NCBI RefSeq assembly: GCF_003086895.1
Contig: NZ_CP026004.1
Coordinates: 434,074-498,073, forward strand
Source: Stenotrophomonas sp. ESTM1D_MKCIP4_1
GTDB lineage: Bacteria; Pseudomonadota; Gammaproteobacteria; Xanthomonadales; Xanthomonadaceae
Direction: 5' to 3'
DNA length: 64,000 nt
Position 1 is the stretch's first letter. Each line of letters begins with the position of its first letter. Of this stretch, positions 1 to 64,000 are shown one piece after another. The position numbers were made by a program, and so were the translations under genes. Under the pieces are notes generated by a model, which saw only the letters and a list, made by a program, of their open reading frames with translations, was not told the DNA's origin and ran no database searches.

Positions 1-335
1 ATGACGTCACCGAAGCCGCCCTGGCCGCCATAGGCAACCTTCGGCACGCCGGTGATCTCGTGCTTCTGGCCGCTGGCCAGGTCCAGGTGCTGCAGCTTGC
101 CGCGCTTTTCGGTGACCAGCAGGCTGCCGTCGGGCAGGAAGGTCATCGCCCACGGCTGGTCGAAGCGGCTGACCTCGGTGGCGGTGAACGGGCGCTGGTC
201 AGCGCTGGCGGCCGCAGGCGCGGCCTGCGCAGCCGCTGTCGTATCCGGCCCGGCGGCGCTGCAGGCGGTGGCGGCGAGGATGGGCAGCAGACCCATGGCG
301 AGCAGCAGGGGCGTACGGTGTGCAAGGCGGGTCAT
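1..335 (-). CDS. PQQ-dependent sugar dehydrogenase family protein, N-terminal part (cut by window edge)
   Basis: The frame is open from the ATG at 335 to the left edge, so only about 111 residues are visible. A basic N-terminus and hydrophobic stretch end in a lipobox-like AATAC, suggesting an exported lipoprotein anchored in the envelope. The following segment (SRFDQPWAMTFLPDGSLLV, then KRGKLQHLDL and YGGQGGFGDV) is the first blade of a soluble glucose/sorbosone dehydrogenase beta-propeller, as in YliI-like aldose sugar dehydrogenases that oxidise sugars with PQQ. A GGAG ribosome site lies just upstream of the ATG. It diverges from the YiaA/B gene. Substrate cannot be inferred from this fragment. 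Confidence 0.8.
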   Translation of the reverse strand, partial: MTRLAHRTPLLLAMGLLPILAATACSAAGPDTTAAAQAAPAAASADQRPFTATEVSRFDQPWAMTFLPDGSLLVTEKRGKLQHLDLASGQKHEITGVPKVAYGGQGGFGDV

Positions 336-501
336 GGGTATCTCCAGGGTGGGGATGCGGATGGCCAAACCCCGTTGTACACCACGGCGGTTGCACGGGG
401 CGTGGTCCAAAGGTCCTGCCACCCCCTGTGCGGCGCGTGGCCGATGGTCTAGGGTGTGACCACCCCGGGCAATGCGTGCCCGTTGCCTGCAAGGATCTGC
501 A

Positions 502-954
502 ATGCAACCGACCCACATTTCCAAGCCCTCGCCCGCGTTCATCGCCGCCTCCTGGGTGGCTCTGCTGCTGGGCGCGGTGGCCTACCTGATCGGCCTGTTC
601 AATGCCGAAATGGCCCTGAACGAGAAGGGCTACTACCTGACGCTGCTGCTGTTTGGCCTGTTCGCGGCCGTATCGCTGCAGAAAAGCGTACGTGACCGCG
701 TGGAAGACATCCCGGTCAGCGGGCTCTACTACGCGCTGTGCTGGTTCGCCCTGCTGTCCGCGCTGCTGTTGCTGCTGGTCGGGCTGTGGAACGCAACGCT
801 GGCGCTGAGCGAAAAAGGCTTCTATGGCATGGCCTTCGCGCTGTCGCTGTTTGGTGCGGTGGCGGTACAGAAGAACACCCGCGACCTGATCGCCGCCAAC
901 GGCGGGCAGCCTGCGCGCAAGCCGGCGATGCCGCCGCTGCCGGAACAGGACTGA
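502..954 (+). CDS. YiaA/YiaB family inner membrane protein
   Basis: This 150-residue protein has two similar halves, each a pair of hydrophobic helices joined by a polar turn ([13 protein letters not shown] in the first half, [13 protein letters not shown] in the second). That internal duplication is the hallmark of the YiaA/YiaB family, whose function is unknown. The C-terminus is short, polar and proline-rich. I chose the ATG at 502 because an AAGGA motif sits six bases upstream; an in-frame start at 472 lacks such a site. It stands alone between a divergent sugar dehydrogenase gene and a SMAG repeat cluster. Confidence 0.85.
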
Positions 955-971
955 CAGCGGCTTTGCCCCGT

Positions 972-1064
972 GTAGATCCACGCCATGCGTGGATGCTGCC
1001 ACGATCCGTCGAGCAAGCTCGACGCTACGACCGCCTGAGCAGCCGAGCGTGGGCTCGGCTCTAC
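972..1064. repeat. cluster of three SMAG-type (GTAG) dyads
   Basis: Three short stem-loops lie in a row between converging genes: one around GTAGATCCACGC, one TCGAGC/GCTCGA dyad ending in CTAC, and one GCCGAGC/GCTCGGC dyad ending in CTAC. A stem bounded by GTAG is the signature of the SMAG repeats of Stenotrophomonas maltophilia, which resemble REP elements and often sit downstream of genes. Confidence 0.8.
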
Positions 1065-1078
1065 AGCGGCGGGACGGT

Positions 1079-1426
1079 TCAGCCCAGGCGACCCAGGCGC
1101 GGGTCCACCGTGTTCGCTTCATCCCATCCACGGCGCACCGCCGCGCGGGCCTGTTCCCACTCCAGCCGGCTGCGGCCACGATCGCTGGCCCAGCGCGATT
1201 CCAGTTCACGCTCCACTTCCTCGTAGGCGCGGATCACCTGGTCGGCGCGGGTTTCGTGGAAGCGTGCCGCGTGCCCGACCTGGTAGGCGGGTTCGTAGTC
1301 ATCAAACAACAGGCTGGCGTCGTAGTACGGTTCGGCGCTGTAGCGGTCACGCCAGTAGTCCGAAATCGTCTCGCGCGGGGTGCTGTCATCCGGCACGCGG
1401 CCGGGAATCTGGTAATCAGGGCTCAT
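1079..1426 (-). CDS. hypothetical protein, charged, tyrosine-rich
   Basis: I do not recognise this 115-residue protein. It has no signal peptide or membrane segment. The N-terminal half is rich in Tyr, Asp and Pro (DYWRDRYSAEPYYDA); the C-terminal half is a predicted amphipathic helix with many Glu and Arg, followed by a conserved-looking RRGWDEAN segment. It is likely a small soluble protein. It lies downstream of the permease gene on the same strand but 75 bases away, so co-transcription is possible but not shown. Confidence 0.65.
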   Translation of the reverse strand: MSPDYQIPGRVPDDSTPRETISDYWRDRYSAEPYYDASLLFDDYEPAYQVGHAARFHETRADQVIRAYEEVERELESRWASDRGRSRLEWEQARAAVRRGWDEANTVDPRLGRLG

Positions 1427-1501
1427 CGATCAGGCTCCGTGGTGGACGAAGCCTGATCGTGCCCGTGCAGCGGTTAACCGCCCGGGCCGGTTGCGTGAAG
1501 A

Positions 1502-2800
1502 TCAGGTCGCGTCGCCCTTGCGCGGAAGCTTGTAGATCACCGCACCGATGGCCAAGGCGACCAGTGCGGCGGCGATGTTCTGCCAGCTGGCACTGGCAAA
1601 CAGCGCCACGCACAGCAGCAGCGCCAGCACCGGAATGAGCGGGCCGCCGGGCAGCTTCAATGCGCCCGGGCGGTCAGCGAAGCGCTTGGCCAGCACCAGT
1701 ACCGCCGCCGCCGTGCCGATGTAAGCGAACAGGCGCGTGGTCATCGACAGCAGGGCCAACTGCACGAACGAACCGGACAACGCCAGCCCCAGCGCGATCA
1801 ACCCCTGGCAGAGGATCGCGGCGGCCGGGGTGCGAAAGCGCGGGTGCACCTGGGCCAGCACCTTCGGCCCGTAGCCATCACGCGCCAGGGCGAACAGGAA
1901 GCGAGGGCCCATCATCATCGTGTTGCTGTTGGTGCCGAGGATGGAGATGGTCGCGCCCACGGTGAGGATCAGGGCCAGCGCTTCGCCACCGAACCCGGCG
2001 GCGGCGTCGGCCAGCGGCGTGGCCGAGCTTGCCAGCCCGGCCAGCGTGCCCTGCGCCACCAGCTGCACCGCGCCGTAGATGACGGTGACGGTGATGATCA
2101 TGGTGATCAGCGCGAACGGAATGTCACGGCGCGGGTTGCGGTACTCGCCAGCGGCGGCCGGGATGTTCTCGAAACCGGCGTAGGCGTACAGCAGCAGCAG
2201 CGCGGCTTCGCCCATGCGCTGCAGGTCGTGCGGGTCCGGGCGTTGGCCGGAGAAGGCCAGCTGCGGGTCGATGTAGAACGCGCCGATGGCCACGAACAGC
2301 AGCAGCGGCAGCATCTTGCCGATGACCAGCACGATGCCGGTGCGCGCCGCAGAGCGCACACCGATCATGTTGACCCCGGTCAGGAAGCCCAGCGACACCA
2401 CGATCACCGCGATGCGGCCCATGCCGGCGCCGGCCCAGGGCCAGAAGCGCGCGACGGCATCGGCCAGCGCATTGCTGAGCGCGGCGGCCGAGCTGATGCG
2501 GGTCAGCCAGATCATCCAGCCGATCTCGAAACCGGCGAAGCGGCCGAAGGCCTCACGCGCGTAAAGATAGCTGCCGCCAGGTTCATCGAAGTAGCTGGCG
2601 GCCTGCGCGTAACACAGCACCAGCAGGGCCACGACGATGCCGGCGGCGACCACGCCCCACAGGCTGAAGGGGCCGAGCAGGGCGACGGTGGCGGCGGGCA
2701 ACAGGTAGATGCCGCTGCCGATCACGTCATTGATCGAGAGGCCGACGATCTGCCAGCGGCTGACCGCGCGCTGCAGCTGCGGCTCGTCCTGTGCGCTCAC
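1502..2800 (-). CDS. APC-superfamily amino acid/peptide permease
   Basis: A 432-residue membrane protein with about 12 hydrophobic helices. The N-terminal signature INDVIGSGIYLLP matches helix 1 of amino acid-polyamine-organocation permeases, followed by FDEPGGSYLYAREAFG and FENIPAAAGEYRNPRRDIP, both typical of the family. I chose the GTG at 2800 because it overlaps the stop codon of the upstream L,D-transpeptidase gene in a GTGA junction, which implies translational coupling; the ATG at 2833 would run 37 bases into that gene. Because it is coupled to cell-wall enzymes, I infer that it imports amino acids or dipeptides released from peptidoglycan. The substrate is unproven. Confidence 0.85.
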   Translation of the reverse strand: MSAQDEPQLQRAVSRWQIVGLSINDVIGSGIYLLPAATVALLGPFSLWGVVAAGIVVALLVLCYAQAASYFDEPGGSYLYAREAFGRFAGFEIGWMIWLTRISSAAALSNALADAVARFWPWAGAGMGRIAVIVVSLGFLTGVNMIGVRSAARTGIVLVIGKMLPLLLFVAIGAFYIDPQLAFSGQRPDPHDLQRMGEAALLLLYAYAGFENIPAAAGEYRNPRRDIPFALITMIITVTVIYGAVQLVAQGTLAGLASSATPLADAAAGFGGEALALILTVGATISILGTNSNTMMMGPRFLFALARDGYGPKVLAQVHPRFRTPAAAILCQGLIALGLALSGSFVQLALLSMTTRLFAYIGTAAAVLVLAKRFADRPGALKLPGGPLIPVLALLLCVALFASASWQNIAAALVALAIGAVIYKLPRKGDAT

Positions 2801-3558
2801 GGGGCGTCCCCGCTCAGTGCGGGCAGCTGCCACTGCGCCTGCAGGCGCGCGTATTCGGCGCGCGGCAGCAGTACGAAGCGCGGCGTGTCCTGCGGGCGCA
2901 GCCAGTCGAGCAGCGCCTGCATGCGTGCAAGCGGCATCGCCGTGCAGCCGGCCGTAGCCTCACCCGGCTGGCGCCACAGGTGGGCGAAGATGCAGCTGCC
3001 CTTGCCGGGCTGGTTCTGTGGGTTGTGCGCGATCACGAAGCCTTCCTGGTAACGCACGTCGCCTGCGTTGTGCAGGTCCAGCCGCATCGGCTCGGTGGAA
3101 CCCTGCACGGCATCGCGGCCTACCCTGGCCGCATCGGCGATACGGTTGTAGTACGGCGACGCGGGCACGTCCATGCAGTAACTGCTGTCGAGCATGGGCT
3201 GGTAGGCCATCGCGGTACCGGGGCGCGTGCCGGCATAGCCGAACGCACTGCCCAGGGCGAACACACCGGCCGGACTGCGGCCATCGCCTTCGTGCTTCTG
3301 CGGGCCATCGCCCTGCGCCGGGTGCAGGCCCAGCCCCCAGGCACTGCCGCTGCGGCCAAGCGCCACCGGGAACGGCGTGCCCTGTGCGCGCCAGCCCTTG
3401 CCATCGCGCACGAAGGCCTGCAGCTGGCCCTGCGGGCTGTCCCAGCCTGCGCTGGTAACCACGATCAATTGCCGCGCGCCATCCAGCGGCGCCGCATGCA
3501 GGGACAGCGATGCGGCAAGCAGCAGCGCGGCGGTGACAAGGCGGGACAGCGGCTTCAT
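2797..3558 (-). CDS. exported L,D-transpeptidase (YkuD-fold) family protein
   Basis: This 253-residue protein starts with a signal peptide (hydrophobic residues 6-20, cleavage near HAA at 21-23). The C-terminal half carries the catalytic pattern of the L,D-transpeptidase catalytic domain: His193 in FAHLW, then AGCTAM with the nucleophile Cys205. Family members either form 3-3 peptidoglycan cross-links or trim tetrapeptides in the periplasm. There is no LysM or other wall-binding domain. The stop codon overlaps the permease start (GTGA). Location between an RpiR regulator and a permease suggests a role in murein turnover rather than bulk cross-linking, which is inference. Confidence 0.85.
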   Translation of the reverse strand: MKPLSRLVTAALLLAASLSLHAAPLDGARQLIVVTSAGWDSPQGQLQAFVRDGKGWRAQGTPFPVALGRSGSAWGLGLHPAQGDGPQKHEGDGRSPAGVFALGSAFGYAGTRPGTAMAYQPMLDSSYCMDVPASPYYNRIADAARVGRDAVQGSTEPMRLDLHNAGDVRYQEGFVIAHNPQNQPGKGSCIFAHLWRQPGEATAGCTAMPLARMQALLDWLRPQDTPRFVLLPRAEYARLQAQWQLPALSGDAP

Positions 3559-3573
3559 CAGCAGGCGCTCCGG

Positions 3574-4422
3574 TCAGGAATCGAGCAGGTGGTCAATGCG
3601 TTCCAGGTTCACCGCAAGCTGCCGCTGGCGATCCGGGTTGGCGTGGCAGAGCAGCACGAACAGGAAGTCGAGCAGGGAATGCATGGCACTACGGTACAGC
3701 AGCTGCGCCACCTGTGGCGTGCGGTCGTAAGCGCATACCGCCAGCGATGCATCGGCATGCGCGCGCAGCGGGTTGGCGGTGTGGCGGGTGATCGACACCA
3801 CCTTGCCGCCCATGTTCTGGAACTGCCGCGACAGCTGCGAGAGCTGCGGCAGATTGCCGAATTCGGAGAACACCAGCAGTGCATCGCGCGGGCGCGCGGC
3901 TGAGAGGTTGGCCAGCAGCAGCACGGGGTCGGTGTGCGGTACCACCAGCAGGCCGAGCAGGGACAGCCGCATGGCGAACTCGCGTGCGAACAGGCCGTCA
4001 TCGCCCAGGCCATACACGAACAGCTTCGGTGCGCGGTCCAGCAGCTGCACGATCCGTTCGATGGTTTCGCGCGGGTTGGCCTGGCGGGTTTCTTCCTCGG
4101 CCTGGGCCTTGCTGCGGCGCAGGGCCTCGCCCAGGCGCAGGTAGTGATCGCCGTTGTCCGGTTCGGTGGGCGCCTGCTGCGGGTCGGCACCGGCACGCGC
4201 CACATCCTGGCCGATGGAGTACTTCAGGTCCGGGTAGCCCTTGAAGCCCAGCTTCTGGCTGAACTTCACCACGCTGGATTGGCTGATGCCCAACGCGCTG
4301 GCCAGCTGCTGCGAAGAGTAATCGCGCAGCAGGTGGGCGTTGTCGAGGATGAAATCGGCGATGCGACGTTCGATGGCCGACATCTGCCCGCGCTCGGTTC
4401 GGATTTTCAGCAGGGGCGGCAT
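3574..4422 (-). CDS. MurR/RpiR-family transcriptional regulator (HTH plus SIS domain)
   Basis: The 282-residue product has an N-terminal RpiR-type helix-turn-helix (SSQQLASALGISQSSVVKFS, about residues 39-58) and a C-terminal SIS domain (FVYGLGDDGLFAREFAMRLS onward) that in this family senses a sugar phosphate or amino-sugar ligand. I placed the start at the ATG at 4422 (MPPLLK), which matches the usual family length; the frame stays open further upstream, but that extension is proline-rich and falls in a dispersed repeat. MurR itself controls MurNAc use in Escherichia coli. Here the flanking genes handle murein peptides, so it is the likely local regulator, possibly acting on the dyads at 7506-7549. 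Confidence 0.88.
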   Translation of the reverse strand: MPPLLKIRTERGQMSAIERRIADFILDNAHLLRDYSSQQLASALGISQSSVVKFSQKLGFKGYPDLKYSIGQDVARAGADPQQAPTEPDNGDHYLRLGEALRRSKAQAEEETRQANPRETIERIVQLLDRAPKLFVYGLGDDGLFAREFAMRLSLLGLLVVPHTDPVLLLANLSAARPRDALLVFSEFGNLPQLSQLSRQFQNMGGKVVSITRHTANPLRAHADASLAVCAYDRTPQVAQLLYRSAMHSLLDFLFVLLCHANPDRQRQLAVNLERIDHLLDS

Positions 4423-4505
4423 GCGGGGCGTCCGAGGGTCTGCAAAGGCGTTGCGGTTGGCCGCGTAAAGCGAATTATGGGGTGGGTCGGGCGGGTGGGG
4501 ATTGC

Positions 4506-4609
4506 GGGGGACGCCGCAAGTACGTCCGTGTAGGCTTGGCCGCGCTTGCTCGTTTGCGCTGTCCTGCGCAAACGGCAAGACCGGGGTTGGGCGTCCTGCC
4601 CAACCCGCC
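4506..4609. repeat. dispersed ~100-base repeat, copy A
   Basis: This stretch matches 14603-14707 over nearly its whole length, with only scattered substitutions (shared blocks include TACGTCC, TGTAGGCTTGG, CGGCAAGACCGGGGTTGGG and CGTCCTGCCCA). It contains an internal dyad, TTTGCGC/GCGCAAA around GTCCT, and a second one, GGTTGGG/CCCAACC. It is not one of the short SMAG dyads. Confidence 0.8.
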
Positions 4610-4733
4610 CGAGGCATGCCTCGGGCCCATGCGGCGGACACCCCCGCAAGCCCCACCCGCCCGACCCCGGACAGATCGCGCGCGTGCCAGCCGCGAAGGG
4701 GTTACGGGGTGGGGCAGAAGCAAGAGCAGGTGC

Positions 4734-4755
4734 ATCCACGCATGGCGTGGATCTA
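4734..4755. repeat. SMAG-type dyad
   Basis: ATCCACGC/GCGTGGAT stem ending in CTAC, the inverse orientation of GTAG. The same stem recurs at 972-994 and 14807-14830. Confidence 0.75.
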
Positions 4756-4866
4756 CTGGGGATGGCGGGTGCTGTTGACGTAGAGTCCGACTTGTAGCGG
4801 GCCGAGGAGTGCAGGGTACCGGCGTGCGCAGCACGTCGGCTTGCGGATGGCGGAGCGTTTCTTCTG

Positions 4867-4898
4867 GTTACTTTTCTTTGCGCGCAAAGAAAAGTAAC
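4867..4898. terminator. 32-base perfect palindrome, possible bidirectional terminator
   Basis: The arms GTTACTTTTCTTTGCG and its exact reverse complement meet without mismatch. As RNA it would form a 14-16 bp hairpin with A/U-rich stem ends on either strand. It lies 47 bases beyond the stop codon of the epimerase gene, where it could end that transcript before the RpiR gene. Terminator function is inferred; there is no separate long U-tract. Confidence 0.5.
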
Positions 4899-4945
4899 GC
4901 GCGACCCAGGATCAGTTGAGGACCAAGCCAGCCGCAAGGCGCAAA

Positions 4946-6040
4946 TCAACCCAGCATCTCCAGCCCGCGCACTTCGGTGATGCCCAGCCCCGGTACGTCG
5001 CTGATGCTGATCTCCGATTCGTTGAAATGCACGCCGCCGCTGACCGGATCGAACTGGCCCAGCGAGGGGCCGTCCAGATCGACCTTGGTGATCACATCAC
5101 TCTTGGCCACGGCAAGGTGCACCGCGGCGGCCACGCTGATGCTCGATTCGATCATGCAGCCGATCATGCACGGCACGCCATAGATGCCGGCGATGTCGGC
5201 GATGCGGATGGCATTGGACAGGCCGCCGGTCTTCATCAGCTTGATGTTGATGATGTCGGCCGCGCGCTGCTGGATCAGGTCCATCACCTGGCTGGGACTG
5301 AACACGCTTTCGTCGGCCATCACCGGCGTGTTGACCCGGTCGGTGACGTACTTCAGGCCGGTGATATCGGCCGCCTTCACCGGCTGCTCCAGCAGTTCCA
5401 GCACCACGCCGGCATCTTCCAGTGTGCGCATGGCATGCACCGCCTGCTTGGCGGTCCAGCCCTGGTTGGCGTCCAGGCGCAGCAGGGCACGGCCCTGCAC
5501 GGCGGCGTGGATCGCCTTCACCCGTTCGATGTCCAGGCCGATGTCCTTGCCCACCTTGATCTTCAGCGACTCGAAGCCACGCTCGATGGCCGACAGTGAA
5601 TCGGCCACCATCTTGTCGATGTAGTCCACGCTGATGGTGATGTCGGTGGTGATGACCGGATCGCCACCGCCCAGCATCTGGTACAGCGGCGCGCCGTGCA
5701 GCTGCGCCCACAGGTCGTACAGCGCGATCTCCACCGCCGCCTTGGCACTGGTGTTGCGCTCCATAGCGGTCTGCACCAGCGTGCACAGGTGGTTGAGATT
5801 GACCACCTCCTGGCCGATCAGGCGCGGGGCGATGAAGTGGCGCACCGCTTCGATGATCGAGCCGTGCGTATCGCCGGTGATGACCGCCGTGGCCGGCGCT
5901 TCACCGTAGCCGGTATTGCCGGTGTCGGTGCGGATCAGCACAACCACGTCCTCCACGGTTTCCACCGTGCGCAGGGCGGTCTTGAACGGCGTCTTCAGCG
6001 GCACGCGCAGCATGCCCAGTTCGATGGCAGTGATCTTCAT
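4946..6040 (-). CDS. L-Ala-D/L-Glu dipeptide epimerase (enolase superfamily)
   Basis: The 364-residue protein belongs to the muconate-lactonising branch of the enolase superfamily. Visible landmarks are the KIKVG motif with the catalytic lysine, LRLDANQGW with the first metal-binding Asp, ELLEQPV with the second metal ligand, MADES with the third, and a C-terminal DLDGP. The DxD motif near the C-terminus is characteristic of dipeptide epimerases that convert L-Ala-D-Glu from murein into L-Ala-L-Glu. The start overlaps the stop of the NlpC/P60 gene in an ATGA junction. Coupling to a peptidase that would release L-Ala-D-Glu mirrors the ykfB-ykfC pair of Bacillus subtilis and supports a murein-peptide catabolic role in the cytoplasm. 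Confidence 0.93.
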   Translation of the reverse strand: MKITAIELGMLRVPLKTPFKTALRTVETVEDVVVLIRTDTGNTGYGEAPATAVITGDTHGSIIEAVRHFIAPRLIGQEVVNLNHLCTLVQTAMERNTSAKAAVEIALYDLWAQLHGAPLYQMLGGGDPVITTDITISVDYIDKMVADSLSAIERGFESLKIKVGKDIGLDIERVKAIHAAVQGRALLRLDANQGWTAKQAVHAMRTLEDAGVVLELLEQPVKAADITGLKYVTDRVNTPVMADESVFSPSQVMDLIQQRAADIINIKLMKTGGLSNAIRIADIAGIYGVPCMIGCMIESSISVAAAVHLAVAKSDVITKVDLDGPSLGQFDPVSGGVHFNESEISISDVPGLGITEVRGLEMLG

Positions 6041-7476
6041 TCGGCAGTCTTGGCCCGCAGGCGCTGGATGTTGGTGATGCGGTCGATGTAGCGGACAGTA
6101 TCGCTGGCCATCATCGGCTCCAGCGGGGTGACCGAGACACCATTGAGGTGGGCCTGCACGCGCGTACCGTCGGCGCCGAACCAGCTGCCACCCGCCGTAT
6201 CGTGGATGACCCAGGTGCGGCCGTCGACGTGGCCGATGGCCATCATCACGTGGCCGGGAATGTAGACGAGGTCGCCCACCTGCAGCGCGGTCACGGCACG
6301 GTCGCGCGCGGCCTTGCCCGCCTTGTCGGTGAACGGCAACCGGTCCAGCGCCGGGCTGACCGCCTGCGCACTGGTATTGCGCGGCAGCAGTACGCCGAAG
6401 CTGCGGTAGATCTCGGAGACGAAACCGCTGCAGTCGCGGGTGTCGTAGTCGTGGCCCCAGCCGTAGCGCTCGCCGAGGAACTTGAAAGCCTGCTGCAGCA
6501 GCAGGCGCGGGGTCAACGGCAGGTAGTCGCCTGCGGTGTCCTGCGAACGCGGCAGCAGCGCCGGCACCAGCTTCAACCGGCCATCGGCCTCGCGCACCGG
6601 CAGCTGCACCACCCAGGCGGCATGGCCCTGCTGGCCATTGACCGGCGTGGCAGCGGGCCAGTCGGCCAGCACCGGCAGGCGCACCCCCATGTCCAGCTGC
6701 AGGCGCGACACGCGGGGTTCTTCCGGGGTGAACGCGGTATGCGCCACCGCGCCGGTCACGACGCGGTAGGGGCCCTGCGCGCCATAACCGAGCACCGTGG
6801 CCTTGTCACCGGTCGCCACGGACCCGGCCTCGATCCACGCGCTGTAGCGCTCGCTGTGCACGAACAGCCAACGGCCGTCCGCGCTGCGATGGACCACGGC
6901 CACCTTGTCACCGGGGAACAGCGCCGATTCCTGGAAGCGGTCGATATCGGTATCGCCGGTGCTGCTGAAAACGCGATGGCGGGTGGGGAAGGTGCGCAGT
7001 GCCGCACGCTTGACCACCAGGCCATACTGCGGCGCCACCTGTGCGGCCACCGCCTGCATGCCCAGGTTGGCCTCGATCGAAGCACGCAGCGCCGCCGCGA
7101 TGGGCTGGCCCTGGTCGTCGTACAGGACCCGTGCCGGCCAGGTCGACAGCGCGCTGATGCTGGCGCGCACCTGCGTAGCGGTCAGCTGCGCGGGAAGGGC
7201 GGCGATGTCCTGGATATGCGCGTCCTGTGCACGCATGCGCGCGTTCTGCGCGTTGATCTGCGTGCGGTCGAGGATCGGGGTATCGGCGTTGTCCAGCCGC
7301 GCGGCCCAGTACTGCGGGGTCAGGTAGGCCTCGTGCAGGCCGATCACATAGGGCAGGGGGGCACCCGGATCGGGCGCTGGTGCCACCTGTGCGAAGGCCG
7401 GCGCCGCCAGCAGGCACAGCGCCAGGGTCAACCGGCGCGGCCAGTGCCGGCGCGGTTCGCGGGAAGCCTGGATCAT
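6037..7476 (-). CDS. SH3/NlpC-P60 murein peptide endopeptidase (YkfC-like)
   Basis: This 479-residue exported protein has a signal peptide ending at AFAQ, SH3-like beta-rich segments in the middle (KVAVVHRSADGRWLFVHSE), and a C-terminal NlpC/P60 domain. The catalytic Cys is about residue 349 (TRDCSGFVSE), with His near 409 (PGHVMMAIG) and a third polar residue, His near 425 (WVIHDTAG). YkfC-type enzymes cut the D-Glu to meso-diaminopimelate bond, freeing L-Ala-D-Glu, which the coupled epimerase would process. I chose the ATG at 7476 because AGGAGG lies about 11 bases upstream; the alternative GTG at 7485 is only two bases from it. It diverges from the transglutaminase/receptor arm. Confidence 0.9.
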   Translation of the reverse strand: MIQASREPRRHWPRRLTLALCLLAAPAFAQVAPAPDPGAPLPYVIGLHEAYLTPQYWAARLDNADTPILDRTQINAQNARMRAQDAHIQDIAALPAQLTATQVRASISALSTWPARVLYDDQGQPIAAALRASIEANLGMQAVAAQVAPQYGLVVKRAALRTFPTRHRVFSSTGDTDIDRFQESALFPGDKVAVVHRSADGRWLFVHSERYSAWIEAGSVATGDKATVLGYGAQGPYRVVTGAVAHTAFTPEEPRVSRLQLDMGVRLPVLADWPAATPVNGQQGHAAWVVQLPVREADGRLKLVPALLPRSQDTAGDYLPLTPRLLLQQAFKFLGERYGWGHDYDTRDCSGFVSEIYRSFGVLLPRNTSAQAVSPALDRLPFTDKAGKAARDRAVTALQVGDLVYIPGHVMMAIGHVDGRTWVIHDTAGGSWFGADGTRVQAHLNGVSVTPLEPMMASDTVRYIDRITNIQRLRAKTAE

Positions 7477-7505
7477 GCGCTGCACACCCTCCTCGAATGC
7501 CTCTG

Positions 7506-7549
7506 GGAATACTTATTCCTTTCGGCTGCGAAAGCAAGAATAAATTATT
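7506..7549. promoter_or_regulatory. two AT-rich operator-like dyads in the divergent promoter region
   Basis: GGAATA-CT-TATTCC lies at 7506-7519 and AATAA-A-TTATT at 7539-7549, about 31 bases apart centre to centre. They form an island of AT in otherwise GC-rich DNA, between the divergent NlpC/P60 and transglutaminase genes. Position and symmetry suit an operator for the nearby RpiR-type regulator, but binding is inferred. Confidence 0.5.
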
Positions 7550-7608
7550 GACCGTCTTCACGGCCCGTGTTACACAGCCATTACCACCCGCGCTGGGGAA
7601 GTGTCGCT

Positions 7609-9075
7609 GTGGATCCCGTCGTTCGCAAACCGCGTCTGCCTGCCGCTGCCGGCCTGTGTGCCGTGCTGCTGCTGTGGGCGTCGGCGGCGGCGGCGCAGGA
7701 CGTGCGGGGGCAGGGTGCCGGCGAGACACGATTGATCGATCTGGTCGACAGTGGCCACTTCGCGGAGGCGGACGACCTGCTGAAGCGCGGCGACCTGCCC
7801 GTCACCGCGGACTACCAGCGCGAACGCATGCGCCGCATCCGCCTGGATTTCAATCTGGACGAGACCGCAGCGAAAACCGCCGTCCGCCGCTGGATCCCCG
7901 ATCTGACCGATGCAGAGTTTGCACGCTGGGACCAGCTCGGCCTGATCGAGCACCTCGATATCGACGGCACGCGCTGGTACTTCAAGCGTGCGCCGTCCAA
8001 CCTGTTCCTGCTCAGCGAAGAAGCGCGCGCCCGCCGTCGCGCCGATGCACCGATGCCTGCGCCGGGCCCGAACGAAGTGCTGAACGCGCACCATGCGCGC
8101 GTGGTCGCTGCTGCCGAAGCAGAGGGCCACACCTCGGTGCTGCCGCAGCGCTTTGCCTTCACCCAGTCGCTCACGGTGAAAGCCGACGCGGTACCTGCCG
8201 GCGAAACCCTCCGCGTGTGGATTCCGTACCCACGCGAGATTCCCGGCCAGCAGGAGCGCGTGCAGTGGTTGGGCAGCGCGCCGGGCCCCGCGCGGGTCGC
8301 CCCGGCCAGCACCCTGCAGCGCACCGCCTATATGGAAGCCACGGCCGTGGCCGGGCAGCCCACCCGCTTCGAGATCCGCTACGCCGCCACGATCTTCGCG
8401 CGGCATACGCCGATCGATCCGGCCAAGGTGCAACCGACACCGACCGACCCGGCGCTGCAGCCGTTCCTCGCCGAGCAGCTGCCGCATGTGCGCTTCACGC
8501 CGGCGCTGAAGCTGTTTTCCGACCAGGTGCTGCAGGGCGAGACGCGCCCGCATGAAGTGCTGCGCCGGCTGTACGCCGCGGTCGATAGCATTCCATGGGC
8601 GGGCGCCCGCGAATACTCCACCCTCAGCAACATCAGCGATTACGCGCTGCGCGCCGGCCACGCCGACTGCGGGCAGCAGACCCTGCTGCTGATCGCCCTG
8701 CTGCGCATGAACGGCATTCCCGCGCGCTGGCAGTCGGGCATGGTGTTTTCCGACGATGGCAGCGGCTACAACAACCTGCACGATTGGGGTGCGGTCTATC
8801 TGGCGCCGTATGGCTGGCTGCCGATGGATGTGACCACTGGCGCGCTGGCCAGCGATGCCCCCGCGCTGCGCGACTTCTACCTGGGTGGCCTCGATGGCTA
8901 CCGCATCGCCTTCAACGATGATTTCGGCCAGCCCTTCGTGCCAGCCAAACAGCATTACCGCTCGGAAACGGTCGACTCGCAGCGCGGCGAGGCCGAGTGG
9001 GCGGGCGGCAACCTGTACTTCGACCAATGGAACTACGACTTCCAGTGGCAGGTACTGCCGGCCGGGCAACGCTAG
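7609..9075 (+). CDS. exported transglutaminase-like cysteine protease-fold protein
   Basis: The 488-residue product has a signal peptide ending at ASAAAAQ. The C-terminal half holds a transglutaminase-like core: Cys in HADCGQQTLLLIALLR, His in NNLHDWGAVY, and Asp in WLPMDV, forming the Cys-His-Asp triad. Bacterial members usually act as peptidases or amide-bond enzymes rather than true cross-linkers. I prefer the GTG at 7609, preceded by GGGGAAG, over the GTG at 7567, because it starts just before the signal peptide. It heads the plus-strand arm and is followed 51 bases later by the TonB-dependent receptor, so a role in trimming peptides outside the cytoplasm is plausible. Confidence 0.83.
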   Translation: MDPVVRKPRLPAAAGLCAVLLLWASAAAAQDVRGQGAGETRLIDLVDSGHFAEADDLLKRGDLPVTADYQRERMRRIRLDFNLDETAAKTAVRRWIPDLTDAEFARWDQLGLIEHLDIDGTRWYFKRAPSNLFLLSEEARARRRADAPMPAPGPNEVLNAHHARVVAAAEAEGHTSVLPQRFAFTQSLTVKADAVPAGETLRVWIPYPREIPGQQERVQWLGSAPGPARVAPASTLQRTAYMEATAVAGQPTRFEIRYAATIFARHTPIDPAKVQPTPTDPALQPFLAEQLPHVRFTPALKLFSDQVLQGETRPHEVLRRLYAAVDSIPWAGAREYSTLSNISDYALRAGHADCGQQTLLLIALLRMNGIPARWQSGMVFSDDGSGYNNLHDWGAVYLAPYGWLPMDVTTGALASDAPALRDFYLGGLDGYRIAFNDDFGQPFVPAKQHYRSETVDSQRGEAEWAGGNLYFDQWNYDFQWQVLPAGQR

Positions 9076-9126
9076 CGCGATCCATCCATATCCACACCAT
9101 TCAATTCTTGCAGGAGAGAGCAGGGG

Positions 9127-12100
9127 ATGAAGGCATACAGCATCAAGCGGGCGGCGTTGTGCGTCGCCCTCGGGGCGTGTCTGGGCGTGATGCTGCCCAG
9201 CACCGCGATGGGCCAGAACGTGAGCGGCGCGGTGGCCGGCCGGGCAACTGCCGGTGACCAGGTCACCGTGGTCAGCAGCAGCACCGGGCTGACCCGTACC
9301 GTCACCGTTGCCGCCGATGGCAGCTACCGCCTCGGCCAGCTGCCGGTGGGTGACTACCAGCTGCAGCTCAGCCGCGAGGGGCAGAAACTGGGTGAACAGG
9401 TCGCCGTCAGTGTGGCGGTGGGCGGCACCACCACGGTCAACCTGGCCAGCGCCGGCGGCGTGACCAACCTGGATGCGCTGCAGGTGACCGGCACCCGCGT
9501 CATCAATCGCGTGGATGTCTATTCCACCGAGACGTCGTTCAACATCAACCGGCAGGAAATCTCGCGGTTGCCGGTGGCGCAGGATCTTTCCGCCGTGGCG
9601 CTGATGGCGCCGGGCGTGGTGGGTGGCAATTCGTCCTTCGGCGGCCTGTCCTTCGCCGGTTCGTCGGTGGCCGAGAACGCGGTGTTCATCAATGGCCTCA
9701 ACGTCACGGACATGTACACCCGGCGCGGCTTCAGCACCGCACCGTTCGCCTTCTTCAACGAATTCCAGGTCAAGACCGGTGGCTATTCGGTGGAATTCGG
9801 CCGCTCCACTGGCGGCGTCATCAACGCGGTGACCCGCTCGGGCAGCAATGAATTCCAGGGCGGCGTTGAAGTGACCGCCGAACCCAGCGCCTGGCGCGCC
9901 AGCGGGCGTGACCACTTCCATCGCGATGGCACCGCGCACTCCTACGGCAGCCGCGACAACAACTCCTTCCTCAAGACCAACGTCTGGGGCTCCGGCCCGA
10001 TCATCAAGGACAAACTGTTCCTGTTTGCCATGTACGAGGACCGCAGCGACAAGGGCCACAACACCTCGTCCGACGGCAGTACCTGGTTCAAGAATGATTC
10101 CGGCAACGGCTTCTGGGGCACCAAGCTGGATTGGAACATCAACGACAACCACAGCCTGGCCCTGCTGGCATTCTCCGATGAGGGCGATGTCACCAATGCG
10201 TCCTACGGGTATGACTGGGACGAAGACCAGATCGGCGCCTGGGGCGGCGACTCGGTCACCGAGACCGGCGGCAGGAACTGGTCGGCCACGTACACCGGCC
10301 ACTTCGGCCAGAACTTCACCGCCCGTGCCATGGTCGGCCAGAACAACCAGCGTGCGTTCACCAATTCCTCGCTCGACCAGGCCTGCAGCCCGGTGTTCAC
10401 CGACAGCACCTACGGCACCCGCCTGTACAAGCTGCAGGGCCTGCGTGCCGGCTGCCACCCCACCGGCACCGCCGTGGCCGAGCGTGACGACACCCGCGAT
10501 GTGGCGCGCCTGGATTTCGAGTGGCAGCTGGGTGACCACCTGCTGCGCTTCGGCCTGGACCGCGAACTGATGACCACCGACCAGTCGACCCGCTACCCCG
10601 GGCCGACCGCGCTGAGCTACACCGCCTACGTGGCGCGGCCCGGCGATGAAGTGTGGGACGGCGCCAATGCCTACGTGCCGGCTGGCGTCACCGAGATGCT
10701 GCGCGCACGCAACCGCCAGTCCGGCGGCACGTTCGAGACCGAGGCCAACGCCTTCTATCTGGAAGACATCTGGAACATCACCCCCAACCTGATGCTCAAC
10801 CTCGGCATCCGCTGGGACCGCTTCGAGAACCGCACCGCGCAGGGCGACGCCTTCATCAAGATGGACGATCTGTTCGCCCCGCGCGTCGGCTTCTCGTGGG
10901 ACATGCGCGGCGATGGCAGCACCAAGCTGTTCGGCAATGCCGGCCGCTACTACCTGCCGGTCACCAACAACATCAACGTCAACTTTGCCGGTGGCCTCAC
11001 CGACGAATACAGCTACTACGTGCTGGAAGGCTGGGAGCAGAAGGCCTCGCCGACCGGTGCGGCCTACATGGCACCGATCATCGGTGCTCAGATCGGGCCG
11101 ACCGACGCCCGCATGAATACCGGTGGCGCCGACCTGCGCCAGAGCGTGGACCGCGATCTCAAGGCGGTCTACCAGGACGAATACATCCTCGGCTTCCAGA
11201 GCATGATCAATGCCGCCTGGTCGTGGGGTGTCAATGCCACCTACCGGCGCATGACCCGCGCGCTGGATGACATCCGCATCAACTACACCCCGTGTGGCCC
11301 GACGCCGAGCACGCTGTGGCCGATCGGCAACCCGGGCGAGTCGCTGACCATCTGGGGCGATTCCAGCATCGGCTGCGCGCAGGAAGGCTGGATCACCATC
11401 GATACCGCCAACAGCGGCTACCGCAAGGGGGGCAGTGGCGAGGTGATCGGCTATTCCAAGCCCAAGCGCACCTACAAGGGCCTGGAACTGCAGGTCGACC
11501 GCGCGTGGGACGAGAAGTGGCTGTTCAACGCCTCCTACCTGTGGTCCCGGAGTGATGGCAACTTCGAGGGCCCGGTGAATTCCGATACCAACTACGGTGA
11601 CACCGGCATGGTGCAGTACTGGGATCATCCGGCCACCAACGAACGCTACGGCGTGCTGTTCAATGACTTCCGCCACCAGTTCAAGCTGCGCGCGGCCTAT
11701 GCGCTGAACAAGCAGTGGTCGTTCGGCACCACCCTGCAGGTACAGTCCGGCGGCCCGATCACCGCCTATGGCGTGATGTGGCCCAACGACACCATTGCCG
11801 GCGGCAGCACCTCCAGCGAAGGCAGTGGCGGTGGCACCGGCTGGCTGTGCGTGGCCAACTGCTCCGGGCCGTACGATCAGCGCCAGTTCGAGTACAGCCC
11901 GCGCGGTGCGTTTGGTCGCCTGCCGTGGACCTGGACGATGGGCGCCAACGTGACCTGGCGCCTGCCGGTGGACGGCATTGATCTGAGTGCGCGGCTGTCG
12001 GTGTACAACCTGACCAACAACCAGAAGACCATCAACGTGCACCAGCGCTATGAAGCACAGCCGGGCCAGTACCGCGAAGCTACCTTCGCCACCGGTACGC

Positions 12101-12150
12101 GCTGGCAGGCACCGCGTTACACGCAGCTGGTCGTGACGTGGAACTTCTGA
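9127..12150 (+). CDS. TonB-dependent outer-membrane receptor (Oar-like)
   Basis: A 1007-residue protein with a signal peptide (cleavage near TAMGQ), an N-terminal carboxypeptidase-regulatory-like domain of about 70 residues (VSGAVAGRATAGDQVTVVSS, then GSYRLGQLPVGDYQL), a plug domain (LPVAQDLSAVALMAPGVVGG, GLSFAGSSVAENAVFINGLN) and a long beta-barrel ending in the aromatic residue Phe, as outer-membrane proteins do. Oar-like receptors carry large substrates across the outer membrane with TonB energy. A GGAGAG ribosome site precedes the ATG. Its neighbours are peptidoglycan-peptide enzymes, so murein peptides are the best guess for the substrate; this is inferred from context only. Confidence 0.92.
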   Translation: MKAYSIKRAALCVALGACLGVMLPSTAMGQNVSGAVAGRATAGDQVTVVSSSTGLTRTVTVAADGSYRLGQLPVGDYQLQLSREGQKLGEQVAVSVAVGGTTTVNLASAGGVTNLDALQVTGTRVINRVDVYSTETSFNINRQEISRLPVAQDLSAVALMAPGVVGGNSSFGGLSFAGSSVAENAVFINGLNVTDMYTRRGFSTAPFAFFNEFQVKTGGYSVEFGRSTGGVINAVTRSGSNEFQGGVEVTAEPSAWRASGRDHFHRDGTAHSYGSRDNNSFLKTNVWGSGPIIKDKLFLFAMYEDRSDKGHNTSSDGSTWFKNDSGNGFWGTKLDWNINDNHSLALLAFSDEGDVTNASYGYDWDEDQIGAWGGDSVTETGGRNWSATYTGHFGQNFTARAMVGQNNQRAFTNSSLDQACSPVFTDSTYGTRLYKLQGLRAGCHPTGTAVAERDDTRDVARLDFEWQLGDHLLRFGLDRELMTTDQSTRYPGPTALSYTAYVARPGDEVWDGANAYVPAGVTEMLRARNRQSGGTFETEANAFYLEDIWNITPNLMLNLGIRWDRFENRTAQGDAFIKMDDLFAPRVGFSWDMRGDGSTKLFGNAGRYYLPVTNNINVNFAGGLTDEYSYYVLEGWEQKASPTGAAYMAPIIGAQIGPTDARMNTGGADLRQSVDRDLKAVYQDEYILGFQSMINAAWSWGVNATYRRMTRALDDIRINYTPCGPTPSTLWPIGNPGESLTIWGDSSIGCAQEGWITIDTANSGYRKGGSGEVIGYSKPKRTYKGLELQVDRAWDEKWLFNASYLWSRSDGNFEGPVNSDTNYGDTGMVQYWDHPATNERYGVLFNDFRHQFKLRAAYALNKQWSFGTTLQVQSGGPITAYGVMWPNDTIAGGSTSSEGSGGGTGWLCVANCSGPYDQRQFEYSPRGAFGRLPWTWTMGANVTWRLPVDGIDLSARLSVYNLTNNQKTINVHQRYEAQPGQYREATFATGTRWQAPRYTQLVVTWNF

Positions 12151-12161
12151 CCGGCAGCCCG

Positions 12162-12281
12162 GTAGAGTCGAGCTTGCTCGACTGCCTTTCGCGGGGCGCC
12201 CGTCGCCCCGTAGAGCCGAGCTTGCTCGACTGCATTTCGCGGGTTGTTGAACCTCGCTCAGTCGAGCAAGCTCGACTCTAC
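12162..12281. repeat. three SMAG-type dyads upstream of the serine hydrolase gene
   Basis: GTAGAGTCGAGCTTGCTCGAC at 12162-12182, GTAGAGCCGAGC at 12210-12231 and the inverse form ending CTAC at 12261-12281. They occupy almost the whole spacer between the receptor and serine hydrolase genes, so a transcript reading through would carry three hairpins. Confidence 0.85.
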
Positions 12282-12314
12282 GGGCATGGCGCCGTCCGGC
12301 GTTGCCGACATTAC

Positions 12315-13862
12315 GTGTGCATCGCGGCATTGCTGGTCCTCCCCTCCGTGGCTGCGGCATCAGACGCCACCGCCGCCATCGATGCCGATGTCGCCGCCGT
12401 GATCCAGCACGAGCACCTGCCCGGGCTGGCCATGGCCGTGGTCGAACACGGGAAGGTGGTCTACCAGCACGCCGGCGGCACACGCGGTGATGGCGGCCGC
12501 ATCGACGAGGACACGCTGTTCAAGATCGCTTCCAACAGCAAGGCCATGACCGCCGCACTGCTGTCACGTCTGGTGGAGCAGGGCCGGCTGCGTTGGGATG
12601 ACCCGGTGCGGAAGCACCTGCCCGGCTTCACCATGTACGACCCGTGGGTGGGCGAGCACATGCAGGTGCGTGATCTGCTCATCCACAACAGCGGCCTCGG
12701 CCTGGGGGCCGGCGATCTGATGCTGTGGCCCGAGCCCAACGCCTTCACCCGCGCCGACATCATTGCCGGGCTGGCCCACCTGAAGCCGGTCACCAGCTTC
12801 CGCAGCGGCTATGCCTACGACAACCTGATGTACGTAGTGGCCGGCGAAGTCGCGGCCGCAGCCGGTGGCAAGCCCTACGACCAGTTGATGCGCGAACAGG
12901 TGTTCGTGCCGCTGGGCATGAATCGCTGCCAGGTGGGCGCGTGGTCGGTGAAGCGCGTGGGCAACGTGGCCCAGCCGCATGCCTGGCGCGAGGGTCGCAA
13001 CGTGGTGGTCAACGCCGATGGTGCGACCAGCCCCGATCTGACCTCGATGGCTGCGGGCGGCATCCGCTGTTCGCTGCGCGACATGACCCGCTGGATGCAG
13101 GTGCTCCTGGATCCAGCGTTGGTGCCGGGCTGGCTGGGCAGCGACCAGCGACACACGTTGTGGACCCTGCACATGCCGATGCCGCTGGGTGGGCGCCAGC
13201 AGCGCTGGGACAACGCGCATTTCTACGGCTATGGCCTCGGCTGGCGTGTGTCGGACATGGATGGGCAATGGAAAGTGGCACACACCGGCACGCTGTCGGG
13301 CATGTACTCCTCGCTGGCCCTGCTGCCCGACCGCAAGGTGGGCGTGGTGATGCTGATGAACGGCGAGGGCGAGGATGCACGCACGGTGCTGATGCAATCG
13401 ACGTTGAAGCGCATCACTGCCGCGGCCGAGGGCCAGACCGCCGTCGGCTATCTGCAGGCACTGGCCGAAGAGCGACGCCGCACCGATGTGATCGGGCATG
13501 TTGACGAGTATCTGGATCCGATCGAGCCCGCAGGTGCCAGCGCACTGAAGCCGCAACAGGGGCGCTACCGCGATCCCTGGCTGGGAGAGGCCACGCTGTG
13601 CCCGGTTGCAGGTACGCTGCGGTTCGAGGTGCTCCGCTCGCCGAAACTGGCAGCGACGGTGATGCAGCAGGGGCAGCGTTGGCGTCTGCACTGGGATACG
13701 CTGGAAACATCCGCGCAGGCATGGCTGCAGCCCAGTGATGGCGCACCGCCCACGCTGCAGCTGCGCGCCATCGATCCGGACATCGACTTCAGCTATGACT
13801 TCCAGGACCTGCAGTTCACTCGTACTGGCGATTGCCCTGGCGGGCAGCGCGCAGTCCGCTGA
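12315..13862 (+). CDS. serine hydrolase, class C beta-lactamase/D-aminopeptidase family
   Basis: The protein shows the three motifs of the penicillin-binding serine hydrolase fold: SxxK in KIASNSKAM, YxN in GYAYDNLMY, and HTG in KVAHTGTLSG. A lipocalin-like C-terminal extension of about 120 residues follows. Family members are esterases, D-aminopeptidases or DD-peptidases. The GTG at 12315 gives about 515 residues and a short export signal (CIAALLVLPSVAAAS). The start is uncertain, because the frame stays open upstream through the SMAG repeats. The 3' end overlaps the next gene by 68 bases. The neighbouring VanX-type dipeptidase suggests a substrate with D-amino acids. Confidence 0.85.
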   Translation: MCIAALLVLPSVAAASDATAAIDADVAAVIQHEHLPGLAMAVVEHGKVVYQHAGGTRGDGGRIDEDTLFKIASNSKAMTAALLSRLVEQGRLRWDDPVRKHLPGFTMYDPWVGEHMQVRDLLIHNSGLGLGAGDLMLWPEPNAFTRADIIAGLAHLKPVTSFRSGYAYDNLMYVVAGEVAAAAGGKPYDQLMREQVFVPLGMNRCQVGAWSVKRVGNVAQPHAWREGRNVVVNADGATSPDLTSMAAGGIRCSLRDMTRWMQVLLDPALVPGWLGSDQRHTLWTLHMPMPLGGRQQRWDNAHFYGYGLGWRVSDMDGQWKVAHTGTLSGMYSSLALLPDRKVGVVMLMNGEGEDARTVLMQSTLKRITAAAEGQTAVGYLQALAEERRRTDVIGHVDEYLDPIEPAGASALKPQQGRYRDPWLGEATLCPVAGTLRFEVLRSPKLAATVMQQGQRWRLHWDTLETSAQAWLQPSDGAPPTLQLRAIDPDIDFSYDFQDLQFTRTGDCPGGQRAVR

Positions 13863-14508
13863 ACCCCCGCGCATCTCGCCGGCCACCGATGCGGCCAGTG
13901 CCGGCCTGGTGGAGATCCGCACGCTGGCCCCGCACATCGAACTGGACATCCGCTACGCCGGCCGCAACAACTTCACCGGCGCCCGTGTGCCGGGGTACGA
14001 CGCGCCGTCGTGCTATCTGCTGGCGCCGGCCGCGACCGCGCTGGCCCAGGTGGAACACGACCTGCGCGCTGCCGGATATGCACTGCGGATCTTCGATTGC
14101 TACCGGCCGGTGCGTTCGGTGCAGGCGTTCATGGCCTGGGTGCAGGATCCGCACGAGCAGTCGCGCAAGGCGCTGCAGTATCCGCATCTGCACAAGCCGC
14201 AACTGCTGGCTGATGGCTATATCGCCGAACGCTCGGGCCACAGCCGTGGCGCGACGGTGGACCTGGGGCTGCTGGACTGCCGCGCAGGCGCGTGCGTGGT
14301 GCTGGACATGGGCACCGATTTCGATTTCTTCGGCGTGCGTGCGCATACCGACGCGGCGGGGCTGACCGCGGAACAGCGCGGAAACCGGCAGCGGTTGCTG
14401 CAGGCGATGGCACGGCGCGGCTTTGCCAACTACCCACAGGAGTGGTGGCATTACACCCTGCAGCCCGAACCGGATGCGGGCACCGCCTACGATTTCCCCG
14501 TGAGGTGA
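13795..14508 (+). CDS. VanX/DdpX-type D-Ala-D-Ala dipeptidase, exported
   Basis: The 237-residue product matches the zinc-dependent M15D dipeptidase family. Zinc ligands are His149 and Asp156 in SGHSRGATVDL and His219 in EWWHY, with Glu216 as the catalytic base and Arg104 in CYRPVRS as the transition-state residue. The N-terminus (residues 7-20, SSLVLAIALAGSAQSA) is a signal peptide, so it would act outside the cytoplasm. I chose the ATG at 13795 because it sits just before that signal. It overlaps the serine hydrolase gene by 68 bases in another frame. In Gram-negative bacteria such enzymes release D-Ala for nutrition. Vancomycin resistance is not implied: no ligase or VanS/VanR pair is present. 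Confidence 0.92.
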   Translation: MTSRTCSSLVLAIALAGSAQSAEPPRISPATDAASAGLVEIRTLAPHIELDIRYAGRNNFTGARVPGYDAPSCYLLAPAATALAQVEHDLRAAGYALRIFDCYRPVRSVQAFMAWVQDPHEQSRKALQYPHLHKPQLLADGYIAERSGHSRGATVDLGLLDCRAGACVVLDMGTDFDFFGVRAHTDAAGLTAEQRGNRQRLLQAMARRGFANYPQEWWHYTLQPEPDAGTAYDFPVR

Positions 14509-14602
14509 TGCTTTCTGCAGGGCTTGCAGCCCTGCACCTGCTCAATGCAACGTCAACTTCAAAAGCTAGCTATCCGAGCGATGGCGAGGTGGGTCCGGTT
14601 GA

Positions 14603-14707
14603 GGGGGACGCCGTAAATACGTCCATGTAGGCTTGGTCGCGGCTTGCTCGTGTGCGCTGTCCTGCGCACACGGCAAGACCGGGGTTGGGCGTCCTGCCCA
14701 CCCCGCC
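14603..14707. repeat. dispersed ~100-base repeat, copy B
   Basis: Near-identical to 4506-4609. It keeps the same internal dyad but with compensating changes (TGTGCGC/GCGCACA instead of TTTGCGC/GCGCAAA), which suggests that the hairpin, not a coding sequence, is what is conserved. Confidence 0.8.
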
Positions 14708-14806
14708 TTCGTCAGTTTTCCGCGATCTGTCGGAACGGCGTTCTGCTCTGGTGGGTGCCGACCGTTGGTCGGCACGGATGAATTCATTCGATATCTGACA
14801 GATTTC

Positions 14807-14830
14807 ATCCACGCATGGCGTGGATCTACT
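14807..14830. repeat. SMAG-type dyad
   Basis: ATCCACGC/GCGTGGAT stem followed by CTAC; same element as at 4734. Confidence 0.75.
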
Positions 14831-14899
14831 GGCCGCCGGGAAACTGTCGAAGGCGGGGCGCTGTGGGTTTGCGGGGTGTGAGCCGCATGGATGCGGCGA

Positions 14900-14931
14900 C
14901 CAAGCCTACACGGACGTATTTACGGCGTCCC
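14900..14931. repeat. inverted fragment of the dispersed repeat
   Basis: About 32 bases (CAAGCCTACACGGACGTATT then TACGGCGTCCCC) form the reverse complement of the left end of copy B, so copy B and this fragment make an inverted repeat that brackets about 330 bases. Confidence 0.75.
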
Positions 14932-14977
14932 CGCAAACCCACAGTGCCCCGCCATCCCACGGAACGCAGGCTTTTGA

Positions 14978-15027
<50 letters not shown>

Positions 15028-15096
15028 CGCAGGTGCAGGGCTGCAAGCCCTGCCGATACCCTTACACTCACTACCGCCTCCCAACTGCCCACCCGC

Positions 15097-15468
15097 ATGA
15101 ACCTTCCCCTGCACTTCGGCCTGCTCGGCTCGCTCGAAGCCGGTGCCATCGCCCTGCTGGTCGGGCTGCTGGTGTACTTCCTCTGGCATCACCTGTGCCG
15201 CGCGCTGCGCTGGTCCATGGGCCATGCCATCGGCTGGGCCTGTGTGTTCTCGGTGGCGATCTCCGCCGGCATCGACATGTGGAAGCTGTTCTACATGGGC
15301 ATCGTGCGGCTGGAGTCGCCGTTGTATGCGCGCATCTTCCTCTCCACCATCCACGACCCCAACGAACTGGGCAGCCGCGTGGTCCTGGAAATTGCCGGTG
15401 CGCTTGCCGGTGTTGCCTTGGGATGGGTCTTGTTCAGTGCGCGGTCATCCGCACAGAACGTCGATTGA
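15097..15468 (+). CDS. small integral membrane protein, unknown function
   Basis: A 123-residue protein with three clear hydrophobic segments (about residues 8-26, 43-58 and 98-115). A polar loop between the last two carries YARIFLSTIHDPNELGSR. I do not recognise a family. The ATG at 15097 is chosen because upstream in-frame sequence consists of repeats and GTTGCC hexamers. No clear ribosome site is visible (CCCACCCGC precedes the ATG), so the start is only probable. It stands alone, between repeat-rich DNA and the EF-hand gene. Confidence 0.7.
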   Translation: MNLPLHFGLLGSLEAGAIALLVGLLVYFLWHHLCRALRWSMGHAIGWACVFSVAISAGIDMWKLFYMGIVRLESPLYARIFLSTIHDPNELGSRVVLEIAGALAGVALGWVLFSARSSAQNVD

Positions 15469-15695
15469 CGCAGGTTTTTCGTTGCGTGCAGGTTAAATCC
15501 CGCTGCGCTGAATGCTCGTCTTATGAGTCGCTCACCTGGCCCTAACCACCGTGCTAACGCATGCATGGCAGGCAGTGGTTAATGGGGCGTGTGCACCCCG
15601 GTCGCGGGGCAAAATCGATTCAGAAACGCGGTGGCAGGGTAGGTGCCGTGCGGAGACAACACGCCGCGCTACACCACCCAAAGGAGATCCACCTG

Positions 15696-16106
15696 ATGAC
15701 TATTCGCAACCGCAAGCCCCTGCTCGCCCTGATCGTTGCCGCCGGTAGTGTGCTGGCCGTCCCGGCCATGGCCCAGACCGCCCAGCAGCAGGCAGCCCAG
15801 GCACAGAATCAGGCGGCGCAGGCACAGCAGTCGGCGGCCCAGGCGGGCCAGGCGGCTGACCAGGCCTCCAATGCGGCGGCGGCTGCATCGGCGCAGGCCA
15901 GTGGCGGCGGCCAGACCTGGGCCAGCATCGATACCGATGGCAACGGCACCATCAGCAAGTCCGAGGCGCAGGTGAACGCGGGCCTGGCCCAGGTGTTCGA
16001 CCAGGCCGACACCAACAAGGACGGCGAACTGACCGCCGACGAGTACAAGGCCTTCGTGGCCGCCCAGCAGGCGGGGGCGGGCGCGGGCACGGCCGGCGGC
16101 AACTGA
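15696..16106 (+). CDS. exported EF-hand calcium-binding protein, Gln/Ala-rich
   Basis: The 136-residue product has a signal peptide ending at PAMAQ. A low-complexity Gln/Ala segment (about residues 24-64, built on AQQ and QAAQA units) follows, then two canonical EF-hand loops: DTDGNGTISKSE and DTNKDGELTADE, each with acidic residues at positions 1, 3 and 12. It would bind calcium outside the cytoplasm. A strong AAGGAG ribosome site lies 10 bases before the ATG, and a perfect intrinsic terminator follows the stop, so it is a single-gene transcript. The role is unknown; similar small EF-hand proteins are frequent in xanthomonads. Confidence 0.88.
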   Translation: MTIRNRKPLLALIVAAGSVLAVPAMAQTAQQQAAQAQNQAAQAQQSAAQAGQAADQASNAAAAASAQASGGGQTWASIDTDGNGTISKSEAQVNAGLAQVFDQADTNKDGELTADEYKAFVAAQQAGAGAGTAGGN

Positions 16107-16142
16107 TCGCCGCCTGATTCGGGAAAAACCGGTGCATGGGGA

Positions 16143-16171
16143 CCCGGGCGGCTGTGGCCGCCCGGGTTTTT
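16143..16171 (+). terminator. intrinsic terminator after the EF-hand gene
   Basis: Ten-base-pair GC stem CCCGGGCGGC/GCCGCCCGGG with a TGTG loop, then TTTTT. Confidence 0.95.
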
Positions 16172-16202
16172 GTTGCCCGCGTCGCCCCTGTATCCTTGTC
16201 GC

Positions 16203-16955
16203 ATGAACGCCTCCACGCCTGCGCGCTCGCGCGCCATCGGCCTGGTCGGTTTTGACGGTGACGACACGCTGTGGAAGAGCGAGGACTACTACCGCAAGGC
16301 CGAGCAGGATTACCTGGACCTGCTGTCGCGCTATGTCGATGTGCACGACACCCAGACCGCCCGCCACCTGCTGGAAGTGCAGCAGCGCAACCTGGCCGTG
16401 TTCGGCTACGGCGTGAAGGGCATGGTCCTGTCGATGATCGAAGCCGCCATCGACATCACCGGCCAGCGCATCGACGCCAAGGACATCCAGCGCATGCTGG
16501 ACATCGGCCATGACACCCTGCGCCACCCGGTCGACCTGATCGACGGCGTGCGCGAATCGGTGGCCGCCATCGCCGAGCACTACCCGGTGGTACTGATCAC
16601 CAAGGGCGATCTGTTCCACCAGGAAGCCAAGATCAATGTGGCCAACCTGCGCGAATTGTTCCCACGCATCGAGATCGTCTCGGAAAAGGACCCGGAGACC
16701 TACGCCCGCGTGCTGGCCGAGTTCGACCTGCCGATGCAGCAGTTCGTGATGGTGGGCAACTCGCTGCGTTCGGACATCGAACCGGTGGTGACGCTGGGCG
16801 GTTGGGGCGTGCATACCCCGTACGCCGTGACCTGGGCGCATGAAACCCAGCATGGCGTGGCCGACGACGAGCCGCGCATGGTCACCGCCGATACCGCCTG
16901 GGATTGGCCGGCCGCGCTGGCTGCCATCGAGGCCAAGGCGGCTGCCACGGCCTGA
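16203..16955 (+). CDS. HAD-superfamily hydrolase
   Basis: The 250-residue protein has the HAD motifs in order: motif I GFDGDDTLW (nucleophile and acid/base Asp), motif II ITKGD, motif III lysine in EKDPETY, and motif IV VGNSLRSDIEP. An alpha-helical C1-type cap lies between motifs I and II. It is a cytoplasmic phosphatase-like enzyme; the substrate is not evident. The ATG at 16203 begins MNAST; the ribosome site upstream is weak. It is followed 31 bases later by a small exported protein gene. Confidence 0.88.
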   Translation: MNASTPARSRAIGLVGFDGDDTLWKSEDYYRKAEQDYLDLLSRYVDVHDTQTARHLLEVQQRNLAVFGYGVKGMVLSMIEAAIDITGQRIDAKDIQRMLDIGHDTLRHPVDLIDGVRESVAAIAEHYPVVLITKGDLFHQEAKINVANLRELFPRIEIVSEKDPETYARVLAEFDLPMQQFVMVGNSLRSDIEPVVTLGGWGVHTPYAVTWAHETQHGVADDEPRMVTADTAWDWPAALAAIEAKAAATA

Positions 16956-16986
16956 CAGGGCCGGGCGGCTGCGGCAGAATCGGGGC

Positions 16987-17475
16987 ATGAACCGTGTCCC
17001 GACCCTGCTGCTGTCGCTCCTGCTGCTGTCGCCCGCCACCGTGCTGGCCCAGCAGACTGCCGAGCGTTCGGCGGCCTATACCGTGGAAACCGGTGACCGT
17101 TGGCTGGATGCCCAGCTGCAGGACATCAACCACTACGCCGAACGCTACCCCGATGCCTTCCTCGATGAGGTATCGCGCTATGCCGACGTGCCGCGCGCGT
17201 ACATCAGCGCGCTGTTCACCACCCATGGCTGGCAGGCCGGCGATATCTACTTCGCCTGCTTCTGGGCCAAGGCCAGCGGCCAGACCTGCCGTGACAGCGT
17301 GCGCGCCTTCAGCCAGAACCCCGACGGGGGTTGGGAGGCGGTGGTCACGCGCATGCCGGTGAAGCCGGACAATCTGCACCTCCGCGCCGTGCGCCACGCC
17401 GTCGTGGCCAGCTTCGAGCACTGGGACCGGCCGATCACCCTGGATGCCACCCTGAAGCGCCAGCTCAACCGGTAG
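16987..17475 (+). CDS. exported hypothetical protein
   Basis: The 162-residue product has a leucine-rich signal peptide cleaved near VLAQQ (about residue 21). The mature part contains four Cys/Trp-containing segments (FACFWAKASGQTC gives two cysteines that could form a disulfide) and the segment DINHYAERYPDAFLDEVSRY. I do not recognise the family. The upstream HAD gene ends 31 bases before, so the two may be co-transcribed. Its TAG stop codon lies inside the GTAG end of the SMAG pair that follows. Confidence 0.75.
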   Translation: MNRVPTLLLSLLLLSPATVLAQQTAERSAAYTVETGDRWLDAQLQDINHYAERYPDAFLDEVSRYADVPRAYISALFTTHGWQAGDIYFACFWAKASGQTCRDSVRAFSQNPDGGWEAVVTRMPVKPDNLHLRAVRHAVVASFEHWDRPITLDATLKRQLNR

Positions 17476-17527
17476 TGCCGGCCGCTGGCCGGCTCCCGCT
17501 GCGTTGCCGGCCAGCGGCCGGCACTAG
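17472..17527. repeat. pair of inverted SMAG dyads
   Basis: GTAGTGCCGGCCGCTGGCCG followed after a short spacer by its inverse ending CACTAG. The first GTAG supplies the TAG stop of the preceding gene. Confidence 0.85.
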
Positions 17528-17615
17528 CGGCATGTTGCTGTGCGTATCGCCGCCATCGCGCACTCCGGCGACAATAGGGTTCTCGCCGTTCCCCGTTCCC
17601 GCATTCGAGTGACTG

Positions 17616-18980
17616 ATGAGCGCCTCTTTCGTTTCGCCTGATGTGATCCGCCGCCTGTTCGCCCAGGCCATGTCCCGCATGTACCGCACCGAAGTGCCGC
17701 TGTACGGCACCCTGGTGGAACTGGTGGAGCGGATCAACGCGCAGGTGCTGGACCAGGACCCGGCGCTGGCCGCGCAGCTGCAGCGCAACGACGAACGCGC
17801 GCGCCTGGACGAAGAGCGGCACGGCGCGATCCGCGTGGGCACCGCGCAGGAACTGGCCACGCTGCGCCGCCTGTTCGCGGTGATGGGCATGTTCCCGGTG
17901 GCCTACTACGATCTGTCGGTGGCCGGCGTGCCGGTGCACTCCACGGCATTCCGTCCGCTTACCGGCGCGGCCCTGGCGCAGAACCCGTTCCGCGTGTTCA
18001 CCTCGCTGCTGCGCCTGGAGCTGATCGAAGACGAGACCCTGCGTGCCGAGTCCGCACGCATCCTCGAGCGCCGCCGCATCTTCACCGAGGGCGCACTGGC
18101 ACTCATCGACCAGGCCGAGCGTGATGGTGGCCTGTCGCAGGCCGATGCCGAGCGCTTCGTTGCCGAAGCGCTGGAAACCTTCCGCTGGCACGGCGATGCC
18201 ACTGTTGACCTGCCCACCTACCACGCGCTGCACGATGCGCACCGGCTGGTGGCCGACGTGGTCAGCTTCCGCGGCCCGCACATCAACCACCTCACCCCGC
18301 GCACGCTGGATATCGACGCCGCACAGGCGGCCATGATCGAACACGGCATGGCGGCAAAGGCGGTCATCGAAGGCCCGCCGCGCCGCGCCTGCCCGATCCT
18401 GCTGCGGCAGACCAGCTTCAAGGCGCTGGAAGAGGCGGTGCATTTCCCGGGTGGCGAAGGTGGCGCTGCCGGTACGCACACCGCGCGCTTTGGCGAAATC
18501 GAGCAGCGTGGCCTGGCCCTCACCCCGAAGGGCCGCGCGCTGTACGACCAGCTGCTGGCGCAGGCACGCGACGCCGGTGGCGCCGGCAGCACCGGTGGGG
18601 ATTACGGCCAGCGCCTGCAGGCGGTGTTCGCCAGCTTCCCCGATGACCACGACACGCTGCGTCAGGAAGGGCTGGGCTATTACCGCTACCAGCTGACCGA
18701 CGCCGGCCGCGCCGCACCGGAACGCGTGGCCGATCTGCCGGCCGAAGTGCTGGTGGCCACGGGTCTGGCCACGGCCGATCCCATCGTCTACGAAGATTTC
18801 CTGCCGGTCAGCGCGGCCGGTATTTTCCAGTCCAACCTGGGCGGCGAAGAACAGCGCGCGTATGCCGCGCACGCCAACCGCGAAGCGTTCGAGCAGGCGA
18901 TGGGCGTGGCGGTGAACGATGAGTTCGAGATCTACGAGCTGCTGCAGGCTGAATCGCTGGCAGCGCTGCGCACGGTTTGA
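17616..18980 (+). CDS. hglS: 2-oxoadipate dioxygenase/decarboxylase-like protein (DUF1338, HglS/YdcJ family)
   Basis: The 454-residue protein matches the DUF1338 family throughout: VPVHSTAFRP and GPHINHLTPR carry histidine ligands for iron, and TARFGEIEQRG carries the metal-binding Glu. HglS of Pseudomonas putida converts 2-oxoadipate to D-2-hydroxyglutarate in D-lysine breakdown, using Fe(II) and oxygen. Length is typical. No other lysine-catabolic gene is nearby, so the pathway link rests on family membership only. The preceding spacer holds a SMAG pair, and another follows the stop, so it appears to be a single-gene transcript. The start ATG at 17616 has no strong ribosome site. Confidence 0.85.
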   Translation: MSASFVSPDVIRRLFAQAMSRMYRTEVPLYGTLVELVERINAQVLDQDPALAAQLQRNDERARLDEERHGAIRVGTAQELATLRRLFAVMGMFPVAYYDLSVAGVPVHSTAFRPLTGAALAQNPFRVFTSLLRLELIEDETLRAESARILERRRIFTEGALALIDQAERDGGLSQADAERFVAEALETFRWHGDATVDLPTYHALHDAHRLVADVVSFRGPHINHLTPRTLDIDAAQAAMIEHGMAAKAVIEGPPRRACPILLRQTSFKALEEAVHFPGGEGGAAGTHTARFGEIEQRGLALTPKGRALYDQLLAQARDAGGAGSTGGDYGQRLQAVFASFPDDHDTLRQEGLGYYRYQLTDAGRAAPERVADLPAEVLVATGLATADPIVYEDFLPVSAAGIFQSNLGGEEQRAYAAHANREAFEQAMGVAVNDEFEIYELLQAESLAALRTV

Positions 18981-18982
18981 AG

Positions 18983-19036
18983 GTAGCGCCGGCCGCTGGC
19001 CGGCTTTTCCGACAGCCGGCCAGCGGCCGGCTCTAC
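18983..19036. repeat. pair of inverted SMAG dyads
   Basis: GTAGCGCCGGCCGCTGGCCG and its inverse ending CTCTAC, joined by a short spacer with TTTTCC, directly after the HglS-like gene. Confidence 0.85.
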
Positions 19037-19103
19037 CTGGGGTCAGATCCCTTTCCGTATCCGGGGTCAGATCCCTTTTCGGCAGAAAAGGGCTCTGACC
19101 CCG
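19037..19103. repeat. GGGGTCAGA-type hairpin repeat, first cluster
   Basis: A lone GGGGTCAGATCCCTTTCC half lies at about 19039-19056. A full dyad follows: GGGGTCAGATCCCTTTTC and, after GGCA, its near inverse GAAAAGGGCTCTGACCCC. The same unit recurs at 20886-20983. This REP-like sequence is distinct from SMAG. Confidence 0.85.
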
Positions 19104-19110
19104 AACGCCA

Positions 19111-20625
19111 TCACGCCTTCATCGTGCCGGTATCCAGCCAACGCTGGTGCCACGACAACGCTTCCGGCAGCAGGTGCGGGGTATGCTTGCCGTAGCTCTC
19201 GCGGCTGGCGCGGTCGAAGTAATCCTGCAGCTGCGGGCGGAAATCCGGGTGCGCGCAGTTGTCGATCAGCACCTGCGCGCGCTTGCGCGGGGTCAGTCCG
19301 CGCAGATCGGCCAGGCCCTGTTCGGTCACGATCACCGACACGTCGTGTTCGGTGTGATCGACGTGGCTGGCCATCGGCACGATCGCCGAAATGGTGCCGT
19401 TCTTTGCCGTGGACGGGCTCAGGAACGCCGACAGGAAACCGTTGCGGGCGAAGTCACCCGAACCGCCGATGCCGTTCATGATGCGGGTGCCCATCACGTG
19501 CGTCGAATTGACGTTGCCGTAGAGGTCCACTTCGATCATGCCGTTCATGCCGATGCAGCCCAGGCGGCGCACCAGTTCCGGGTGGTTGGAGATTTCCTGC
19601 GTGCGCATGATGATGCGCTCGCGGTAGAAATCGATGCGTTCCTTGAACGTCTCGTTGGCCTGCGGGCTCAGCGCGAAGCCGGTGCACGAGGCATAGCTCA
19701 GCACGCCGTCACGCAGCAGGTCCAGCATGCCGTCCTGGATCACCTCGGTGAACGCGGCCAGATCGCGGAAACCGCTCTTGGCCAGGCCGGCCAGCACCGC
19801 ATTGGGAATGTTGCCCACGCCCGACTGCAGCGGCAGCAGGTTCGGCGGCAGGCGGCCCTTCTTCACCTCGTGCTGCAGGAACTCGATCAGGTGCGAAGCA
19901 ATCTGCTCGCTGGTCGCATCGATCGGGCTGAACGGGCTGTTGCGGTCCGGGCCGTTGGTGCGCACCACCGCCACGATCTTGTCCGGGTCGCAGCGCAGCG
20001 CGGTATCACCGATGCGGTCGTTGGCATTGACCAGCGGAATCGGCTTGCGGTGCGGCGGCAGTGCGGTGCCGTAGTAGATGTCATGCATGCCGTCCACGCC
20101 GGCCGGCTGCCAGTCGTTGACCTCGACGATGACCTTCTTGGCCAGGTCCAGCCAGGTCTTGTTGTTGCCCACCGAGGTGGAAGGCACCAGCGAACCGTCC
20201 TCGCGGATGGCCGACACCTCGATCACCGCCGTGTCGATCTCGCCGTAGAAGCCGAACCACACATGCTGGGCGACATGGCTCAGGTGGATGTCGATGTAAT
20301 CCAACTTGCCCTCGTTGATGCGGTTGCGCGCATCCGGGTCGCTCTGGAACGGCATGCGCATGGCGATGCCATCGGCCTTGGCCAGCGCGCCATCCAGTTC
20401 CGGTGCGGTCGAGGCGCCGGTCATCAGCTTGATCTGGAACGGCTGGCCCTGGGCGTGCACCGCCTCGATGCGGCGGGCGAGTTCGACCGGAACGGCCTTG
20501 GGGTAACCGGAACCGGTGAAGCCACTCATGGCGACGGTTTCACCGGGCTGGATCAGCGCGGCTGCGGCCTCGGCGGAGACCACGCGGTCACGGAGACGCG
20601 CGTTGGCGATGCGATCAACAGACAT
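19111..20625 (-). CDS. succinyl-CoA:acetate CoA-transferase (AarC-like)
   Basis: The 504-residue protein is of the acetyl-CoA hydrolase/transferase family. The catalytic glutamate falls at residue 294 in AFTEVIQDG, the position used by AarC of Acetobacter aceti, and the CoA-binding loop GVGNIPNAV is at about 269-277. The length also fits AarC. Such enzymes exchange CoA between succinyl-CoA and acetate, linking acetate use to the TCA cycle. It is transcribed alone and divergently from the candidate RNA at 20708. The start MSVDRIANARLRDR is typical of the family. A 4-hydroxybutyrate or propionate specificity cannot be excluded from sequence alone. Confidence 0.9.
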   Translation of the reverse strand: MSVDRIANARLRDRVVSAEAAAALIQPGETVAMSGFTGSGYPKAVPVELARRIEAVHAQGQPFQIKLMTGASTAPELDGALAKADGIAMRMPFQSDPDARNRINEGKLDYIDIHLSHVAQHVWFGFYGEIDTAVIEVSAIREDGSLVPSTSVGNNKTWLDLAKKVIVEVNDWQPAGVDGMHDIYYGTALPPHRKPIPLVNANDRIGDTALRCDPDKIVAVVRTNGPDRNSPFSPIDATSEQIASHLIEFLQHEVKKGRLPPNLLPLQSGVGNIPNAVLAGLAKSGFRDLAAFTEVIQDGMLDLLRDGVLSYASCTGFALSPQANETFKERIDFYRERIIMRTQEISNHPELVRRLGCIGMNGMIEVDLYGNVNSTHVMGTRIMNGIGGSGDFARNGFLSAFLSPSTAKNGTISAIVPMASHVDHTEHDVSVIVTEQGLADLRGLTPRKRAQVLIDNCAHPDFRPQLQDYFDRASRESYGKHTPHLLPEALSWHQRWLDTGTMKA

Positions 20626-20707
20626 GACGACACGTGTTTCAGGGGGGAATGGCGATTATCGGCCATCCCCTGCCGTACGGGGCGTTCTACCTTCGTGGAA
20701 TGGCTTT

Positions 20708-20851
20708 TCCGGGCTGCGGGCTACCGTACCCACCAGTTCTGTTTTGCAGTGCAGCGTGCAATGTCCTTCCGCAGCCCGCAGGATGGCCCTGCATCCCGAC
20801 GTGGGGGAGGGAGCAGAGCCCGCTGGCAGTTCGCTGCAAGCGGGCTTTTTT
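20708..20851 (+). ncRNA. candidate structured small RNA with its own terminator
   Basis: A ten-base stem pairs CGGGCTGCGG (20710-20719) with CCGCAGCCCG (20769-20778). Inside it TTGCA/TGCAA forms a smaller hairpin (about 20744-20761). An intrinsic terminator follows at 20817-20851. No open frame of credible composition fits. It lies alone between the divergent CoA transferase gene and glnE. I could not match it to a named RNA family; the 5' end is a guess, and promoter elements are not clear. Confidence 0.5.
20817..20851 (+). terminator. intrinsic terminator of the candidate small RNA
   Basis: Stem AGCCCGCT/AGCGGGCT with an internal GCAG/CTGC pairing in the loop, followed by a run of six T. 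Confidence 0.9.
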
Positions 20852-20885
20852 ATTGCTCGATGCCCAAGCTGAATACGCGCTGGGC

Positions 20886-20983
20886 GGGGTCGGATCCTTT
20901 TGCCAACGGCAAAAGGCTCTGACCCCATCCGCGGTAATCAAGGGGGTCAGAGCCCTTTGCCGATGGCAAAGGGATCCGACCCC
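20886..20983. repeat. GGGGTC-type hairpin repeats, second cluster
   Basis: Two full dyads, 20886-20926 and 20943-20983. Each has GGGGTC(G/A)GA and TC(T/C)GACCCC ends and CCTTTTGCC/GGCAAAAGG-type inner arms. The two units are inverted relative to each other, making a larger nested palindrome just upstream of glnE. Confidence 0.88.
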
Positions 20984-20985
20984 AT

Positions 20986-21006
20986 CCGGCCAGCGGCCGG
21001 CACTAC
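20986..21006. repeat. SMAG-type dyad upstream of glnE
   Basis: CCGGCCAGCGGCCGG followed by CACTAC, ending 20 bases before the glnE start. Confidence 0.75.
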
Positions 21007-21026
21007 CGGGTCGATACAATCGGGGC

Positions 21027-23822
21027 ATGACCCTCGCCCCCGCTGAACTGCCCGCCACCCTGCAGCCTCTGGTCGACCGCGCGCTGGCGCGCCTGTCCCA
21101 GGCCGTGCCCGAGCCGCTCCCCGCCGAACAGCTGCCGTTCCTGGCCGCCCTGGCGGTGGCCAGCGACTTCGCCCTGGACACCCTGGTGCGTCAGCCGGCC
21201 CTGCTGGCCCATCTGGCCCAGCCCGGCTGCCCGCCGCTGCCACCGCCCGTGCTGGACCCGCAGCAGCCCAGCGATTGGCCCGCGCAGCTGCGCCGCTGGC
21301 GCACCGCCATGTCCACCCGCCTGGTCTGGCGCGATCTGGCCGGCCTGGATGACGTGCCGCAGACCCTGGCCGGCGCCACCACCCTGGCCGAAGCGTGCCT
21401 GCGCCTGGCGCTGGACGCGCTGCAGCAGGAATTCGCCCAGCGCCACGGCGTCATCCGCGACGACCACGGCCAGCCCCTGCAGCTGGTGGTGTTCGGCCTG
21501 GGCAAGCTGGGCGGTGGCGAGCTCAACTTCAGTTCCGATATCGATCTGGTCTACGCCTACGCCCAGGGCGGCGAATCCGATGGCCCGCGCCCGCTGGCGG
21601 CTGAGGAATACTTCGCCCGCCTCGGCCAGCGCCTGGCCAAGCTGCTGGACGACACCACCGTCGATGGGTTCAGCCACCGCGTCGACCTGCGCCTGCGCCC
21701 GTTCGGCAGTGCCGGCCGCGTGGCGTTGTCGTTCGCGGCGATGGACCAGTACTTCCAGCGCGAGGGCCGCGACTGGGAACGCTACGCCTGGTTGAAGGCG
21801 CGCGCGGTGGCGGGCGATATCGCCGCCGGTGAAGCGTGGCTGCAGACCCTGCGTCCGTTCGTCTACCGGCGCTATCTCGATTTCACCGCGCTGGACGGCC
21901 TGCGCGAGATGAAAGCGGCGATCACCGCCGAGGTCGCGCGCCGCGAGCTGCACGAAGACATCAAGCGTGGTGCCGGTGGCATCCGCGAAATCGAATTCCT
22001 GTGCCAGGCGCTGCAGCTGATCCGCGCCGGGCGCGAGCCCGTGCTGCGCGAGCGGCGCCTGCTGGTGGCCCTGCCCGCGCTGGTCAACGCCGGCCAGATC
22101 GCGCCCGAAGATGGTGCCGCGCTGGGCGAGGCCTATCTGTTCCTGCGCCGGCTGGAAAACCGCCTGCAGATGCTGCGCGACGCACAGACCCACGTGCTGC
22201 CCAGCGATCCGCTCGATCGCCAGCGCATCGCCCTCGGCCTGGGCTACCCGGCGTGGGATGACCTGCGCGCGGCCCTGACCGCGCAGCAGCAGCGCGTCAG
22301 CACCGAATTTGCCGCGCTGCTGGCCCCGCGCAAGGGGCAGGCCGCCCCCGACGCGCTGGCCAGCTACTGGCGCAGCCTGCCCGAAGGCAGCAACAGCGAA
22401 CTGCTGGCCGAGGCCGGTTTCTTCGATGCCAACGGCGCCGACCAGTCACTGCGCGATTTCGCCCAGAGCACCGGCGTGAAGTCATTGTCCGATGCCGCGC
22501 GTGCGCGCCTGGACCGCGTGTTGCCGGCGCTGCTGCATGCCGCCACGCGTTCGCCGCAGCCCGATGCCGCACTCAAGCGCGTGCTGGGCCTGCTGCAGGC
22601 GGTACTGCGCCGGACCAGCTATCTGGCGCTGCTGGACGAACAACCCAGCGCCCTGGCGCGGCTCGTGGACGTGCTGGCGCGCAGCGCGCTGCTGGCCGAA
22701 CGCCTGGTGGCCTATCCGCTGCTGCTGGACGAACTGCTGGATGTACGCGTCTCCGGGCCGATGCCGGATTTCGCCGGCATGCTGGCCGAATGCCAGCAGG
22801 TGCTGCCGGTGGAAGATCCCGAGTCGCAACTGCGCTGGCTCAATGAAACGCGGCTGGCCCTCAGCTTCCGCATGGCGATGGCCACGCTGGATGGCCGCCA
22901 GGGTGCCGTGGACAGTACCCGCCAACTGGCCGAACTGGCGCAGGCGGTGGTCATCACCGTGCTGAAACTGGCCGAGGCGGACATGCGCGCCGCGCATGGC
23001 ATCGTGCCCGGAGGCCGCTTCGCCATCATCGGCTACGGCAGCCTGGGCGGGTTGGAACTGGGCTTCGGCTCGGATCTGGATCTGGTGTTCCTGCACGACC
23101 ATCCTGCCGGCCTGGACGCCAGCGACGGCGCTCGCCCACTGGAACCTGGGCGCTGGTATGCGCGCCTGGCGCAGAAGGTGATGGCCCTGCTGGGCGCGGT
23201 CACCGCCGCCGGCCGCCTGTACGACATCGATGTGCGCCTGCGCCCGGATGGCGGCAAGGGCTCGCTGGTGTCCTCGTTGGCCAGCTACACCGAATACCAG
23301 CGCGAACGCGCCTGGACCTGGGAACACCAGGCCCTGGTACGCGCTCGCGGCGTGGCGGGTGACGCCAGCCTGCTGGCTGACTTCGAGCAGGTACGCGCAC
23401 AGACCCTGGGGCGCGCGCGCGACCCCGGCACGCTGTATGCCGACGTGCTGAAGATGCGCGGGCGCATGCGCACCGAACTGGACCGCAGCGATGCGGCGCG
23501 GCTGGACCTGAAACAGGGTGCGGGTGGCGTGGTCGATCTGGAGTTCCTGCTGCAGACCGGCGTGCTGGATCGTGCCGTCCAGCACACCGCGCTGCTGCAG
23601 CCGCGCGATACACCCTCGCTGATTGATGCGCTGGCGGCTGCCGGTTTCCTGCCGGTTGGAACCGCACACGCGTTGCACGGCGCGCATGCCACGCTGCTGG
23701 ACGTGGGCCTGGCCTGCACGCTGGATCGTCGCCCGCGGCTGGCGCCCACCACCCCGGCAATTGAAGAAGCGTGTGCGGCGATCCGTGCCGCGTGCGTGGC
23801 GGCGGAACTGCCGTTTGCCTGA
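21027..23822 (+). CDS. glnE: bifunctional glutamine synthetase adenylyltransferase/adenylyl-removing enzyme
   Basis: The 931-residue protein has two nucleotidyltransferase domains, as in GlnE. The N-terminal adenylyl-removing half carries [20 protein letters not shown] (about residues 155-174). The C-terminal adenylyltransferase half carries [20 protein letters not shown] (about 669-688). A GlnD-type PII-uridylyltransferase helical linker follows each. The enzyme attaches or removes AMP on a glutamine synthetase tyrosine in response to PII and glutamine, tuning nitrogen assimilation. The ATG at 21027 gives the usual length; the frame is open far upstream, but only through repeats. It is transcribed as a single gene, with a repeat-crowded leader. 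Confidence 0.97.
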
Positions 23823-23831
23823 TCTTCAAGG

Positions 23832-23911
23832 GTAGATGCCAACCTTGGTTGGCATGAATGCAATGACCGGGCGGGAACCCGCTTTGGTAGGTGCCGACCG
23901 TTGGTCGGCAC
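23832..23911. repeat. two SMAG-type dyads after glnE
   Basis: GTAGATGCCAACC/GGTTGGCAT at 23832-23854 and GTAGGTGCCGACC/GGTCGGCAC at 23887-23911, between the converging glnE and transporter genes. Confidence 0.85.
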
Positions 23912-23917
23912 GCTCCG

Positions 23918-24478
23918 TCACCGCGCGCTGCGCAGCGGCGCCATCTTCCACAACAACGCACGGAACGGGGCCAGCAGGCACACGCCGATGGCCAGCTTCA
24001 CTGCCAGATCGCCCGCCGCCCAACTCACCCACGGCAGGCCAGAACCGACAAACGCGATGGACCAGAAGATGATCGTGTCCAACGTCGCGCTGCAGGTGGT
24101 AGCCACCATCGGTGCACGCCACCAACTGCCACGGCGCAGGCGGTCGAACACGGTGATGTCCAGCAGCTGGGCCACGATGAAGGCCGTGCACGAGGCAATG
24201 GCGATGCGCGGCGTTGCCACCCACACCGACAGCAGCACCGCCACCAGGAAGCCGACCCACGCCACGCGGCGGGCAGGGCCCGGGCCGAAGCGGCGGTTGA
24301 TCAGGTTGCTCACCAGGAATGCGACCGGGTAGCTGAAGGCGCCCCACGTCAGCCAATCGTTGATGGGGTACTGCACCAGCACGTTGGACAGCAGCACCAC
24401 CGCGCCCATGGCCAGCACTGCCAGCACGAGCGCGCGCGGGGTCAGCGGGGCAAACACAGGGTCAGGACGCACGGACAT
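23918..24478 (-). CDS. yhhQ: queuosine precursor transporter (YhhQ/VUT family)
   Basis: A 186-residue polytopic membrane protein with about six helices. It shows the family's conserved segments: AFSYPVAFLVSNLINRRFGP, SCTAFIVAQLLDITVFDRLR and WWRAPMVATTCSATLDTIIF. YhhQ imports the queuosine precursors preQ0 and preQ1 across the inner membrane for modification of tRNA wobble positions. No other queuosine gene is close, and no preQ1 riboswitch is evident in the 109 bases upstream. The start ATG at 24478 gives the usual length; its ribosome site is weak. Confidence 0.9.
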   Translation of the reverse strand: MSVRPDPVFAPLTPRALVLAVLAMGAVVLLSNVLVQYPINDWLTWGAFSYPVAFLVSNLINRRFGPGPARRVAWVGFLVAVLLSVWVATPRIAIASCTAFIVAQLLDITVFDRLRRGSWWRAPMVATTCSATLDTIIFWSIAFVGSGLPWVSWAAGDLAVKLAIGVCLLAPFRALLWKMAPLRSAR

Positions 24479-24587
24479 GGCGAGCCGGGGGAAAGAGGGA
24501 ACCGCCCATTATCCGCCCGGCCACGCGCAACACCAACATCGTCGGTTCAGCCTGGTGGCTGGAAACGCGGCGGGAGCGAGGCGTGCA

Positions 24588-24818
24588 TCAGCGCCGGATT
24601 TCCACGTCGACGCCCTTGCTGGAGAGCTCTTTGCGACACTCAGCGCTGACCGGCGCGATTGGCAGCGGCAATGGGCCATCGCGTGAATCGCGCAGCGCTG
24701 GCTGCTCGCGATAGGCATCCAGCTGTTGCTGGCACTGGTAGGAGAGCGGGTCCAGTTCGGTGGGCGAACTCACGCAGGCGGTGAGCAGGGTGAGTGGCAG
24801 CAGGCACAGCAGGCGCAT
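24588..24818 (-). CDS. small lipoprotein, unknown function
   Basis: The 76-residue product has a classical lipoprotein signal (MRLLCLLPLTLLTACVSSP), with the lipobox LTAC giving a lipid-modified cysteine near residue 14. The mature part has two further cysteines (YQCQQQLDAYRE and AECRKELSSKG) that could form a disulfide in the periplasm. I chose the ATG at 24818, which has GGAG upstream and starts directly at the signal. The family was not recognised. It sits between two unrelated minus-strand genes. Confidence 0.8.
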   Translation of the reverse strand: MRLLCLLPLTLLTACVSSPTELDPLSYQCQQQLDAYREQPALRDSRDGPLPLPIAPVSAECRKELSSKGVDVEIRR

Positions 24819-24879
24819 GGGAACTCCATTTCCGGGGAAGGCCTGGACCATCCTAAAGGGCATGGGCGCCCGTGCAACG

Positions 24880-24964
24880 GTAGAGCCGGCCGCTGGCCGG
24901 CTGATGTGCGGGGTTGCCGGCCAGCGGCCGGCACTACCCGTTGCTGGCCGGCAGCCGGCGCTAC
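24880..24964. repeat. three SMAG-type dyads
   Basis: GTAGAGCCGGCCGCTGGCC, then its inverse ending CACTACC, then CTGGCCGGCAGCCGGCGCTAC. The last CTAC contains the TAG stop of the ELM1-like gene on the minus strand. Confidence 0.85.
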
Positions 24965-25926
24965 GCCAGGGTCAGGCGCGCGCTGACTTCGGCGGCCACC
25001 CGCGCGGTTTCACGCAGGGGCTCGATGCGGTCGTGCTGCCAATCCAGCCAGCGCGTCTGCAGCCGACCACGTTCGTGCAACTGCTGCTGGAAGCGGGCCA
25101 GTCGCCCCTGTGCGGTGTCGGCCAGGGCCACCATCACCGGCAGGCGCGTGGCGCTGGCTTCGGACAGCAGGTTCACCGAATCGGGCGATACCACCACCCG
25201 GTCGGCCCAGCCCAGCAGGCCGGCATAGGGGTTCACGCCGTCGCCGCCATCACCCCAGATCACGTGCGGCAGGTGGGCGAACATCGCGCGCAGCACATCG
25301 GCCAGGGCGGGCGGCGTGCGTCGCGAGGTGGTGGCCAGCAGGCTGCCGCCCTCGCTGCCTATCTGTTCGGCGAGTGCCTTGAACACCGCCACCATCGCCG
25401 TCTCGTCCCACGGGGCCAACGGCGTCGGCCCGCCCACCAGCAATGCGGTGCGTGGGCCGGGCAGGGCGCTGAAGTCGGCAAACGCGGCACGGCCCAGCGC
25501 CAGCCAGTCATCGTCCACCGGGTTCAGGCTGCCCACCAGGGTGAGCACGTTGCTGCCACGCAGGGCATCATGTTCGGGCACCACCACCAGATCCCAATGA
25601 CGGGCAGGCAGCCTCGGGTCGAGAATCTGCACCGTGCGGCTGCCGCGCCCACGCAGCACGCGCAGCGCACCGGCCGCCTGGCGGCCACAGCCGATGGCCA
25701 GCGCGGGGGCCTGCGCCGCCAACGCGGCAAAGTCCTCGCCATAGCCATTCACATCGCCGGGCAGGCGCCGCGGCGCGAGCCACCGCCACGGCGCGCGGGG
25801 CTGCAGCACCAGCGGGTGGTGGGTGCCCTGGCGCAGCGCCGAGGCCAGCGCGACCGCCTGGCGGACATTGCCCGCACGGCCGTCAGTGACCGTCCACGGC
25901 GCGCTCGATCGTTTCACCATTGGCAT
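24961..25926 (-). CDS. ELM1/GtrOC1-like (DUF1022-type) protein
   Basis: The 321-residue protein resembles the family named after mitochondrial fission protein ELM1, common in proteobacteria. Signs are the N-terminal WTVTDGRAGNVRQAVALA, the central ALLVGGPTPLAPWD, SLLATTSRRTPP, and the C-terminal YAGLLGWADRVVVSPDSVNLLSEA. The arrangement looks like a GT-B glycosyltransferase fold with a nucleotide-sugar-binding C-terminal half, and a lipopolysaccharide-related role has been proposed for bacterial members. No membrane segment or signal peptide is visible. Start is at ATG 25926 (MPMVKRS) or the second ATG at 25920. The stop codon lies in a SMAG repeat. Confidence 0.8.
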   Translation of the reverse strand: MPMVKRSSAPWTVTDGRAGNVRQAVALASALRQGTHHPLVLQPRAPWRWLAPRRLPGDVNGYGEDFAALAAQAPALAIGCGRQAAGALRVLRGRGSRTVQILDPRLPARHWDLVVVPEHDALRGSNVLTLVGSLNPVDDDWLALGRAAFADFSALPGPRTALLVGGPTPLAPWDETAMVAVFKALAEQIGSEGGSLLATTSRRTPPALADVLRAMFAHLPHVIWGDGGDGVNPYAGLLGWADRVVVSPDSVNLLSEASATRLPVMVALADTAQGRLARFQQQLHERGRLQTRWLDWQHDRIEPLRETARVAAEVSARLTLA

Positions 25927-26046
25927 TAATTCGTTTCAGCCCTGCTGGGTGTTGCAACAGTCGCGACACTCTACACTCCTGATCGTCGTTTCGCCCTGCG
26001 CCTGCCGCGGGCACTGACTTCCCTTTGTTGCCCTGGAGATCCACCG

Positions 26047-26637
26047 ATGTCCCACGCGCTCGACGCTGCTGCACTGGACCAGTTGTTCCGCACTGCCCGT
26101 ACCCAGAACGCCTTCCTCGACACGCCGGTGGAAGACGCCCAGCTGCACGCCCTGTACGAGCTGGTGAAGTGGGGCCCGACCGCTGCCAACGGCAGCCCGG
26201 CGCGCTTCGTGTTCGTGAAGTCGGCAGAAGCCAAGGCCAAGCTGGCCCCGGCGCTGTCCGAAGGCAACCACGACAAGACCCTGGCCGCCCCGGTCACCGT
26301 CATCGTCGGCTTCGATCAGGATTTCCACGAAAAGCTGCCGTACCTGTTCCCGCACACCGATGCCAAGGCCTGGTTCGACGGCCCGCGTGAAGGCCGCCAC
26401 GAAGGCGCGTTCCGCAACGGCAGCCTGCAGGGCGCCTACCTCATCCTGGCCGCACGCGCGCTGGGCCTGGATGCCGGCCCGATGTCCGGCTTCGACAATG
26501 CCAAGGTCGACGAAGCATTCTTCGCCGGTACCAGCATCAAGTCGAATTTCCTGGTCAACCTGGGGTACGGTGACCCCTCGGGGCTGTTCCCCCGTCTGCC
26601 GCGCCTGTCGTTCGACGAAGCGGCGCGCATCGCGTAA
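26047..26637 (+). CDS. RutE-like malonic semialdehyde reductase (nitroreductase family)
   Basis: The 196-residue protein fits the HadB/RutE subgroup of FMN-dependent nitroreductases. Landmarks are the N-terminal [35 protein letters not shown], and [30 protein letters not shown]. Members reduce malonic semialdehyde to 3-hydroxypropionate, or nitro compounds, using NAD(P)H. No other rut pyrimidine-degradation gene is nearby, so the substrate is uncertain. A CCTGGAGAT ribosome site lies just before the ATG. It may be co-transcribed with the YceI gene 85 bases downstream, which shares the strand and is followed by a terminator. Confidence 0.87.
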
Positions 26638-26722
26638 GTCGCTGTATCGGTTTCGGGCCGCCCCCTTGGCGGCCTCTGCTGCACCCTTGGTACCCACCCT
26701 ACGATTCCGGAGAGTTCCTCAG

Positions 26723-27433
26723 ATGAGCGCCACCCGTAAACTGCTGCTGCCGCTGGCCCTGACCCTGGCCATCGCCGCCTGCTCCAAGCCGGCCGACACC
26801 GCTGCCCCGGCCGCTGATGCCGCTGCACCGGCCACCACCGAACAGGCTGCTGCCACCCCGGCTGCTGATGCCGCCGCTGCCGCCCCGGCTGCCGAAGCGA
26901 TCCAGATCGCCTCGGGCACCTACAAGCTCGATCCGAGCCACACCGACGTGCTGGCCCAGTGGAGCCACTTCGGCTTCTCGCACCCGAGCGCGCATTTCGG
27001 CAACGCTGAAGGCACCCTGGTGTACGACGCTGCCGACGTGACCAAGTCCACCGTGGAAGTGAAGCTGCCGCTGAGCGGCCTGAACAGCTTCACCGCCAAG
27101 TTCGACGAACACCTGAAGAGCGCCGATTTCTTCGACGCCGCCAAGTTTGCCGATGCCACCTTCAAGAGCACCAAGGTGGAAGCCGCCGGCACCAACAAGC
27201 TGACCGTCACCGGTGACCTGACCATCAAGGGCATCACCAAGCCGGTCACCCTGGATGTCACCATCAACGGCGGTGGCGAGCACCCGATGGCCAAGGTGCC
27301 GGCCGCTGGCTTCGATGCCACCACCACCCTGAAGCGCAGCGATTTCGGCGTCGGCGCCTACGCCCCGAACGTCAGCGATGAAGTGAACATCCGCATCACC
27401 ACCGAAGCTACCGGCGAAAAGCCGGCGGCGTGA
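26723..27433 (+). CDS. YceI-family periplasmic lipoprotein
   Basis: The 236-residue product has a lipoprotein signal with lipobox IAAC (Cys near residue 20). An Ala/Pro/Thr-rich linker of about 40 residues, built of AADAAAPA-like units, leads to a YceI lipocalin-like barrel (YKLDPSHTDVLAQWSHFG, then TVTGDLTIKGITKPVTLDV). YceI domains bind long isoprenoid or other amphipathic ligands. The ATG at 26723 follows CCGGAGAG and begins the signal directly; the longer frame upstream runs through the preceding gene. The intrinsic terminator at 27464 ends the transcript. Confidence 0.9.
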   Translation: MSATRKLLLPLALTLAIAACSKPADTAAPAADAAAPATTEQAAATPAADAAAAAPAAEAIQIASGTYKLDPSHTDVLAQWSHFGFSHPSAHFGNAEGTLVYDAADVTKSTVEVKLPLSGLNSFTAKFDEHLKSADFFDAAKFADATFKSTKVEAAGTNKLTVTGDLTIKGITKPVTLDVTINGGGEHPMAKVPAAGFDATTTLKRSDFGVGAYAPNVSDEVNIRITTEATGEKPAA

Positions 27434-27463
27434 TGTAACCCGCTCACTCGTTGTGAGAAGGCA

Positions 27464-27496
27464 GAAGGCCCGCTGAAAAGCGGGCCTTCTTTTTTC
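27464..27496 (+). terminator. intrinsic terminator after the YceI gene
   Basis: Stem GAAGGCCCGCT/AGCGGGCCTTC with GAAA in the loop region, followed by TTTTTT. Confidence 0.95.
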
Positions 27497-27563
27497 TGGT
27501 GGAGTGGGGTGACCGCGCGGGAACCCGCTTTGGCTTGGGCCTGCGCCGGGACCTGCTTCCGGT

Positions 27564-27894
27564 AGAGTCGACTGTTAGTCGACTGCTTTTGGGGGATGCC
27601 CGAATCCCGCGCCATGCGCTAGTCGACCAACGGTCGACTCTACCCCCGTTGGAATATCCGGAATTCTGCCGGCCAGCGGCCGGCACTACCGCGCTCAGCG
27701 CTGGGCAATCAACCACGCGGCGCAGGCAGAGTCGACTGTTAGTCGATTGCGCTTCGCGGTGCGCCGGAATCGCGCGCTGCGCGCGCTAGTCGACCAACGG
27801 TCGACTCTACCCCCGTCGCGATATCCGGAATTCTGCCGGCCAGCGGCCGGCACTATCGCGCTCAGCGCTGGGCAATCAACCACGCGGCGCAGGC
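27564..27894. repeat. tandem duplication of ~165 bases containing SMAG dyads and a gene 3' end
   Basis: Copy 1 (27564-27727) and copy 2 (27728-27894) run in the same order. Each has AGAGTCGACTGTTAGTCGA, a variable middle, CTAGTCGACCAACGGTCGAC, then ATATCCGGAATTCTGCCGG, a CCGGCC dyad and CGCTCAGCGCTGGGCAATCA up to GCGCAGGC. The last 33 bases in copy 2 are the end of the gene at 27862; copy 1 carries an untranslated duplicate. The middles differ, so the duplication is not recent or has been partly recombined. Confidence 0.9.
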
Positions 27895-28263
27895 TTCGCT
27901 CGGGCTCTGCTTGGCCTTCACCGTCATGCCGCTGGCGCGTACGAAGGTCTGCGCGGCCTGCGCCACCACGTTGCGGGCGATCAACGCGGCCTGCTTGGTG
28001 GCGGCCTGCTGCTTGCGCAGCTGCACGATATGCACCGAGGGGCGGCCTGCCGGCGCGTACTTCTGGTCGCGGCGCAGCACGTCGGCTACCTGGGCCACTT
28101 CAAATTCGGCCTGCAGGAAACGGTGCTCGGCCTCCAGCAGCTCGCGCAGCGGCGCGCGCAGTGCCGCCGGGTCGGCGAAGGCGGCCAGTGCCGTGTCGCA
28201 AACAGCATCATCAGCGAAGCGGGTGCGCAGCTTGTCGATGCCGGCCAGGGTCAGTTTGCCCAT
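27862..28263 (-). CDS. hypothetical cytoplasmic protein, mostly helical
   Basis: I do not recognise this 133-residue protein. It has no signal or membrane segment. The middle is helical and charged (LRELLEAEHRFLQAEFEVAQ, then ADVLRRDQKY), and the C-terminal part is lysine-, glutamine- and alanine-rich (QLRKQQAATKQAALIARNV). The ATG at 28263 has GAGG upstream; the longer upstream frame is a shadow of the divergent membrane protein gene. Its last eleven codons (ACAAWLIAQR and stop) are duplicated downstream within the tandem repeat. Confidence 0.7.
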   Translation of the reverse strand: MGKLTLAGIDKLRTRFADDAVCDTALAAFADPAALRAPLRELLEAEHRFLQAEFEVAQVADVLRRDQKYAPAGRPSVHIVQLRKQQAATKQAALIARNVVAQAAQTFVRASGMTVKAKQSPSEACAAWLIAQR

Positions 28264-28326
28264 GGAGGGCCTCACAGATGCGGGAAAGGAGCGCGATTGT
28301 GGCAGAGAACGTCGCAACGCGTTCCT

Positions 28327-28389
28327 GTAGAGCCGAACCCATGCTCGGCCTGCCTCGCCAAAAGCAGCCGAGCCTGGGCTCGGCCCTAC
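28327..28389. repeat. pair of inverted SMAG-type dyads in a divergent promoter region
   Basis: GTAGAGCCGAACCCATGCTC and GAGCCTGGGCTCGGCCCTAC flank a short spacer, lying between the divergent genes at 28263 and 28426. SMAG elements in promoter regions are less usual than after genes. Confidence 0.8.
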
Positions 28390-28425
28390 AATGGGCCGCT
28401 GTTTCACACCATGGAGGGCAACACG

Positions 28426-29256
28426 ATGCAGGAAGCGCAGTACTGGTTGAACGAATTCTGGGCAGGTCTGAGCGTGCTCGATCTGGCCGTTGGCAGCGTG
28501 CTGGGCGTTCTGCTCGGGCTCGGCATCGGCATGGCCCTGTGGTACGCGCTGCATCGCCGCCGCTGGCTGCAGCGTCAACGGCGCTGGCACCACTGGCTGC
28601 TGGCCAGCTACGTGGTGCTGCTGCCGCTGGGCACCGCCTTCTTTGGCCTGCAGTTGGGGTTCACTGCGGGTGCGCACCGCGCGCTGCTCAAGCAGATGGA
28701 CCATTTCCAGCCGCACCTGCAGACCCTGGTGGGCGCGTGGAGCGTCAGCTTCACCGATTCGCTGGATGACCCGCGCATGCGCGAGGCCCTGCGCAGCCAG
28801 GGCACGGTGGGGGACGTCGCGGATGCCGTCGCGTCGGCCTATCTGAGCGAGCACCCGCTGCCGCTGGCCGATCGCCTCGGCGATGGCGTGCTGGCGCGTG
28901 GTGGCGGCTGGGTCATCGGCAAGGTGCGCGAAGGCGTGCTGCGCGGCCTGGTGGAAGACACCCTGGTGGACAAGGCCGGTGTGGTGGGCGTGGAGCCCAA
29001 GGTCGTACGCGAGGCGCTGACCATGCACGTGGACGAACTCCTGCATACGCGCGGCGTGGTGCGGCTGGTGAAGGCGCAGATCAACGGCATGATGCCCGGC
29101 GTGTACTTCGGGCTGCTGCTGCCGTGGCTGGTCATCCTGCTGCTGGTGGGGCTGGAAATCTGGGCCGCGCACCGGTTCGGGTGGGTGCGCCGGGTGGCGC
29201 CCAACGCGGTCGTGCCGGATGCTGGCCCGCAATTGCAGGATCCGGCCGAGGGTTGA
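28426..29256 (+). CDS. integral membrane protein, unknown function
   Basis: The 276-residue product has three hydrophobic segments: near residues 17-40 (AVGSVLGVLLGLGIGMALWY), 57-78 (LLASYVVLLPLGTAFFGLQL) and 228-250 (YFGLLLPWLVILLLVGLEIW). A polar stretch of about 150 residues lies between the second and third. I do not recognise the family. GGAGGG eight bases upstream favours the ATG at 28426 over the in-frame ATG at 28411. It is divergent from the hypothetical gene at 27862 and ends just before a SMAG dyad. Confidence 0.75.
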   Translation: MQEAQYWLNEFWAGLSVLDLAVGSVLGVLLGLGIGMALWYALHRRRWLQRQRRWHHWLLASYVVLLPLGTAFFGLQLGFTAGAHRALLKQMDHFQPHLQTLVGAWSVSFTDSLDDPRMREALRSQGTVGDVADAVASAYLSEHPLPLADRLGDGVLARGGGWVIGKVREGVLRGLVEDTLVDKAGVVGVEPKVVREALTMHVDELLHTRGVVRLVKAQINGMMPGVYFGLLLPWLVILLLVGLEIWAAHRFGWVRRVAPNAVVPDAGPQLQDPAEG

Positions 29257-29263
29257 TGAGGTT

Positions 29264-29285
29264 GCCGGCCAGCGGCCGGCACTAC
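29264..29285. repeat. SMAG-type dyad
   Basis: GCCGGCCAGCGGCCGGC plus ACTAC, between converging genes. Confidence 0.75.
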
Positions 29286-29306
29286 CTGGTTCTCACCCAC
29301 CGTGCC

Positions 29307-30104
29307 TCAATCGCCGTCGGTTTCGTCCGGGTGTGCCTTCCAGTAACCCGTTGAACGGATCCAGTCGCGCGGTACGCCCAGGTGGCCTTCGATGAACTTG
29401 CGCATCATCCGTGCGCGGCGCGATTCGGTGGCAATCCAGTAGAACGTGTCGCCGTCGGGTGCCTCGAAGTCGGTCAGCATGTCTTCCAGCAGCGTGCTGC
29501 TGGCTGCCGGGAAGCCGTTGCGCTCCAGCCAGTGGATGCGCACGTTCTCGTACTGCGGCAGGTCCTGGCGCTCGTCCTCGTCGCTCACCTCGATGTACGC
29601 CTGCACCTCGGCGCCTTCGGGCAGCACGTCCAGCCAGCGGGCAATGGCCGGCAGCGCGGTTTCATCGCCCATCAGAACGTAGGCGTCGTAATCATCAGCC
29701 ACCACGAACGAGCCACGCGGGCCGCCGATCGACAGCGTGTCGCCCGGCTGCGCGCGTTCGGCCCACGGCCCGGCAATGCCCTGGTCGTGCAGCACGAAGT
29801 CGATGGCCAGCTCGCCGGTCTCGTGGTCCCACCAGCGCGGGGTGTAATCGCGCGCCACCGAATGTTCCTTGCCCTCGGGGTAGCGCGGGCCCTCGGCGGT
29901 CATTACCGGCAGCACCATCTCGCCGCTGCTGTTGGGGAAGAACAGCTTGATGTGGTCATCGGGGCCGGGCGAATCGAAACCGGCCAGGTCGGCACCGCCC
30001 AGCACCACGCGGCGCATGTGCGGGGTCACGGTCTCGGTGCGCAGTACGGTCAGGTGGCGGAAGCGCACATCCAGGCGCAGCCGCGAATTTTCATGTGAGG
30101 TCAT
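29307..30104 (-). CDS. siderophore-interacting FAD-binding protein (YqjH/ViuB-like ferric reductase)
   Basis: The 265-residue protein has the two-domain layout of siderophore-interacting proteins. An FAD-binding barrel comes first (TPHMRRVVLGGADLAGF, then DHIKLFFP and RDYTPRWW, the last a variant of the flavin-binding RxYT motif). An NAD(P)H-binding C-terminal domain follows (YVLMGDETALPAIARWLDVL, then FYWIATESRRARMMRKFIEG). It should reduce ferric siderophores in the cytoplasm to release iron. I chose the ATG at 30104 (MTSHENS), 66 bases after the stop of the PadR gene on the same strand, so the two probably form an operon under the PadR operator. Confidence 0.9.
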   Translation of the reverse strand: MTSHENSRLRLDVRFRHLTVLRTETVTPHMRRVVLGGADLAGFDSPGPDDHIKLFFPNSSGEMVLPVMTAEGPRYPEGKEHSVARDYTPRWWDHETGELAIDFVLHDQGIAGPWAERAQPGDTLSIGGPRGSFVVADDYDAYVLMGDETALPAIARWLDVLPEGAEVQAYIEVSDEDERQDLPQYENVRIHWLERNGFPAASSTLLEDMLTDFEAPDGDTFYWIATESRRARMMRKFIEGHLGVPRDWIRSTGYWKAHPDETDGD

Positions 30105-30170
30105 TGCAGTACCTGTACTAGGCAAGCGCGCGCCATCGCGCGCGTGGAAGGGGGAACGACCTGGCGGGCG

Positions 30171-30734
30171 TCAGTCTGGCTCGGTCGGGGTAACACGGTA
30201 GGGCGCATCGGCCAGCGCACCGTTCAGCAGGGCCGAGGCGCGCGACAACTGCTCGGCCACCGCCTCGGCCTCGCCCTCGCTCCAGCGGCCGTGGTGGCGC
30301 ACCAGCGCCTGCTTGAATTCGCGCAGGGCGGTGGCCAGCGGCGGCGGCAGCGAGGCCTTGGTGATCTCGCGGGCGCGGTCGAAGGCGCGGCGCTGGGCCA
30401 GGCGTACCTGGGTGCGCTGCACCTTCAGCTCGAATTCGCCCGCCGCGGTGATGCGGAACACGCGGCGGCCGTCCTCTTCTTCCGACGCCACCCAGCCGGC
30501 CTGCTCGAAGCTGGCCAGCAGCGGGTACATGGTGCCGGCGCTGGGGGTGTAGGCCTGCATGAACAGCCCGCTGATGTGCTGGATCAGCTCGTAGCCGTGG
30601 CGCGGCTGTTCACCAATCAGTGCCAGCACCAGCAGGCGCAGGTCGCCCCGGCTCAGCACCCGCGGCTGACCGTTGCGGCGGGGGATGGCGGGCGCGTCGG
30701 GTTTGCTGGTCTTGGCGGTAGCGGTCCGGCTCAT
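30171..30734 (-). CDS. PadR-family transcriptional regulator (YqjI-like)
   Basis: The 187-residue protein has an N-terminal PadR winged helix (LRLLVLALIGEQPRHGYELI, then SAGTMYPLLASFEQAGWVAS) and a helical C-terminal dimerisation part. In Escherichia coli the PadR-type repressor YqjI responds to nickel and controls yqjH, a ferric-siderophore reductase. Here the reductase gene follows on the same strand, which supports a YqjI-like role. The N-terminus lacks the His-rich stretch of E. coli YqjI, so nickel sensing is not assured. Two CGATATATCG palindromes lie directly upstream of the start. Confidence 0.88.
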   Translation of the reverse strand: MSRTATAKTSKPDAPAIPRRNGQPRVLSRGDLRLLVLALIGEQPRHGYELIQHISGLFMQAYTPSAGTMYPLLASFEQAGWVASEEEDGRRVFRITAAGEFELKVQRTQVRLAQRRAFDRAREITKASLPPPLATALREFKQALVRHHGRWSEGEAEAVAEQLSRASALLNGALADAPYRVTPTEPD

Positions 30735-30736
30735 TT

Positions 30737-30772
30737 CGATATATCGGTAACGAGTGTGCAAACGATATATCG
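30737..30772. promoter_or_regulatory. tandem CGATATATCG operators upstream of the PadR gene
   Basis: Two identical ten-base palindromes at 30737-30746 and 30763-30772, 26 bases apart centre to centre, close to the regulator's ATG. They are the natural candidate for autoregulation by the PadR protein and probably overlap its promoter. Confidence 0.7.
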
Positions 30773-30883
30773 ATAGGCGGGGCCGGGCAAGCACGCTTTC
30801 GGCCACACCGATGTGCAAAATGGGCCACGGGGCCAGGCAGGGCAAGGGGTTGGGGCAGGGCGTGCGCGCGCTGCAAGCCACTA

Positions 30884-30917
30884 TTGCGTGGCCCGGCATC
30901 CGTGCCGGGCCACGCAA
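30884..30917. other. perfect 15-bp hairpin
   Basis: TTGCGTGGCCCGGCA and its exact inverse flank a TCCG loop. No T-run follows on either strand, so it is not a standard terminator; it lacks GTAG and is not SMAG. Confidence 0.8.
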
Positions 30918-31298
30918 CAGCAACCGCAGAAAGCCCCGGTGGACGGGGCGGGCAGACAACGCGGCGAACCGCTGGAAGGGGCCTGCTCCCCACCGACGGT
31001 GCGGACCGACCGACGCAGCGTCCAGAGCCATATGCGACAAGGCTGTCAGATATACGGTGGCGTACCGTCAGACAAGGCCTACGACGGCCCAGATTGCCCT
31101 ACGGCGGTCATGCGTGGCGGTAACACTGCGTCCTGCACGTGGGCGCAGCAGGCCAAAAGCGACACCCGGCGCGGGGCCATACGGCGGAAAAAACAGAGGG
31201 TTAAGCCCACTTGTCCCGGCCCCGCGTGGCCCGGGACAGGCCTTGCGGACATGGGCTTTACGCATCCATACGGCAGCGTAGCCAAACGACGCAAGCCC

Positions 31299-31331
31299 TT
31301 GGTGCGCTACACTTTGCGGTCTAGATATCTA
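31299..31331 (+). promoter_or_regulatory. probable aceE promoter with overlapping palindrome
   Basis: TTGGTG at 31299-31304, a 17-base spacer and TAGATA at 31322-31327 resemble a sigma-70 promoter 42 bases before the aceE ATG. The -10 box is the left half of the palindrome TAGATATCTA, a possible operator. Inferred from sequence only. Confidence 0.5.
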
Positions 31332-31372
31332 TACAACAGTCGCGCGCGTGCGTGCGGTAATTGGGAGCGCTA

Positions 31373-34060
31373 ATGAACTGGTTGAACGAAGTGCTGAACA
31401 ACGACACCAATCCTGTGGAAACCCAGGAGTGGATCGAGTCGTTGAAGGCCGTCATTGATGTCGAGGGCCCTGAGCGCGCGCATCAGCTGCTGGAAGGCAT
31501 GGTGGAACTGACCCGTCGTTCGGGTGCGTACCTGCCGTTCTCTCCCACTACCGAATACGTCAACACCATCGATCCGCAGCTGGAGGCCAAGAGCCCGGGC
31601 AACGCGGAACTGGAATGGCGCATCCGCTCGATCATCCGTTGGAACGCGATGGCCACCGTCGTGCGTGCCAACCGCAAGCCGGGCGACCTGGGCGGCCACA
31701 TCGCCTCCTTCGCCTCCGGCGCCACCCTGTACGACGTGGGCTTCAACCACTTCTGGCGCGCCCCCAGCGACAGCCACCCGGGCGACCTGCTGTTCATCCA
31801 GGGCCACAGCGCCCCGGGCATCTACTCGCGCGCCTTCCTGGAAGGCCGCATCAGCGAAGAGCAGCTGGACAAGTTCCGTATGGAAGTGGACGGCGGTGGC
31901 CTGTCGTCCTACCCGCACCCGTGGCTGATGCCGGACTTCTGGCAGACCCCCACCGTGTCGATGGGCCTGGGCCCGCTGGCCGCCATCTACCAGGCGCAGT
32001 TCATGCGCTACCTGGAAAACCGTGGCCTGATCGAAAAGTCCGACCGCAAGGTGTGGTGCTTCATCGGCGACGGCGAGAGCGACGAGCCGGAAACCCTGGG
32101 TGCCATCGCGCTGGCCGGCCGTGAAGGCCTGGACAACCTGATCTTCGTGGTGAACTGCAACCTGCAGCGCCTGGATGGCCCGGTGCGCGGCAACGGCAAG
32201 ATCATCCAGGAACTGGAAGGCGTGTTCCGTGGCGGCGGCTGGAATGTCATCAAGCTGCTGTGGGGCGGTTACTGGGATGCCCTGCTGGCCAAGGACACCA
32301 ATGGCGTCCTGAAGAAGCTGATGATGGAAACCGTCGACGGCGAATACCAGAACTGCAAGGCCTTCGGCGGCGCGTATACCCGCGAGCATTTCTTCGGCAA
32401 GTACCCGGAAACCGCCGCCATGGTGGCCGGTCTTTCCGACGACGACATCTGGCGCCTGAACCGTGGTGGCCACGACCCGCACAAGGTGTACGCCGCCTAC
32501 CACCAGGCCGTGAACACCAAGGGCATGCCGACCGTCATCCTGGCCAAGACCGTGAAGGGTTACGGCATGGGCAGCGCCGGTGAGGCACTGAACCCGACCC
32601 ACCAGACCAAGAAGCTGGATGACGAAGCCGTTCGCCACTTCCGCGACCGCTTCAACATTCCGGTGACCGACGCGCAGCTGGCCGATGGCCAGGTGCCGTT
32701 CTACCACCCGGGCCCGGATTCGCCGGAAGTGCAGTACCTGCAGGAACGCCGCAGCGCCCTGGGCGGTTACCTGCCGCAGCGCCGCCGCAAGGCCGACAAG
32801 AGCTTCAACGCACCGAAGCTGGAAACCTACGAGCGCCTGCTGAAGAGCAGCGGCGAGCGCAGCTATTCCACCACCATGGCCTTCGTGCAGAGCCTGAACA
32901 TCACCCTGCGTGACAAGGAACTGGGCCCGCACATCGTGCCGATCGTGGCCGACGAAGCCCGTACCTTCGGTATGGAAGGCCTGTTCCGCCAGATCGGCAT
33001 CTACGCGCCGTTCGGCCAGAAGTACAAGCCGGTCGACGCCGACCAGCTGATGTTCTACCGCGAAGACCAGAGCGGCCAGGTGCTGCAGCAGGGCATCAGC
33101 GAGCCGGGCGCCATCAGCTCGTGGATGGCCGCCGGCACCAGCTATTCGGTGAGCAACGTGCCGATGCTGCCGTTCTACATCTACTACTCGATGTTCGGCT
33201 TCCAGCGCGTGGGCGACATTGCCTGGCAGGCTGCCGACATGCGTACCCGCGGCTTCCTGCTGGGCGGCACCGCCGGCCGCACCACGCTGAACGGTGAAGG
33301 CCTGCAGCACGAAGATGGCTTCAGCCACTTGGTGGCCGGCGGCATTCCCAACGTGCGCAGCTACGACCCGACCTTCGGCTTTGAAGTGACCGTGATTCTG
33401 CAGCACGGCACCAAGGCCATGATGGAAGACCAGGTAGACGAGTACTACTACCTGACCCTGATGAACGAAAACTACACCCACCCGGAAATGCCGGAAGGTG
33501 CAGCCGAAGGCATCGTGAAGGGCATGTACCTGCTGACCGACGCCGGCAAGCCCAAGAAGGGCGAGCTGCGCGTGCAGCTGCTGGGTTCGGGCACCATCCT
33601 GCGTGAAGTGATTGCCGCCGCCGAGCTGCTGGACAAGGACTTCGGCGTGACCGCCGACATCTGGTCCTGCCCGAGCTTCAACGAGCTGCGCCGTGACGGC
33701 TTCGATGCCGAGCGTGCCAACCGCTTCCACCCGGAAGGCGAACAGCGCAAGGCCTACGTGACCGAGCTGCTGGAAGGCCGCCAGGGTCCGGCGATTGCCG
33801 CCACCGACTACGTGCGTGCGTATGCGGACCAGATCCGCGCGTTCGTGCCGATGTCGTACACCGTGCTGGGCACGGATGGCTTTGGTCGTTCGGATACCCG
33901 CGCGAACCTGCGTCGCTTCTTCGAGGTTGACCGGTACTACATCGCGCATGCCGCGATTGCGGCGCTGGCTAAGGATGGGAAGATGACCGGGAAGGATGTG
34001 GCCCGGGCGATCAAGCAGTACAAGATTGATCCGGAGAAGGCTAACCCTGTTGGGGTTTGA
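31373..34060 (+). CDS. aceE: pyruvate dehydrogenase E1 component, homodimeric type
   Basis: The 895-residue protein matches the homodimeric E1 of Gram-negative pyruvate dehydrogenase complexes in length and order of segments. The thiamine diphosphate motif is IGDGESDEPETLG through NLIFVVNCNLQ (about residues 231-262), preceded by FIQGHSAPGIYSRAFLEG and followed by KTVKGYGMG. E1 decarboxylates pyruvate and hands the acetyl group to the E2 lipoyl domain. GGGAG lies seven bases before the ATG at 31373. No aceF or lpd follows; aceE stands alone here, so the other subunits are elsewhere. It marks the left border of the accessory island. Confidence 0.98.
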   Translation: MNWLNEVLNNDTNPVETQEWIESLKAVIDVEGPERAHQLLEGMVELTRRSGAYLPFSPTTEYVNTIDPQLEAKSPGNAELEWRIRSIIRWNAMATVVRANRKPGDLGGHIASFASGATLYDVGFNHFWRAPSDSHPGDLLFIQGHSAPGIYSRAFLEGRISEEQLDKFRMEVDGGGLSSYPHPWLMPDFWQTPTVSMGLGPLAAIYQAQFMRYLENRGLIEKSDRKVWCFIGDGESDEPETLGAIALAGREGLDNLIFVVNCNLQRLDGPVRGNGKIIQELEGVFRGGGWNVIKLLWGGYWDALLAKDTNGVLKKLMMETVDGEYQNCKAFGGAYTREHFFGKYPETAAMVAGLSDDDIWRLNRGGHDPHKVYAAYHQAVNTKGMPTVILAKTVKGYGMGSAGEALNPTHQTKKLDDEAVRHFRDRFNIPVTDAQLADGQVPFYHPGPDSPEVQYLQERRSALGGYLPQRRRKADKSFNAPKLETYERLLKSSGERSYSTTMAFVQSLNITLRDKELGPHIVPIVADEARTFGMEGLFRQIGIYAPFGQKYKPVDADQLMFYREDQSGQVLQQGISEPGAISSWMAAGTSYSVSNVPMLPFYIYYSMFGFQRVGDIAWQAADMRTRGFLLGGTAGRTTLNGEGLQHEDGFSHLVAGGIPNVRSYDPTFGFEVTVILQHGTKAMMEDQVDEYYYLTLMNENYTHPEMPEGAAEGIVKGMYLLTDAGKPKKGELRVQLLGSGTILREVIAAAELLDKDFGVTADIWSCPSFNELRRDGFDAERANRFHPEGEQRKAYVTELLEGRQGPAIAATDYVRAYADQIRAFVPMSYTVLGTDGFGRSDTRANLRRFFEVDRYYIAHAAIAALAKDGKMTGKDVARAIKQYKIDPEKANPVGV

Positions 34061-34086
34061 AGTAGGAACGAGTAAATCTCTACAGA

Positions 34087-34108
34087 GGGGCGACCAGTTG
34101 GTCGCCCC
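34087..34108 (+). terminator. probable aceE terminator
   Basis: Stem GGGGCGACC/GGTCGCCCC around AGTT, followed by TTCTGCATTT, a weak T-tract. Confidence 0.65.
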
Positions 34109-34265
34109 TTCTGCATTTAGGGAGGAACTGCGGGATCTTAGATGAGGCTTGGAGGGATGCGACGAGTAACATGTCGATATCGTGCATCTGCTCAATAAGC
34201 GTTATCAATGGGGTAGTGCTCGTGTTACCTTTCTACAAAGAAAAGCTGGGTGCAGGGGGAAAAGA

Positions 34266-35033
34266 ATGGCAGTTGCTGAGATTGAAATTCAATCGCTAGC
34301 AGATGTGATGGATAACGTGGAAAAATGGCTTGCGGCCAGTCCGGGTCCGAAGTGGTTTCGAGGATCTGGTAATCATCCAGACTACAAGCTTCTGCCTACG
34401 TTGTTTCGACACAGTGGAGTGGTTGGAGACCCTTCGCAAATCCTACCCTTGGAGGCTCGACTAAAGTCCCGATTCTTGCAGACTAGCGCTCCTTTCTTGC
34501 GCAACGAGCCAAATACTGATTTTGATTGGCTTTTCCTGCAACAGCATTACGGCGTCCCCACTAGGTTGCTGGATTGGAGTGAGAATCCATATATCGCGTT
34601 GTATTTCGCGATTTCGAGCAGTCCCCCGGGGGCGGATGCGTGTGTCTGGATGCTGGATCCTATACTTTGGAACAAGAGTGCTTTGAATAATCCGCACTTG
34701 GATAGAGTTCCCGATCCAACTATGCCGACGGCCTTGCAGTTTCTCAGGGACCCCGGGGATGATTTTGCACCCTCTGATCCTATAGCGATCCTAGGCAATC
34801 ATACTAATAACCGAATAACGGCGCAGAGGGGCACCTTTGTCATGTTCTGCCGGTCGCCGGAGAGCATGGAGTCAAAAGCCTACGCGCCCAATGCGCTTGT
34901 TTCGCTTCGAGTTCCAGAAGCTAAGAAGGCGGGGCTTCATAGTAAGCTTTTGAGCATCGGTTATACGCACTCCGTTATCTATCCTGATCTTTCGGGATTG
35001 GGTATGGAGATAAAGACTACTTTTGGGTTCTGA
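34266..35033 (+). CDS. FRG-domain protein
   Basis: The 255-residue product carries the motif that names the FRG domain, WFRGSG at residues 30-35, and the family's second block LLDWSENPYIALYFA (about 101-115). The biochemical role is unknown, but FRG proteins are frequent in phage and defence contexts. GGGGGAAAAG just before the ATG at 34266 decides the start. Base composition is clearly more AT-rich than aceE, with many A/T-ending codons, so the gene is probably acquired. The DUF262 gene begins two bases after its stop, implying one transcript and a joint function. Confidence 0.85.
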   Translation: MAVAEIEIQSLADVMDNVEKWLAASPGPKWFRGSGNHPDYKLLPTLFRHSGVVGDPSQILPLEARLKSRFLQTSAPFLRNEPNTDFDWLFLQQHYGVPTRLLDWSENPYIALYFAISSSPPGADACVWMLDPILWNKSALNNPHLDRVPDPTMPTALQFLRDPGDDFAPSDPIAILGNHTNNRITAQRGTFVMFCRSPESMESKAYAPNALVSLRVPEAKKAGLHSKLLSIGYTHSVIYPDLSGLGMEIKTTFGF

Positions 35034-35035
35034 AT

Positions 35036-36067
35036 ATGGATAACGTCTTTGTCGTTCGGCCGTTCGCTACTAGTAGTATTTCTTGGTGGTACGCGGAACG
35101 TGAGCTTCTTGATCTGTCCCCGCCTTACCAGAGGAAGTCTGGCGTGTGGAAGCAGAGTGATCGTGCCTTCCTGATAGACTCCATAATTAACGGGTACGAC
35201 GTTCCAAAGTTCTATGTTGCAGATTTTAGTTATTCTGGAAGTCGGCTAAACACCAGTGGAAAGCCCTATGCAGTGATTGACGGACGGCAAAGGTTTGAAG
35301 CAATATTCGGGTTCCTCGATGGGGAATTTCCACTGAATAAGGACTCAATGTATCTTTCTGATAGTGGAGTTTCGCTGTCTGGATTATATGCCAAGGATCT
35401 TCGTGAGAGGCATCCTAGGATAATGTCAAGAATTGAGGCGTTCTCGCTCTCTGTGATGTCCGTCATCACTGACCAGGAGAGCCGAATCAATGATCTATTC
35501 ATAAGACTTAATAGAAGTAAGTCACTCACCGGCGCAGAGGTCCGGAGTGCAATGCAGGGGGTTGTTCCTGCTTACATACGTGAGATTTCTGAAACTCCGT
35601 TCTTTCGCGAGTGTGTTTCGTTCAGTAACTCTAGAAAGCAACATGAGAATGTGGCCGCTAAGCTTCTATTGCTGGAGCACCGGGGTGACTTCGTAGATAC
35701 AAAAAAGGCTACGCTCGATAGGTTTGTTTCGGAGGCAATGCTTCAGGAGCAGGGCTTTGATAAAGCATTTGATAACGTGAAGAGCGTTCTGTCTAGAATG
35801 CGACGAGACTTCGAGAAAGACGATTCGCTATTGAAATCGTCGGGAAATCTTCCCGTCTATTACTGGGTCTACAGGAAGGGCGTAGAAAACCCTGCCGGAC
35901 ATTCGATCAGGGATTGCATTTTTGAGTTTGAAGATCAAAGGAAAAATGGTGCATACGCTGAGGGGCTGTCTGCTTACAGTCTTGCGTCGCGGAGTGCCAA
36001 TGATGAGTACACCTACAAAACGCGATATGAAATCCTGAGGAGTTTCATTGTTTCTCATGATTGTTGA
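35036..36067 (+). CDS. DUF262 (ParB/Srx-fold, GmrS-like) protein
   Basis: The 343-residue protein has the DUF262 signature: LSPPYQRKSGVW (about residues 28-39) and VIDGRQRFEAI with DGRQR at 82-86. Then comes FIRLNRSKSLTGAEVRSAM, a typical variant of the RLN...L segment. In GmrSD and related type IV enzymes DUF262 is the NTP-binding regulatory half. The DUF1524 HNH nuclease half is absent here, so this protein alone is unlikely to cut DNA by that route. It follows the FRG gene by two bases. Composition is AT-rich and foreign-looking. A bidirectional terminator follows. Confidence 0.88.
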   Translation: MDNVFVVRPFATSSISWWYAERELLDLSPPYQRKSGVWKQSDRAFLIDSIINGYDVPKFYVADFSYSGSRLNTSGKPYAVIDGRQRFEAIFGFLDGEFPLNKDSMYLSDSGVSLSGLYAKDLRERHPRIMSRIEAFSLSVMSVITDQESRINDLFIRLNRSKSLTGAEVRSAMQGVVPAYIREISETPFFRECVSFSNSRKQHENVAAKLLLLEHRGDFVDTKKATLDRFVSEAMLQEQGFDKAFDNVKSVLSRMRRDFEKDDSLLKSSGNLPVYYWVYRKGVENPAGHSIRDCIFEFEDQRKNGAYAEGLSAYSLASRSANDEYTYKTRYEILRSFIVSHDC

Positions 36068-36069
36068 TG

Positions 36070-36098
36070 AAAGGCCCGCCTAGGAGGCGGGCCTTTTT
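36070..36098. terminator. bidirectional intrinsic terminator
   Basis: Stem AAAGGCCCGCC/GGCGGGCCTTT flanked by A-run and T-run, so it works in both directions. The stop codon and last six codons of the convergent GIY-YIG gene lie inside it. Confidence 0.93.
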
Positions 36099-36865
36099 TT
36101 ACTTGTATATTTTATAACTGTTCCATGCGCATATTCCCTCTTCTCTCTATAGACAATTACATATCCAGGCAAAGCTGTGATCTGCCATTTGGCGCCGAGA
36201 GAGCGGGAGATTTTAAGAAGTGCGGAGCCGACTGACTCGTTCTTGTTGAATTGCGGTGCTGCACAATTGGCTAAATCTGCGTGAGGCGCCTTCTTTCTGT
36301 TGGTCTCAAATCTAATTAAGTATGGTGTATTTTTCTTCAGGATAATCAAGGCATCAGCAATCGTTTTGGACTCAATCAATGCCTCGCCGACAGACCAATC
36401 AAGGTCAATAGGATAGAGTGAATCAAAGTGAGATTCTTTGACTCCAGATGTGTCTCTTTGACGTCCCGGGTCGTTTGATCCAAACCCGCTTGTGTTCCAA
36501 AATGCGGGTGTTTTTTGCTTTTTATAGTAAGCAATCAGTGATGACTCTAGATCCATCGCTGAATAGACGTAGACGCGAAGAGATAAAAACTTGACATCCT
36601 TTTTTTCGATATTTTTTCGCGAGCTTATCTTGTTTGCGTGCCTTAAAAGCCTCTTTCTGAGGCCAGCCTCTAGATCCGTCTTTCCAATGTAAGCTAGCTC
36701 TCCCTTATAGAAGAGCTGATAAACCCCTTGTCCGTCCCCACTTATGCCCATGGCGGTAATGTTGGATTCGCTCAGCGTCGCTGGCTTCATTCGCCGTAAC
36801 TGGGCGACGATCTGATCGCGAAGCGCGGTCGGTAGGTCGAACTCTAATGTCGAACTATACGACAA
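36080..36865 (-). CDS. second GIY-YIG nuclease of Eco29kI-like architecture
   Basis: The 261-residue product has an N-terminal GIY-YIG domain. Candidate catalytic residues are Tyr49 (GVYQLF), Tyr59 (AYIGK), Arg72 and His76 (LRKRLLRHANKI), Glu107 (LESSLI) and Asn124 (FWNTSG). It then shows GFGSNDPGRQR and FDSLYPIDLDW, closely paralleling GFGNHNPGKGR and WDVLHPGREW of the neighbouring restriction enzyme. So the two are diverged paralogues. A C-terminal extension of about 90 residues is unique to it. I set the start at the TTG at 36865 because GGAGG lies nine bases upstream and no ATG is available. The gene is AT-richer than its neighbours. Function beyond nuclease fold is unknown. Confidence 0.8.
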   Translation of the reverse strand: MSYSSTLEFDLPTALRDQIVAQLRRMKPATLSESNITAMGISGDGQGVYQLFYKGELAYIGKTDLEAGLRKRLLRHANKISSRKNIEKKDVKFLSLRVYVYSAMDLESSLIAYYKKQKTPAFWNTSGFGSNDPGRQRDTSGVKESHFDSLYPIDLDWSVGEALIESKTIADALIILKKNTPYLIRFETNRKKAPHADLANCAAPQFNKNESVGSALLKISRSLGAKWQITALPGYVIVYREKREYAHGTVIKYTSKKRPAS

Positions 36866-36902
36866 GGGAAATTTCCTCCGTAATGAGGCTAAAAATAAAC
36901 GG

Positions 36903-37550
36903 CTAGCTATTGTCCCCGACAAACATTTGAGACAAGCAGGCGGGCAGGGCACGGAGATATGTCTCAGCATCTTCAAACACGCGCAGCTGAGATTCAGGGC
37001 GTTCAGCAAGGCGCAACGCCCACTCTCGTCCTGGATGGAGTACATCCCACCGAGGCCTCATTCCGGCATGCCGTCCCTTGCCGGGATTGTGATTGCCAAA
37101 TCCATCAATCAGCGAATTCCACACAGGAGTGAATCGAGAGATGATCAGCGACTCGCCTAGTGGAATCCAAATATCATCGACAACCAGGAATCGGCAAAAG
37201 AAGTCTTCAATGTTCAAGTTCGTCGCTGACTTGATGCTGTCCGCGTGCTCCTTGAGCCTCTTAAATAGGACTTTCCCCGGAGGCACGTCTGTGCCCGCGC
37301 CCATGCGAGCACCGGCCGGAACCGCCTTGCCGACATAGATAGGCAGCATGAACTTCCCATCATTGTTCAGGCGCGTTACCTGCGCGTAGGCCTCAAAATC
37401 ACCCGTGTAATAAATTGCATAGATGCCCGCGCCATCAAACTGAGGCAGCTGGCCGAGTGGATGTACTTCCTTAGTCAGCAATGCCTCAGCAACACTAGCG
37501 CCAAGGTTCTTCTTATCCAAAGGATTGAACGGAATTACTTTGGCAGTCAT
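36903..37550 (-). CDS. Eco29kI-family type II restriction endonuclease (GIY-YIG)
   Basis: The 215-residue product matches the GIY-YIG restriction enzymes typified by Eco29kI. Visible residues in order: Tyr44 (GIYAIYY), Tyr72 (PIYVGK), Arg98 and His102 (FKRLKEH), Glu133 (LGESLI) and Asn145 (PVWNSL). Their spacing is close to that known for Eco29kI. DGFGNHNPGKGRHAGMRPRW is a strongly conserved family block. Eco29kI-type enzymes cut CCGCGG, so that is the expected target, by inference. The start overlaps the methyltransferase stop (ATGA), a coupling that lets protection precede cutting. Composition is closer to the host than the next gene. Confidence 0.9.
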   Translation of the reverse strand: MTAKVIPFNPLDKKNLGASVAEALLTKEVHPLGQLPQFDGAGIYAIYYTGDFEAYAQVTRLNNDGKFMLPIYVGKAVPAGARMGAGTDVPPGKVLFKRLKEHADSIKSATNLNIEDFFCRFLVVDDIWIPLGESLIISRFTPVWNSLIDGFGNHNPGKGRHAGMRPRWDVLHPGREWALRLAERPESQLRVFEDAETYLRALPACLSQMFVGDNS

Positions 37551-38761
37551 GCGCGCTTCTTTTTCGTCGATGCTTCATTCTTGGCGATTTGCGACAGGCC
37601 CGCAATCGCTAGCTGCTCGGCAACACTCGCGGCCACCCTCTGGCCCAGCAGTACTGGAACGGCATTGCCAAGCTGTCGCATGGTTTCAGACCAGCTTCCA
37701 TGGAACTGGAAGCCATCCGGGAAAGTTTGGATTCGAGCACTCTCGCGAATCGTGAAGTACCGAACCGAACCGTCGTCCTTCACCAGCATGTTTTCACCGC
37801 CGGGCACACCGTGACCGCCAGCCTTAAGCGTTTTAGCCGGCAGATCTAGGGGGCTGCCGGTATGGCCGGGGTACGCGCGCGCGCCTGCTTGATAGATATG
37901 GTTGGCGAATTTCTTGGCGTCACGGCTCTCCGGATCGGGCAAGCCTTGTAGAGCATCCCGAACCGTTCGCCACGCTTGGGTCGGCAACATCGTGCGGAAC
38001 TGCTGCAGCTTGGCCACCCGAGCTGCAAGTTTTGGCGGAGTTTTAGGCTGACGTATGCCGTGGCGCTTCCAGTAGACGCCCGTCACCCACTGGTCGTGCA
38101 AGAGTGCGTCGTAGCTGTGAGTCTCAGACGGGAACGACCATTCCACACCCAGATCGTCTCTGAAGCCCACGAGGAAGACGCGTTCGCGCTTCTGGGGGAC
38201 GCCAAAGTTCGCTGCGTTTACCAGCGTAGGAATCACGTTGTACGTGTTGCCCTTACCTTTGCGCTTGCCCGATGTCTTCTCAACCTGGAGGCGCGCCAGA
38301 TGATCGGACCAATCTTCGTCCTTCCGAGGCGGAACGTCAGGGAACTCCAACTGCAACTGAATGTAATAGAAGTAATTCGCAAACTTCGCGCGCGTGAGGC
38401 CTTTGACGTTCTCTACGATGAAAGCCTTGGGCCGCAACTGCCGAATGATGTCCACAGTAGCCGGGAACATGTCACGGCCGTCTTCGTGGGCCTTGTGCTT
38501 GCCGCCAATGGAAAACGGCTGGCAGGGCGGACCGCCTGCCAGTAGCTCGATATCCTGGGGAACCGAGGACCAGTCAAAGGATCGAACGTCACCTTCGTGG
38601 AGTGTCCAGTCTCGGACGAGAGGGTAGTCGCGGCGCTGATTCTCCCGAACGGTATCGCACGCCCATTTATCCCATTCGACCACGGCCAGGTGCTCGAAAC
38701 CGGCAATTTCGCAACCCATGGCCAGACCGCCGGCACCTGCGAAAAGCTCAACCGATCTCAT
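37547..38761 (-). CDS. DNA (cytosine-5) methyltransferase of the restriction-modification locus
   Basis: The 404-residue enzyme has the C5-methyltransferase motifs in order: I (ELFAGAGGLAMG), IV (GGPPCQPFS, catalytic Cys80), VI (VENVKGL), VIII (VPQKRERVFLVG) and X (MRQLGNAVP). A variable target-recognition region of about 150 residues lies between VIII and X. It methylates cytosine within the sequence cut by its partner, presumably CCGCGG. Overlap with the nuclease gene is four bases. The 60-base upstream gap to the XRE gene may hold the promoter. Confidence 0.95.
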   Translation of the reverse strand: MRSVELFAGAGGLAMGCEIAGFEHLAVVEWDKWACDTVRENQRRDYPLVRDWTLHEGDVRSFDWSSVPQDIELLAGGPPCQPFSIGGKHKAHEDGRDMFPATVDIIRQLRPKAFIVENVKGLTRAKFANYFYYIQLQLEFPDVPPRKDEDWSDHLARLQVEKTSGKRKGKGNTYNVIPTLVNAANFGVPQKRERVFLVGFRDDLGVEWSFPSETHSYDALLHDQWVTGVYWKRHGIRQPKTPPKLAARVAKLQQFRTMLPTQAWRTVRDALQGLPDPESRDAKKFANHIYQAGARAYPGHTGSPLDLPAKTLKAGGHGVPGGENMLVKDDGSVRYFTIRESARIQTFPDGFQFHGSWSETMRQLGNAVPVLLGQRVAASVAEQLAIAGLSQIAKNEASTKKKRA

Positions 38762-38821
38762 TCCAGTACTCCAATAAATTCTGATTAGGCAAGCGCTTAG
38801 CTCGCATTGGTATCGACGTGA

Positions 38822-39085
38822 TCAAGCTTCTTCCGAGGCAAAGGCTGAGGCTGCTGGACTCAAAGAGATTTCCATCCCCAACGCAGCAAGCACCGCGATT
38901 AGCTTTCGGCTCCCCAGCTCAGGAAGGTGCCCTCTCTCGAATCGAGAGAGCAGCTCGGCCGTGACGCCGCTCGTTCTAGCAACGTCAATCTGCTTCAGGC
39001 CCAGCTGCTTGCGTCTTGCTGCCACTTGGCAGCCCAGTTCTTGAAGGGTGATCACGTACCGGTGTCCGGCTCCGACATGCCGCAA
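38822..39085 (-). CDS. XRE-family helix-turn-helix protein, possible controller of the R-M locus
   Basis: The 87-residue protein is nearly all a lambda-repressor-like HTH: ARRKQLGLKQIDVARTSGVT as helices 1-3, then AELLSRFERGHL and RKLIAVLAALGMEIS. Size and location 60 bases before the methyltransferase fit a controller (C) protein that delays nuclease expression. The ending LGMEISLSPA also resembles HipB-type antitoxins, but no HipA partner is present. Start is uncertain (ATG at 39085, or the GTG at the VITLQEL segment). It may share a transcript with the methyltransferase. Confidence 0.8.
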   Translation of the reverse strand: MRHVGAGHRYVITLQELGCQVAARRKQLGLKQIDVARTSGVTAELLSRFERGHLPELGSRKLIAVLAALGMEISLSPAASAFASEEA

Positions 39086-39170
39086 TTATTGATCTATACG
39101 TCAAGTGAGGCAAGCAAAATCCAGACGCGTAGCATCCGTTTCCCCTGTCTCAAGAAGTGAGACAAGCAGG

Positions 39171-39941
39171 CTAGATCCAAGAACATTGCGAGCGGTGCCA
39201 GGCGAGGGATTCAGCGCTAGCCACCATGTCTGCAGAGATCGGTGATGTCAGCGCTGAACCGTCCAGATCACCGTAGGTTGATTGGCGCAGTGCCGGCGCG
39301 ACCGCAATCCTCCGAGAGTCAGGATCGACCGCCACCAAGTACAAGTCAAAGAGAGTATGGATGTCCGCACGCAGGAGCAATCCATTGCTCACGGCATTGC
39401 TTGCTTGTCCGAGGTAGGGATGGATGTGAGCCGCCTCCAGCGCGTCAACGACGTCACAGCCGCTCATCGCGCAATGCCCTCCGTACGCCTTTAGAAGGCT
39501 AGTCCGAAATGCTGGTTGGCCGCGACGGCGGACAATGGCAGCTAGAACCCTTTGCCGCTCATCAACGACGTCCGAAGGCGAAAAGCTACCAGAAGCAACG
39601 GCAGACTCGGCCTCCCGCTCCAAGAGATGCCTCGTTGGGCCTGACACCAAGCTGGGAGTGGCAGTCGACTGGGTAAGTAGCCTGGCCAAGATGGCCTCGA
39701 CCCTGGTGCCGACGTTCGCCGCTGGTCGCAATCCGGGAAGCCACTCCTCACCAGCCTGTTCCAGAACGTGGGAAATGTTCTGCATTCGGTACTCCCACGC
39801 CTTAGGCGTACGTCCGTGCAGGGCGGCTAAATCCCTGTACGTGTTTGCCTTCTCAACTCTAGAGCCACTAGCCAGCTGAACTTCCATTCGACGATAGGCC
39901 GCAACGGCGGCCGCGAGCTCGTCCTCTGTCCATTCGTTCAC
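39171..39941 (-). CDS. HNH endonuclease
   Basis: The 256-residue product has a C-terminal HNH domain: Cys157 and Cys162 in GHCAMSGCDVVDALEAAHIH, His172 as the first catalytic His, Asn186 in AVSNGLLLRADIHTLFD, and His195. The N-terminal part (EWTEDELAAAVAAYRRME, then TYRDLAALHGRTPKAWEYRM) is a helical segment often fused to such nucleases. The GTG at 39941 is preceded by a GGGGGG run and starts the conserved N-terminus; longer upstream frames look spurious. It could be a modification-dependent nuclease in the R-M locus or an independent defence gene. Confidence 0.85.
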   Translation of the reverse strand: MNEWTEDELAAAVAAYRRMEVQLASGSRVEKANTYRDLAALHGRTPKAWEYRMQNISHVLEQAGEEWLPGLRPAANVGTRVEAILARLLTQSTATPSLVSGPTRHLLEREAESAVASGSFSPSDVVDERQRVLAAIVRRRGQPAFRTSLLKAYGGHCAMSGCDVVDALEAAHIHPYLGQASNAVSNGLLLRADIHTLFDLYLVAVDPDSRRIAVAPALRQSTYGDLDGSALTSPISADMVASAESLAWHRSQCSWI

Positions 39942-40393
39942 AGCCCAGCCCCCCCATCGGCCGCCCGGCGCGCCGTTCCCAGAGGAGTATGCAATACACG
40001 ACACTAACTGTCGCAAATGGCCTTGTAGGAGCCTCGGACGGCCGTCTAGGCCCAGCGAACGAGATATGCTCCACGCTCCTGGGCCGGCGAGAGCCGGCAG
40101 ATGGTAGCCACCGATGGGCACTTTGTACGAATGCGCTTGGAGTCGACCTCTTCGGCCCTCAAGCAATAACTGGCGACGCTGCAGGGCAGCAGTGCTGCGC
40201 ACACCACGGCCCTGCCACGGGGAAAGAGGCTGGGGCGCGTGTTAGACGAGTGCTCTATTCCCGACAGATAAGCCGAGACGCAGGCGGACGCGGTTGCAGG
40301 GCGAACGTTGCATGAGGTTCATCTATCAACCTGCAATGCGACACATGGGCAATCATCTTGATCAGGGCGGCGCACCTATGGTGAGCCGAAGCC
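39942..40393. other. 452-base gap without a supported gene
   Basis: No frame has both a ribosome site and plausible composition. A CCTGGGC...GCCCAG-type pairing around 40050-40085 is the only structure I noted, and it is weak. Confidence 0.5.
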
Positions 40394-41185
40394 TCAGCGC
40401 CCTACTTCATACCGCTGCATAGCCATGCCCACCGCCCCCTCCAGCCGCTTCCAATCCACCAGCATCACCCGCGCATAGTGCATCTCCACCGCGATCCCTC
40501 GTTCCACATCCACCCAGGAATGCCGGCACATCGCAATGCGGTCCCCATTTGAACGCACCAGCGTCCACCGTTCCATCAGCAACCCATCCGGCATGTACTC
40601 GGAAGGGTCGCAACTGATGAACGTCATCACCCGCCCATCCCCGGCGCGCGCCACATACCAATCGGGTTCCAACTCCCGCCCCGCACCAGCCCCCCGCGAC
40701 CGATCAACCGCATACGGCGTCAGCCCCAGACGAGGCACCATCGCTACACGCTCAGCCAGGCTCTGCGCCGAGCCGCGTCCGATGTGCTGCGCCAGATAAT
40801 CCGCAGTTCGCGCATGCCCCAGGTACCGGAGCTCAACTGAAACCTGTCGGTACCCATCCTCCTCTGTGCGAAGAGGGTAATCGCCCGGAGGCGCCGCATC
40901 GAAATCGGGCCACATCAATGTCAACACCACCACCCCGCCGGTAAGCGCGGCGATCTGGTTGTAGTAAAGATTGGCCGGAAACGCGAATCGGTGGCGGCCT
41001 ACACTGGCCTCGACCGGCTCCACCGTGTATGTACGGCCTTCCACCATGCGCGTGGTGGTGCGGCCCTTCAACACGGGGTTGAGGTCTTCATCGTTGCCCT
41101 TGAACGGTGCCCGCGTGCAGGCGGTGGCGGCCAGTACGGCCGCCATCGCAACGCAGGCGTACCGATGAAGCGGCGCGCTGCTCAT
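40394..41185 (-). CDS. lipoprotein of unknown function
   Basis: The 263-residue product has a lipoprotein signal with lipobox ATAC (Cys near residue 23). The mature part contains a short hydrophobic stretch (IAALTGGVVVLTLMW), a RYLGHARTADYLAQHIG segment, and a tail VSWVDVERGIAVEMHYAR-like beta region. I do not recognise a family; the size and single lipid anchor resemble periplasmic immunity lipoproteins of secreted toxins, but no toxin gene is adjacent. It lies 63 bases after the 123-residue protein gene on the same strand, so they may be co-transcribed. Confidence 0.7.
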   Translation of the reverse strand: MSSAPLHRYACVAMAAVLAATACTRAPFKGNDEDLNPVLKGRTTTRMVEGRTYTVEPVEASVGRHRFAFPANLYYNQIAALTGGVVVLTLMWPDFDAAPPGDYPLRTEEDGYRQVSVELRYLGHARTADYLAQHIGRGSAQSLAERVAMVPRLGLTPYAVDRSRGAGAGRELEPDWYVARAGDGRVMTFISCDPSEYMPDGLLMERWTLVRSNGDRIAMCRHSWVDVERGIAVEMHYARVMLVDWKRLEGAVGMAMQRYEVGR

Positions 41186-41248
41186 CCGAATATCCTCGCT
41201 GGACCGAAGAGACGCGGCGGGCCAAGAGCCCGCAATGGAATGCAGGCC

Positions 41249-41620
41249 TTACGACTGCCCCTGCACCCGCTCACTCGCCATCAACGTCAGCGACAACACC
41301 GCCTGCAGCAGCCCCTCCATCTGCCGCTCGCCCAGGTATTCCTGCGGGCCGCTATTCTGCCGCGTGCGCTCGCAGGCCAGGGCCATTTCCGCCACCGATC
41401 GCAGGCCGACGAGCGCGCAATCGGCGTCGGCCAACTGCAGGCGGCGGCCGGGGCGAAGGTTGCGATCGGGCCAGGGTTGCCCATTGGAGGCCGCGCCCGC
41501 GCCAATGCGTTTCAGCGTGGCGACAAACCCGTTGGGATCGGGCGTGTACTCTTCATCATCGCGATCGGTATTGGCCGAATCATGCTGGATCTTCAAACCG
41601 GGGAGTTTCGTTGCGCTCAT
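41249..41620 (-). CDS. small acidic protein with helical C-terminus, unknown
   Basis: The 123-residue product starts with a disordered acidic N-terminus (DSANTDRDDEEYTPDPNG) and ends with two helices (CALVGLRSVAEMALACERTR and RQMEGLLQAVLSLTLMASER). This shape recalls short DUF3077/DUF6124-type proteins common in Pseudomonas, but the match is by impression only. The start at 41620 follows a hairpin-rich leader. Its function is unknown. Confidence 0.65.
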   Translation of the reverse strand: MSATKLPGLKIQHDSANTDRDDEEYTPDPNGFVATLKRIGAGAASNGQPWPDRNLRPGRRLQLADADCALVGLRSVAEMALACERTRQNSGPQEYLGERQMEGLLQAVLSLTLMASERVQGQS

Positions 41621-41639
41621 GGCAGTGCTCCGTGCAGGA

Positions 41640-41860
41640 AAACAGCAGAGCCACCCATAAGGGTGGCGGACGATGCGTGGATCGAAAACCGGTCAGTAGC
41701 CAATCCGGCGGGCCCGAAGACCCCCACGCACCGCCCGCCATATAAGAACGCGAACGGAAGATCAGCCGACGCCACCCGAAGGTGACGCCGGCTGACCAGC
41801 GCTAACACACCGGCTACTGAACGGGTTTTCGACGCCCGCGCCACCCATGTCAGGTGGCAT
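41640..41860 (-). ncRNA. hairpin-rich leader with a three-way-junction fold, candidate regulatory RNA
   Basis: On the minus strand a long stem pairs 41812-41835 (TCGAAAACC and TCAGTAGCC blocks) with 41675-41701 (GGCTACTGA and GGTTTTCGA blocks). It encloses two hairpins: 41763-41794 with a TTCG loop, and 41707-41739 with GGCGGGC/GCCCGCC arms. Flanking hairpins CCACCC/GGGTGG occur on both sides (41651-41667 and 41840-41858). The structure ends just before the small gene at 41620. An open frame also crosses it, but dyad symmetry explains the conservation better. Confidence 0.55.
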
Positions 41861-42108
41861 GCCCAGATGTACTCGCACCAAAGCGAGATGCCAAGAAACC
41901 GTAGCCCTGCGAGGCTGCAAGTGTTGACGCTTACGGCATTGTTGCACGCGCGGCGCAGCGCGAATGCTTTGCGGTGCAATGGTTTCGGCCGTTGTTAAGC
42001 TGCGCCGCTGTTGCACCTGCAAATGCACCGTTTACAAGGAATTGCAGATCCAAAAACGACAGCACGTTGAGAGCCCCTCCGGCGGTATCGGGTCGATTGC
42101 GACACTGG

Positions 42109-42324
42109 TTAGCTATGCAGCGCCAACCCCGGCATCGGCCAGAGGAATGGCGTGCGGGGCAGGTCGTAGTCGTTGCCGAAAGCCATCGCCGCCTCGTGCG
42201 GTTCCAGATCTGCGTAGCAGTTGAGCAGGTACTCATCCATGCCCGCATCGCGGCGGTCCACGGCAAAGAGGCCCAGCAGGGCCTCGTCAAAGTCTTCCAG
42301 CCACTCAGCGTCGATCTTGGTCAT
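42109..42324 (-). CDS. 71-residue acidic protein, left member of a flanking paralogue pair
   Basis: The product (MTKIDAEWLEDFDEALLGLF...) is acidic and soluble. It aligns along its whole length with the gene at 48718: both have DAGMDE, LL, YADLxPxxAAxAFGxDYDL and LWPxPG blocks. AGGAGG six bases upstream favours the ATG at 42324; an ATG at 42330 lies too close to it. I do not recognise the family. It is divergent from the three-gene operon, which suggests a regulatory or accessory relation. Confidence 0.75.
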   Translation of the reverse strand: MTKIDAEWLEDFDEALLGLFAVDRRDAGMDEYLLNCYADLEPHEAAMAFGNDYDLPRTPFLWPMPGLALHS

Positions 42325-42609
42325 GGCCATCCTCCTGGGGGCCGGGGATGATGACGCTCGGGTGTCTCACGGGATGGGACGGCGAGCAGCTCCGCCATGG
42401 GTACGATCCCGGCCAATCTCAGGACATGAAATCGACACCTTGTACGCTCGCGCTGCAGAGAACGCGCCAGTCCACCGGGCCGAATTCAAACGCAACATTG
42501 CTCAAGAATTCCCATGACGGGCCGATCACGTGCTGCACCCATACGCATGGCGTGTGGGGCGTTCCATTCCATTGCTTACGTACCCACCACAACATCTGAA
42601 GGAACCTGC

Positions 42610-43920
42610 ATGACAGGAAGTCAGTGGGGCCTGCTGGCCCCGGAAACGCTGCCCGGCACCCGCCGTACACGCACACTGGGTCTGGGCCGTTCCGTACGAC
42701 AGTTCAACGAACTGGCGGTTCCGGGCCTGGGTGGGGTTCAGTACGCCAAGCAGGTGCTGTTTGTGGCGCTGAGCATGGCGGTGGCCAAGCGAGTCGAGAA
42801 CCCGGGCGTCCAGGTCACTCATATCGAGGTCGCCAACGCGATCGAAGCCGTGGCCTGCATCATCGGCTACGACGATACGAACTGGGAGTCGAGCATCCGC
42901 ATGCGTGGGCGCAACAAGCTGCCTCGCCGTGGTCCGGCGCCCGAGTACCGGGTGGCCTGCAAGCGCAGCTTCCATGTGTCCCAGCCCATGCGCATGTCTA
43001 CGGCACAGGCCCTTCCCTCGTTGGGGCTGGTTGATACCCAGAGCGCGCGCTTCAACGCTTTCGAGTGCAATGACAACCTCGACGCGTTTGTCTCCAACTG
43101 TCTCGGCAATCTGATGGCCGGCAATACGACCGTGCTCAAGCATCTCAGCAGCTGGGTGGAAGGCAAGCAGCTGAAGTGGGGAAGTGCAGGGCTGATCGAA
43201 GCGCTGCACCCGCTGCGGCCGCTGCGGTCCCCGGCGCGTGCCTGGTTGAAGAATGCCTTGCTGCAGGGCACTGCACTCAGCCCGGAACTGCGCGAACGCC
43301 GCCAGCGGGCCTGGCAATGGGTTGCGCGCTTGCACAGTGAACCGGCGACTGTCGAGTCGCTGGATCAGCCATCGCCGCCGAAAGAACTGGATCCGCAGCA
43401 TTGGCATGATCTGCGCGCTGGCGCGCAGCTGGTGGTTGTGCGGGATGCGGCCATTGCGGTGTTGGACGCAGTGGAACGCGTGATTGAAGCCCGCAAGAGT
43501 CGCTCGCTGCCGCTGTCGGAGCAGCTGCCGGAGCCTGTGCGGGCTGCGCTGGCCGCGTTAGCCGGCCACGCTGAGGCCTTCCTGGCGTTGAAGCATCACG
43601 ACGCGGAGGCCAACCGCTTCTGCGCCGAGTGCGTCTCCGGCGACGCCGAAGCGCTGCGTCACCTGCTGCTGCGTGATGACCAGGTGCTGCGCCTGGTGGA
43701 TGGCTGTGCACGTCCGGGTGCGGCCTATACCGGGCAGCCACCGACGGCAGCGGTGGTCGCAGAAGATGACGGCGACCAGGAAGACACGCTGGGGGCTGCT
43801 GGGGAGCCGATACCTGTGGGCATTTCCTACCGCATCCGGAATCTGTATCGATTGCAGCGGGACCTTGAGGACGCTTCGCAGGATGTAGCTGGCCATGCCA
43901 CCGAGGAGGCTGTCGCATGA
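42610..43920 (+). CDS. unknown protein, first gene of the helicase/PLD operon
   Basis: I do not recognise this 436-residue protein. It has no membrane segment or signal. The N-terminal third contains GLGRSVRQFNELAVPGLGGV and MAVAKRVENPGVQVTHIEVANAIEAVAC, which look like a globular alpha/beta domain. The middle carries RGRNKLPRRGPAPEYRVACK, and the C-terminal third is helical and acidic. AAGGAA precedes the ATG at 42610. The stop overlaps the next start (ATGA). Being first in the operon, it may be the sensing or specificity subunit, but that is inference. Confidence 0.8.
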   Translation: MTGSQWGLLAPETLPGTRRTRTLGLGRSVRQFNELAVPGLGGVQYAKQVLFVALSMAVAKRVENPGVQVTHIEVANAIEAVACIIGYDDTNWESSIRMRGRNKLPRRGPAPEYRVACKRSFHVSQPMRMSTAQALPSLGLVDTQSARFNAFECNDNLDAFVSNCLGNLMAGNTTVLKHLSSWVEGKQLKWGSAGLIEALHPLRPLRSPARAWLKNALLQGTALSPELRERRQRAWQWVARLHSEPATVESLDQPSPPKELDPQHWHDLRAGAQLVVVRDAAIAVLDAVERVIEARKSRSLPLSEQLPEPVRAALAALAGHAEAFLALKHHDAEANRFCAECVSGDAEALRHLLLRDDQVLRLVDGCARPGAAYTGQPPTAAVVAEDDGDQEDTLGAAGEPIPVGISYRIRNLYRLQRDLEDASQDVAGHATEEAVA

Positions 43921-45938
43921 GCAGCGGAAACTACACGCCTCAATCACTTGTGTCCCATTTCAGCCCGCCGAAGGGCTATGTGGGTACGTTCGGTTGGATC
44001 AGCGGTTTCTCCGCGGATTTCCGCTTCCTCAACGAAGCGGGTGACCGCTTCACCGGGCTGGGCAGCCTGCAGCGCATGCAGATGGGCGAGGTGCGCCTTG
44101 CACTGATGCTGGACCCACACCAGCCCGCATTGTTGCCAACATCGGTTCCCGGCTTGGCGCATCTGCCGCTGCGAGACCCGGGCCAGAAGCCGTTCCGCTT
44201 GATGCACGCCAAGGTAGCCGTGCTTGGCTTCCGCCACGAGCAGGATGCCGCCCGCTGGTGCGTTCGATTGGTGGTGAGCACCGGCAACTGGACCCGGCAG
44301 ACCGTAGAGGACAGCCTTGATCTGGCCTGTGACCTGCAGGTGTTCAGCGAAACGCTTGGGCAGGCGGACTGCGCGCAGGAACGCGTGGACATCAAGGCCG
44401 CAACGCAGTTCCTCGCGGCACTGCGTGCCCTGTATGACACCCGCCTGCTTGATGCGGGCATACCGCTGACCGGCGGCGATGCCGCTGTGGAGCTGGACGA
44501 GTGGCTGCGGGCCTGCGGGAAGAAGGTCAACAACCCGCAGGGACTGTTGCCAAGATTCATCGACAGCCGCACCCGCCCGTTACTTACAGAGATTCTGGAC
44601 GCCGTGGGCGCGCGCCAGCGTAAGCCCAGCGGCTACCTGGCGATGGGCTCGGGCTTCTACGAGGGCAGCGCCAACGGAACGAGTGATGGAAATGCGCGAC
44701 CGGTAGTTCCGGTGAAGGTCGTAAGCAGGCTGAAACAGGCCCATCTGCTGAAGGAGCGCGGCAAGGTCGAGCTGTACGTGGAACCGACAGCCTGCCAGTC
44801 CATCGCCGCTGCCGTGTACTATCTGGGCCAGCACCCGGACCACGCCATTGCCGTGCATGCCGCTGTGCCGAATGTTGCTCTGTACGGCGAGAGAAGCGCG
44901 CGGACGCTGCATGCGAAGTTCATCTTCGCTGCCAACCGGAGCGAGCAGACCGGTGCCTGCAACAATGCCTGGCTCTATATGGGCTCGGGCAATTTCACCG
45001 ACGCGGGCATGCTGCAGAAGATGTCGGCGGGGGGCGGCAACCTGGAAGCCGGCATGGTGCTGTTCCCCGACGATCTGTACTGGCGGGGCAATTCCAAGGA
45101 CCCTGCGCTGCTGTCCAATCGCTTGCCGGTGGGTGGGCCCCTGTTGGACGCTGATGCGCCAGGGCTTTCTGCCGGTGAGCCTTGGCAGCCGCCGACCGGC
45201 CAGAACGACGCGGCACCGTTGGCGTTCCTCCATTGGCGGGAGGAGGGCATCCTGGCGCCTTCAGCAAAGGGTGAAGATGCGCAACCGTTGCCGGACGGCG
45301 TTGATGTACTGGACGAATCGGGCGAGGCCTGTGCACACGTTGCGGGCGGCTATGCCTGGCCTGGAACGGCGCCCCGCATGGTGCGGCTGCGCTGGCAGCG
45401 CGATGGTGAGCAACGTGAAGCGTGGGTGCCGGTGATCGACGCGTTTGGTCGTGTGGCGGCAACGCCGCTGGGCGTCATGGAGCTTGCTGATGTAGAGCAG
45501 CAGCTGATGTCTTTCCCGGGCGTGCCTGAACCGGAAGGCGATGTCTCCGAGTATGAGGATAACGAGGATGGGCCGGGTGGCCCTCCGGGAAGCACCCGTG
45601 CCGCCCAGCGGGCTGTGTCACAGGGTGCCGCCATCCGGCAGATGATGGGCATGGTGGAACGCATCGCATCGCGTCAGGTGGACATTGCGGCTACCGACTG
45701 GGCGAGGTGGTGCGTGCGTTTGGAACAGACCTTGTGCCAGGCCCAGGAGAGCGAGGCGGTCAACGCGTTCGTCGCGATGGGGATCAACCCGCTGTCGCCC
45801 CTGCGTGCGGCGCCGTTCCGGCCCCCATATGCGGAAGACGGCACCGTGGAGCCGGGTATGCGCTATGAGGCCATGCTGGACCGCGTGGAGCAGGCATGGA
45901 GAACCCAGGGATTGGCAGCAGTGGAGGGCGTGGCATGA
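43917..45938 (+). CDS. Tdp1/phospholipase D-superfamily protein, second gene of the operon
   Basis: The 673-residue protein has two H-x-K...N catalytic half-sites: His97, Lys99 and Asn124 (LMHAKVAVLG and STGNWT), and His332, Lys334 and Asn359 (TLHAKFIF and GSGNFT). The H-to-N distance is 27 residues in both. Replacement of the usual Asp by Asn after the histidine and lysine is typical of Tdp1-type phosphodiesterases, which act on DNA ends or protein-DNA adducts. An acidic linker (VSEYEDNEDGPGG) separates a C-terminal helical region of about 110 residues. Both junctions in the operon are ATGA overlaps. It is the likely nuclease or end-processing subunit. Confidence 0.85.
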   Translation: MSSGNYTPQSLVSHFSPPKGYVGTFGWISGFSADFRFLNEAGDRFTGLGSLQRMQMGEVRLALMLDPHQPALLPTSVPGLAHLPLRDPGQKPFRLMHAKVAVLGFRHEQDAARWCVRLVVSTGNWTRQTVEDSLDLACDLQVFSETLGQADCAQERVDIKAATQFLAALRALYDTRLLDAGIPLTGGDAAVELDEWLRACGKKVNNPQGLLPRFIDSRTRPLLTEILDAVGARQRKPSGYLAMGSGFYEGSANGTSDGNARPVVPVKVVSRLKQAHLLKERGKVELYVEPTACQSIAAAVYYLGQHPDHAIAVHAAVPNVALYGERSARTLHAKFIFAANRSEQTGACNNAWLYMGSGNFTDAGMLQKMSAGGGNLEAGMVLFPDDLYWRGNSKDPALLSNRLPVGGPLLDADAPGLSAGEPWQPPTGQNDAAPLAFLHWREEGILAPSAKGEDAQPLPDGVDVLDESGEACAHVAGGYAWPGTAPRMVRLRWQRDGEQREAWVPVIDAFGRVAATPLGVMELADVEQQLMSFPGVPEPEGDVSEYEDNEDGPGGPPGSTRAAQRAVSQGAAIRQMMGMVERIASRQVDIAATDWARWCVRLEQTLCQAQESEAVNAFVAMGINPLSPLRAAPFRPPYAEDGTVEPGMRYEAMLDRVEQAWRTQGLAAVEGVA

Positions 45939-48559
45939 CGCTGGCGTTGGACTGGACTGAGGTGGCCGCGCAGGCCAGGGCGCTGCTGGGCAGCCCGCTG
46001 GTGGAGGCAGAGGCGGGACTGCAGTTGAACCAGGGGCAGCGTGACAGCCTGCTGGCGCTGTGCGAGCGGCTATCGCGCAATGGCGTGATCCTGGCCGACG
46101 AAGTTGGCATGGGAAAGACGCGCATAGCAGTGGCATTGGCGCTCTGCGCAACACGTGCGGGCGGCCGGGTGGCCATCGTTGCGCCCCCGGGCCTGGGCGG
46201 ACAGTGGCAGCGCGAGCTGCTGCGTGCGAAGCTGCAGACGCCCGAACTGCTACGCACGCACGCGCAGTACCTGCGGGCATGGTCGCAGGATGCGCCGTCC
46301 AAGCCATGGTTCGATGAGCCCATCGTGCTGCTGTCGCATGGTTTCAACCGCTGGGCATCGGGGCCTCTTCCTGACTGGCGCTGGTCACTTCTGCCGGAAG
46401 TACTAGCCCAGTACCAGCGGGACGTGCTGGGCGAACGCCTGCCCTCCGGCTACAACGTCAGCGACACGCTTGATGATCCGGAAACCCATGCGGCGGGTGC
46501 CTCCATCGCCGGCTACATCGGGCGCCTGCCGAAGCGTTCGCTGGGGCGGACAACGCTCGATGCAATCAGGGAGTCGATTCCCGTGTGGAAGCGTTCGGCC
46601 GAGGCGGAGCAGTACCACGCACGCGGCGCGCTGCGCCCTCAACTGGACCGCGTCACTGGGCTGGGGCTGGGTGTGTTCGATCTGGTCATCATCGATGAGG
46701 CGCATAAGAGCCGCGGCGACGACAGCCTGTTGAGCACGCTGTTGAACGATGTGCTGGTAGAGAATGCAGGCGCTCGACGCGTTGCCATGAGCGCAACACC
46801 GGTTGAGCTGGATGCTGGGCAATGGCAGCAGAGTCTGCGCCGCATTCACGTTCACCAGGCAACGCTGCCTGCCACGATCGACGCGTATGTAAAGGGCGTG
46901 GAGGACCTGCGCCGATCACCGTGCGACGCACAGGTGGAAGCTGCCTATGTGGCGGCAGCCGCGCGCTACAAGGACGCACTGGACCCGTATCTACTGCGGC
47001 GTGACAAGCGGGAGGACGACGCCGTGCGCCGGTTCGTTGCGCAGACGGGGCTGCCTACCAACGGCTATCGCGATGTGGATACGCTGCCGGTGCGGTTGCA
47101 GTCGATGACAACGGGCTGGCGGCAGGCTGTGTGTGCCGCTGAGGCGCTTTCGTTCGTCAGCCGTATGAGCGAGGACAGCGCTGGAAAACGCCAACGGTTG
47201 ACGATGGGTAACGGCCACGGCATCGCACGTTTGATCGACGAGACGCTGGATACGGAGCATCAGCAGCAGGGTGGCGCGGCTGATGCTGCGGCTGATACGG
47301 GCAAAGACAAGCGGACGCAGCGGGCCGGCTGGTGGAAGGCTGCAATGGGGCGGGTGATTCGCTCTGAACACCCGGACGAGGACGTGCTGTATCGGCACCC
47401 TGCAATCACCGAAGCAATCACATTCATCGAGACCATGGCCTCGGATGAGAAGGTGCTGGTGTTCGCACGCTATCGTGACCCGATGCAGGCGCTGACCCGG
47501 CTGCTCAATGCACGCGCGATGCTGCGCGCGGTGAAGCAGGGCCATCCGTGGCCGCAACGCGTGGTACAGGAGGATGAAGCGGCTGCGGTGCGCGTGGCGC
47601 ACCGGCAGTTGTACGGGCAGGAGGTGGATCTGGTTGCCCTGGACGAGGCGCTGCGGGACGGCTATCGCGAGCTGGAGAACAGCCGCCAGCGCTTCCGCAA
47701 TGGGCTGCTGGCGAAACTGCGCGACGGCATTGCGCAGCTGGAGGGCAGGCAGCGCACCCGCTATGGTGAGTTGCTGGCGGTTCTGCAGGCGTCGGCGACG
47801 ACCGCCCACGACGGAACCACCGGAGGGTTGGCGATCGTCGCGCGCGCGCTGTCCGACCACTTGGGCGAGGCCGCTGAATCGGGCACGCCATCGGAGATTA
47901 CGGCCAGTCTGATGGAGCTGGTGCAGGCAGCGGCCAATCTGGATACCGCGACCGATGATGCCGACGACGCAATAGTAGAAGACGATGTGCACGTGGGTGC
48001 GCAGCAGTCACATGAGTGGGAGGCGGTACTGGCGCGGCTGGACAGCGACTACTCGCATGCCGGTGGGCGCTTCGCACGCCAGCTGCACGGCGGCATGGAA
48101 CCAAGTACCCGCCGACTGCTGCAGCTTGCCTTCAACCGGCCCCATGCCTTCCCACGCGTTCTGGTGGCCCAGTCCATGGTCGGCCGTGAAGGCCTGAACC
48201 TGCACGAGGCATGCCGAACCGTCGTTCTGCTGCATCTGGAATGGAATCCGGCGGTGGTGGAGCAGCAGATCGGCCGTGTGGACCGGCTTGGCAGTCTCTG
48301 GCAGCAACGTCTGCAGGCTGCGGTGGAGGATGCGACGTTCCAGGCGGAAGTGCCGAGAATCCAAGTGCGCCAAGTGGTGTTCGAGGGCACCTATGACGAG
48401 GGTCACTGGCGTGTACTGGCACAGCGCTGGGACCAGCTGCGTGCACAGTTGCACGGCGACATCCTGCCTCGGTCCGCGGAACCGGATGCAGAGTATCTGG
48501 CGCTGACCGAGCGGGTGGCGCTTGCTGCGCCCAGGTTCTCCCCGACGGTGGTGGACTGA
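45935..48559 (+). CDS. SF2 helicase, SNF2/RapA-like, third gene of the operon
   Basis: The 874-residue protein has SF2 motifs: Q-like LNQGQRDSLLAL, Walker A ADEVGMGKT (GMGKT at 58-62), DEAH at 254-257 (IIDEAHKS), motif III SAT at 286-288, then in the second RecA lobe VLVFARYRD, GREGLNLHEA and motif VI QQIGRVDRLGS (777-787). VGMGKT and VDRLGS are typical of SNF2/RapA-type translocases. A long insertion (about residues 380-640) lies between the lobes. It probably moves along DNA or remodels protein-DNA complexes. The start at 45935 overlaps the PLD stop by four bases. Confidence 0.92.
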   Translation: MTLALDWTEVAAQARALLGSPLVEAEAGLQLNQGQRDSLLALCERLSRNGVILADEVGMGKTRIAVALALCATRAGGRVAIVAPPGLGGQWQRELLRAKLQTPELLRTHAQYLRAWSQDAPSKPWFDEPIVLLSHGFNRWASGPLPDWRWSLLPEVLAQYQRDVLGERLPSGYNVSDTLDDPETHAAGASIAGYIGRLPKRSLGRTTLDAIRESIPVWKRSAEAEQYHARGALRPQLDRVTGLGLGVFDLVIIDEAHKSRGDDSLLSTLLNDVLVENAGARRVAMSATPVELDAGQWQQSLRRIHVHQATLPATIDAYVKGVEDLRRSPCDAQVEAAYVAAAARYKDALDPYLLRRDKREDDAVRRFVAQTGLPTNGYRDVDTLPVRLQSMTTGWRQAVCAAEALSFVSRMSEDSAGKRQRLTMGNGHGIARLIDETLDTEHQQQGGAADAAADTGKDKRTQRAGWWKAAMGRVIRSEHPDEDVLYRHPAITEAITFIETMASDEKVLVFARYRDPMQALTRLLNARAMLRAVKQGHPWPQRVVQEDEAAAVRVAHRQLYGQEVDLVALDEALRDGYRELENSRQRFRNGLLAKLRDGIAQLEGRQRTRYGELLAVLQASATTAHDGTTGGLAIVARALSDHLGEAAESGTPSEITASLMELVQAAANLDTATDDADDAIVEDDVHVGAQQSHEWEAVLARLDSDYSHAGGRFARQLHGGMEPSTRRLLQLAFNRPHAFPRVLVAQSMVGREGLNLHEACRTVVLLHLEWNPAVVEQQIGRVDRLGSLWQQRLQAAVEDATFQAEVPRIQVRQVVFEGTYDEGHWRVLAQRWDQLRAQLHGDILPRSAEPDAEYLALTERVALAAPRFSPTVVD

Positions 48560-48717
48560 GGGCGTGCTACGCATTTCAGGCAGATGGCCCGCAATGAGCT
48601 CGAAATGGAGATGAGCGACCTGCGCTTGCTGGCTGCGAATGATCCAACGTCCTGGTGGCTCGTTGTGTTGTAGGTGTTCAGCAAAGCGTTGCGAGGACAG
48701 CCTCGAACGCCTTTCGC

Positions 48718-48933
48718 TTAGCCGCGCGACGTGATTCCCGGTCGCGGCCATAGCGCATCGTCGCGTTCCAGATCGTAGTCACTCCCAAAGGCCAGCGCCG
48801 CATCGCGCGGCGCCAGGTCTGCATACAGGCGCAGCAACTGCTCATCCATGCCTGCATCGCAGTGGTCGATACCGAACAGGTAGCGCAGTTCAGAGTCGAA
48901 GGCGTGCAGCCAGGTGGGATCTATCGGGGTCAT
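48718..48933 (-). CDS. 71-residue acidic protein, right member of the paralogue pair
   Basis: Paralogue of the gene at 42109, with the same length and orientation (MTPIDPTWLHAFDSELRYLF, then DAGMDEQLLRLYADLAPRDA, AFGSDYDL and LWPRPG). The upstream DNA is also similar (CCCA...TGAGACA..CCCC, then GAGG and ATGGCCATG), so the duplicated unit includes the promoter side. The start at 48933 is chosen by analogy with 42324. It converges on the helicase gene. Confidence 0.75.
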   Translation of the reverse strand: MTPIDPTWLHAFDSELRYLFGIDHCDAGMDEQLLRLYADLAPRDAALAFGSDYDLERDDALWPRPGITSRG

Positions 48934-49116
48934 GGCCATCCTCATGCAAGGGCAGGGGAGGATGGCCTGGGGATGTCTCATGGGCTGGGATGCGCAGCGC
49001 CCCTGCTGGAACGGACGCACGGAGCGAGCGGATATCGAGCAAGGAGAGCACAAGGCTGATGTAGCGCAGTGGCACAACGGCAAGGAGTGGCACTACGAGA
49101 ATCAAGCCGTGTAGTG

Positions 49117-50235
49117 TCAGGTGCCCGGTGTAATGGGAGCAGAAGATGCACCGGTGGACTTGGTCGCGGGGGCGCATGACACGAACCTCGACACGCGGTC
49201 AGTCGGAACGGTTGAAATATCCTCTGACTCGCCCTTCACTCGCACGTAGTACATGGATGACGTCGCCGCGCGCATGCTCAGCTTTTTAGTGATTTGGCTG
49301 CCTCTGTTGTTCCAATCAATCAAATCGGAAAAATCGGCCTTATCGCCTGTGACCACCAACCGCAGGCATTCCATGCCACCTGATGCGCTGCTGGAGATCG
49401 CTCGCCCCGCCAACCAGCCACCGCTTGCAGGGAAGATGCAGATTGCCGAGATTACGACCAAGCTTGCATGGAAAGCCCTGGCGATGATCTTCCCTTCGTT
49501 GCTTCCCAATTCGATAAGCGCAACAAGAATGATCTGGACTGCCGCCATCGCTGTCACCGAGGCGAGTAGAACAGCAAATATAAAGAGGTAGCTCTCAGAG
49601 TCGGAGAACGGGGCGATCGCCCGTTTCATGACGGCAAGTGACAGTAACATCTGAACGAAATTAGATGCGGTTGAATACCAAATTCGATCAATCCAATGGC
49701 GATTCTTGTTGTTCTTCCCAAATAGGAAAGAACCCAAGGTAAAAACCGCCCCGGCCATCAAAATGGCCACAGGCATTCCCCATCGGTCGTGCCCAGGCAG
49801 GCGAGCCATCAGCACGATCGCAACAGCAAGTATGGCTCCCGGAAGGGTCAGCGTAACGAGCCAGCGAAGGATGTTGGGGACGCTGTAGCTCGGCCGCCTA
49901 AGTACGCGAAGGGTGCCGTCTCCCTCTGCGACAGCCTCTTCCAGCATTGCCACCAATGGCATAAGGGCCAGGGCAAACAACGCCAGAGTGATGCCGCAGA
50001 TCATAACCAGCAGCGACGGCAGCCCGGAGATGACATCCGACGAAAGTATGCTGAGCGGAATGTGCTCGGCATGCAGGTAGTACGACAAGCTGAGGCTCGG
50101 CAGCGCAATGGATGCCGCAGCGAGCTTCACCGGATGCCTCTCCGCCCACGTGAATGCCTCCGCAAGCTGTTGAGCCCAAAGTGGTGGAACGACGGCTGTA
50201 GTGGGACTGGACGCCTGCTGAGTTTCGTCTGTCAT
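49117..50235 (-). CDS. polytopic membrane protein, unknown function
   Basis: The 372-residue protein has about seven hydrophobic segments (for example ISGLPSLLVMICGITLALFA, VTLTLPGAILAVAIVLMARL, MAGAVFTLGSFLFG and VLLASVTAMAAVQIILVALI) and a soluble C-terminal domain of about 90 residues with CLRLVVTGDKADFSDLIDW and a low-complexity Ser/Ala/Thr end. I do not recognise a family. GAAGGGAAG precedes the ATG at 50235. It diverges from the PAAR toxin gene; a link to the toxin, such as protection, is possible but not shown. Confidence 0.75.
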   Translation of the reverse strand: MTDETQQASSPTTAVVPPLWAQQLAEAFTWAERHPVKLAAASIALPSLSLSYYLHAEHIPLSILSSDVISGLPSLLVMICGITLALFALALMPLVAMLEEAVAEGDGTLRVLRRPSYSVPNILRWLVTLTLPGAILAVAIVLMARLPGHDRWGMPVAILMAGAVFTLGSFLFGKNNKNRHWIDRIWYSTASNFVQMLLSLAVMKRAIAPFSDSESYLFIFAVLLASVTAMAAVQIILVALIELGSNEGKIIARAFHASLVVISAICIFPASGGWLAGRAISSSASGGMECLRLVVTGDKADFSDLIDWNNRGSQITKKLSMRAATSSMYYVRVKGESEDISTVPTDRVSRFVSCAPATKSTGASSAPITPGT

Positions 50236-50564
50236 GGTGCTTCCCTTCGTGCAAGGACCGAGTGTTGCCGACGCACTTAAGCGTATGGCGGCATGAACAA
50301 GATCGGCCGATTGCGAGAAATCGTTAGCGATAGGCCTACGCGTACGGTGCGGTGCGCCGGGCAACCGGCGGTTATCCGTCCTTCCAGGCGCGTCGCACTG
50401 TCGCAAACGGCTCGCCTCGGAACTCGCGCAGGGATGCTTTCTGTGGTGCCAAGCACGCATTTCCTCCGCATGCTTTAGGACTAATCGCAAAAGCAAACCC
50501 ATAGCGATTCCGCGCAATCACCGCTCTCTAGCCTCCTTCTTCAGCAGCACGCGAAGGAGAGCAG
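50236..50564. promoter_or_regulatory. 329-base divergent promoter region
   Basis: It separates the membrane protein gene and the PAAR toxin gene. No small gene is convincing. I see no clear operator, apart from CGAT...ATCG pairings near 50310-50326. GAAGGAG lies just before the toxin ATG. Confidence 0.45.
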
Positions 50565-52418
50565 ATGCAGCGGATGGTAATCGTCGTCGGCGACCGCACC
50601 ACCGGGGGCGGCGAGGTGCTGACCGGTGCGCCCAGCACGTTCATCAACGATATTCCCATCGCCCGCGTGGGCGACAAGGCCAGTTGCCCGAAGCACGGTG
50701 GCTTCTTCGCCATCGTTACTGGCGATGACACCTTCCTGATTGATGGCAAGCCGCTGGCGCGCGAAGGCGATTCGCTGGCGTGCGGGTGCCGGCTGATGGC
50801 CACGCGGCAGACCACGGTGTCCGTGCAGGCGGGCGGCGGTGGGGCACCACAGGCGGCCGCACCAACGGCGGCCAACGCAGTGCCGCCTGCCGGGTTCGTG
50901 CCCACCGGCACCGCTCCGCGCGCGCCTGATGCAGAACCGCCGCGCAGGCAGGACATCCTGCTGCACTACCACTACGGCGATCTCGACCGCACGCCCGTAC
51001 GCGGCGTGGGCTACCGGGTGATGCTGCCCGACGATCAGGTGGTGACTGGCCAATTGGACGATGCAGGCCGCGCCCGCATCCCGCAGGTCATCGTGGGCCC
51101 GCTGCAGACGGTGCAGGTGCTGTTCCAGCCCGATGCCAGCGAAGACGACGACGCGCCCATCCTCGCGGCGCGTGCGCGGCTGCAGGCAGCCCTCGATGCG
51201 ATCGTGGCGAGAACCCGCACCGACATGGCGCCGGAGTGGCAGCAATGGAATGCGGCGGGGCCAGTGAAGCGCTGGGGCCTGCAGCGCGGCAACCAGGCGC
51301 TGGGCACAGGACAGGGCGCGTGGGATTACGTGGTGGGCACGGTGGAGACCGTGGTGGATCTGGCCGTGCTGATGTACACGACCGACCGCGAGATAAAGGA
51401 ATGGACGCGGCTGCTGGTGACCGGTGACCGCGAAGGGCTGGACCGGAAGATCGCCGCGATGCGCGCGGCGGGCGGCAAGGTTATGGAGGCCGCCAGCGAA
51501 GCCAAGGCGCTGTTCAACCTGCTGATTGAAGACCCGGCCATTACCCGGCAACTGCCCGCGTTTGCCCTGGCGTGGTGGGATGCCGTGCCGCCGGACGAGC
51601 AGGAGCGCCTGCAGGCGCGCTTCGGCGCGCAGATCATGCTGGATGTGGTGGTGTCCATTCTGCTGGCCGCGGTGACGGTGGAACTGGGCGGTGCCGGTGG
51701 GTTTGGCTACGCGGCCGCCAAGGCCGGGCGCACCGCCACACGCATCGGCTCGCGCCTGCTGCACCTGATGGAAGAGGTGGAAGACGCCTTCCAGGACCTG
51801 GCCAAGGCGCTACGGCACCGCAAGCGCCGGCAGGCCGATGGCAACCGGACGCCGGATGGCAACAGGACGGTGGAAACCATCCGGCTGCCCAAGCGCATGC
51901 CGCGCAAGACGCTACCGTGCTTCAGCCCACAGAAGCTGCCGGCATCCAAGTACCCGGAGATGGACCGGCAGTTGAAGGGGCAGGAGCAGGGGCTGAATGA
52001 TATGAGTGTGGAGGATTACCTTGCTGCGCGGAAGGCGTTTGATCCACGGAATCGAGACAGGAGGGCCGCAGCGAGGGCGAGAAACGATTTCAAGAAGAAG
52101 CTCGAAGCTGAAAAAGCCAGAGAACTGGCGCCTTCGGTTGGGTCGATCGAAGAGGCGAGACGACTGGCTAAAGACTACGCCAATGAAACGATGAAGACGT
52201 TGAACGCGTTGCACAATCCCGACCTTGTTGCAGGTGGCGATGACACCATTGCTGATTTCGGAGATGGCGAGGTGAACCAGACTATCGGGCGGCAATGGAG
52301 ACACGCTAAGAAGGGCCAGACCACCCGTATCGAGGATCTGGATGCGGCAGCCAGGCGGGTACCTGCGAGCGAGCGTCATACGACGAAAATGAATGGTGGA
52401 CTGGAGCGATGCAGATGA
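50565..52418 (+). CDS. PAAR-domain type VI secretion toxin with C-terminal Ntox15 DNase (Tde1-like)
   Basis: The 617-residue protein has an N-terminal PAAR domain (about residues 1-85, GAPSTFINDIPIARVGDKAS through DGKPLAREGDSLACGC) that sharpens the VgrG spike. A proline/alanine linker and a helical middle (about 215-410) with a hydrophobic segment (MLDVVVSILLAAVTVELGG) follow. The C-terminal toxin domain starts near residue 448 and has the HxxD motif of Ntox15 DNases, His550-Asp553 in HNPDLVAGGDD. Agrobacterium Tde1 is the known model. GAAGGAG precedes the ATG. The stop overlaps the first immunity gene. Confidence 0.9.
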   Translation: MQRMVIVVGDRTTGGGEVLTGAPSTFINDIPIARVGDKASCPKHGGFFAIVTGDDTFLIDGKPLAREGDSLACGCRLMATRQTTVSVQAGGGGAPQAAAPTAANAVPPAGFVPTGTAPRAPDAEPPRRQDILLHYHYGDLDRTPVRGVGYRVMLPDDQVVTGQLDDAGRARIPQVIVGPLQTVQVLFQPDASEDDDAPILAARARLQAALDAIVARTRTDMAPEWQQWNAAGPVKRWGLQRGNQALGTGQGAWDYVVGTVETVVDLAVLMYTTDREIKEWTRLLVTGDREGLDRKIAAMRAAGGKVMEAASEAKALFNLLIEDPAITRQLPAFALAWWDAVPPDEQERLQARFGAQIMLDVVVSILLAAVTVELGGAGGFGYAAAKAGRTATRIGSRLLHLMEEVEDAFQDLAKALRHRKRRQADGNRTPDGNRTVETIRLPKRMPRKTLPCFSPQKLPASKYPEMDRQLKGQEQGLNDMSVEDYLAARKAFDPRNRDRRAAARARNDFKKKLEAEKARELAPSVGSIEEARRLAKDYANETMKTLNALHNPDLVAGGDDTIADFGDGEVNQTIGRQWRHAKKGQTTRIEDLDAAARRVPASERHTTKMNGGLERCR

Positions 52419-53089
52419 TGGATGAGGAATTCGACTACTTCTACACGCATAGCGGATTTGGGCCAGCAGTTGATTCCCGGCCCGTGGCTCAATCGACGCT
52501 TGATCACTATGAGGGAAAGGTGCCCAGCAAACTGCTGAAGTACTGGCAGGCGTATGGCTTCTCGGGCTATGGAGGTGGCCTGTTCTGGATGACTAACCCA
52601 GATGAGTATGCCGAGGCACTCAAGGCTTGGCTGCACGGCACTGAGCTTCATGGCAGAGATAACTACTACGTTATTGGTCGATCCGCATTCGGCGATTTGA
52701 GTGTTTGGGGGACAAGAACCGGGACCAGCCTGACGGTGAATTGCCCTTGGGCGATGATCTTTCCAACTGATCAGTCACGCTGGATGAGTGAGGGCAAAGA
52801 GGACTTTCTGGTCTCTACGTGGCTTGCTTTCATGGATAAAAGTGACATTGACGAGACGGACGACAGAGACATCCCCCTCTTCGACCGCGCCGTGAAACGG
52901 CTCGGCCCGCTCGCCCATGACGAGATGTACGGCTTCGTTCCCGCACTCGCCTTGGGTGGACCGTGCCGCTTGGATCACCTGCAGAGGGTCAAGGCCGCCG
53001 AGCACCTCCTGTTCCTGGCACAGCTTGGAGAGCGGAGGGTGATGGTGGATATCGTCAAAGAAGTGAAGGCGCGCGGGCTGTGGGAGTAG
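52415..53089 (+). CDS. GAD-like/DUF1851 immunity protein, copy 1
   Basis: The 224-residue protein has an N-terminal GAD-like part (FDYFYTHSGFGPAVDSRP, then KLLKYWQAYGFSGYGGGLFW) and a C-terminal DUF1851 part (YGFVPALALGGPCRLDHLQR). Tdi1, the immunity protein of Tde1, has this same domain pair, so it should bind and block the Ntox15 domain in the cytoplasm. The ATG at 52415 overlaps the toxin stop in an ATGA junction and has GGAG eight bases upstream; an ATG at 52409 is less well placed. Confidence 0.9.
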   Translation: MMDEEFDYFYTHSGFGPAVDSRPVAQSTLDHYEGKVPSKLLKYWQAYGFSGYGGGLFWMTNPDEYAEALKAWLHGTELHGRDNYYVIGRSAFGDLSVWGTRTGTSLTVNCPWAMIFPTDQSRWMSEGKEDFLVSTWLAFMDKSDIDETDDRDIPLFDRAVKRLGPLAHDEMYGFVPALALGGPCRLDHLQRVKAAEHLLFLAQLGERRVMVDIVKEVKARGLWE

Positions 53090-53094
53090 TAGGC

Positions 53095-53775
53095 GTGAGA
53101 ATAGTTGATGAGGATTTCGAGTACTTCTACGCGGACAAGGGCTTTGGCCCTGCCATTGACGCCCGGCCCGTGCCTCCATCAAGGCTTAAGCATTACCGAG
53201 GAAAGGTGCCCAACAAGCTGCTGGACTACTGGCAGGCGTACGGCTTCGCAGGCTATGGCGGGGGACGATTCTGGATGACCGACCCGGACGAGTACACCGA
53301 GGCCCTCAGTGCATGGCTGTACGGGACCGAGTTCGATGGCAAAGATCACTACTCCGTCATCGGCCGCACCGCATTCGGTGATTTGACCCTTTGGGGCACG
53401 AAGAGGGGGCGGAGCCTGACCATCAATTGCCCATGGGCAATGATTTTTCCCTCGGACAAATCTCGATGGATGAATGAAGGGAAGGGAGATCACCTGATAT
53501 CAATGTGGCTTGCTTTTATGAAGCTGGACGGCGTCGATCAGACAGACGACAACGGCATCCCTCTCTTCAACCGTGCCGTGACGCTGCTCGGCACGCTCGC
53601 CCACGACGAGATGTACGGCTTCGTTCCTGCACTCGCGCTGGGCGGACCGTGCCGCTTGGATCACCTGCAGAAGGTCAAGGCCGCCGAGCACCTCCTGTTC
53701 CTGGCACAGCTTGGCGAGCGCAGGGTGATGGTGGACATCGTGAAGGAGGTAAAGGCGCGCGGACTGTGGGAGTAA
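53095..53775 (+). CDS. GAD-like/DUF1851 immunity protein, copy 2
   Basis: The 226-residue product is a tandem paralogue of the previous protein. The last 50 or so residues (from LAHDEMYGFVPALALGGPCR on) are almost identical, while the N-terminal half has diverged (for example KLLDYWQAYGFAGYGGGRFW). The GTG at 53095 is five bases after the first copy's stop and has GGGAG upstream. The two copies may cover related toxin variants, or the second may be an orphan gained with another toxin tip. Confidence 0.88.
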   Translation: MRIVDEDFEYFYADKGFGPAIDARPVPPSRLKHYRGKVPNKLLDYWQAYGFAGYGGGRFWMTDPDEYTEALSAWLYGTEFDGKDHYSVIGRTAFGDLTLWGTKRGRSLTINCPWAMIFPSDKSRWMNEGKGDHLISMWLAFMKLDGVDQTDDNGIPLFNRAVTLLGTLAHDEMYGFVPALALGGPCRLDHLQKVKAAEHLLFLAQLGERRVMVDIVKEVKARGLWE

Positions 53776-53790
53776 GCGCGCCTCACCGCA

Positions 53791-55209
53791 TCACCCGCCC
53801 GAAGGCGCACCCGCATCATGGTCGGCCGGCAGCGTGATGGGCGTTGCTGCGCAGATGCTGCGCAGGGCCTGCTTCAAGCCTTCCTCCATGGTCGGGTGGT
53901 AGAACGGCAGTTCCAACAGCCGGCTGGCGGTACAGCCGGTTTCCACTGCCCATGCCAACAGGTGCGCCAGGTGCTCACCCGCAGGGGCCGCCAGGTCGGC
54001 GCCAATCAGCCTGCCCTCCGGCGCCGCCGCGTACAGGGTCAGCGTGCCTTCGTTGACGCCCTCCACGCGCGCGCGGCCCTGGTCGTCAAAATCGGCCGTT
54101 CCGGTCACGGCGCCCTCTTCTTCGGATTGGCCGATGCTGGCCACGGGCGGGTCGGTAAAGGTAATGCTCAACGGTACATGGCGTTTCACCGTGATGCGGG
54201 CCGGCAGGGCCACGGCATTGCGGCCGGCGATGGCGCCATCGCTGGACGCCTCGTGCAGCAATGGCAGATCGGCGGCGACGTCGCCTGCAAGAAACACGGC
54301 GCTGTCGCCGCAGCGCATGGTCTCGCGATCGTGGCAGGGCACGCCGTGCTCATCCAGCTTCAGCTTTGCCTTGTCCAGCGCCATGCCTTCCAGGTTGGGC
54401 GGCCGCCCCAGCGCGGCCACCACGTAGTCCACCTGCACGCTGCCATCCGCTGCGTCTTTGCTGGTCCAGCGCACGCGCACGCCTTCATCGCTCTGCTCCG
54501 GGTGTACGTCCACGCCGAGGTGGATGTCCATGTCCCGCTTCAGTACCGCCAGCAGTGCGTCGTGCACGCGCGGGCAGCGCAGCTTGGCCAATTGGGTGTC
54601 GTTGCCCAGCAGGGTGACCTGCACACCCAGCCGGGCCAGTGCCTGGGCAAATTCCAGGCCCAGCGAGCCGGTGCCTACCACTGCCACGCGCGCGGGAAGC
54701 TGCTTCAGCTCGAACAGACTTTCATTGGTCAGCACGCGATCGCCCAGTGCGGCAAACGGCGGTGGCAGGGAAGGCGCCGAGCCGGTGGCGATGATGATGG
54801 CGCGTGCCTCGATCCGTCGGCCGTCATCCAGTTCCAGCGTGGTCGGGCCGGCAAACCGCGCGCGACCGGTCAGCCGCGTGGCGGGATCCAGCTTGTCGAT
54901 CTGCTTGCGGGTCAGCGCTGCGAAGCGATCCCGTTCGGCACGTACGCGCTGCATCACCGCCGCGCCGTCAATCTGCATGCCTTCCACGTGGATGCCGAAC
55001 AGATCCGAGCGGCGCACGCGCTCGGCCTGCTTCGCGGCGGCGAGCAACAGCTTGGAGGGCATGCAGCCGACGTTGGCACACGTGGTGCCATTGAAGTGTG
55101 GATCGATGAGCAGGGTGGACGCGCCGTTGCGGCGCGCGGCACGCTCGGCCGCCAGGCCTGCCGTACCGGCGCCGATGATGGCCACATCGCAGCGCAGGGA
55201 TGTGCTCAC
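53791..55209 (-). CDS. dihydrolipoyl dehydrogenase-like pyridine nucleotide-disulfide oxidoreductase
   Basis: The 472-residue flavoprotein has an N-terminal FAD-binding motif (VAIIGAGTAGLAAERAA), the redox-active pair in TCANVGCMPSK, an NAD(P)-binding motif (VAVVGTGSLGLEFAQALA), FLAGDVAADLPLLHEAS, and a C-terminal interface with the HPTMEE catalytic His-Glu. It lacks a lipoyl domain. GTGA overlap with the aldehyde dehydrogenase gene fixes the GTG start at 55209. It is not the pyruvate dehydrogenase E3 by location. Mercuric reductase is unlikely, because a vicinal cysteine pair at the C-terminus is missing. The physiological partner is unknown. Confidence 0.88.
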   Translation of the reverse strand: MSTSLRCDVAIIGAGTAGLAAERAARRNGASTLLIDPHFNGTTCANVGCMPSKLLLAAAKQAERVRRSDLFGIHVEGMQIDGAAVMQRVRAERDRFAALTRKQIDKLDPATRLTGRARFAGPTTLELDDGRRIEARAIIIATGSAPSLPPPFAALGDRVLTNESLFELKQLPARVAVVGTGSLGLEFAQALARLGVQVTLLGNDTQLAKLRCPRVHDALLAVLKRDMDIHLGVDVHPEQSDEGVRVRWTSKDAADGSVQVDYVVAALGRPPNLEGMALDKAKLKLDEHGVPCHDRETMRCGDSAVFLAGDVAADLPLLHEASSDGAIAGRNAVALPARITVKRHVPLSITFTDPPVASIGQSEEEGAVTGTADFDDQGRARVEGVNEGTLTLYAAAPEGRLIGADLAAPAGEHLAHLLAWAVETGCTASRLLELPFYHPTMEEGLKQALRSICAATPITLPADHDAGAPSGG

Positions 55210-56591
55210 GGGGCCGCCGGCAAGGTGATCGACTTGATGTTGACGAATTCCTTCAAGCCCTCGGGGCCGTGCTCGCGCCCGTAGCCGGAAGCCTTCACGC
55301 CGCCGAAGGGCAGGGTGGGGCCCGCCACGTTGAAGCCGTTGATGCACACCATGCCGGTGTCGAAGTAGGTGGTGGCCAGCTCGCGGGCACGCTTCACATC
55401 GCGGCTGAAGATACCGCCGCCCAACCCGTAGCGGCTGTCGTTGGCGATCCGCATGGCATCGTCATCATCCTTGGCTTTGATGATGGCCGCGGCGGGGCCG
55501 AACAGTTCATCTTCATAGGCCACCTGGCCCGGTGCGACGTCGGCCAGCACCGTGGCGGGGTAGAACCAGCCGGTCTGAGCCGGCACCTCGCCACCCACGA
55601 CCAGCCGCGCGCCCTGGGCAACGCTCTTGCTGACCTGTTCATGCAGGGTGTCACGCTGGGCCTTGGACACCATCGGGCCGAGCTGGGTGGTGGAATCGTT
55701 CGGGTCGCCCATGCGGATCTGCGCGAACTGCTTGGCGTAGGCTTCAACAAAGGCGTCGTAGTTTTTTTCGGTCACGATGAAGCGCTTGGCGTTGACGCAG
55801 GTCTGGCCGTTGTTGAACAGGCGGCCTTTGACGCAGGTCTTCACCGCCAGCTCCAGGTCGGCATCGTCCAGCACCAGATAGGCATCATTGGAGCCGAGTT
55901 CGAGCATGGTCTTCTTCAGCGCCTTGCCGGCCTTTTCGGCGACGGTGCGCCCGGCCTTCTCACTACCCGTAAGGGTTACCGCGCGCACCAGGTTGTGATC
56001 GATGATGGCATCGGACTGGTCATGGCTGATGAGCAGCACGCCGAACAGTCCCTTGGGCAAGCCGGCTTCTTCATACAGATCACGCAGGAACAGACCGCTG
56101 CCGGTGCAGCTTTCAGCATGCTTGAGCAGCACGCCATTGCCGGCCATCAGGCTGGCGATGGAATAGCGCACGGCCTGGTAGGCCGGGAAATTCCACGGTT
56201 GGATGCCGTACACCACGCCGATGGGCGCGTGGGTGACGATGCCGGTGCCATTGTCCGACGGACGTTGTTCATCGGCCAGAACCTTGGGGCCCTGCTCGGC
56301 GGTGTACTTGCAGATGGCCACGCACAGATCCACTTCGCTGCGGCTGTCGCCGATCAGCTTGCCGACCTCATCGGTCATCAGCTGCGCGAACGCTTCTTTC
56401 TTTTCATCCAGCTTCCGGGCAATGGCAGCCACCACGGCGGCACGGTCTTCGCGGCTGCGCAGGCGCCACTGCAGGAATGCCTCATGGCTGGTCTTTACGA
56501 TGTCTGCGGCTTGGGCATCGGACATGTAGGCGTAGGTGTCCAGCACCTGTTCGGTGAGGGGGTTGATGGTCTTGAGGGACTGACTGGTCAT
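55206..56591 (-). CDS. NAD(P)-dependent aldehyde dehydrogenase, succinate-semialdehyde dehydrogenase type
   Basis: The 461-residue enzyme has the aldehyde dehydrogenase landmarks: NAD(P)-binding WNFPAYQAVRYSIASLMAGN and TGSEKAGRTVAEKAGKALKK, catalytic Glu in MLELGSND, and catalytic Cys in NNGQTCVNAKRF. The closest impression is the succinate-semialdehyde dehydrogenase branch (YqxU/GabD2-like, starting with INPLTEQVLDTY). It oxidises an aldehyde to its acid in the cytoplasm. The stop overlaps the flavoprotein start, so the two are made together. Substrate specificity cannot be read from the sequence. Confidence 0.9.
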   Translation of the reverse strand: MTSQSLKTINPLTEQVLDTYAYMSDAQAADIVKTSHEAFLQWRLRSREDRAAVVAAIARKLDEKKEAFAQLMTDEVGKLIGDSRSEVDLCVAICKYTAEQGPKVLADEQRPSDNGTGIVTHAPIGVVYGIQPWNFPAYQAVRYSIASLMAGNGVLLKHAESCTGSGLFLRDLYEEAGLPKGLFGVLLISHDQSDAIIDHNLVRAVTLTGSEKAGRTVAEKAGKALKKTMLELGSNDAYLVLDDADLELAVKTCVKGRLFNNGQTCVNAKRFIVTEKNYDAFVEAYAKQFAQIRMGDPNDSTTQLGPMVSKAQRDTLHEQVSKSVAQGARLVVGGEVPAQTGWFYPATVLADVAPGQVAYEDELFGPAAAIIKAKDDDDAMRIANDSRYGLGGGIFSRDVKRARELATTYFDTGMVCINGFNVAGPTLPFGGVKASGYGREHGPEGLKEFVNIKSITLPAAP

Positions 56592-56653
56592 GGTCGGGTC
56601 TGCCTTGTGGGGGAGGGAAGGAAGGGGTGGACGGACGGGCAATGCGGAGGGCT

Positions 56654-57415
56654 TCAGCCGTGGCGGTGGCGATGGCGGTTCAGTGCGCCCTGCACCTGCT
56701 GCAGTGCATTGCGCATCTCGCTGCGCCAGCCCTCGGCGGGCAGTTCGCGCACGGCCGAATGGGCGGCGCAGACAAACGGCGTGCCGGCCCAGCGCTCGGC
56801 GAGCGCACTGGCCCAGCGCTCGAACGCATCGGCGGCACCGGGCCGGGCCTGCAACGCGCGCGGCAGCCTGGGGTGGAACTTCAGGCGTGACTGCGGCAGC
56901 CACTTTCCCAACACGCCAGGCGCGGCCAGCACCGTGAGGGTGTCGTCGACATGGACGATGCCGCTGCGGCGGTGGCGTACCAGCACCGAGCTGGCGTGCA
57001 CGCTGTCATCGTTAGTGACAAGGTCCAGGCCGGCGGGGATGGAGAAATCCAGGTCTTCGGCAAAATCGGCCTGGGTGGCCACGTCCTCGATGACGCCGGC
57101 ATCCCACGGCAGGTGCGGCGCGCGCTGGCGATGACGGGCGGTGCCGATCAGGCGCGCCGCCGGCAGCAGTTGGTGCAGTGCATCGCAGTGCAGGGTGTGG
57201 AAAGGGTGCACGTTGAGGATGGCATCGACCAGCCTGCCCTGTGCGGTGAGTTGCAGCAGCTGCTGGCGCTGGGCCTCATCGGGGGTGTAGCTGTCCAGCA
57301 CCAGGAAGCGACCGTTGCAGCGGCGCACCAACGAGAGGTGCGTGCCGACATCCAGCACGCCGGCAACCTTGAAGGTGCCGCGCAGGTTCCAGTAATCGGG
57401 GGCGAGTTGCTGCAT
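56654..57415 (-). CDS. metallo-beta-lactamase-fold-like protein
   Basis: The 253-residue product starts YWNLRGTFKVAGVLDVGTHL, with NVHPFHTLHCDALHQLLP in the place of the metal-binding HxHxDH motif. Since the ligands are incomplete, hydrolase activity is doubtful. The rest includes VLVRHRRSGIVHVDDTLTVL. I placed the start at the ATG at 57415; the upstream frame is repetitive and overlaps the leader of the divergent YncE gene. It lies 62 bases upstream of the aldehyde dehydrogenase gene and may share its transcript. Confidence 0.65.
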   Translation of the reverse strand: MQQLAPDYWNLRGTFKVAGVLDVGTHLSLVRRCNGRFLVLDSYTPDEAQRQQLLQLTAQGRLVDAILNVHPFHTLHCDALHQLLPAARLIGTARHRQRAPHLPWDAGVIEDVATQADFAEDLDFSIPAGLDLVTNDDSVHASSVLVRHRRSGIVHVDDTLTVLAAPGVLGKWLPQSRLKFHPRLPRALQARPGAADAFERWASALAERWAGTPFVCAAHSAVRELPAEGWRSEMRNALQQVQGALNRHRHRHG

Positions 57416-57695
57416 CAGGATCAGATCGCGCGACCGCAGGGGGCGATCGGCGCGTGCATGGGGGGCTTCTGATCGTGCGTATGCGGCGATTCCTGCGGCG
57501 TGAAAGCGGGTGAGGGTGATGTCAGCGCGGTACGAGCCATACCCACGCTGGCTTGGGCGGACGCCGCGCCCCCTACCTGCTACCATTCCCCCGCTACCCA
57601 GCCAGCCCACCCCGCGCCAACCGCTGCGGAGAGGGCCGTCGTAGAACGGCCCAGCGAGCCAGGACACCCTTCCGTGCCCTTTCAAGGATGCTCGC

Positions 57696-58838
57696 ATGAC
57701 CCGTCATTTCCGTTTCCGCTCGGCCGCGCTGGCCGTTGCCATCTCGCTCAGCGTCGCCGCCCCGGCGGCATTTGCCGATAACGCGACCGCCGCAACGGCC
57801 GCCAGCACCGCCGTGCAGCGCCAGGCCATCGCCCAGGGCCTGTACGAGCTGGCCTACAGCCCCACCCAGAACGCCGTGTTCGTGGCCTCGTCCGGTGGCT
57901 TCGGTGACAATGCCGGCCCGTCCCAGGTGCTGCGCCTGGACCCGGCCACGCTGGCCGTGCAGACCCGCATTCCGCTGGAGCGCAAGGCGTTCGGCGTGGT
58001 GCTGGATGACGCGCACAACCGCCTGTACGTGGGCAACACCGTGGACACTTCGGTGACCGTGGTCGACACCGCGCAGAACAAGGCCATCGGCACCGTGCAG
58101 CTGATGGAAAAGAAGGTGGGCAAGGACGGCAAGGCCGGCTACACCCACGACCTGCGCGAGCTGGTGGTGGACAGTGCGGGCAACCGCCTGTACGTGACCG
58201 GCCATTCGGGTGAGGGCAGCGTGCTGTTCGTGGTGGACACCACCACCCTGAAGCTGATCGACACCATTCCGGGCCTGGGCAAGGCCAAGGCGCCGGGCCT
58301 GGCGCTGGATGCAGCCAACAAGCGCGTGTACACCAGCAACCTGCTGGCCGACCTGGTGGTGGTGGGCACCGACGCCGGGAAGGTGGTGGCGCAGCACAAG
58401 ATTGCGGCCGAGCAGCCGATGAACATTGCGCTGGACCCGGACGGCAAGCGCCTGTTCGTGACCGACCAGGGTTCGGAGATGATCCGCAACTACGTGACCA
58501 AGACCAGCGAGGGCTTCGTCAGCAAGCACCCGGGGCAGCGCGTGCTGGTGCTCGACCGCAGCACGGGCAAGGAACTGGCCAGCATCCCGACCGACGCCGG
58601 CCCTCTGGGCATCCTGCTGGACGCACCGCGCAAGCGCCTGTATGTGACCAACCGCGAAGGCGGCACGGTGACGGCCTATGACAGCACCAGCTACAAGAAG
58701 GTGGCCACCTATGCGGTGCCGACGCACCCGAACAGCCTGGCACTGGATGCGAAGAACAACGTCCTGTTCGTGAGCATCAAGAACGGCGAGAAGGATGCCA
58801 AGGGCGCGGAAGAGAGCGTGGCGCGCATCCAGCTGTAA
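57696..58838 (+). CDS. exported YncE-like beta-propeller protein
   Basis: The 380-residue product has a signal peptide cleaved near AAFADN (about residue 27). Seven-bladed YVTN/NHL-type repeats follow: units such as NRLYVGNTVDTSVTVVDTA, NRLYVTGHSGEGSVLFVVD, KRVYTSNLLADLVVVG and KRLYVTNREGGTVTAYD. YncE-type proteins sit in the periplasm, and some bind DNA or are linked to iron limitation; the role here is unknown. AAGGATG is the only ribosome-like site upstream of the ATG. A SMAG dyad follows the stop. Confidence 0.88.
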   Translation: MTRHFRFRSAALAVAISLSVAAPAAFADNATAATAASTAVQRQAIAQGLYELAYSPTQNAVFVASSGGFGDNAGPSQVLRLDPATLAVQTRIPLERKAFGVVLDDAHNRLYVGNTVDTSVTVVDTAQNKAIGTVQLMEKKVGKDGKAGYTHDLRELVVDSAGNRLYVTGHSGEGSVLFVVDTTTLKLIDTIPGLGKAKAPGLALDAANKRVYTSNLLADLVVVGTDAGKVVAQHKIAAEQPMNIALDPDGKRLFVTDQGSEMIRNYVTKTSEGFVSKHPGQRVLVLDRSTGKELASIPTDAGPLGILLDAPRKRLYVTNREGGTVTAYDSTSYKKVATYAVPTHPNSLALDAKNNVLFVSIKNGEKDAKGAEESVARIQL

Positions 58839-58866
58839 GGCGGCAACGCCGGAAAATGCGGAATCG

Positions 58867-58890
58867 GTAGCGCCGGGTCATGCCCGGCGC
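58867..58890. repeat. SMAG-type dyad
   Basis: GTAGCGCCGGG/CCCGGCGC around TCAT, between the converging YncE gene and the type VI module. Confidence 0.75.
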
Positions 58891-58916
58891 AACGCAGTGC
58901 TTGCCGGTACGTCTGT

Positions 58917-59474
58917 CTATTCGCTGCAGGCGTGGAGCAGGTCAACACCCGCAGGCGCGCGATAACGCAGCGCCGTCGGATCGAACTGAAGCTGCATACG
59001 TTCGGTTCGCACGGTGCCACTCTGGCCCACTGGGCAATCCCGGGTTGCTTCCAATGCGGGCCAGATGGCATGCGGTGCTGCAGGGGCGATCAATGTGGTG
59101 AATCTGCCCTCCAACAGGCGGATGTACATGCCATCCGGACACTGGGCCAGAACCAACCTGTCGGTTGCGTCGATGGTGCCGTAGCTGCTGCCGAAGTAGG
59201 TCAAGACAGCATCCTTGCGTCCATCGTTGTTCAAGTCGGGAGTGTCGCTCAACGACGTCTTGCCTTGCCGGCCGCTGTAGGGGCAGGCTTCGTCATCACC
59301 GGGTGGGCAGGCACTGACGAAGCTGCCCTCGACAGGTATGAGCTCGATCCTGTCATCCATGGCGGCCGCCGCGCAGGCGCGCTCCAGTGTATCGGTGTTC
59401 CTGGCAGAGGCAGCGCTGCACGTGGACAGGCAAAGACCTGCCAGCAGTAGAGACGCGTGGAAGCGGGAAGGCAT
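58917..59474 (-). CDS. exported protein with a DxNxDGxxD loop, possible immunity factor
   Basis: The 185-residue product has a signal peptide (LLLAGLCLSTCSAASA). The loop DLNNDGRKDAVLTYFG resembles calcium loops of FG-GAP or EF-hand-like repeats. Four or more cysteines suggest disulfides in the periplasm. The protein was not recognised. It is the last gene of the VgrG module, so it may protect against the module's toxin, but this is inferred from position only. Start is the ATG at 59474. Confidence 0.7.
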   Translation of the reverse strand: MPSRFHASLLLAGLCLSTCSAASARNTDTLERACAAAAMDDRIELIPVEGSFVSACPPGDDEACPYSGRQGKTSLSDTPDLNNDGRKDAVLTYFGSSYGTIDATDRLVLAQCPDGMYIRLLEGRFTTLIAPAAPHAIWPALEATRDCPVGQSGTVRTERMQLQFDPTALRYRAPAGVDLLHACSE

Positions 59475-59578
59475 CTTCAGTTTCCCGTGATATCGAAGGT
59501 GATTGCGGGTGTTGGGGGATCGTAGCCGAATGCGGTGGGTGTTGGCGTTGTGCCGGGAAGAGCCATATCTCCGGCTTG

Positions 59579-60418
59579 CTACTCGCTGCCGCCGGCATCG
59601 CACTGCGCCAGACAGTTTCCCCGGCGGCTCAGGATCGGTCGCACGGGCGAGTCATGGCGTTGGATGCTCCAGATCATGTTGAGTCCATCGGCCGAGGAGC
59701 CTGGGTAGGCGAGCCATTGGCCGTGCGGATGCGGCTCAAGCTGGGAATTGGCACTGAACGCGCGTGCACAGTGACCGTTGAGGTAAGTTGCCTCCAAGGA
59801 CGGCGGAGTTCGCGGATCCTCCGAGTCTGAATACAGGCGGCTTTGCAGCACAGGACAGAGCACTCCTCCGTCTACGACGAGGGAATAGCGTGATGTCTGA
59901 TCGATGCGCGCCACGGCGTTGAATGATCGTGACTTTCGCAGCGCGGCCGTGCGTGGGGCTCGGTAGTAGACCGAAGCCCAAGGCCATAGGCGCGCTTGCT
60001 CGAGTCGAATCTCCATCATCTGCTCACCTACGGCAGCGGCGTCACTGGAGTGGGTGATAACGCCAGCACGGTTGAACAGGTAATAATGCTCGCGGCCCAT
60101 GGCAGTGGGATCGTCTGCGATGACAATGGATCTGAAGGGCCATTCCGCAGCAGGACTGTAGCTCAGCATGCTGGGTTCGATGGGATGTTCCATACCAAGA
60201 GGCAGCCGCCAGATCGACCGGTCATCCGGGAAAGGAATGTGTTGATAGGGCTCATCTCCTTCCCGCACGCAATGGAGCATCTGCCCATCGCGATTGACCA
60301 AGGTGATGGCGGGTGTGTCAGAACACTCGATACGTCGCGGCGGGCTCTTCAACTCATCTGCAGGCGCGTCATAGGCCGCAGTTGACAGGAATAGCAAGGA
60401 AGAGATGGCGTAGTTCAT
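59579..60418 (-). CDS. exported protein, paralogue of the next upstream gene, possible immunity factor
   Basis: The 279-residue product has a signal-like N-terminus (MNYAISSLLFLSTAAYDAP). It aligns with the gene at 60469 over most of its length: WPFRSIV, YYLFNRAGVITHSSDAAAVG, WASVYYRAP, LVVDGGVLCPVL and YLNGHC. So the pair is a tandem duplication. Cysteines are conserved in RRIECSD, HCVREG and NCLAQCDAGG. The family was not recognised. Placement downstream of an effector candidate in a VgrG module suggests periplasmic immunity. Confidence 0.75.
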   Translation of the reverse strand: MNYAISSLLFLSTAAYDAPADELKSPPRRIECSDTPAITLVNRDGQMLHCVREGDEPYQHIPFPDDRSIWRLPLGMEHPIEPSMLSYSPAAEWPFRSIVIADDPTAMGREHYYLFNRAGVITHSSDAAAVGEQMMEIRLEQARLWPWASVYYRAPRTAALRKSRSFNAVARIDQTSRYSLVVDGGVLCPVLQSRLYSDSEDPRTPPSLEATYLNGHCARAFSANSQLEPHPHGQWLAYPGSSADGLNMIWSIQRHDSPVRPILSRRGNCLAQCDAGGSE

Positions 60419-60468
60419 GGGTGATGTCGATTCCTGCAGTTCGGTAGCACGCACACTAATCTTTCCTT

Positions 60469-61308
60469 CTAGCGCTTCGACCCATCGCTGCCGCAAAGTG
60501 CAACGCACTTCCCGTGTCGGTCGCGCACTGGACGTTCTGGTTCGTCATGGCGCTGGAAGGACCACAGCAGAATTCGCTTTCTGTTTGGAAATCCTGGGTA
60601 CTCATAGTCCGTCTGCAGATCATGCTCAAACCCCGGGAAGCTGAAAGTGCGGCTTTTGGCGTCGCCGCAGTGGCCATTGATGTATGTCCCGGTGTTGTCG
60701 CCTGAGCGCCGGTCGCGCGGCCAGTTCACGAACTCGGATTCTTCGAGAACTGGGCAGAGCATGCCTTGATCGACTATCAGTGCAAAGTGCGACGGATAGA
60801 TTACCCTCAGCATGGGATCACGAGCCGTTCCTGCGTCGCGATTCTTGCCGGTAGGCATACGGTAGTACACATTGGCGGTGGGCCACACGCGTAAGCCTGA
60901 CACCGTCATCTCTGCCATTCGTTCGCCGATCGCTTCTTCATCGCTGGAGTCGATCACCGTTCCGTTATGGTCGAAGATGAAGTAGGCATCTCTGGGCTCG
61001 GGCCACGGAAGGCTGATTACAACGATGGAGCGGAATGGCCATGCATCGACCCAGCGGAAGTTGCGAGAACCGAGGGGGGGCTGTTCGACGTTACCGAAGT
61101 TCAGGCTCCAGTGCGCGCGATCGTCCGGAGGCGTTACATCTTTGTACGCATCCTCACCTTCTTCGGGTTCGCACTGATACCGGCGACCAAGGAACCTGAC
61201 GGTTGCAGGTGGCGGTGGGCAGTCTTTCCCGGTTGCTATTGGAAGATCATCAGCCGGTGTTTGCACTGCGCCTGCAGATGCGAGAGAAAGAAGCAGAAGA
61301 AGTGTCAT
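60469..61308 (-). CDS. exported protein, second paralogue, likely cognate immunity factor
   Basis: The 279-residue product has a signal peptide (TLLLLLSLASAGAVQ) and the same conserved blocks as 59579 (WPFRSIVVI, YFIFDHNGTVIDSSDEEAIG, NVYYRMP, LIVDQGMLCPVL, YINGHC). Its start overlaps the stop of the M15-like effector candidate in an ATGA junction, the usual layout for toxin and immunity genes. It would act in the periplasm, which fits a peptidoglycan-targeting toxin. Confidence 0.8.
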   Translation of the reverse strand: MTLLLLLSLASAGAVQTPADDLPIATGKDCPPPPATVRFLGRRYQCEPEEGEDAYKDVTPPDDRAHWSLNFGNVEQPPLGSRNFRWVDAWPFRSIVVISLPWPEPRDAYFIFDHNGTVIDSSDEEAIGERMAEMTVSGLRVWPTANVYYRMPTGKNRDAGTARDPMLRVIYPSHFALIVDQGMLCPVLEESEFVNWPRDRRSGDNTGTYINGHCGDAKSRTFSFPGFEHDLQTDYEYPGFPNRKRILLWSFQRHDEPERPVRDRHGKCVALCGSDGSKR

Positions 61309-62648
61309 GATTGGACATGCCTGAGACTGATATGGATATGGTGTCGGTGAACGTGGTCAGTCACGAATCCAACCGCTCCAGGATCGCGGGCGTCAAAGGT
61401 GCCGAGTTGGGTATGCGTTAGGCTCCATGGTCCGCCGATCCACCCCAGTACACCGTCTTGTTTGGCCTGAGCTATGTACGCATGTACTCTGAAACTAAGT
61501 TCACGCCGACGCCTGTTACTATCTGACTCTGCGCCTCTAGGTGGAATCGGGTTGCACTCTTTGCCAAGCTCGCGATGAAAACGGGCCTCTATTCGGTTCA
61601 AGCGGCCGTTGTTGTCAGCTACCGTTGCCTCTGCTTTTGTAATGTCCAGTGCTGAGGCATAGCGATGCAGAACGGAACCGAAGTGCGGGCGCCACGCACC
61701 GGTAGATCGAATGTGCGAGATGTCCAGGTCATGCATCATCCTCAATAGGAATTCCATGGTTGCTGGATGTGTCCTGCGCAGGGTCTCATCTGCAGTCATG
61801 CGGTTTCCGGCATGGCCGTTGTCTTCGCGGAAGGAGAGCCGCCCGCGTCCGCCGGTAGTTGACTGGTGATTGAACTCAATCTGTTTGTCGCCATGCTCAA
61901 ACATCCGGTCCTGCAAGTGAGCGTCCCTTGCGCTGTTCATGGTCAATCGCTCGCCGTAGATGATGCGTAACTGTTCGCGATAGTCGCTGGATTCGATGAG
62001 CGGGTGCTCGCTGCCATACGTGCGAGAGGCATCAGCCCACGCCTGGAAGGAGATAAGGTGGCGCCCAAGATCCAAGGGTTTGACTCTTCTGCCGTTGGCC
62101 TCTTGATGGTTCATCAACTGTAGGACGGGGCCGTCCGCTGCGATGGAGTCAGCTGCTCCACCACGAGTGCGCGACAGACCATTTGGGTGTGTGGTACGGA
62201 TGGAAGGGCTCAAGTCGGCTGCTTCGATCACGTCCAGCTCGACCAGTGGCTGAACGTCACGTCCACTGTTTCGACCGTCGGCAAGTGCGTGCTGCTGTAT
62301 ACGAAAGGTGCTTCGCGGAGGAAACTGCTCTGTGGGCTCATTGATGTAGATCCTGTACTTCCCCGCACCATGGAGAAGCACATGAGCTTTTCCCTGCGAG
62401 GATGTCTTCCCGGAAGAGCCTCTTGGGCGCGCCAGCACGCGCCAGTGACTGGGGTCTTCCGGGCGCGCATGTACTACGACGTAGGGCAGCCCCTTGATCA
62501 GTTGAGTAGTTCTCCCGTCATCGCCTCCTCTCATCGTGAAAGTGATCTCGACATGGTGCGTGACTGGAACGTGGTAGAGGTTCATGGCCACGTTGTCCCG
62601 GTCACGGAGCACGATTGCTACTGCTGGTGGCTGGTTCGCGCGCTGCAT
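61305..62648 (-). CDS. candidate type VI effector with M15-like peptidase domain
   Basis: The 447-residue protein has no signal peptide, as expected for VgrG-delivered cargo. The N-terminal 110 residues are beta-rich (VEITFTMRGG, HVLLHGAGKYRIYINEPTEQ). The C-terminal 150 residues have His328 and Asp335 in HRYASALDIT, and a terminal HVHRHHIHISL with His437 and His439. The HxxxxxxD plus HxH arrangement matches zinc M15-type D,D- or L,D-peptidases that cut murein peptides. ATGA overlap with a secreted paralogue gene supports an effector-immunity pair. Activity is unproven; the active-site glutamate is not obvious. Confidence 0.7.
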   Translation of the reverse strand: MQRANQPPAVAIVLRDRDNVAMNLYHVPVTHHVEITFTMRGGDDGRTTQLIKGLPYVVVHARPEDPSHWRVLARPRGSSGKTSSQGKAHVLLHGAGKYRIYINEPTEQFPPRSTFRIQQHALADGRNSGRDVQPLVELDVIEAADLSPSIRTTHPNGLSRTRGGAADSIAADGPVLQLMNHQEANGRRVKPLDLGRHLISFQAWADASRTYGSEHPLIESSDYREQLRIIYGERLTMNSARDAHLQDRMFEHGDKQIEFNHQSTTGGRGRLSFREDNGHAGNRMTADETLRRTHPATMEFLLRMMHDLDISHIRSTGAWRPHFGSVLHRYASALDITKAEATVADNNGRLNRIEARFHRELGKECNPIPPRGAESDSNRRRRELSFRVHAYIAQAKQDGVLGWIGGPWSLTHTQLGTFDARDPGAVGFVTDHVHRHHIHISLRHVQS

Positions 62649-62673
62649 CAGTTCTTCTTCCGCTGGGCTGGGT

Positions 62674-63033
62674 TCATGCGAGGTCTACCTTGAAGGGAAA
62701 CGCTGTTGCGTTGGCCTTGATCACGACGTTGCTACGCTGGTGGGCGTGATGGCAGAAGCTTCCAATGTGCTTCCACGAGCCGTCATCGCGACGTATATCG
62801 ATCTGCACATGGCCAGACACAGGCAGCCACCACGTCCCGTCCTGTTCGCCCGAGCTGCTGTCATGGCCGGAGCAGACCGTTACTCCCCGGCCATCTGCTG
62901 AGGTGGTGCCGACATGTGTCGTTCCTCGCTCATCTCTCAGCCGGTACGCGATGCATTCCAGCGGTTCGCCGAAGCTCGTCGAGAAGTGAAGCTGGGTTGA
63001 CCCTGTTGAAGAAGGGGCGCGCGGCGCGTTCAT
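62674..63033 (-). CDS. small VgrG-associated protein, adaptor-like
   Basis: The 119-residue product is probably a beta-sandwich (LHFSTSFGEPLECIAYRLRD, then WWLPVSGHVQIDIRRDDGSW). It shares an idea of layout with C-terminal VgrG extensions (transthyretin-like turn DERGTTHVGTTSADGRG). I do not recognise a family. The ATG at 63033 has AAGGGAAA upstream. Lying between vgrG and the effector candidate, it may load the effector onto VgrG. Confidence 0.65.
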   Translation of the reverse strand: MNAPRAPSSTGSTQLHFSTSFGEPLECIAYRLRDERGTTHVGTTSADGRGVTVCSGHDSSSGEQDGTWWLPVSGHVQIDIRRDDGSWKHIGSFCHHAHQRSNVVIKANATAFPFKVDLA

Positions 63034-63068
63034 GGCTGGTTTCCCTTGAGCACTGTTAGCGGGCGGAC

Positions 63069-64000
63069 TCAACATTCGCAGGGGTCATCCTGTCCATCGA
63101 TCGATGATTCGATGCTCCAGCCTCCATGACCGATGTAGGCCGTAAGCGTGGCGTCCGACTCGGTTCCGACCGTAATGCTCCGTCCTGTTTCATCAGTAAC
63201 GCCTTGCGCCAACACCTCGCCCGCGGCGGTGACAATTTTGTAGTAGGTGCTGGGTCGGGCCCTTTGCTGCGCATCCACCACACGCAGCTTCCCGCGATAC
63301 TTCAATCGTGGCGCAAGCTGCCTCGGCAGCGGAACGATGGCAGCGGGGCTGGACGCTCCCCCCAGAAACGGATGCTCCCCCGCCTTCACCGTGAATTCAC
63401 CCGGGCAACTGAAGGTGATGTTTCCCCCCTCCAGCGTGATCGCGCTGCTGCCGGCCTGCAGCACCACCTTGGTCTGCGCCAGCACGTCGATGCGGTCGTC
63501 GGTGGCGGTGATGGTCAGGGCCTGGTCGCTCAGCAGTTCCAGTTCGCCGTCGTTGGCCTGCAGGCTCACCGGGCCCTGCGCGGCGATCACCCGCAGCGGG
63601 CCGCTCTGCGCGAAGAGCGAGACGTGCCCGCCGGAAACGGTGGCGATGGTTTCCCCGGCGCTGACGTGCAGGTCCTGCTGCACGGTCATCTGCAGGTTCT
63701 GTCCGGCGTAGGCCACCGCGCTGGCCGGGGTGGTCCAGGCAACGTGGTGCGGCGCTTCGGCCAGCAGCAGGGGCTTGCCCAGCCGTTCCACCGGCTGCTC
63801 GCCGGGGCTGCGGCCATCGCTGCCGGGCTTCATTCCACTCTGCCCGTTCACATCGCCCTGGAAGCGGCCCTGCGCCTGCGGGTCGATCTGCTCGCGCAGC
63901 TGCTGGGTGCGCTGGTACTCGGCCAGGCCGGGCACCTCTTGCTGGGCCAGGGTCTGCTGCATCTGTTCCAGGCTGCGCTCGGCGCCTTTCAGCTGCGCCA
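63069..64000 (-). CDS. vgrG: VgrG type VI secretion tip protein, C-terminal part (cut by window edge)
   Basis: The frame is open through the right edge. About 310 residues of the C-terminus are visible: a Gln-rich helical segment (QQTLAQQEVPGLAEYQRTQQ), then the DUF2345 beta-helix (HVSAGETIATVSGGHVSLFA, LQANDGELELLSDQALTITA, FTVKAGEHPFLGG) and a C-terminal transthyretin-like extension (LRVVDAQQRARPSTYYKIVT) that could bind cargo or an adaptor. The N-terminal gp27/gp5-like part lies beyond the window. It heads the module of adaptor, effector and immunity genes. Confidence 0.93.
   Translation of the reverse strand, partial: AQLKGAERSLEQMQQTLAQQEVPGLAEYQRTQQLREQIDPQAQGRFQGDVNGQSGMKPGSDGRSPGEQPVERLGKPLLLAEAPHHVAWTTPASAVAYAGQNLQMTVQQDLHVSAGETIATVSGGHVSLFAQSGPLRVIAAQGPVSLQANDGELELLSDQALTITATDDRIDVLAQTKVVLQAGSSAITLEGGNITFSCPGEFTVKAGEHPFLGGASSPAAIVPLPRQLAPRLKYRGKLRVVDAQQRARPSTYYKIVTAAGEVLAQGVTDETGRSITVGTESDATLTAYIGHGGWSIESSIDGQDDPCEC

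Follow-up and report, generated by a model that had tools for sequence, protein, structure and literature searches.

Several described defence systems combine a helicase with a protein of the PLD superfamily, among them class 1 DISARM, Dpd, the PADLOC 'Zac' models and the PLD-SNF2 fusions. Class 1 DISARM has the SNF2 helicase DrmD, a DrmA/B/C core and DrmMI. The half-sites of Tdp1 read HxK...N and lack the D of the HKD motif. The PLD-SNF2 anti-phage models (NF042964; PADLOC PLD_Helicase and C3a139 'HKD+Snf2') each describe one protein that holds a PLD-superfamily nuclease and a SNF2 motor. In the accessible part of PMC12839542, BREX-related type 2 systems have an HKD-endoDNase and a Swi2/Snf2 helicase as effector, an N6-methyltransferase and DUF3780-type core genes. 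We analyzed a three-gene operon in the window (the whole stretch of DNA analyzed, 64,000 nucleotides), which recalls these pairings:

ORF1, 42610..43920, + strand: protein of 436 aa, from a family without a name
ORF2, 43917..45938, + strand: protein of 673 aa, predicted PLD-superfamily phosphodiesterase of the Tdp1-like kind (residues 3-422)
ORF3, 45935..48559, + strand: protein of 874 aa from the ATGA start, predicted SNF2/RapA-type ATPase and presumed DNA translocase

The earlier note had described three genes read in the same direction with ATGA overlaps at both junctions. This layout holds with ORF3 starting at 45935: ORF1 and ORF2 overlap by ATGA, and so do ORF2 and ORF3 if this start, which has GGAGG upstream, is the one used. 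The mechanical open-frame listing gives ORF3 as 45896-48559 (887 aa). In the related loci, where genes are likewise mechanical open frames, many ORF2/ORF3 junctions show an overlap of -43 because the first start codon was taken; the -4 start is likelier, and a start codon occurs at that position in 59 of the 74 complete loci. ORF1 has an alternative in-frame start at 42514, and the start at 42610 is supported because homologue lengths, among the matches listed, are mostly 422-450 aa.

A search for the same gene order elsewhere, as the earlier note had proposed, found the complete trio in order in 74 of 85 loci, a set for which the best 80 of 92 confirmed loci were retained from one search, and which includes many MAG contigs, taxon labels that can be wrong, and near-duplicates (L005/L089/L090; L023 and L047 from one Ideonella; L048 and L063 from one Zoogloea MAG). 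Nine of the 11 incomplete loci reach a contig end <2 kb beyond the last gene identified. Sequence identities of the trio genes are correlated across the 74 loci (r 0.90, 0.88 and 0.93), and ORF1 and ORF2 are fused in the Paracoccus versutus plasmid pBEN, which would predict that the two proteins touch each other. Among 72,556 plasmid records, ORF1 occurs on 7 plasmids (4 of these matches were inspected), and every plasmid with an ORF3 relative at E<=1e-40, 5 in all, is among them. A core-genome distribution, named beforehand as counter-evidence, was not what we observed: the trio is present in 4 of 91 Stenotrophomonas genomes, and strong ORF1 and ORF2 matches fall in the same 2 of 398 Pseudomonadota genomes. 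ORF2 is near-identical in Haematobacter, Rhodopseudomonas and a Hyphomicrobiaceae MAG. On sequence comparison, the trio is a real module, and an accessory, mobile and sporadic one.

ORF3 scores above the Pfam cut-offs for Helicase_C, ResIII and SNF2-rel_dom and satisfies a motif test for SNF2/RapA-type SF2 ATPases (motifs I, II, III, V and VI), with the motifs DEVGMGKT, DEAH, SATP, REGLN and QQIGRVDR. The full SF2/SNF2 motif set first read from the sequence is thus present, and so is the large insertion claimed with it, since SATP (299-302) and motif V (764, 887-aa numbering) lie about 460 residues apart. All 74 complete loci retain the Walker A lysine (K74 in the same numbering), and 73 of them retain the DEAH aspartate, with one gap.

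ORF2 carries the two equally spaced H-x-K...N half-sites previously reported (H97/K99/N124 and H332/K334/N359; the K-to-N spacing is 25 in both). All 74 complete loci retain the first half-site, and 72 of them retain the second. Tdp1 is the top match of residues 3-422 in both fold comparisons, so that fold and motifs together uphold the assignment to the Tdp1/PLD superfamily. In VIA, one phospholipase D is level with Tdp1, and PLD3 and NucT also have this fold. The likeness to Tdp1 has limits: identity is about 11%, the region C-terminal to residue 422 adds a beta part and a helical part, and ORF2 of the window has no match to Pfam PF06087. The relative in Pantoea (L003) scores 21.3 bits against the PF06087 cut-off of 22, and of the 120 proteins listed, PF06087 is found in one (P0169) and PF13091 in two. 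A weak ORF2 match in another genome (G239) had no ORF1 in the 3.4 kb covered.

ORF1 had been called unrecognised, and it stayed so in our searches. Pfam (E<=1) gave no match, nor did NCBIfam, PHROGs or PADLOC (E<=0.1); at least 239 homologues exist. Its predicted model (pLDDT 86.8) is mostly helical and perhaps winged-helix-like, with weak similarity to known structures; Foldseek returned no match at E<=0.001 in the PDB and viral libraries, and the sequence compared with the PDB gave weak myosin and designed-helix matches and nothing else. Among the VIA fold matches listed are MukF, FokI, PaqCI and N.BspD6I, which are a hint only. Our guess is that ORF1 is a DNA-binding or adaptor subunit. One candidate remote relative, the third match among the Pseudomonadota genomes (G592, E 1.1e-4), had neither ORF2 nor ORF3 in 19 kb and was discounted as chance; the sizes of its neighbouring genes suggest an efflux set.

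The operon lies in an interval that varies within the genus and contains or borders the following features:

34061..57555: variable interval from aceE to a conserved beta-propeller gene, containing the operon, from comparison with 10 Stenotrophomonas genomes
42109..42324, - strand: left flanking small gene (71 aa), paralogue of the right flanking gene, near the edge of a shared block
48718..48933, - strand: right flanking small gene (71 aa), paralogue of the left flanking gene
37547-38761, opposite strand to the operon: C5 methylase of a restriction-modification (R-M) set, the nearest methyltransferase among the genes scanned

Just scattered pieces of the interval align in the 10 Stenotrophomonas genomes, and its right flank lies within the compared stretch in 7 of them (aceE was sought in 11 chosen genomes and the stretch was compared in 10). 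The accessible part of PMC11680222, on Stenotrophomonas defence islands, does not mention aceE or pyruvate dehydrogenase. The two flanking genes share 72% DNA identity over 224 columns, and DNA matches to the right one (E<=0.001, some of them short) occur in 51 of 91 genus genomes. A block at 42412-48562 is common to the window and one other genome (G066) at 90%. The operon had been placed in an island with restriction and toxin genes, and within about 9 kb of it we found a type II R-M set with an Eco29kI-like GIY-YIG gene, FRG and GmrSD_N genes, an HNH gene, and a PAAR-Ntox15 toxin with its immunity gene.

The neighbourhoods of the other loci point to a defence setting; enrichment in defence islands was a check that the earlier note had proposed. 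At E<=1e-25, 94 neighbour genes (from the first 47 eligible loci by id of the 84 outside the window, with five clustered partner families excluded) matched 86 PADLOC families, against 4 families matched by 85 control genes. BREX, R-M and reverse-transcriptase genes are among these neighbours. Clusters of pglZ and brxL occur in 4 loci. WYL regulators occur in 26 of 85 loci, and some relatives' loci carry AAA+WYL genes; partner families are single-linkage BLAST clusters, of which the AAA cluster is mixed. In some loci, a pair of PD-(D/E)XK and UvrD genes (here named AddAB-like) forms a tight operon with the trio, as does a DUF2779/Cas4-like gene in some. Such nuclease-helicase or Cas4-like partners would suit DNA-end work.

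We hold with moderate confidence that the trio forms one accessory DNA-processing system, most likely a defence against invading DNA. The earlier note had put forward a new defence or DNA end-processing system, and as a hypothesis this is supported by the absence of a joint match to a known system, the non-core distribution, the PADLOC-rich neighbours and the DNA-end partners. In such a system, ORF3 would bind duplex DNA and translocate along it using ATP, ORF1 may help to select or hold the target DNA, and the motor would bring ORF2 to ends, nicks or adducts. There, ORF2 could hydrolyse a phosphodiester or end-adduct bond via a covalent phosphohistidine, and the foreign DNA would be degraded or blocked. 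Because the unit has no methyltransferase, the choice between self and non-self would rest on the state of the DNA and not on a sequence mark; free or protein-linked ends and stalled or unusual structures may be what is read. In some other bacteria the UvrD/PD-(D/E)XK pair or the Cas4-like nuclease joins the same operon, and AAA+WYL pairs may contribute regulation or sensing. A much more specific version, which we regard as a long shot, is an immune system based on a Tdp1-type enzyme, in which invading DNA is recognised by its ends or by covalently joined proteins (relaxase, integrase, terminal protein or trapped topoisomerase) without a sequence or methyl mark, the SNF2 motor loads on the DNA and propels the Tdp1-like enzyme into adduct or end, and AddAB-like or Cas4-like resection is optional. 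Our literature and library searches found no example of a described immune system built on a Tdp1-type enzyme.

The main rival to the defence reading is accessory repair of protein-DNA adducts. Here the SNF2 motor would dislodge or uncover a trapped protein (topoisomerase, integrase or relaxase), and the tyrosine would be stripped from the DNA end by the Tdp1-like enzyme. The first rank of Tdp1 in both fold comparisons, half-sites that lack the D of HKD and the nuclease-helicase partners of some loci all speak for it, and PMC6614809 and PMC10699776 report, in their accessible parts, eukaryotic SNF2 proteins acting on topoisomerase adducts. We nevertheless judge it unlikely, because a defence role fits better with the rare, sporadic spread, the hotspot position and the neighbouring BREX, R-M and reverse-transcriptase genes, and because a fold shared with a phospholipase D, PLD3 and NucT is no proof of substrate. 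The plasmid copies, the variable interval and the WYL regulators are also what one would expect of a module that maintains or regulates mobile elements and is merely gathered in islands with no defence role; by sequence, none of the three is a recombinase or replication gene, and almost every copy retains the catalytic residues, which makes this highly improbable.

The trio could also be a diverged branch of the described helicase-plus-PLD systems with components lost or replaced. The helicases closest to ORF3 are PDC-M27C, DrmD, DpdE and RapA-type proteins, and marginal matches to DrmC (0.055, Pantoea L003) and PbeC (0.026, L006) appear in relatives' ORF2. ORF3 matches ZacC (E 5.7e-14; stretch 629-906 of 1019) and ORF2 weakly matches ZacB (E 6.9e-8), both PADLOC models for which no cut-off is given. 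We consider this origin very doubtful, since ORF1 matches no model searched, ORF3 lies far below all curated cut-offs (78.9 bits against 610 for NCBIfam DrmD, 65.6 against 500 for DpdE, and 62.3 of 1100, in the helicase part only, for NF042964), and the genome's one match to PF09369 lies outside the window. The match to ZacB is confined to about 50 residues that surround the second half-site (model positions 293-330 of 586 at best), and the model is hit in 22 of 143 genomes, counting this one, as well as in 5 of 14 controls. Each of the 26 ZacB matches listed falls within positions 234-396, the region that aligns with that half-site. Zac was set aside as the identity of the trio, such widespread, confined matches fitting a general PLD-superfamily signal, though some of them may come from real Zac loci; no paper with both PADLOC and Zac was found in the literature searched.

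The trio had seemed to match no nameable system, and no single catalogued system in the Pfam, NCBIfam, PADLOC or PHROGs libraries matched its three proteins together. It shares with class 1 DISARM a RapA/DrmD-type SNF2 ATPase alongside a PLD-superfamily protein, but DrmA, DrmB and a methyltransferase are missing from the three genes, ORF1 matches no DISARM model and ORF2 of the window does not match DrmC at E<=0.1. The absence of a DUF1998 protein and a DISARM methyltransferase had been pointed out before and stands: the genome's sole match to PF09369 (DUF1998) is in an 847-aa frame about 347 kb from the operon (G000:C1:129314-129457). Where the PLD-SNF2 models describe one protein, phosphodiesterase and motor are separate genes here and are accompanied by a third protein; ORF2 has no match to any of those models, and the D of HKD is missing from its half-sites. 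Zac resembles the trio in weak PLD and helicase domain matches, but its models are matched in part and ORF1 has no PADLOC match. By description in the accessible part of PMC12839542, BREX-related type 2 recalls the trio in pairing an HKD-endoDNase with a Swi2/Snf2 helicase and differs in its N6-methyltransferase and other core genes, which the trio lacks. The trio was not found described in the literature searched, which included the accessible parts of PMC12839542, PMC12458937, PMC7641849, PMC5704561, PMC11680222 and PMC9252829, with most subscription journals outside its scope.

If the trio senses DNA ends or adducts, it would reveal how a motor-nuclease system without a methyltransferase spares its own chromosome, and the operon, at 6 kb, is small enough to be cloned and tested at once. 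On the sequence tests run, the trio resembles DISARM and the PLD-SNF2 systems yet falls outside both. It is a compact, conserved three-protein addition to the helicase-plus-phosphodiesterase class; one of its components falls outside all families of the searched libraries, and another is Tdp1-like.

The window, whose nearest named protein relatives come from Stenotrophomonas, belongs to a single 4.48 Mb chromosome, and the three genes of the operon (the trio) are all read in one direction, as the earlier note had it:

42610-43920, plus strand: ORF1, open frame
43917-45938, plus strand: ORF2, open frame
45935-48559, plus strand: ORF3, open frame, if the ATGA start is used (the first start codon after the stop is at 45896)

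The ATGA overlaps described in that note hold at the ORF1/ORF2 junction and, given an ORF3 start at 45935, at the ORF2/ORF3 junction. GGAGG lies upstream of 45935, and a start codon occupies the -4 position of this junction in 59 of 74 complete loci; the start at 45896 is a mechanical call, merely the first start codon following a stop.

ORF1 had been called unrecognised, and that description stands: it found no match in Pfam at E<=1, nor in NCBIfam, PHROGs or PADLOC at E<=0.1. By these four libraries, one component of the trio is a predicted protein that belongs to no known family; it has at least 239 homologues in a large protein set. For the Tdp1-like ORF2, the only Pfam match was PLDc_2, sub-threshold, and PADLOC gave a short ZacB match. 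ORF3 scored above cut-off for Pfam Helicase_C, ResIII and SNF2-rel_dom, which bears out its reading as an SF2/SNF2 helicase. Its best NCBIfam matches were DrmD, DpdE, the PLD anti-phage protein and RapA, each far below cut-off, and RapA was its top match among solved structures.

A scan of a genome collection with an ORF1 profile yielded 92 confirmed loci, the best 80 of which were kept; the 85 loci examined are these 80, four from plasmids and the window's own. ORF1, ORF2 and the helicase gene were all present and in order in 74 of the 85, so the same three-gene order was recovered in other genomes. Nine of the remaining 11 stop <2 kb past the last gene detected. The other two are L037, with a short ORF2 and no helicase found, and Paracoccus versutus plasmid pBEN (L004), where ORF1 and ORF2 form a single 1004-aa frame (8974-11988) matched by both profiles. 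The three proteins co-vary in pairwise identity (correlations 0.90, 0.88 and 0.93; related pairs are not independent). An ORF3 relative at E<=1e-40 occurs on five plasmids, all of them among the seven that bear ORF1.

The first reading had named a broad core-genome distribution without island association as evidence against itself, and the distribution is not of that kind. Of 91 genus genomes, 4 carry ORF1 (the window's genome counted), and in an even sample of 398 phylum genomes ORF1 and ORF2 were each strong in the same 2, one being the window's. One extra weak match was dropped from each phylum search. The loci carry the labels Pseudomonadota, Myxococcota, Thermodesulfobacteriota, Planctomycetota, Acidobacteriota and Nitrospirota; several are MAGs, and the Nitrospirota locus is truncated ahead of the helicase. 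ORF2 is nearly identical in a Haematobacter plasmid (L005), Rhodopseudomonas (L089) and a Hyphomicrobiaceae MAG (L090), which points to recent transfer. No ORF1 match was confirmed in viral contigs, ORF2 was not found in phages, and the operon DNA had no near match in E. coli.

Among the 85 loci, the commonest neighbour clusters were a WYL protein (26) and AAA ATPases (24, a mixed cluster), followed by a UvrD helicase (8), a PD-(D/E)XK protein (7) and a DUF2779/Cas4-like protein (6). The WYL gene lies immediately upstream of the trio on the same strand in 13 of 26 cases, and in five loci from Pantoea, Rahnella and Erwinia it shares 4 bases with ORF1. In L005 and L089, successive overlaps of 4 and 1 bases link the PD-(D/E)XK, UvrD and ORF1 genes; we call the PD-(D/E)XK and UvrD pair AddAB-like, and 2 of 3 UvrD proteins scanned carry PDDEXK_1. 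The flanks reach 5 kb or more upstream and 3 kb or more downstream at 52 loci; of these, AAA occurred in 17, WYL in 17 and both in 16. Because 29 of these 52 are without any partner cluster, the core is the trio, with the other neighbour families as options. None of the WYL, AAA, UvrD, PD-(D/E)XK or DUF2779/Cas4-like partners adjoins the window operon. In L005 and L089, the trio and its PD-(D/E)XK/UvrD pair lie beside BREX pglZ/brxL. Three loci from Pantoea and Erwinia (L066, L074, L078) have, downstream of the trio, dynamin-family, YjcZ-like and patatin genes (identified in L066) or their relatives, perhaps a separate defence set.

The operon lies in a variable interval (34061..57555) between aceE and a conserved beta-propeller gene. 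In 11 further Stenotrophomonas genomes we sought aceE, and for 10 we compared the stretch downstream of it; only scattered pieces of the interval align, and the right-hand marker (about 57.56-58.84 kb) falls inside the compared stretch in 7 of the 10. Block 42412-48562 is common to another Stenotrophomonas genome (G066) at 90% identity, and the operon block is bracketed by two paralogues on the opposite strand. The surrounding genes agree with the island of restriction and toxin genes noted earlier:

34182-36067, plus strand: FRG-domain gene beside a GmrSD_N gene; the G+C here is 46-49%
36080-38761, minus strand: type II R-M group (C5 methylase, PADLOC type II REase, Eco29kI-like GIY-YIG frame), tight and partly overlapping
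39171-40202, minus strand: HNH_2 endonuclease, N-terminal part matching PADLOC PDC-S36
42109-42324, minus strand: left flanking paralogue, 71 aa
48718-48933, minus strand: right flanking paralogue, 71 aa
50565-53089, plus strand: PAAR-Ntox15 effector-like gene, then GAD-like/Tdi1 immunity gene (family matches)

Given the scattered alignment, the shared block and the flanking paralogues, the operon looks like a cassette within a hotspot. Of the 91 genus genomes, 51 have DNA resembling the right 71-aa gene; some of these matches are short. The FRG and GmrSD_N genes, a possible second defence pair, are likely a recent arrival, since their G+C is far under the 60-65% seen over most of the window. 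One methylase faces two candidate nucleases, as the type II REase and the Eco29kI-like frame share its group. The HNH_2 endonuclease also shows a distant match to a phosphorothioate-DNA restriction family (49 of 180 bits).

We compared 94 neighbour genes of 47 loci, partner families left out, with PADLOC, and 86 of its families were matched at E<=1e-25; 86 counts families, not matching genes, with one matching gene per family, since the member-ordered list begins at 1. Among the 25 families listed were BrxL, DrmMI, type IIG, type I and II methyltransferases, reverse-transcriptase systems, two PDC candidates and mad3. As a control, 85 genes were taken from 19 genus-genome stretches whose positions had been fixed beforehand; they matched four families (three RtcR-type models and mad3). 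This large contrast supports a defence-type neighbourhood, as support and not as a rate, because the control covers one genus and the models overlap.

With an SNF2-type motor, a phosphodiesterase and a possibly DNA-binding protein (ORF1) side by side and no methyltransferase, the trio suggests a system that translocates along DNA and would choose it by its state. Beyond the motor and the phosphodiesterase fold, each step of the mechanism given here is inferred. The Tdp1-like active site of ORF2, with the nuclease-helicase and Cas4-like partners, points at DNA ends or adducts as the place where it would act. The same parts would also suit the repair of protein-DNA adducts, the chief rival, but the trio is sporadic and island-bound, and for this reason we prefer a defence role.

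DISARM and Dpd likewise combine a helicase with a PLD-superfamily enzyme, as do PLD-SNF2 fusions, BREX-related type 2 and the Zac models. Every membership test run for DISARM came out against the trio, as did those for Dpd and the PLD-SNF2 anti-phage protein, in keeping, as far as these three go, with the earlier view that the operon matches no nameable system; nor did we find the trio described in the one open-access library searched. Zac, whose ZacB model matches ORF2 over a short stretch, may yet be related. The proposal of a new defence or DNA end-processing system is supported as a hypothesis, the trio matching none of these three; the helicase-plus-PLD idea is shared. We regard the trio as a variant within the helicase-plus-PLD-superfamily class, set apart by tests from DISARM, Dpd and the PLD-SNF2 protein alone.
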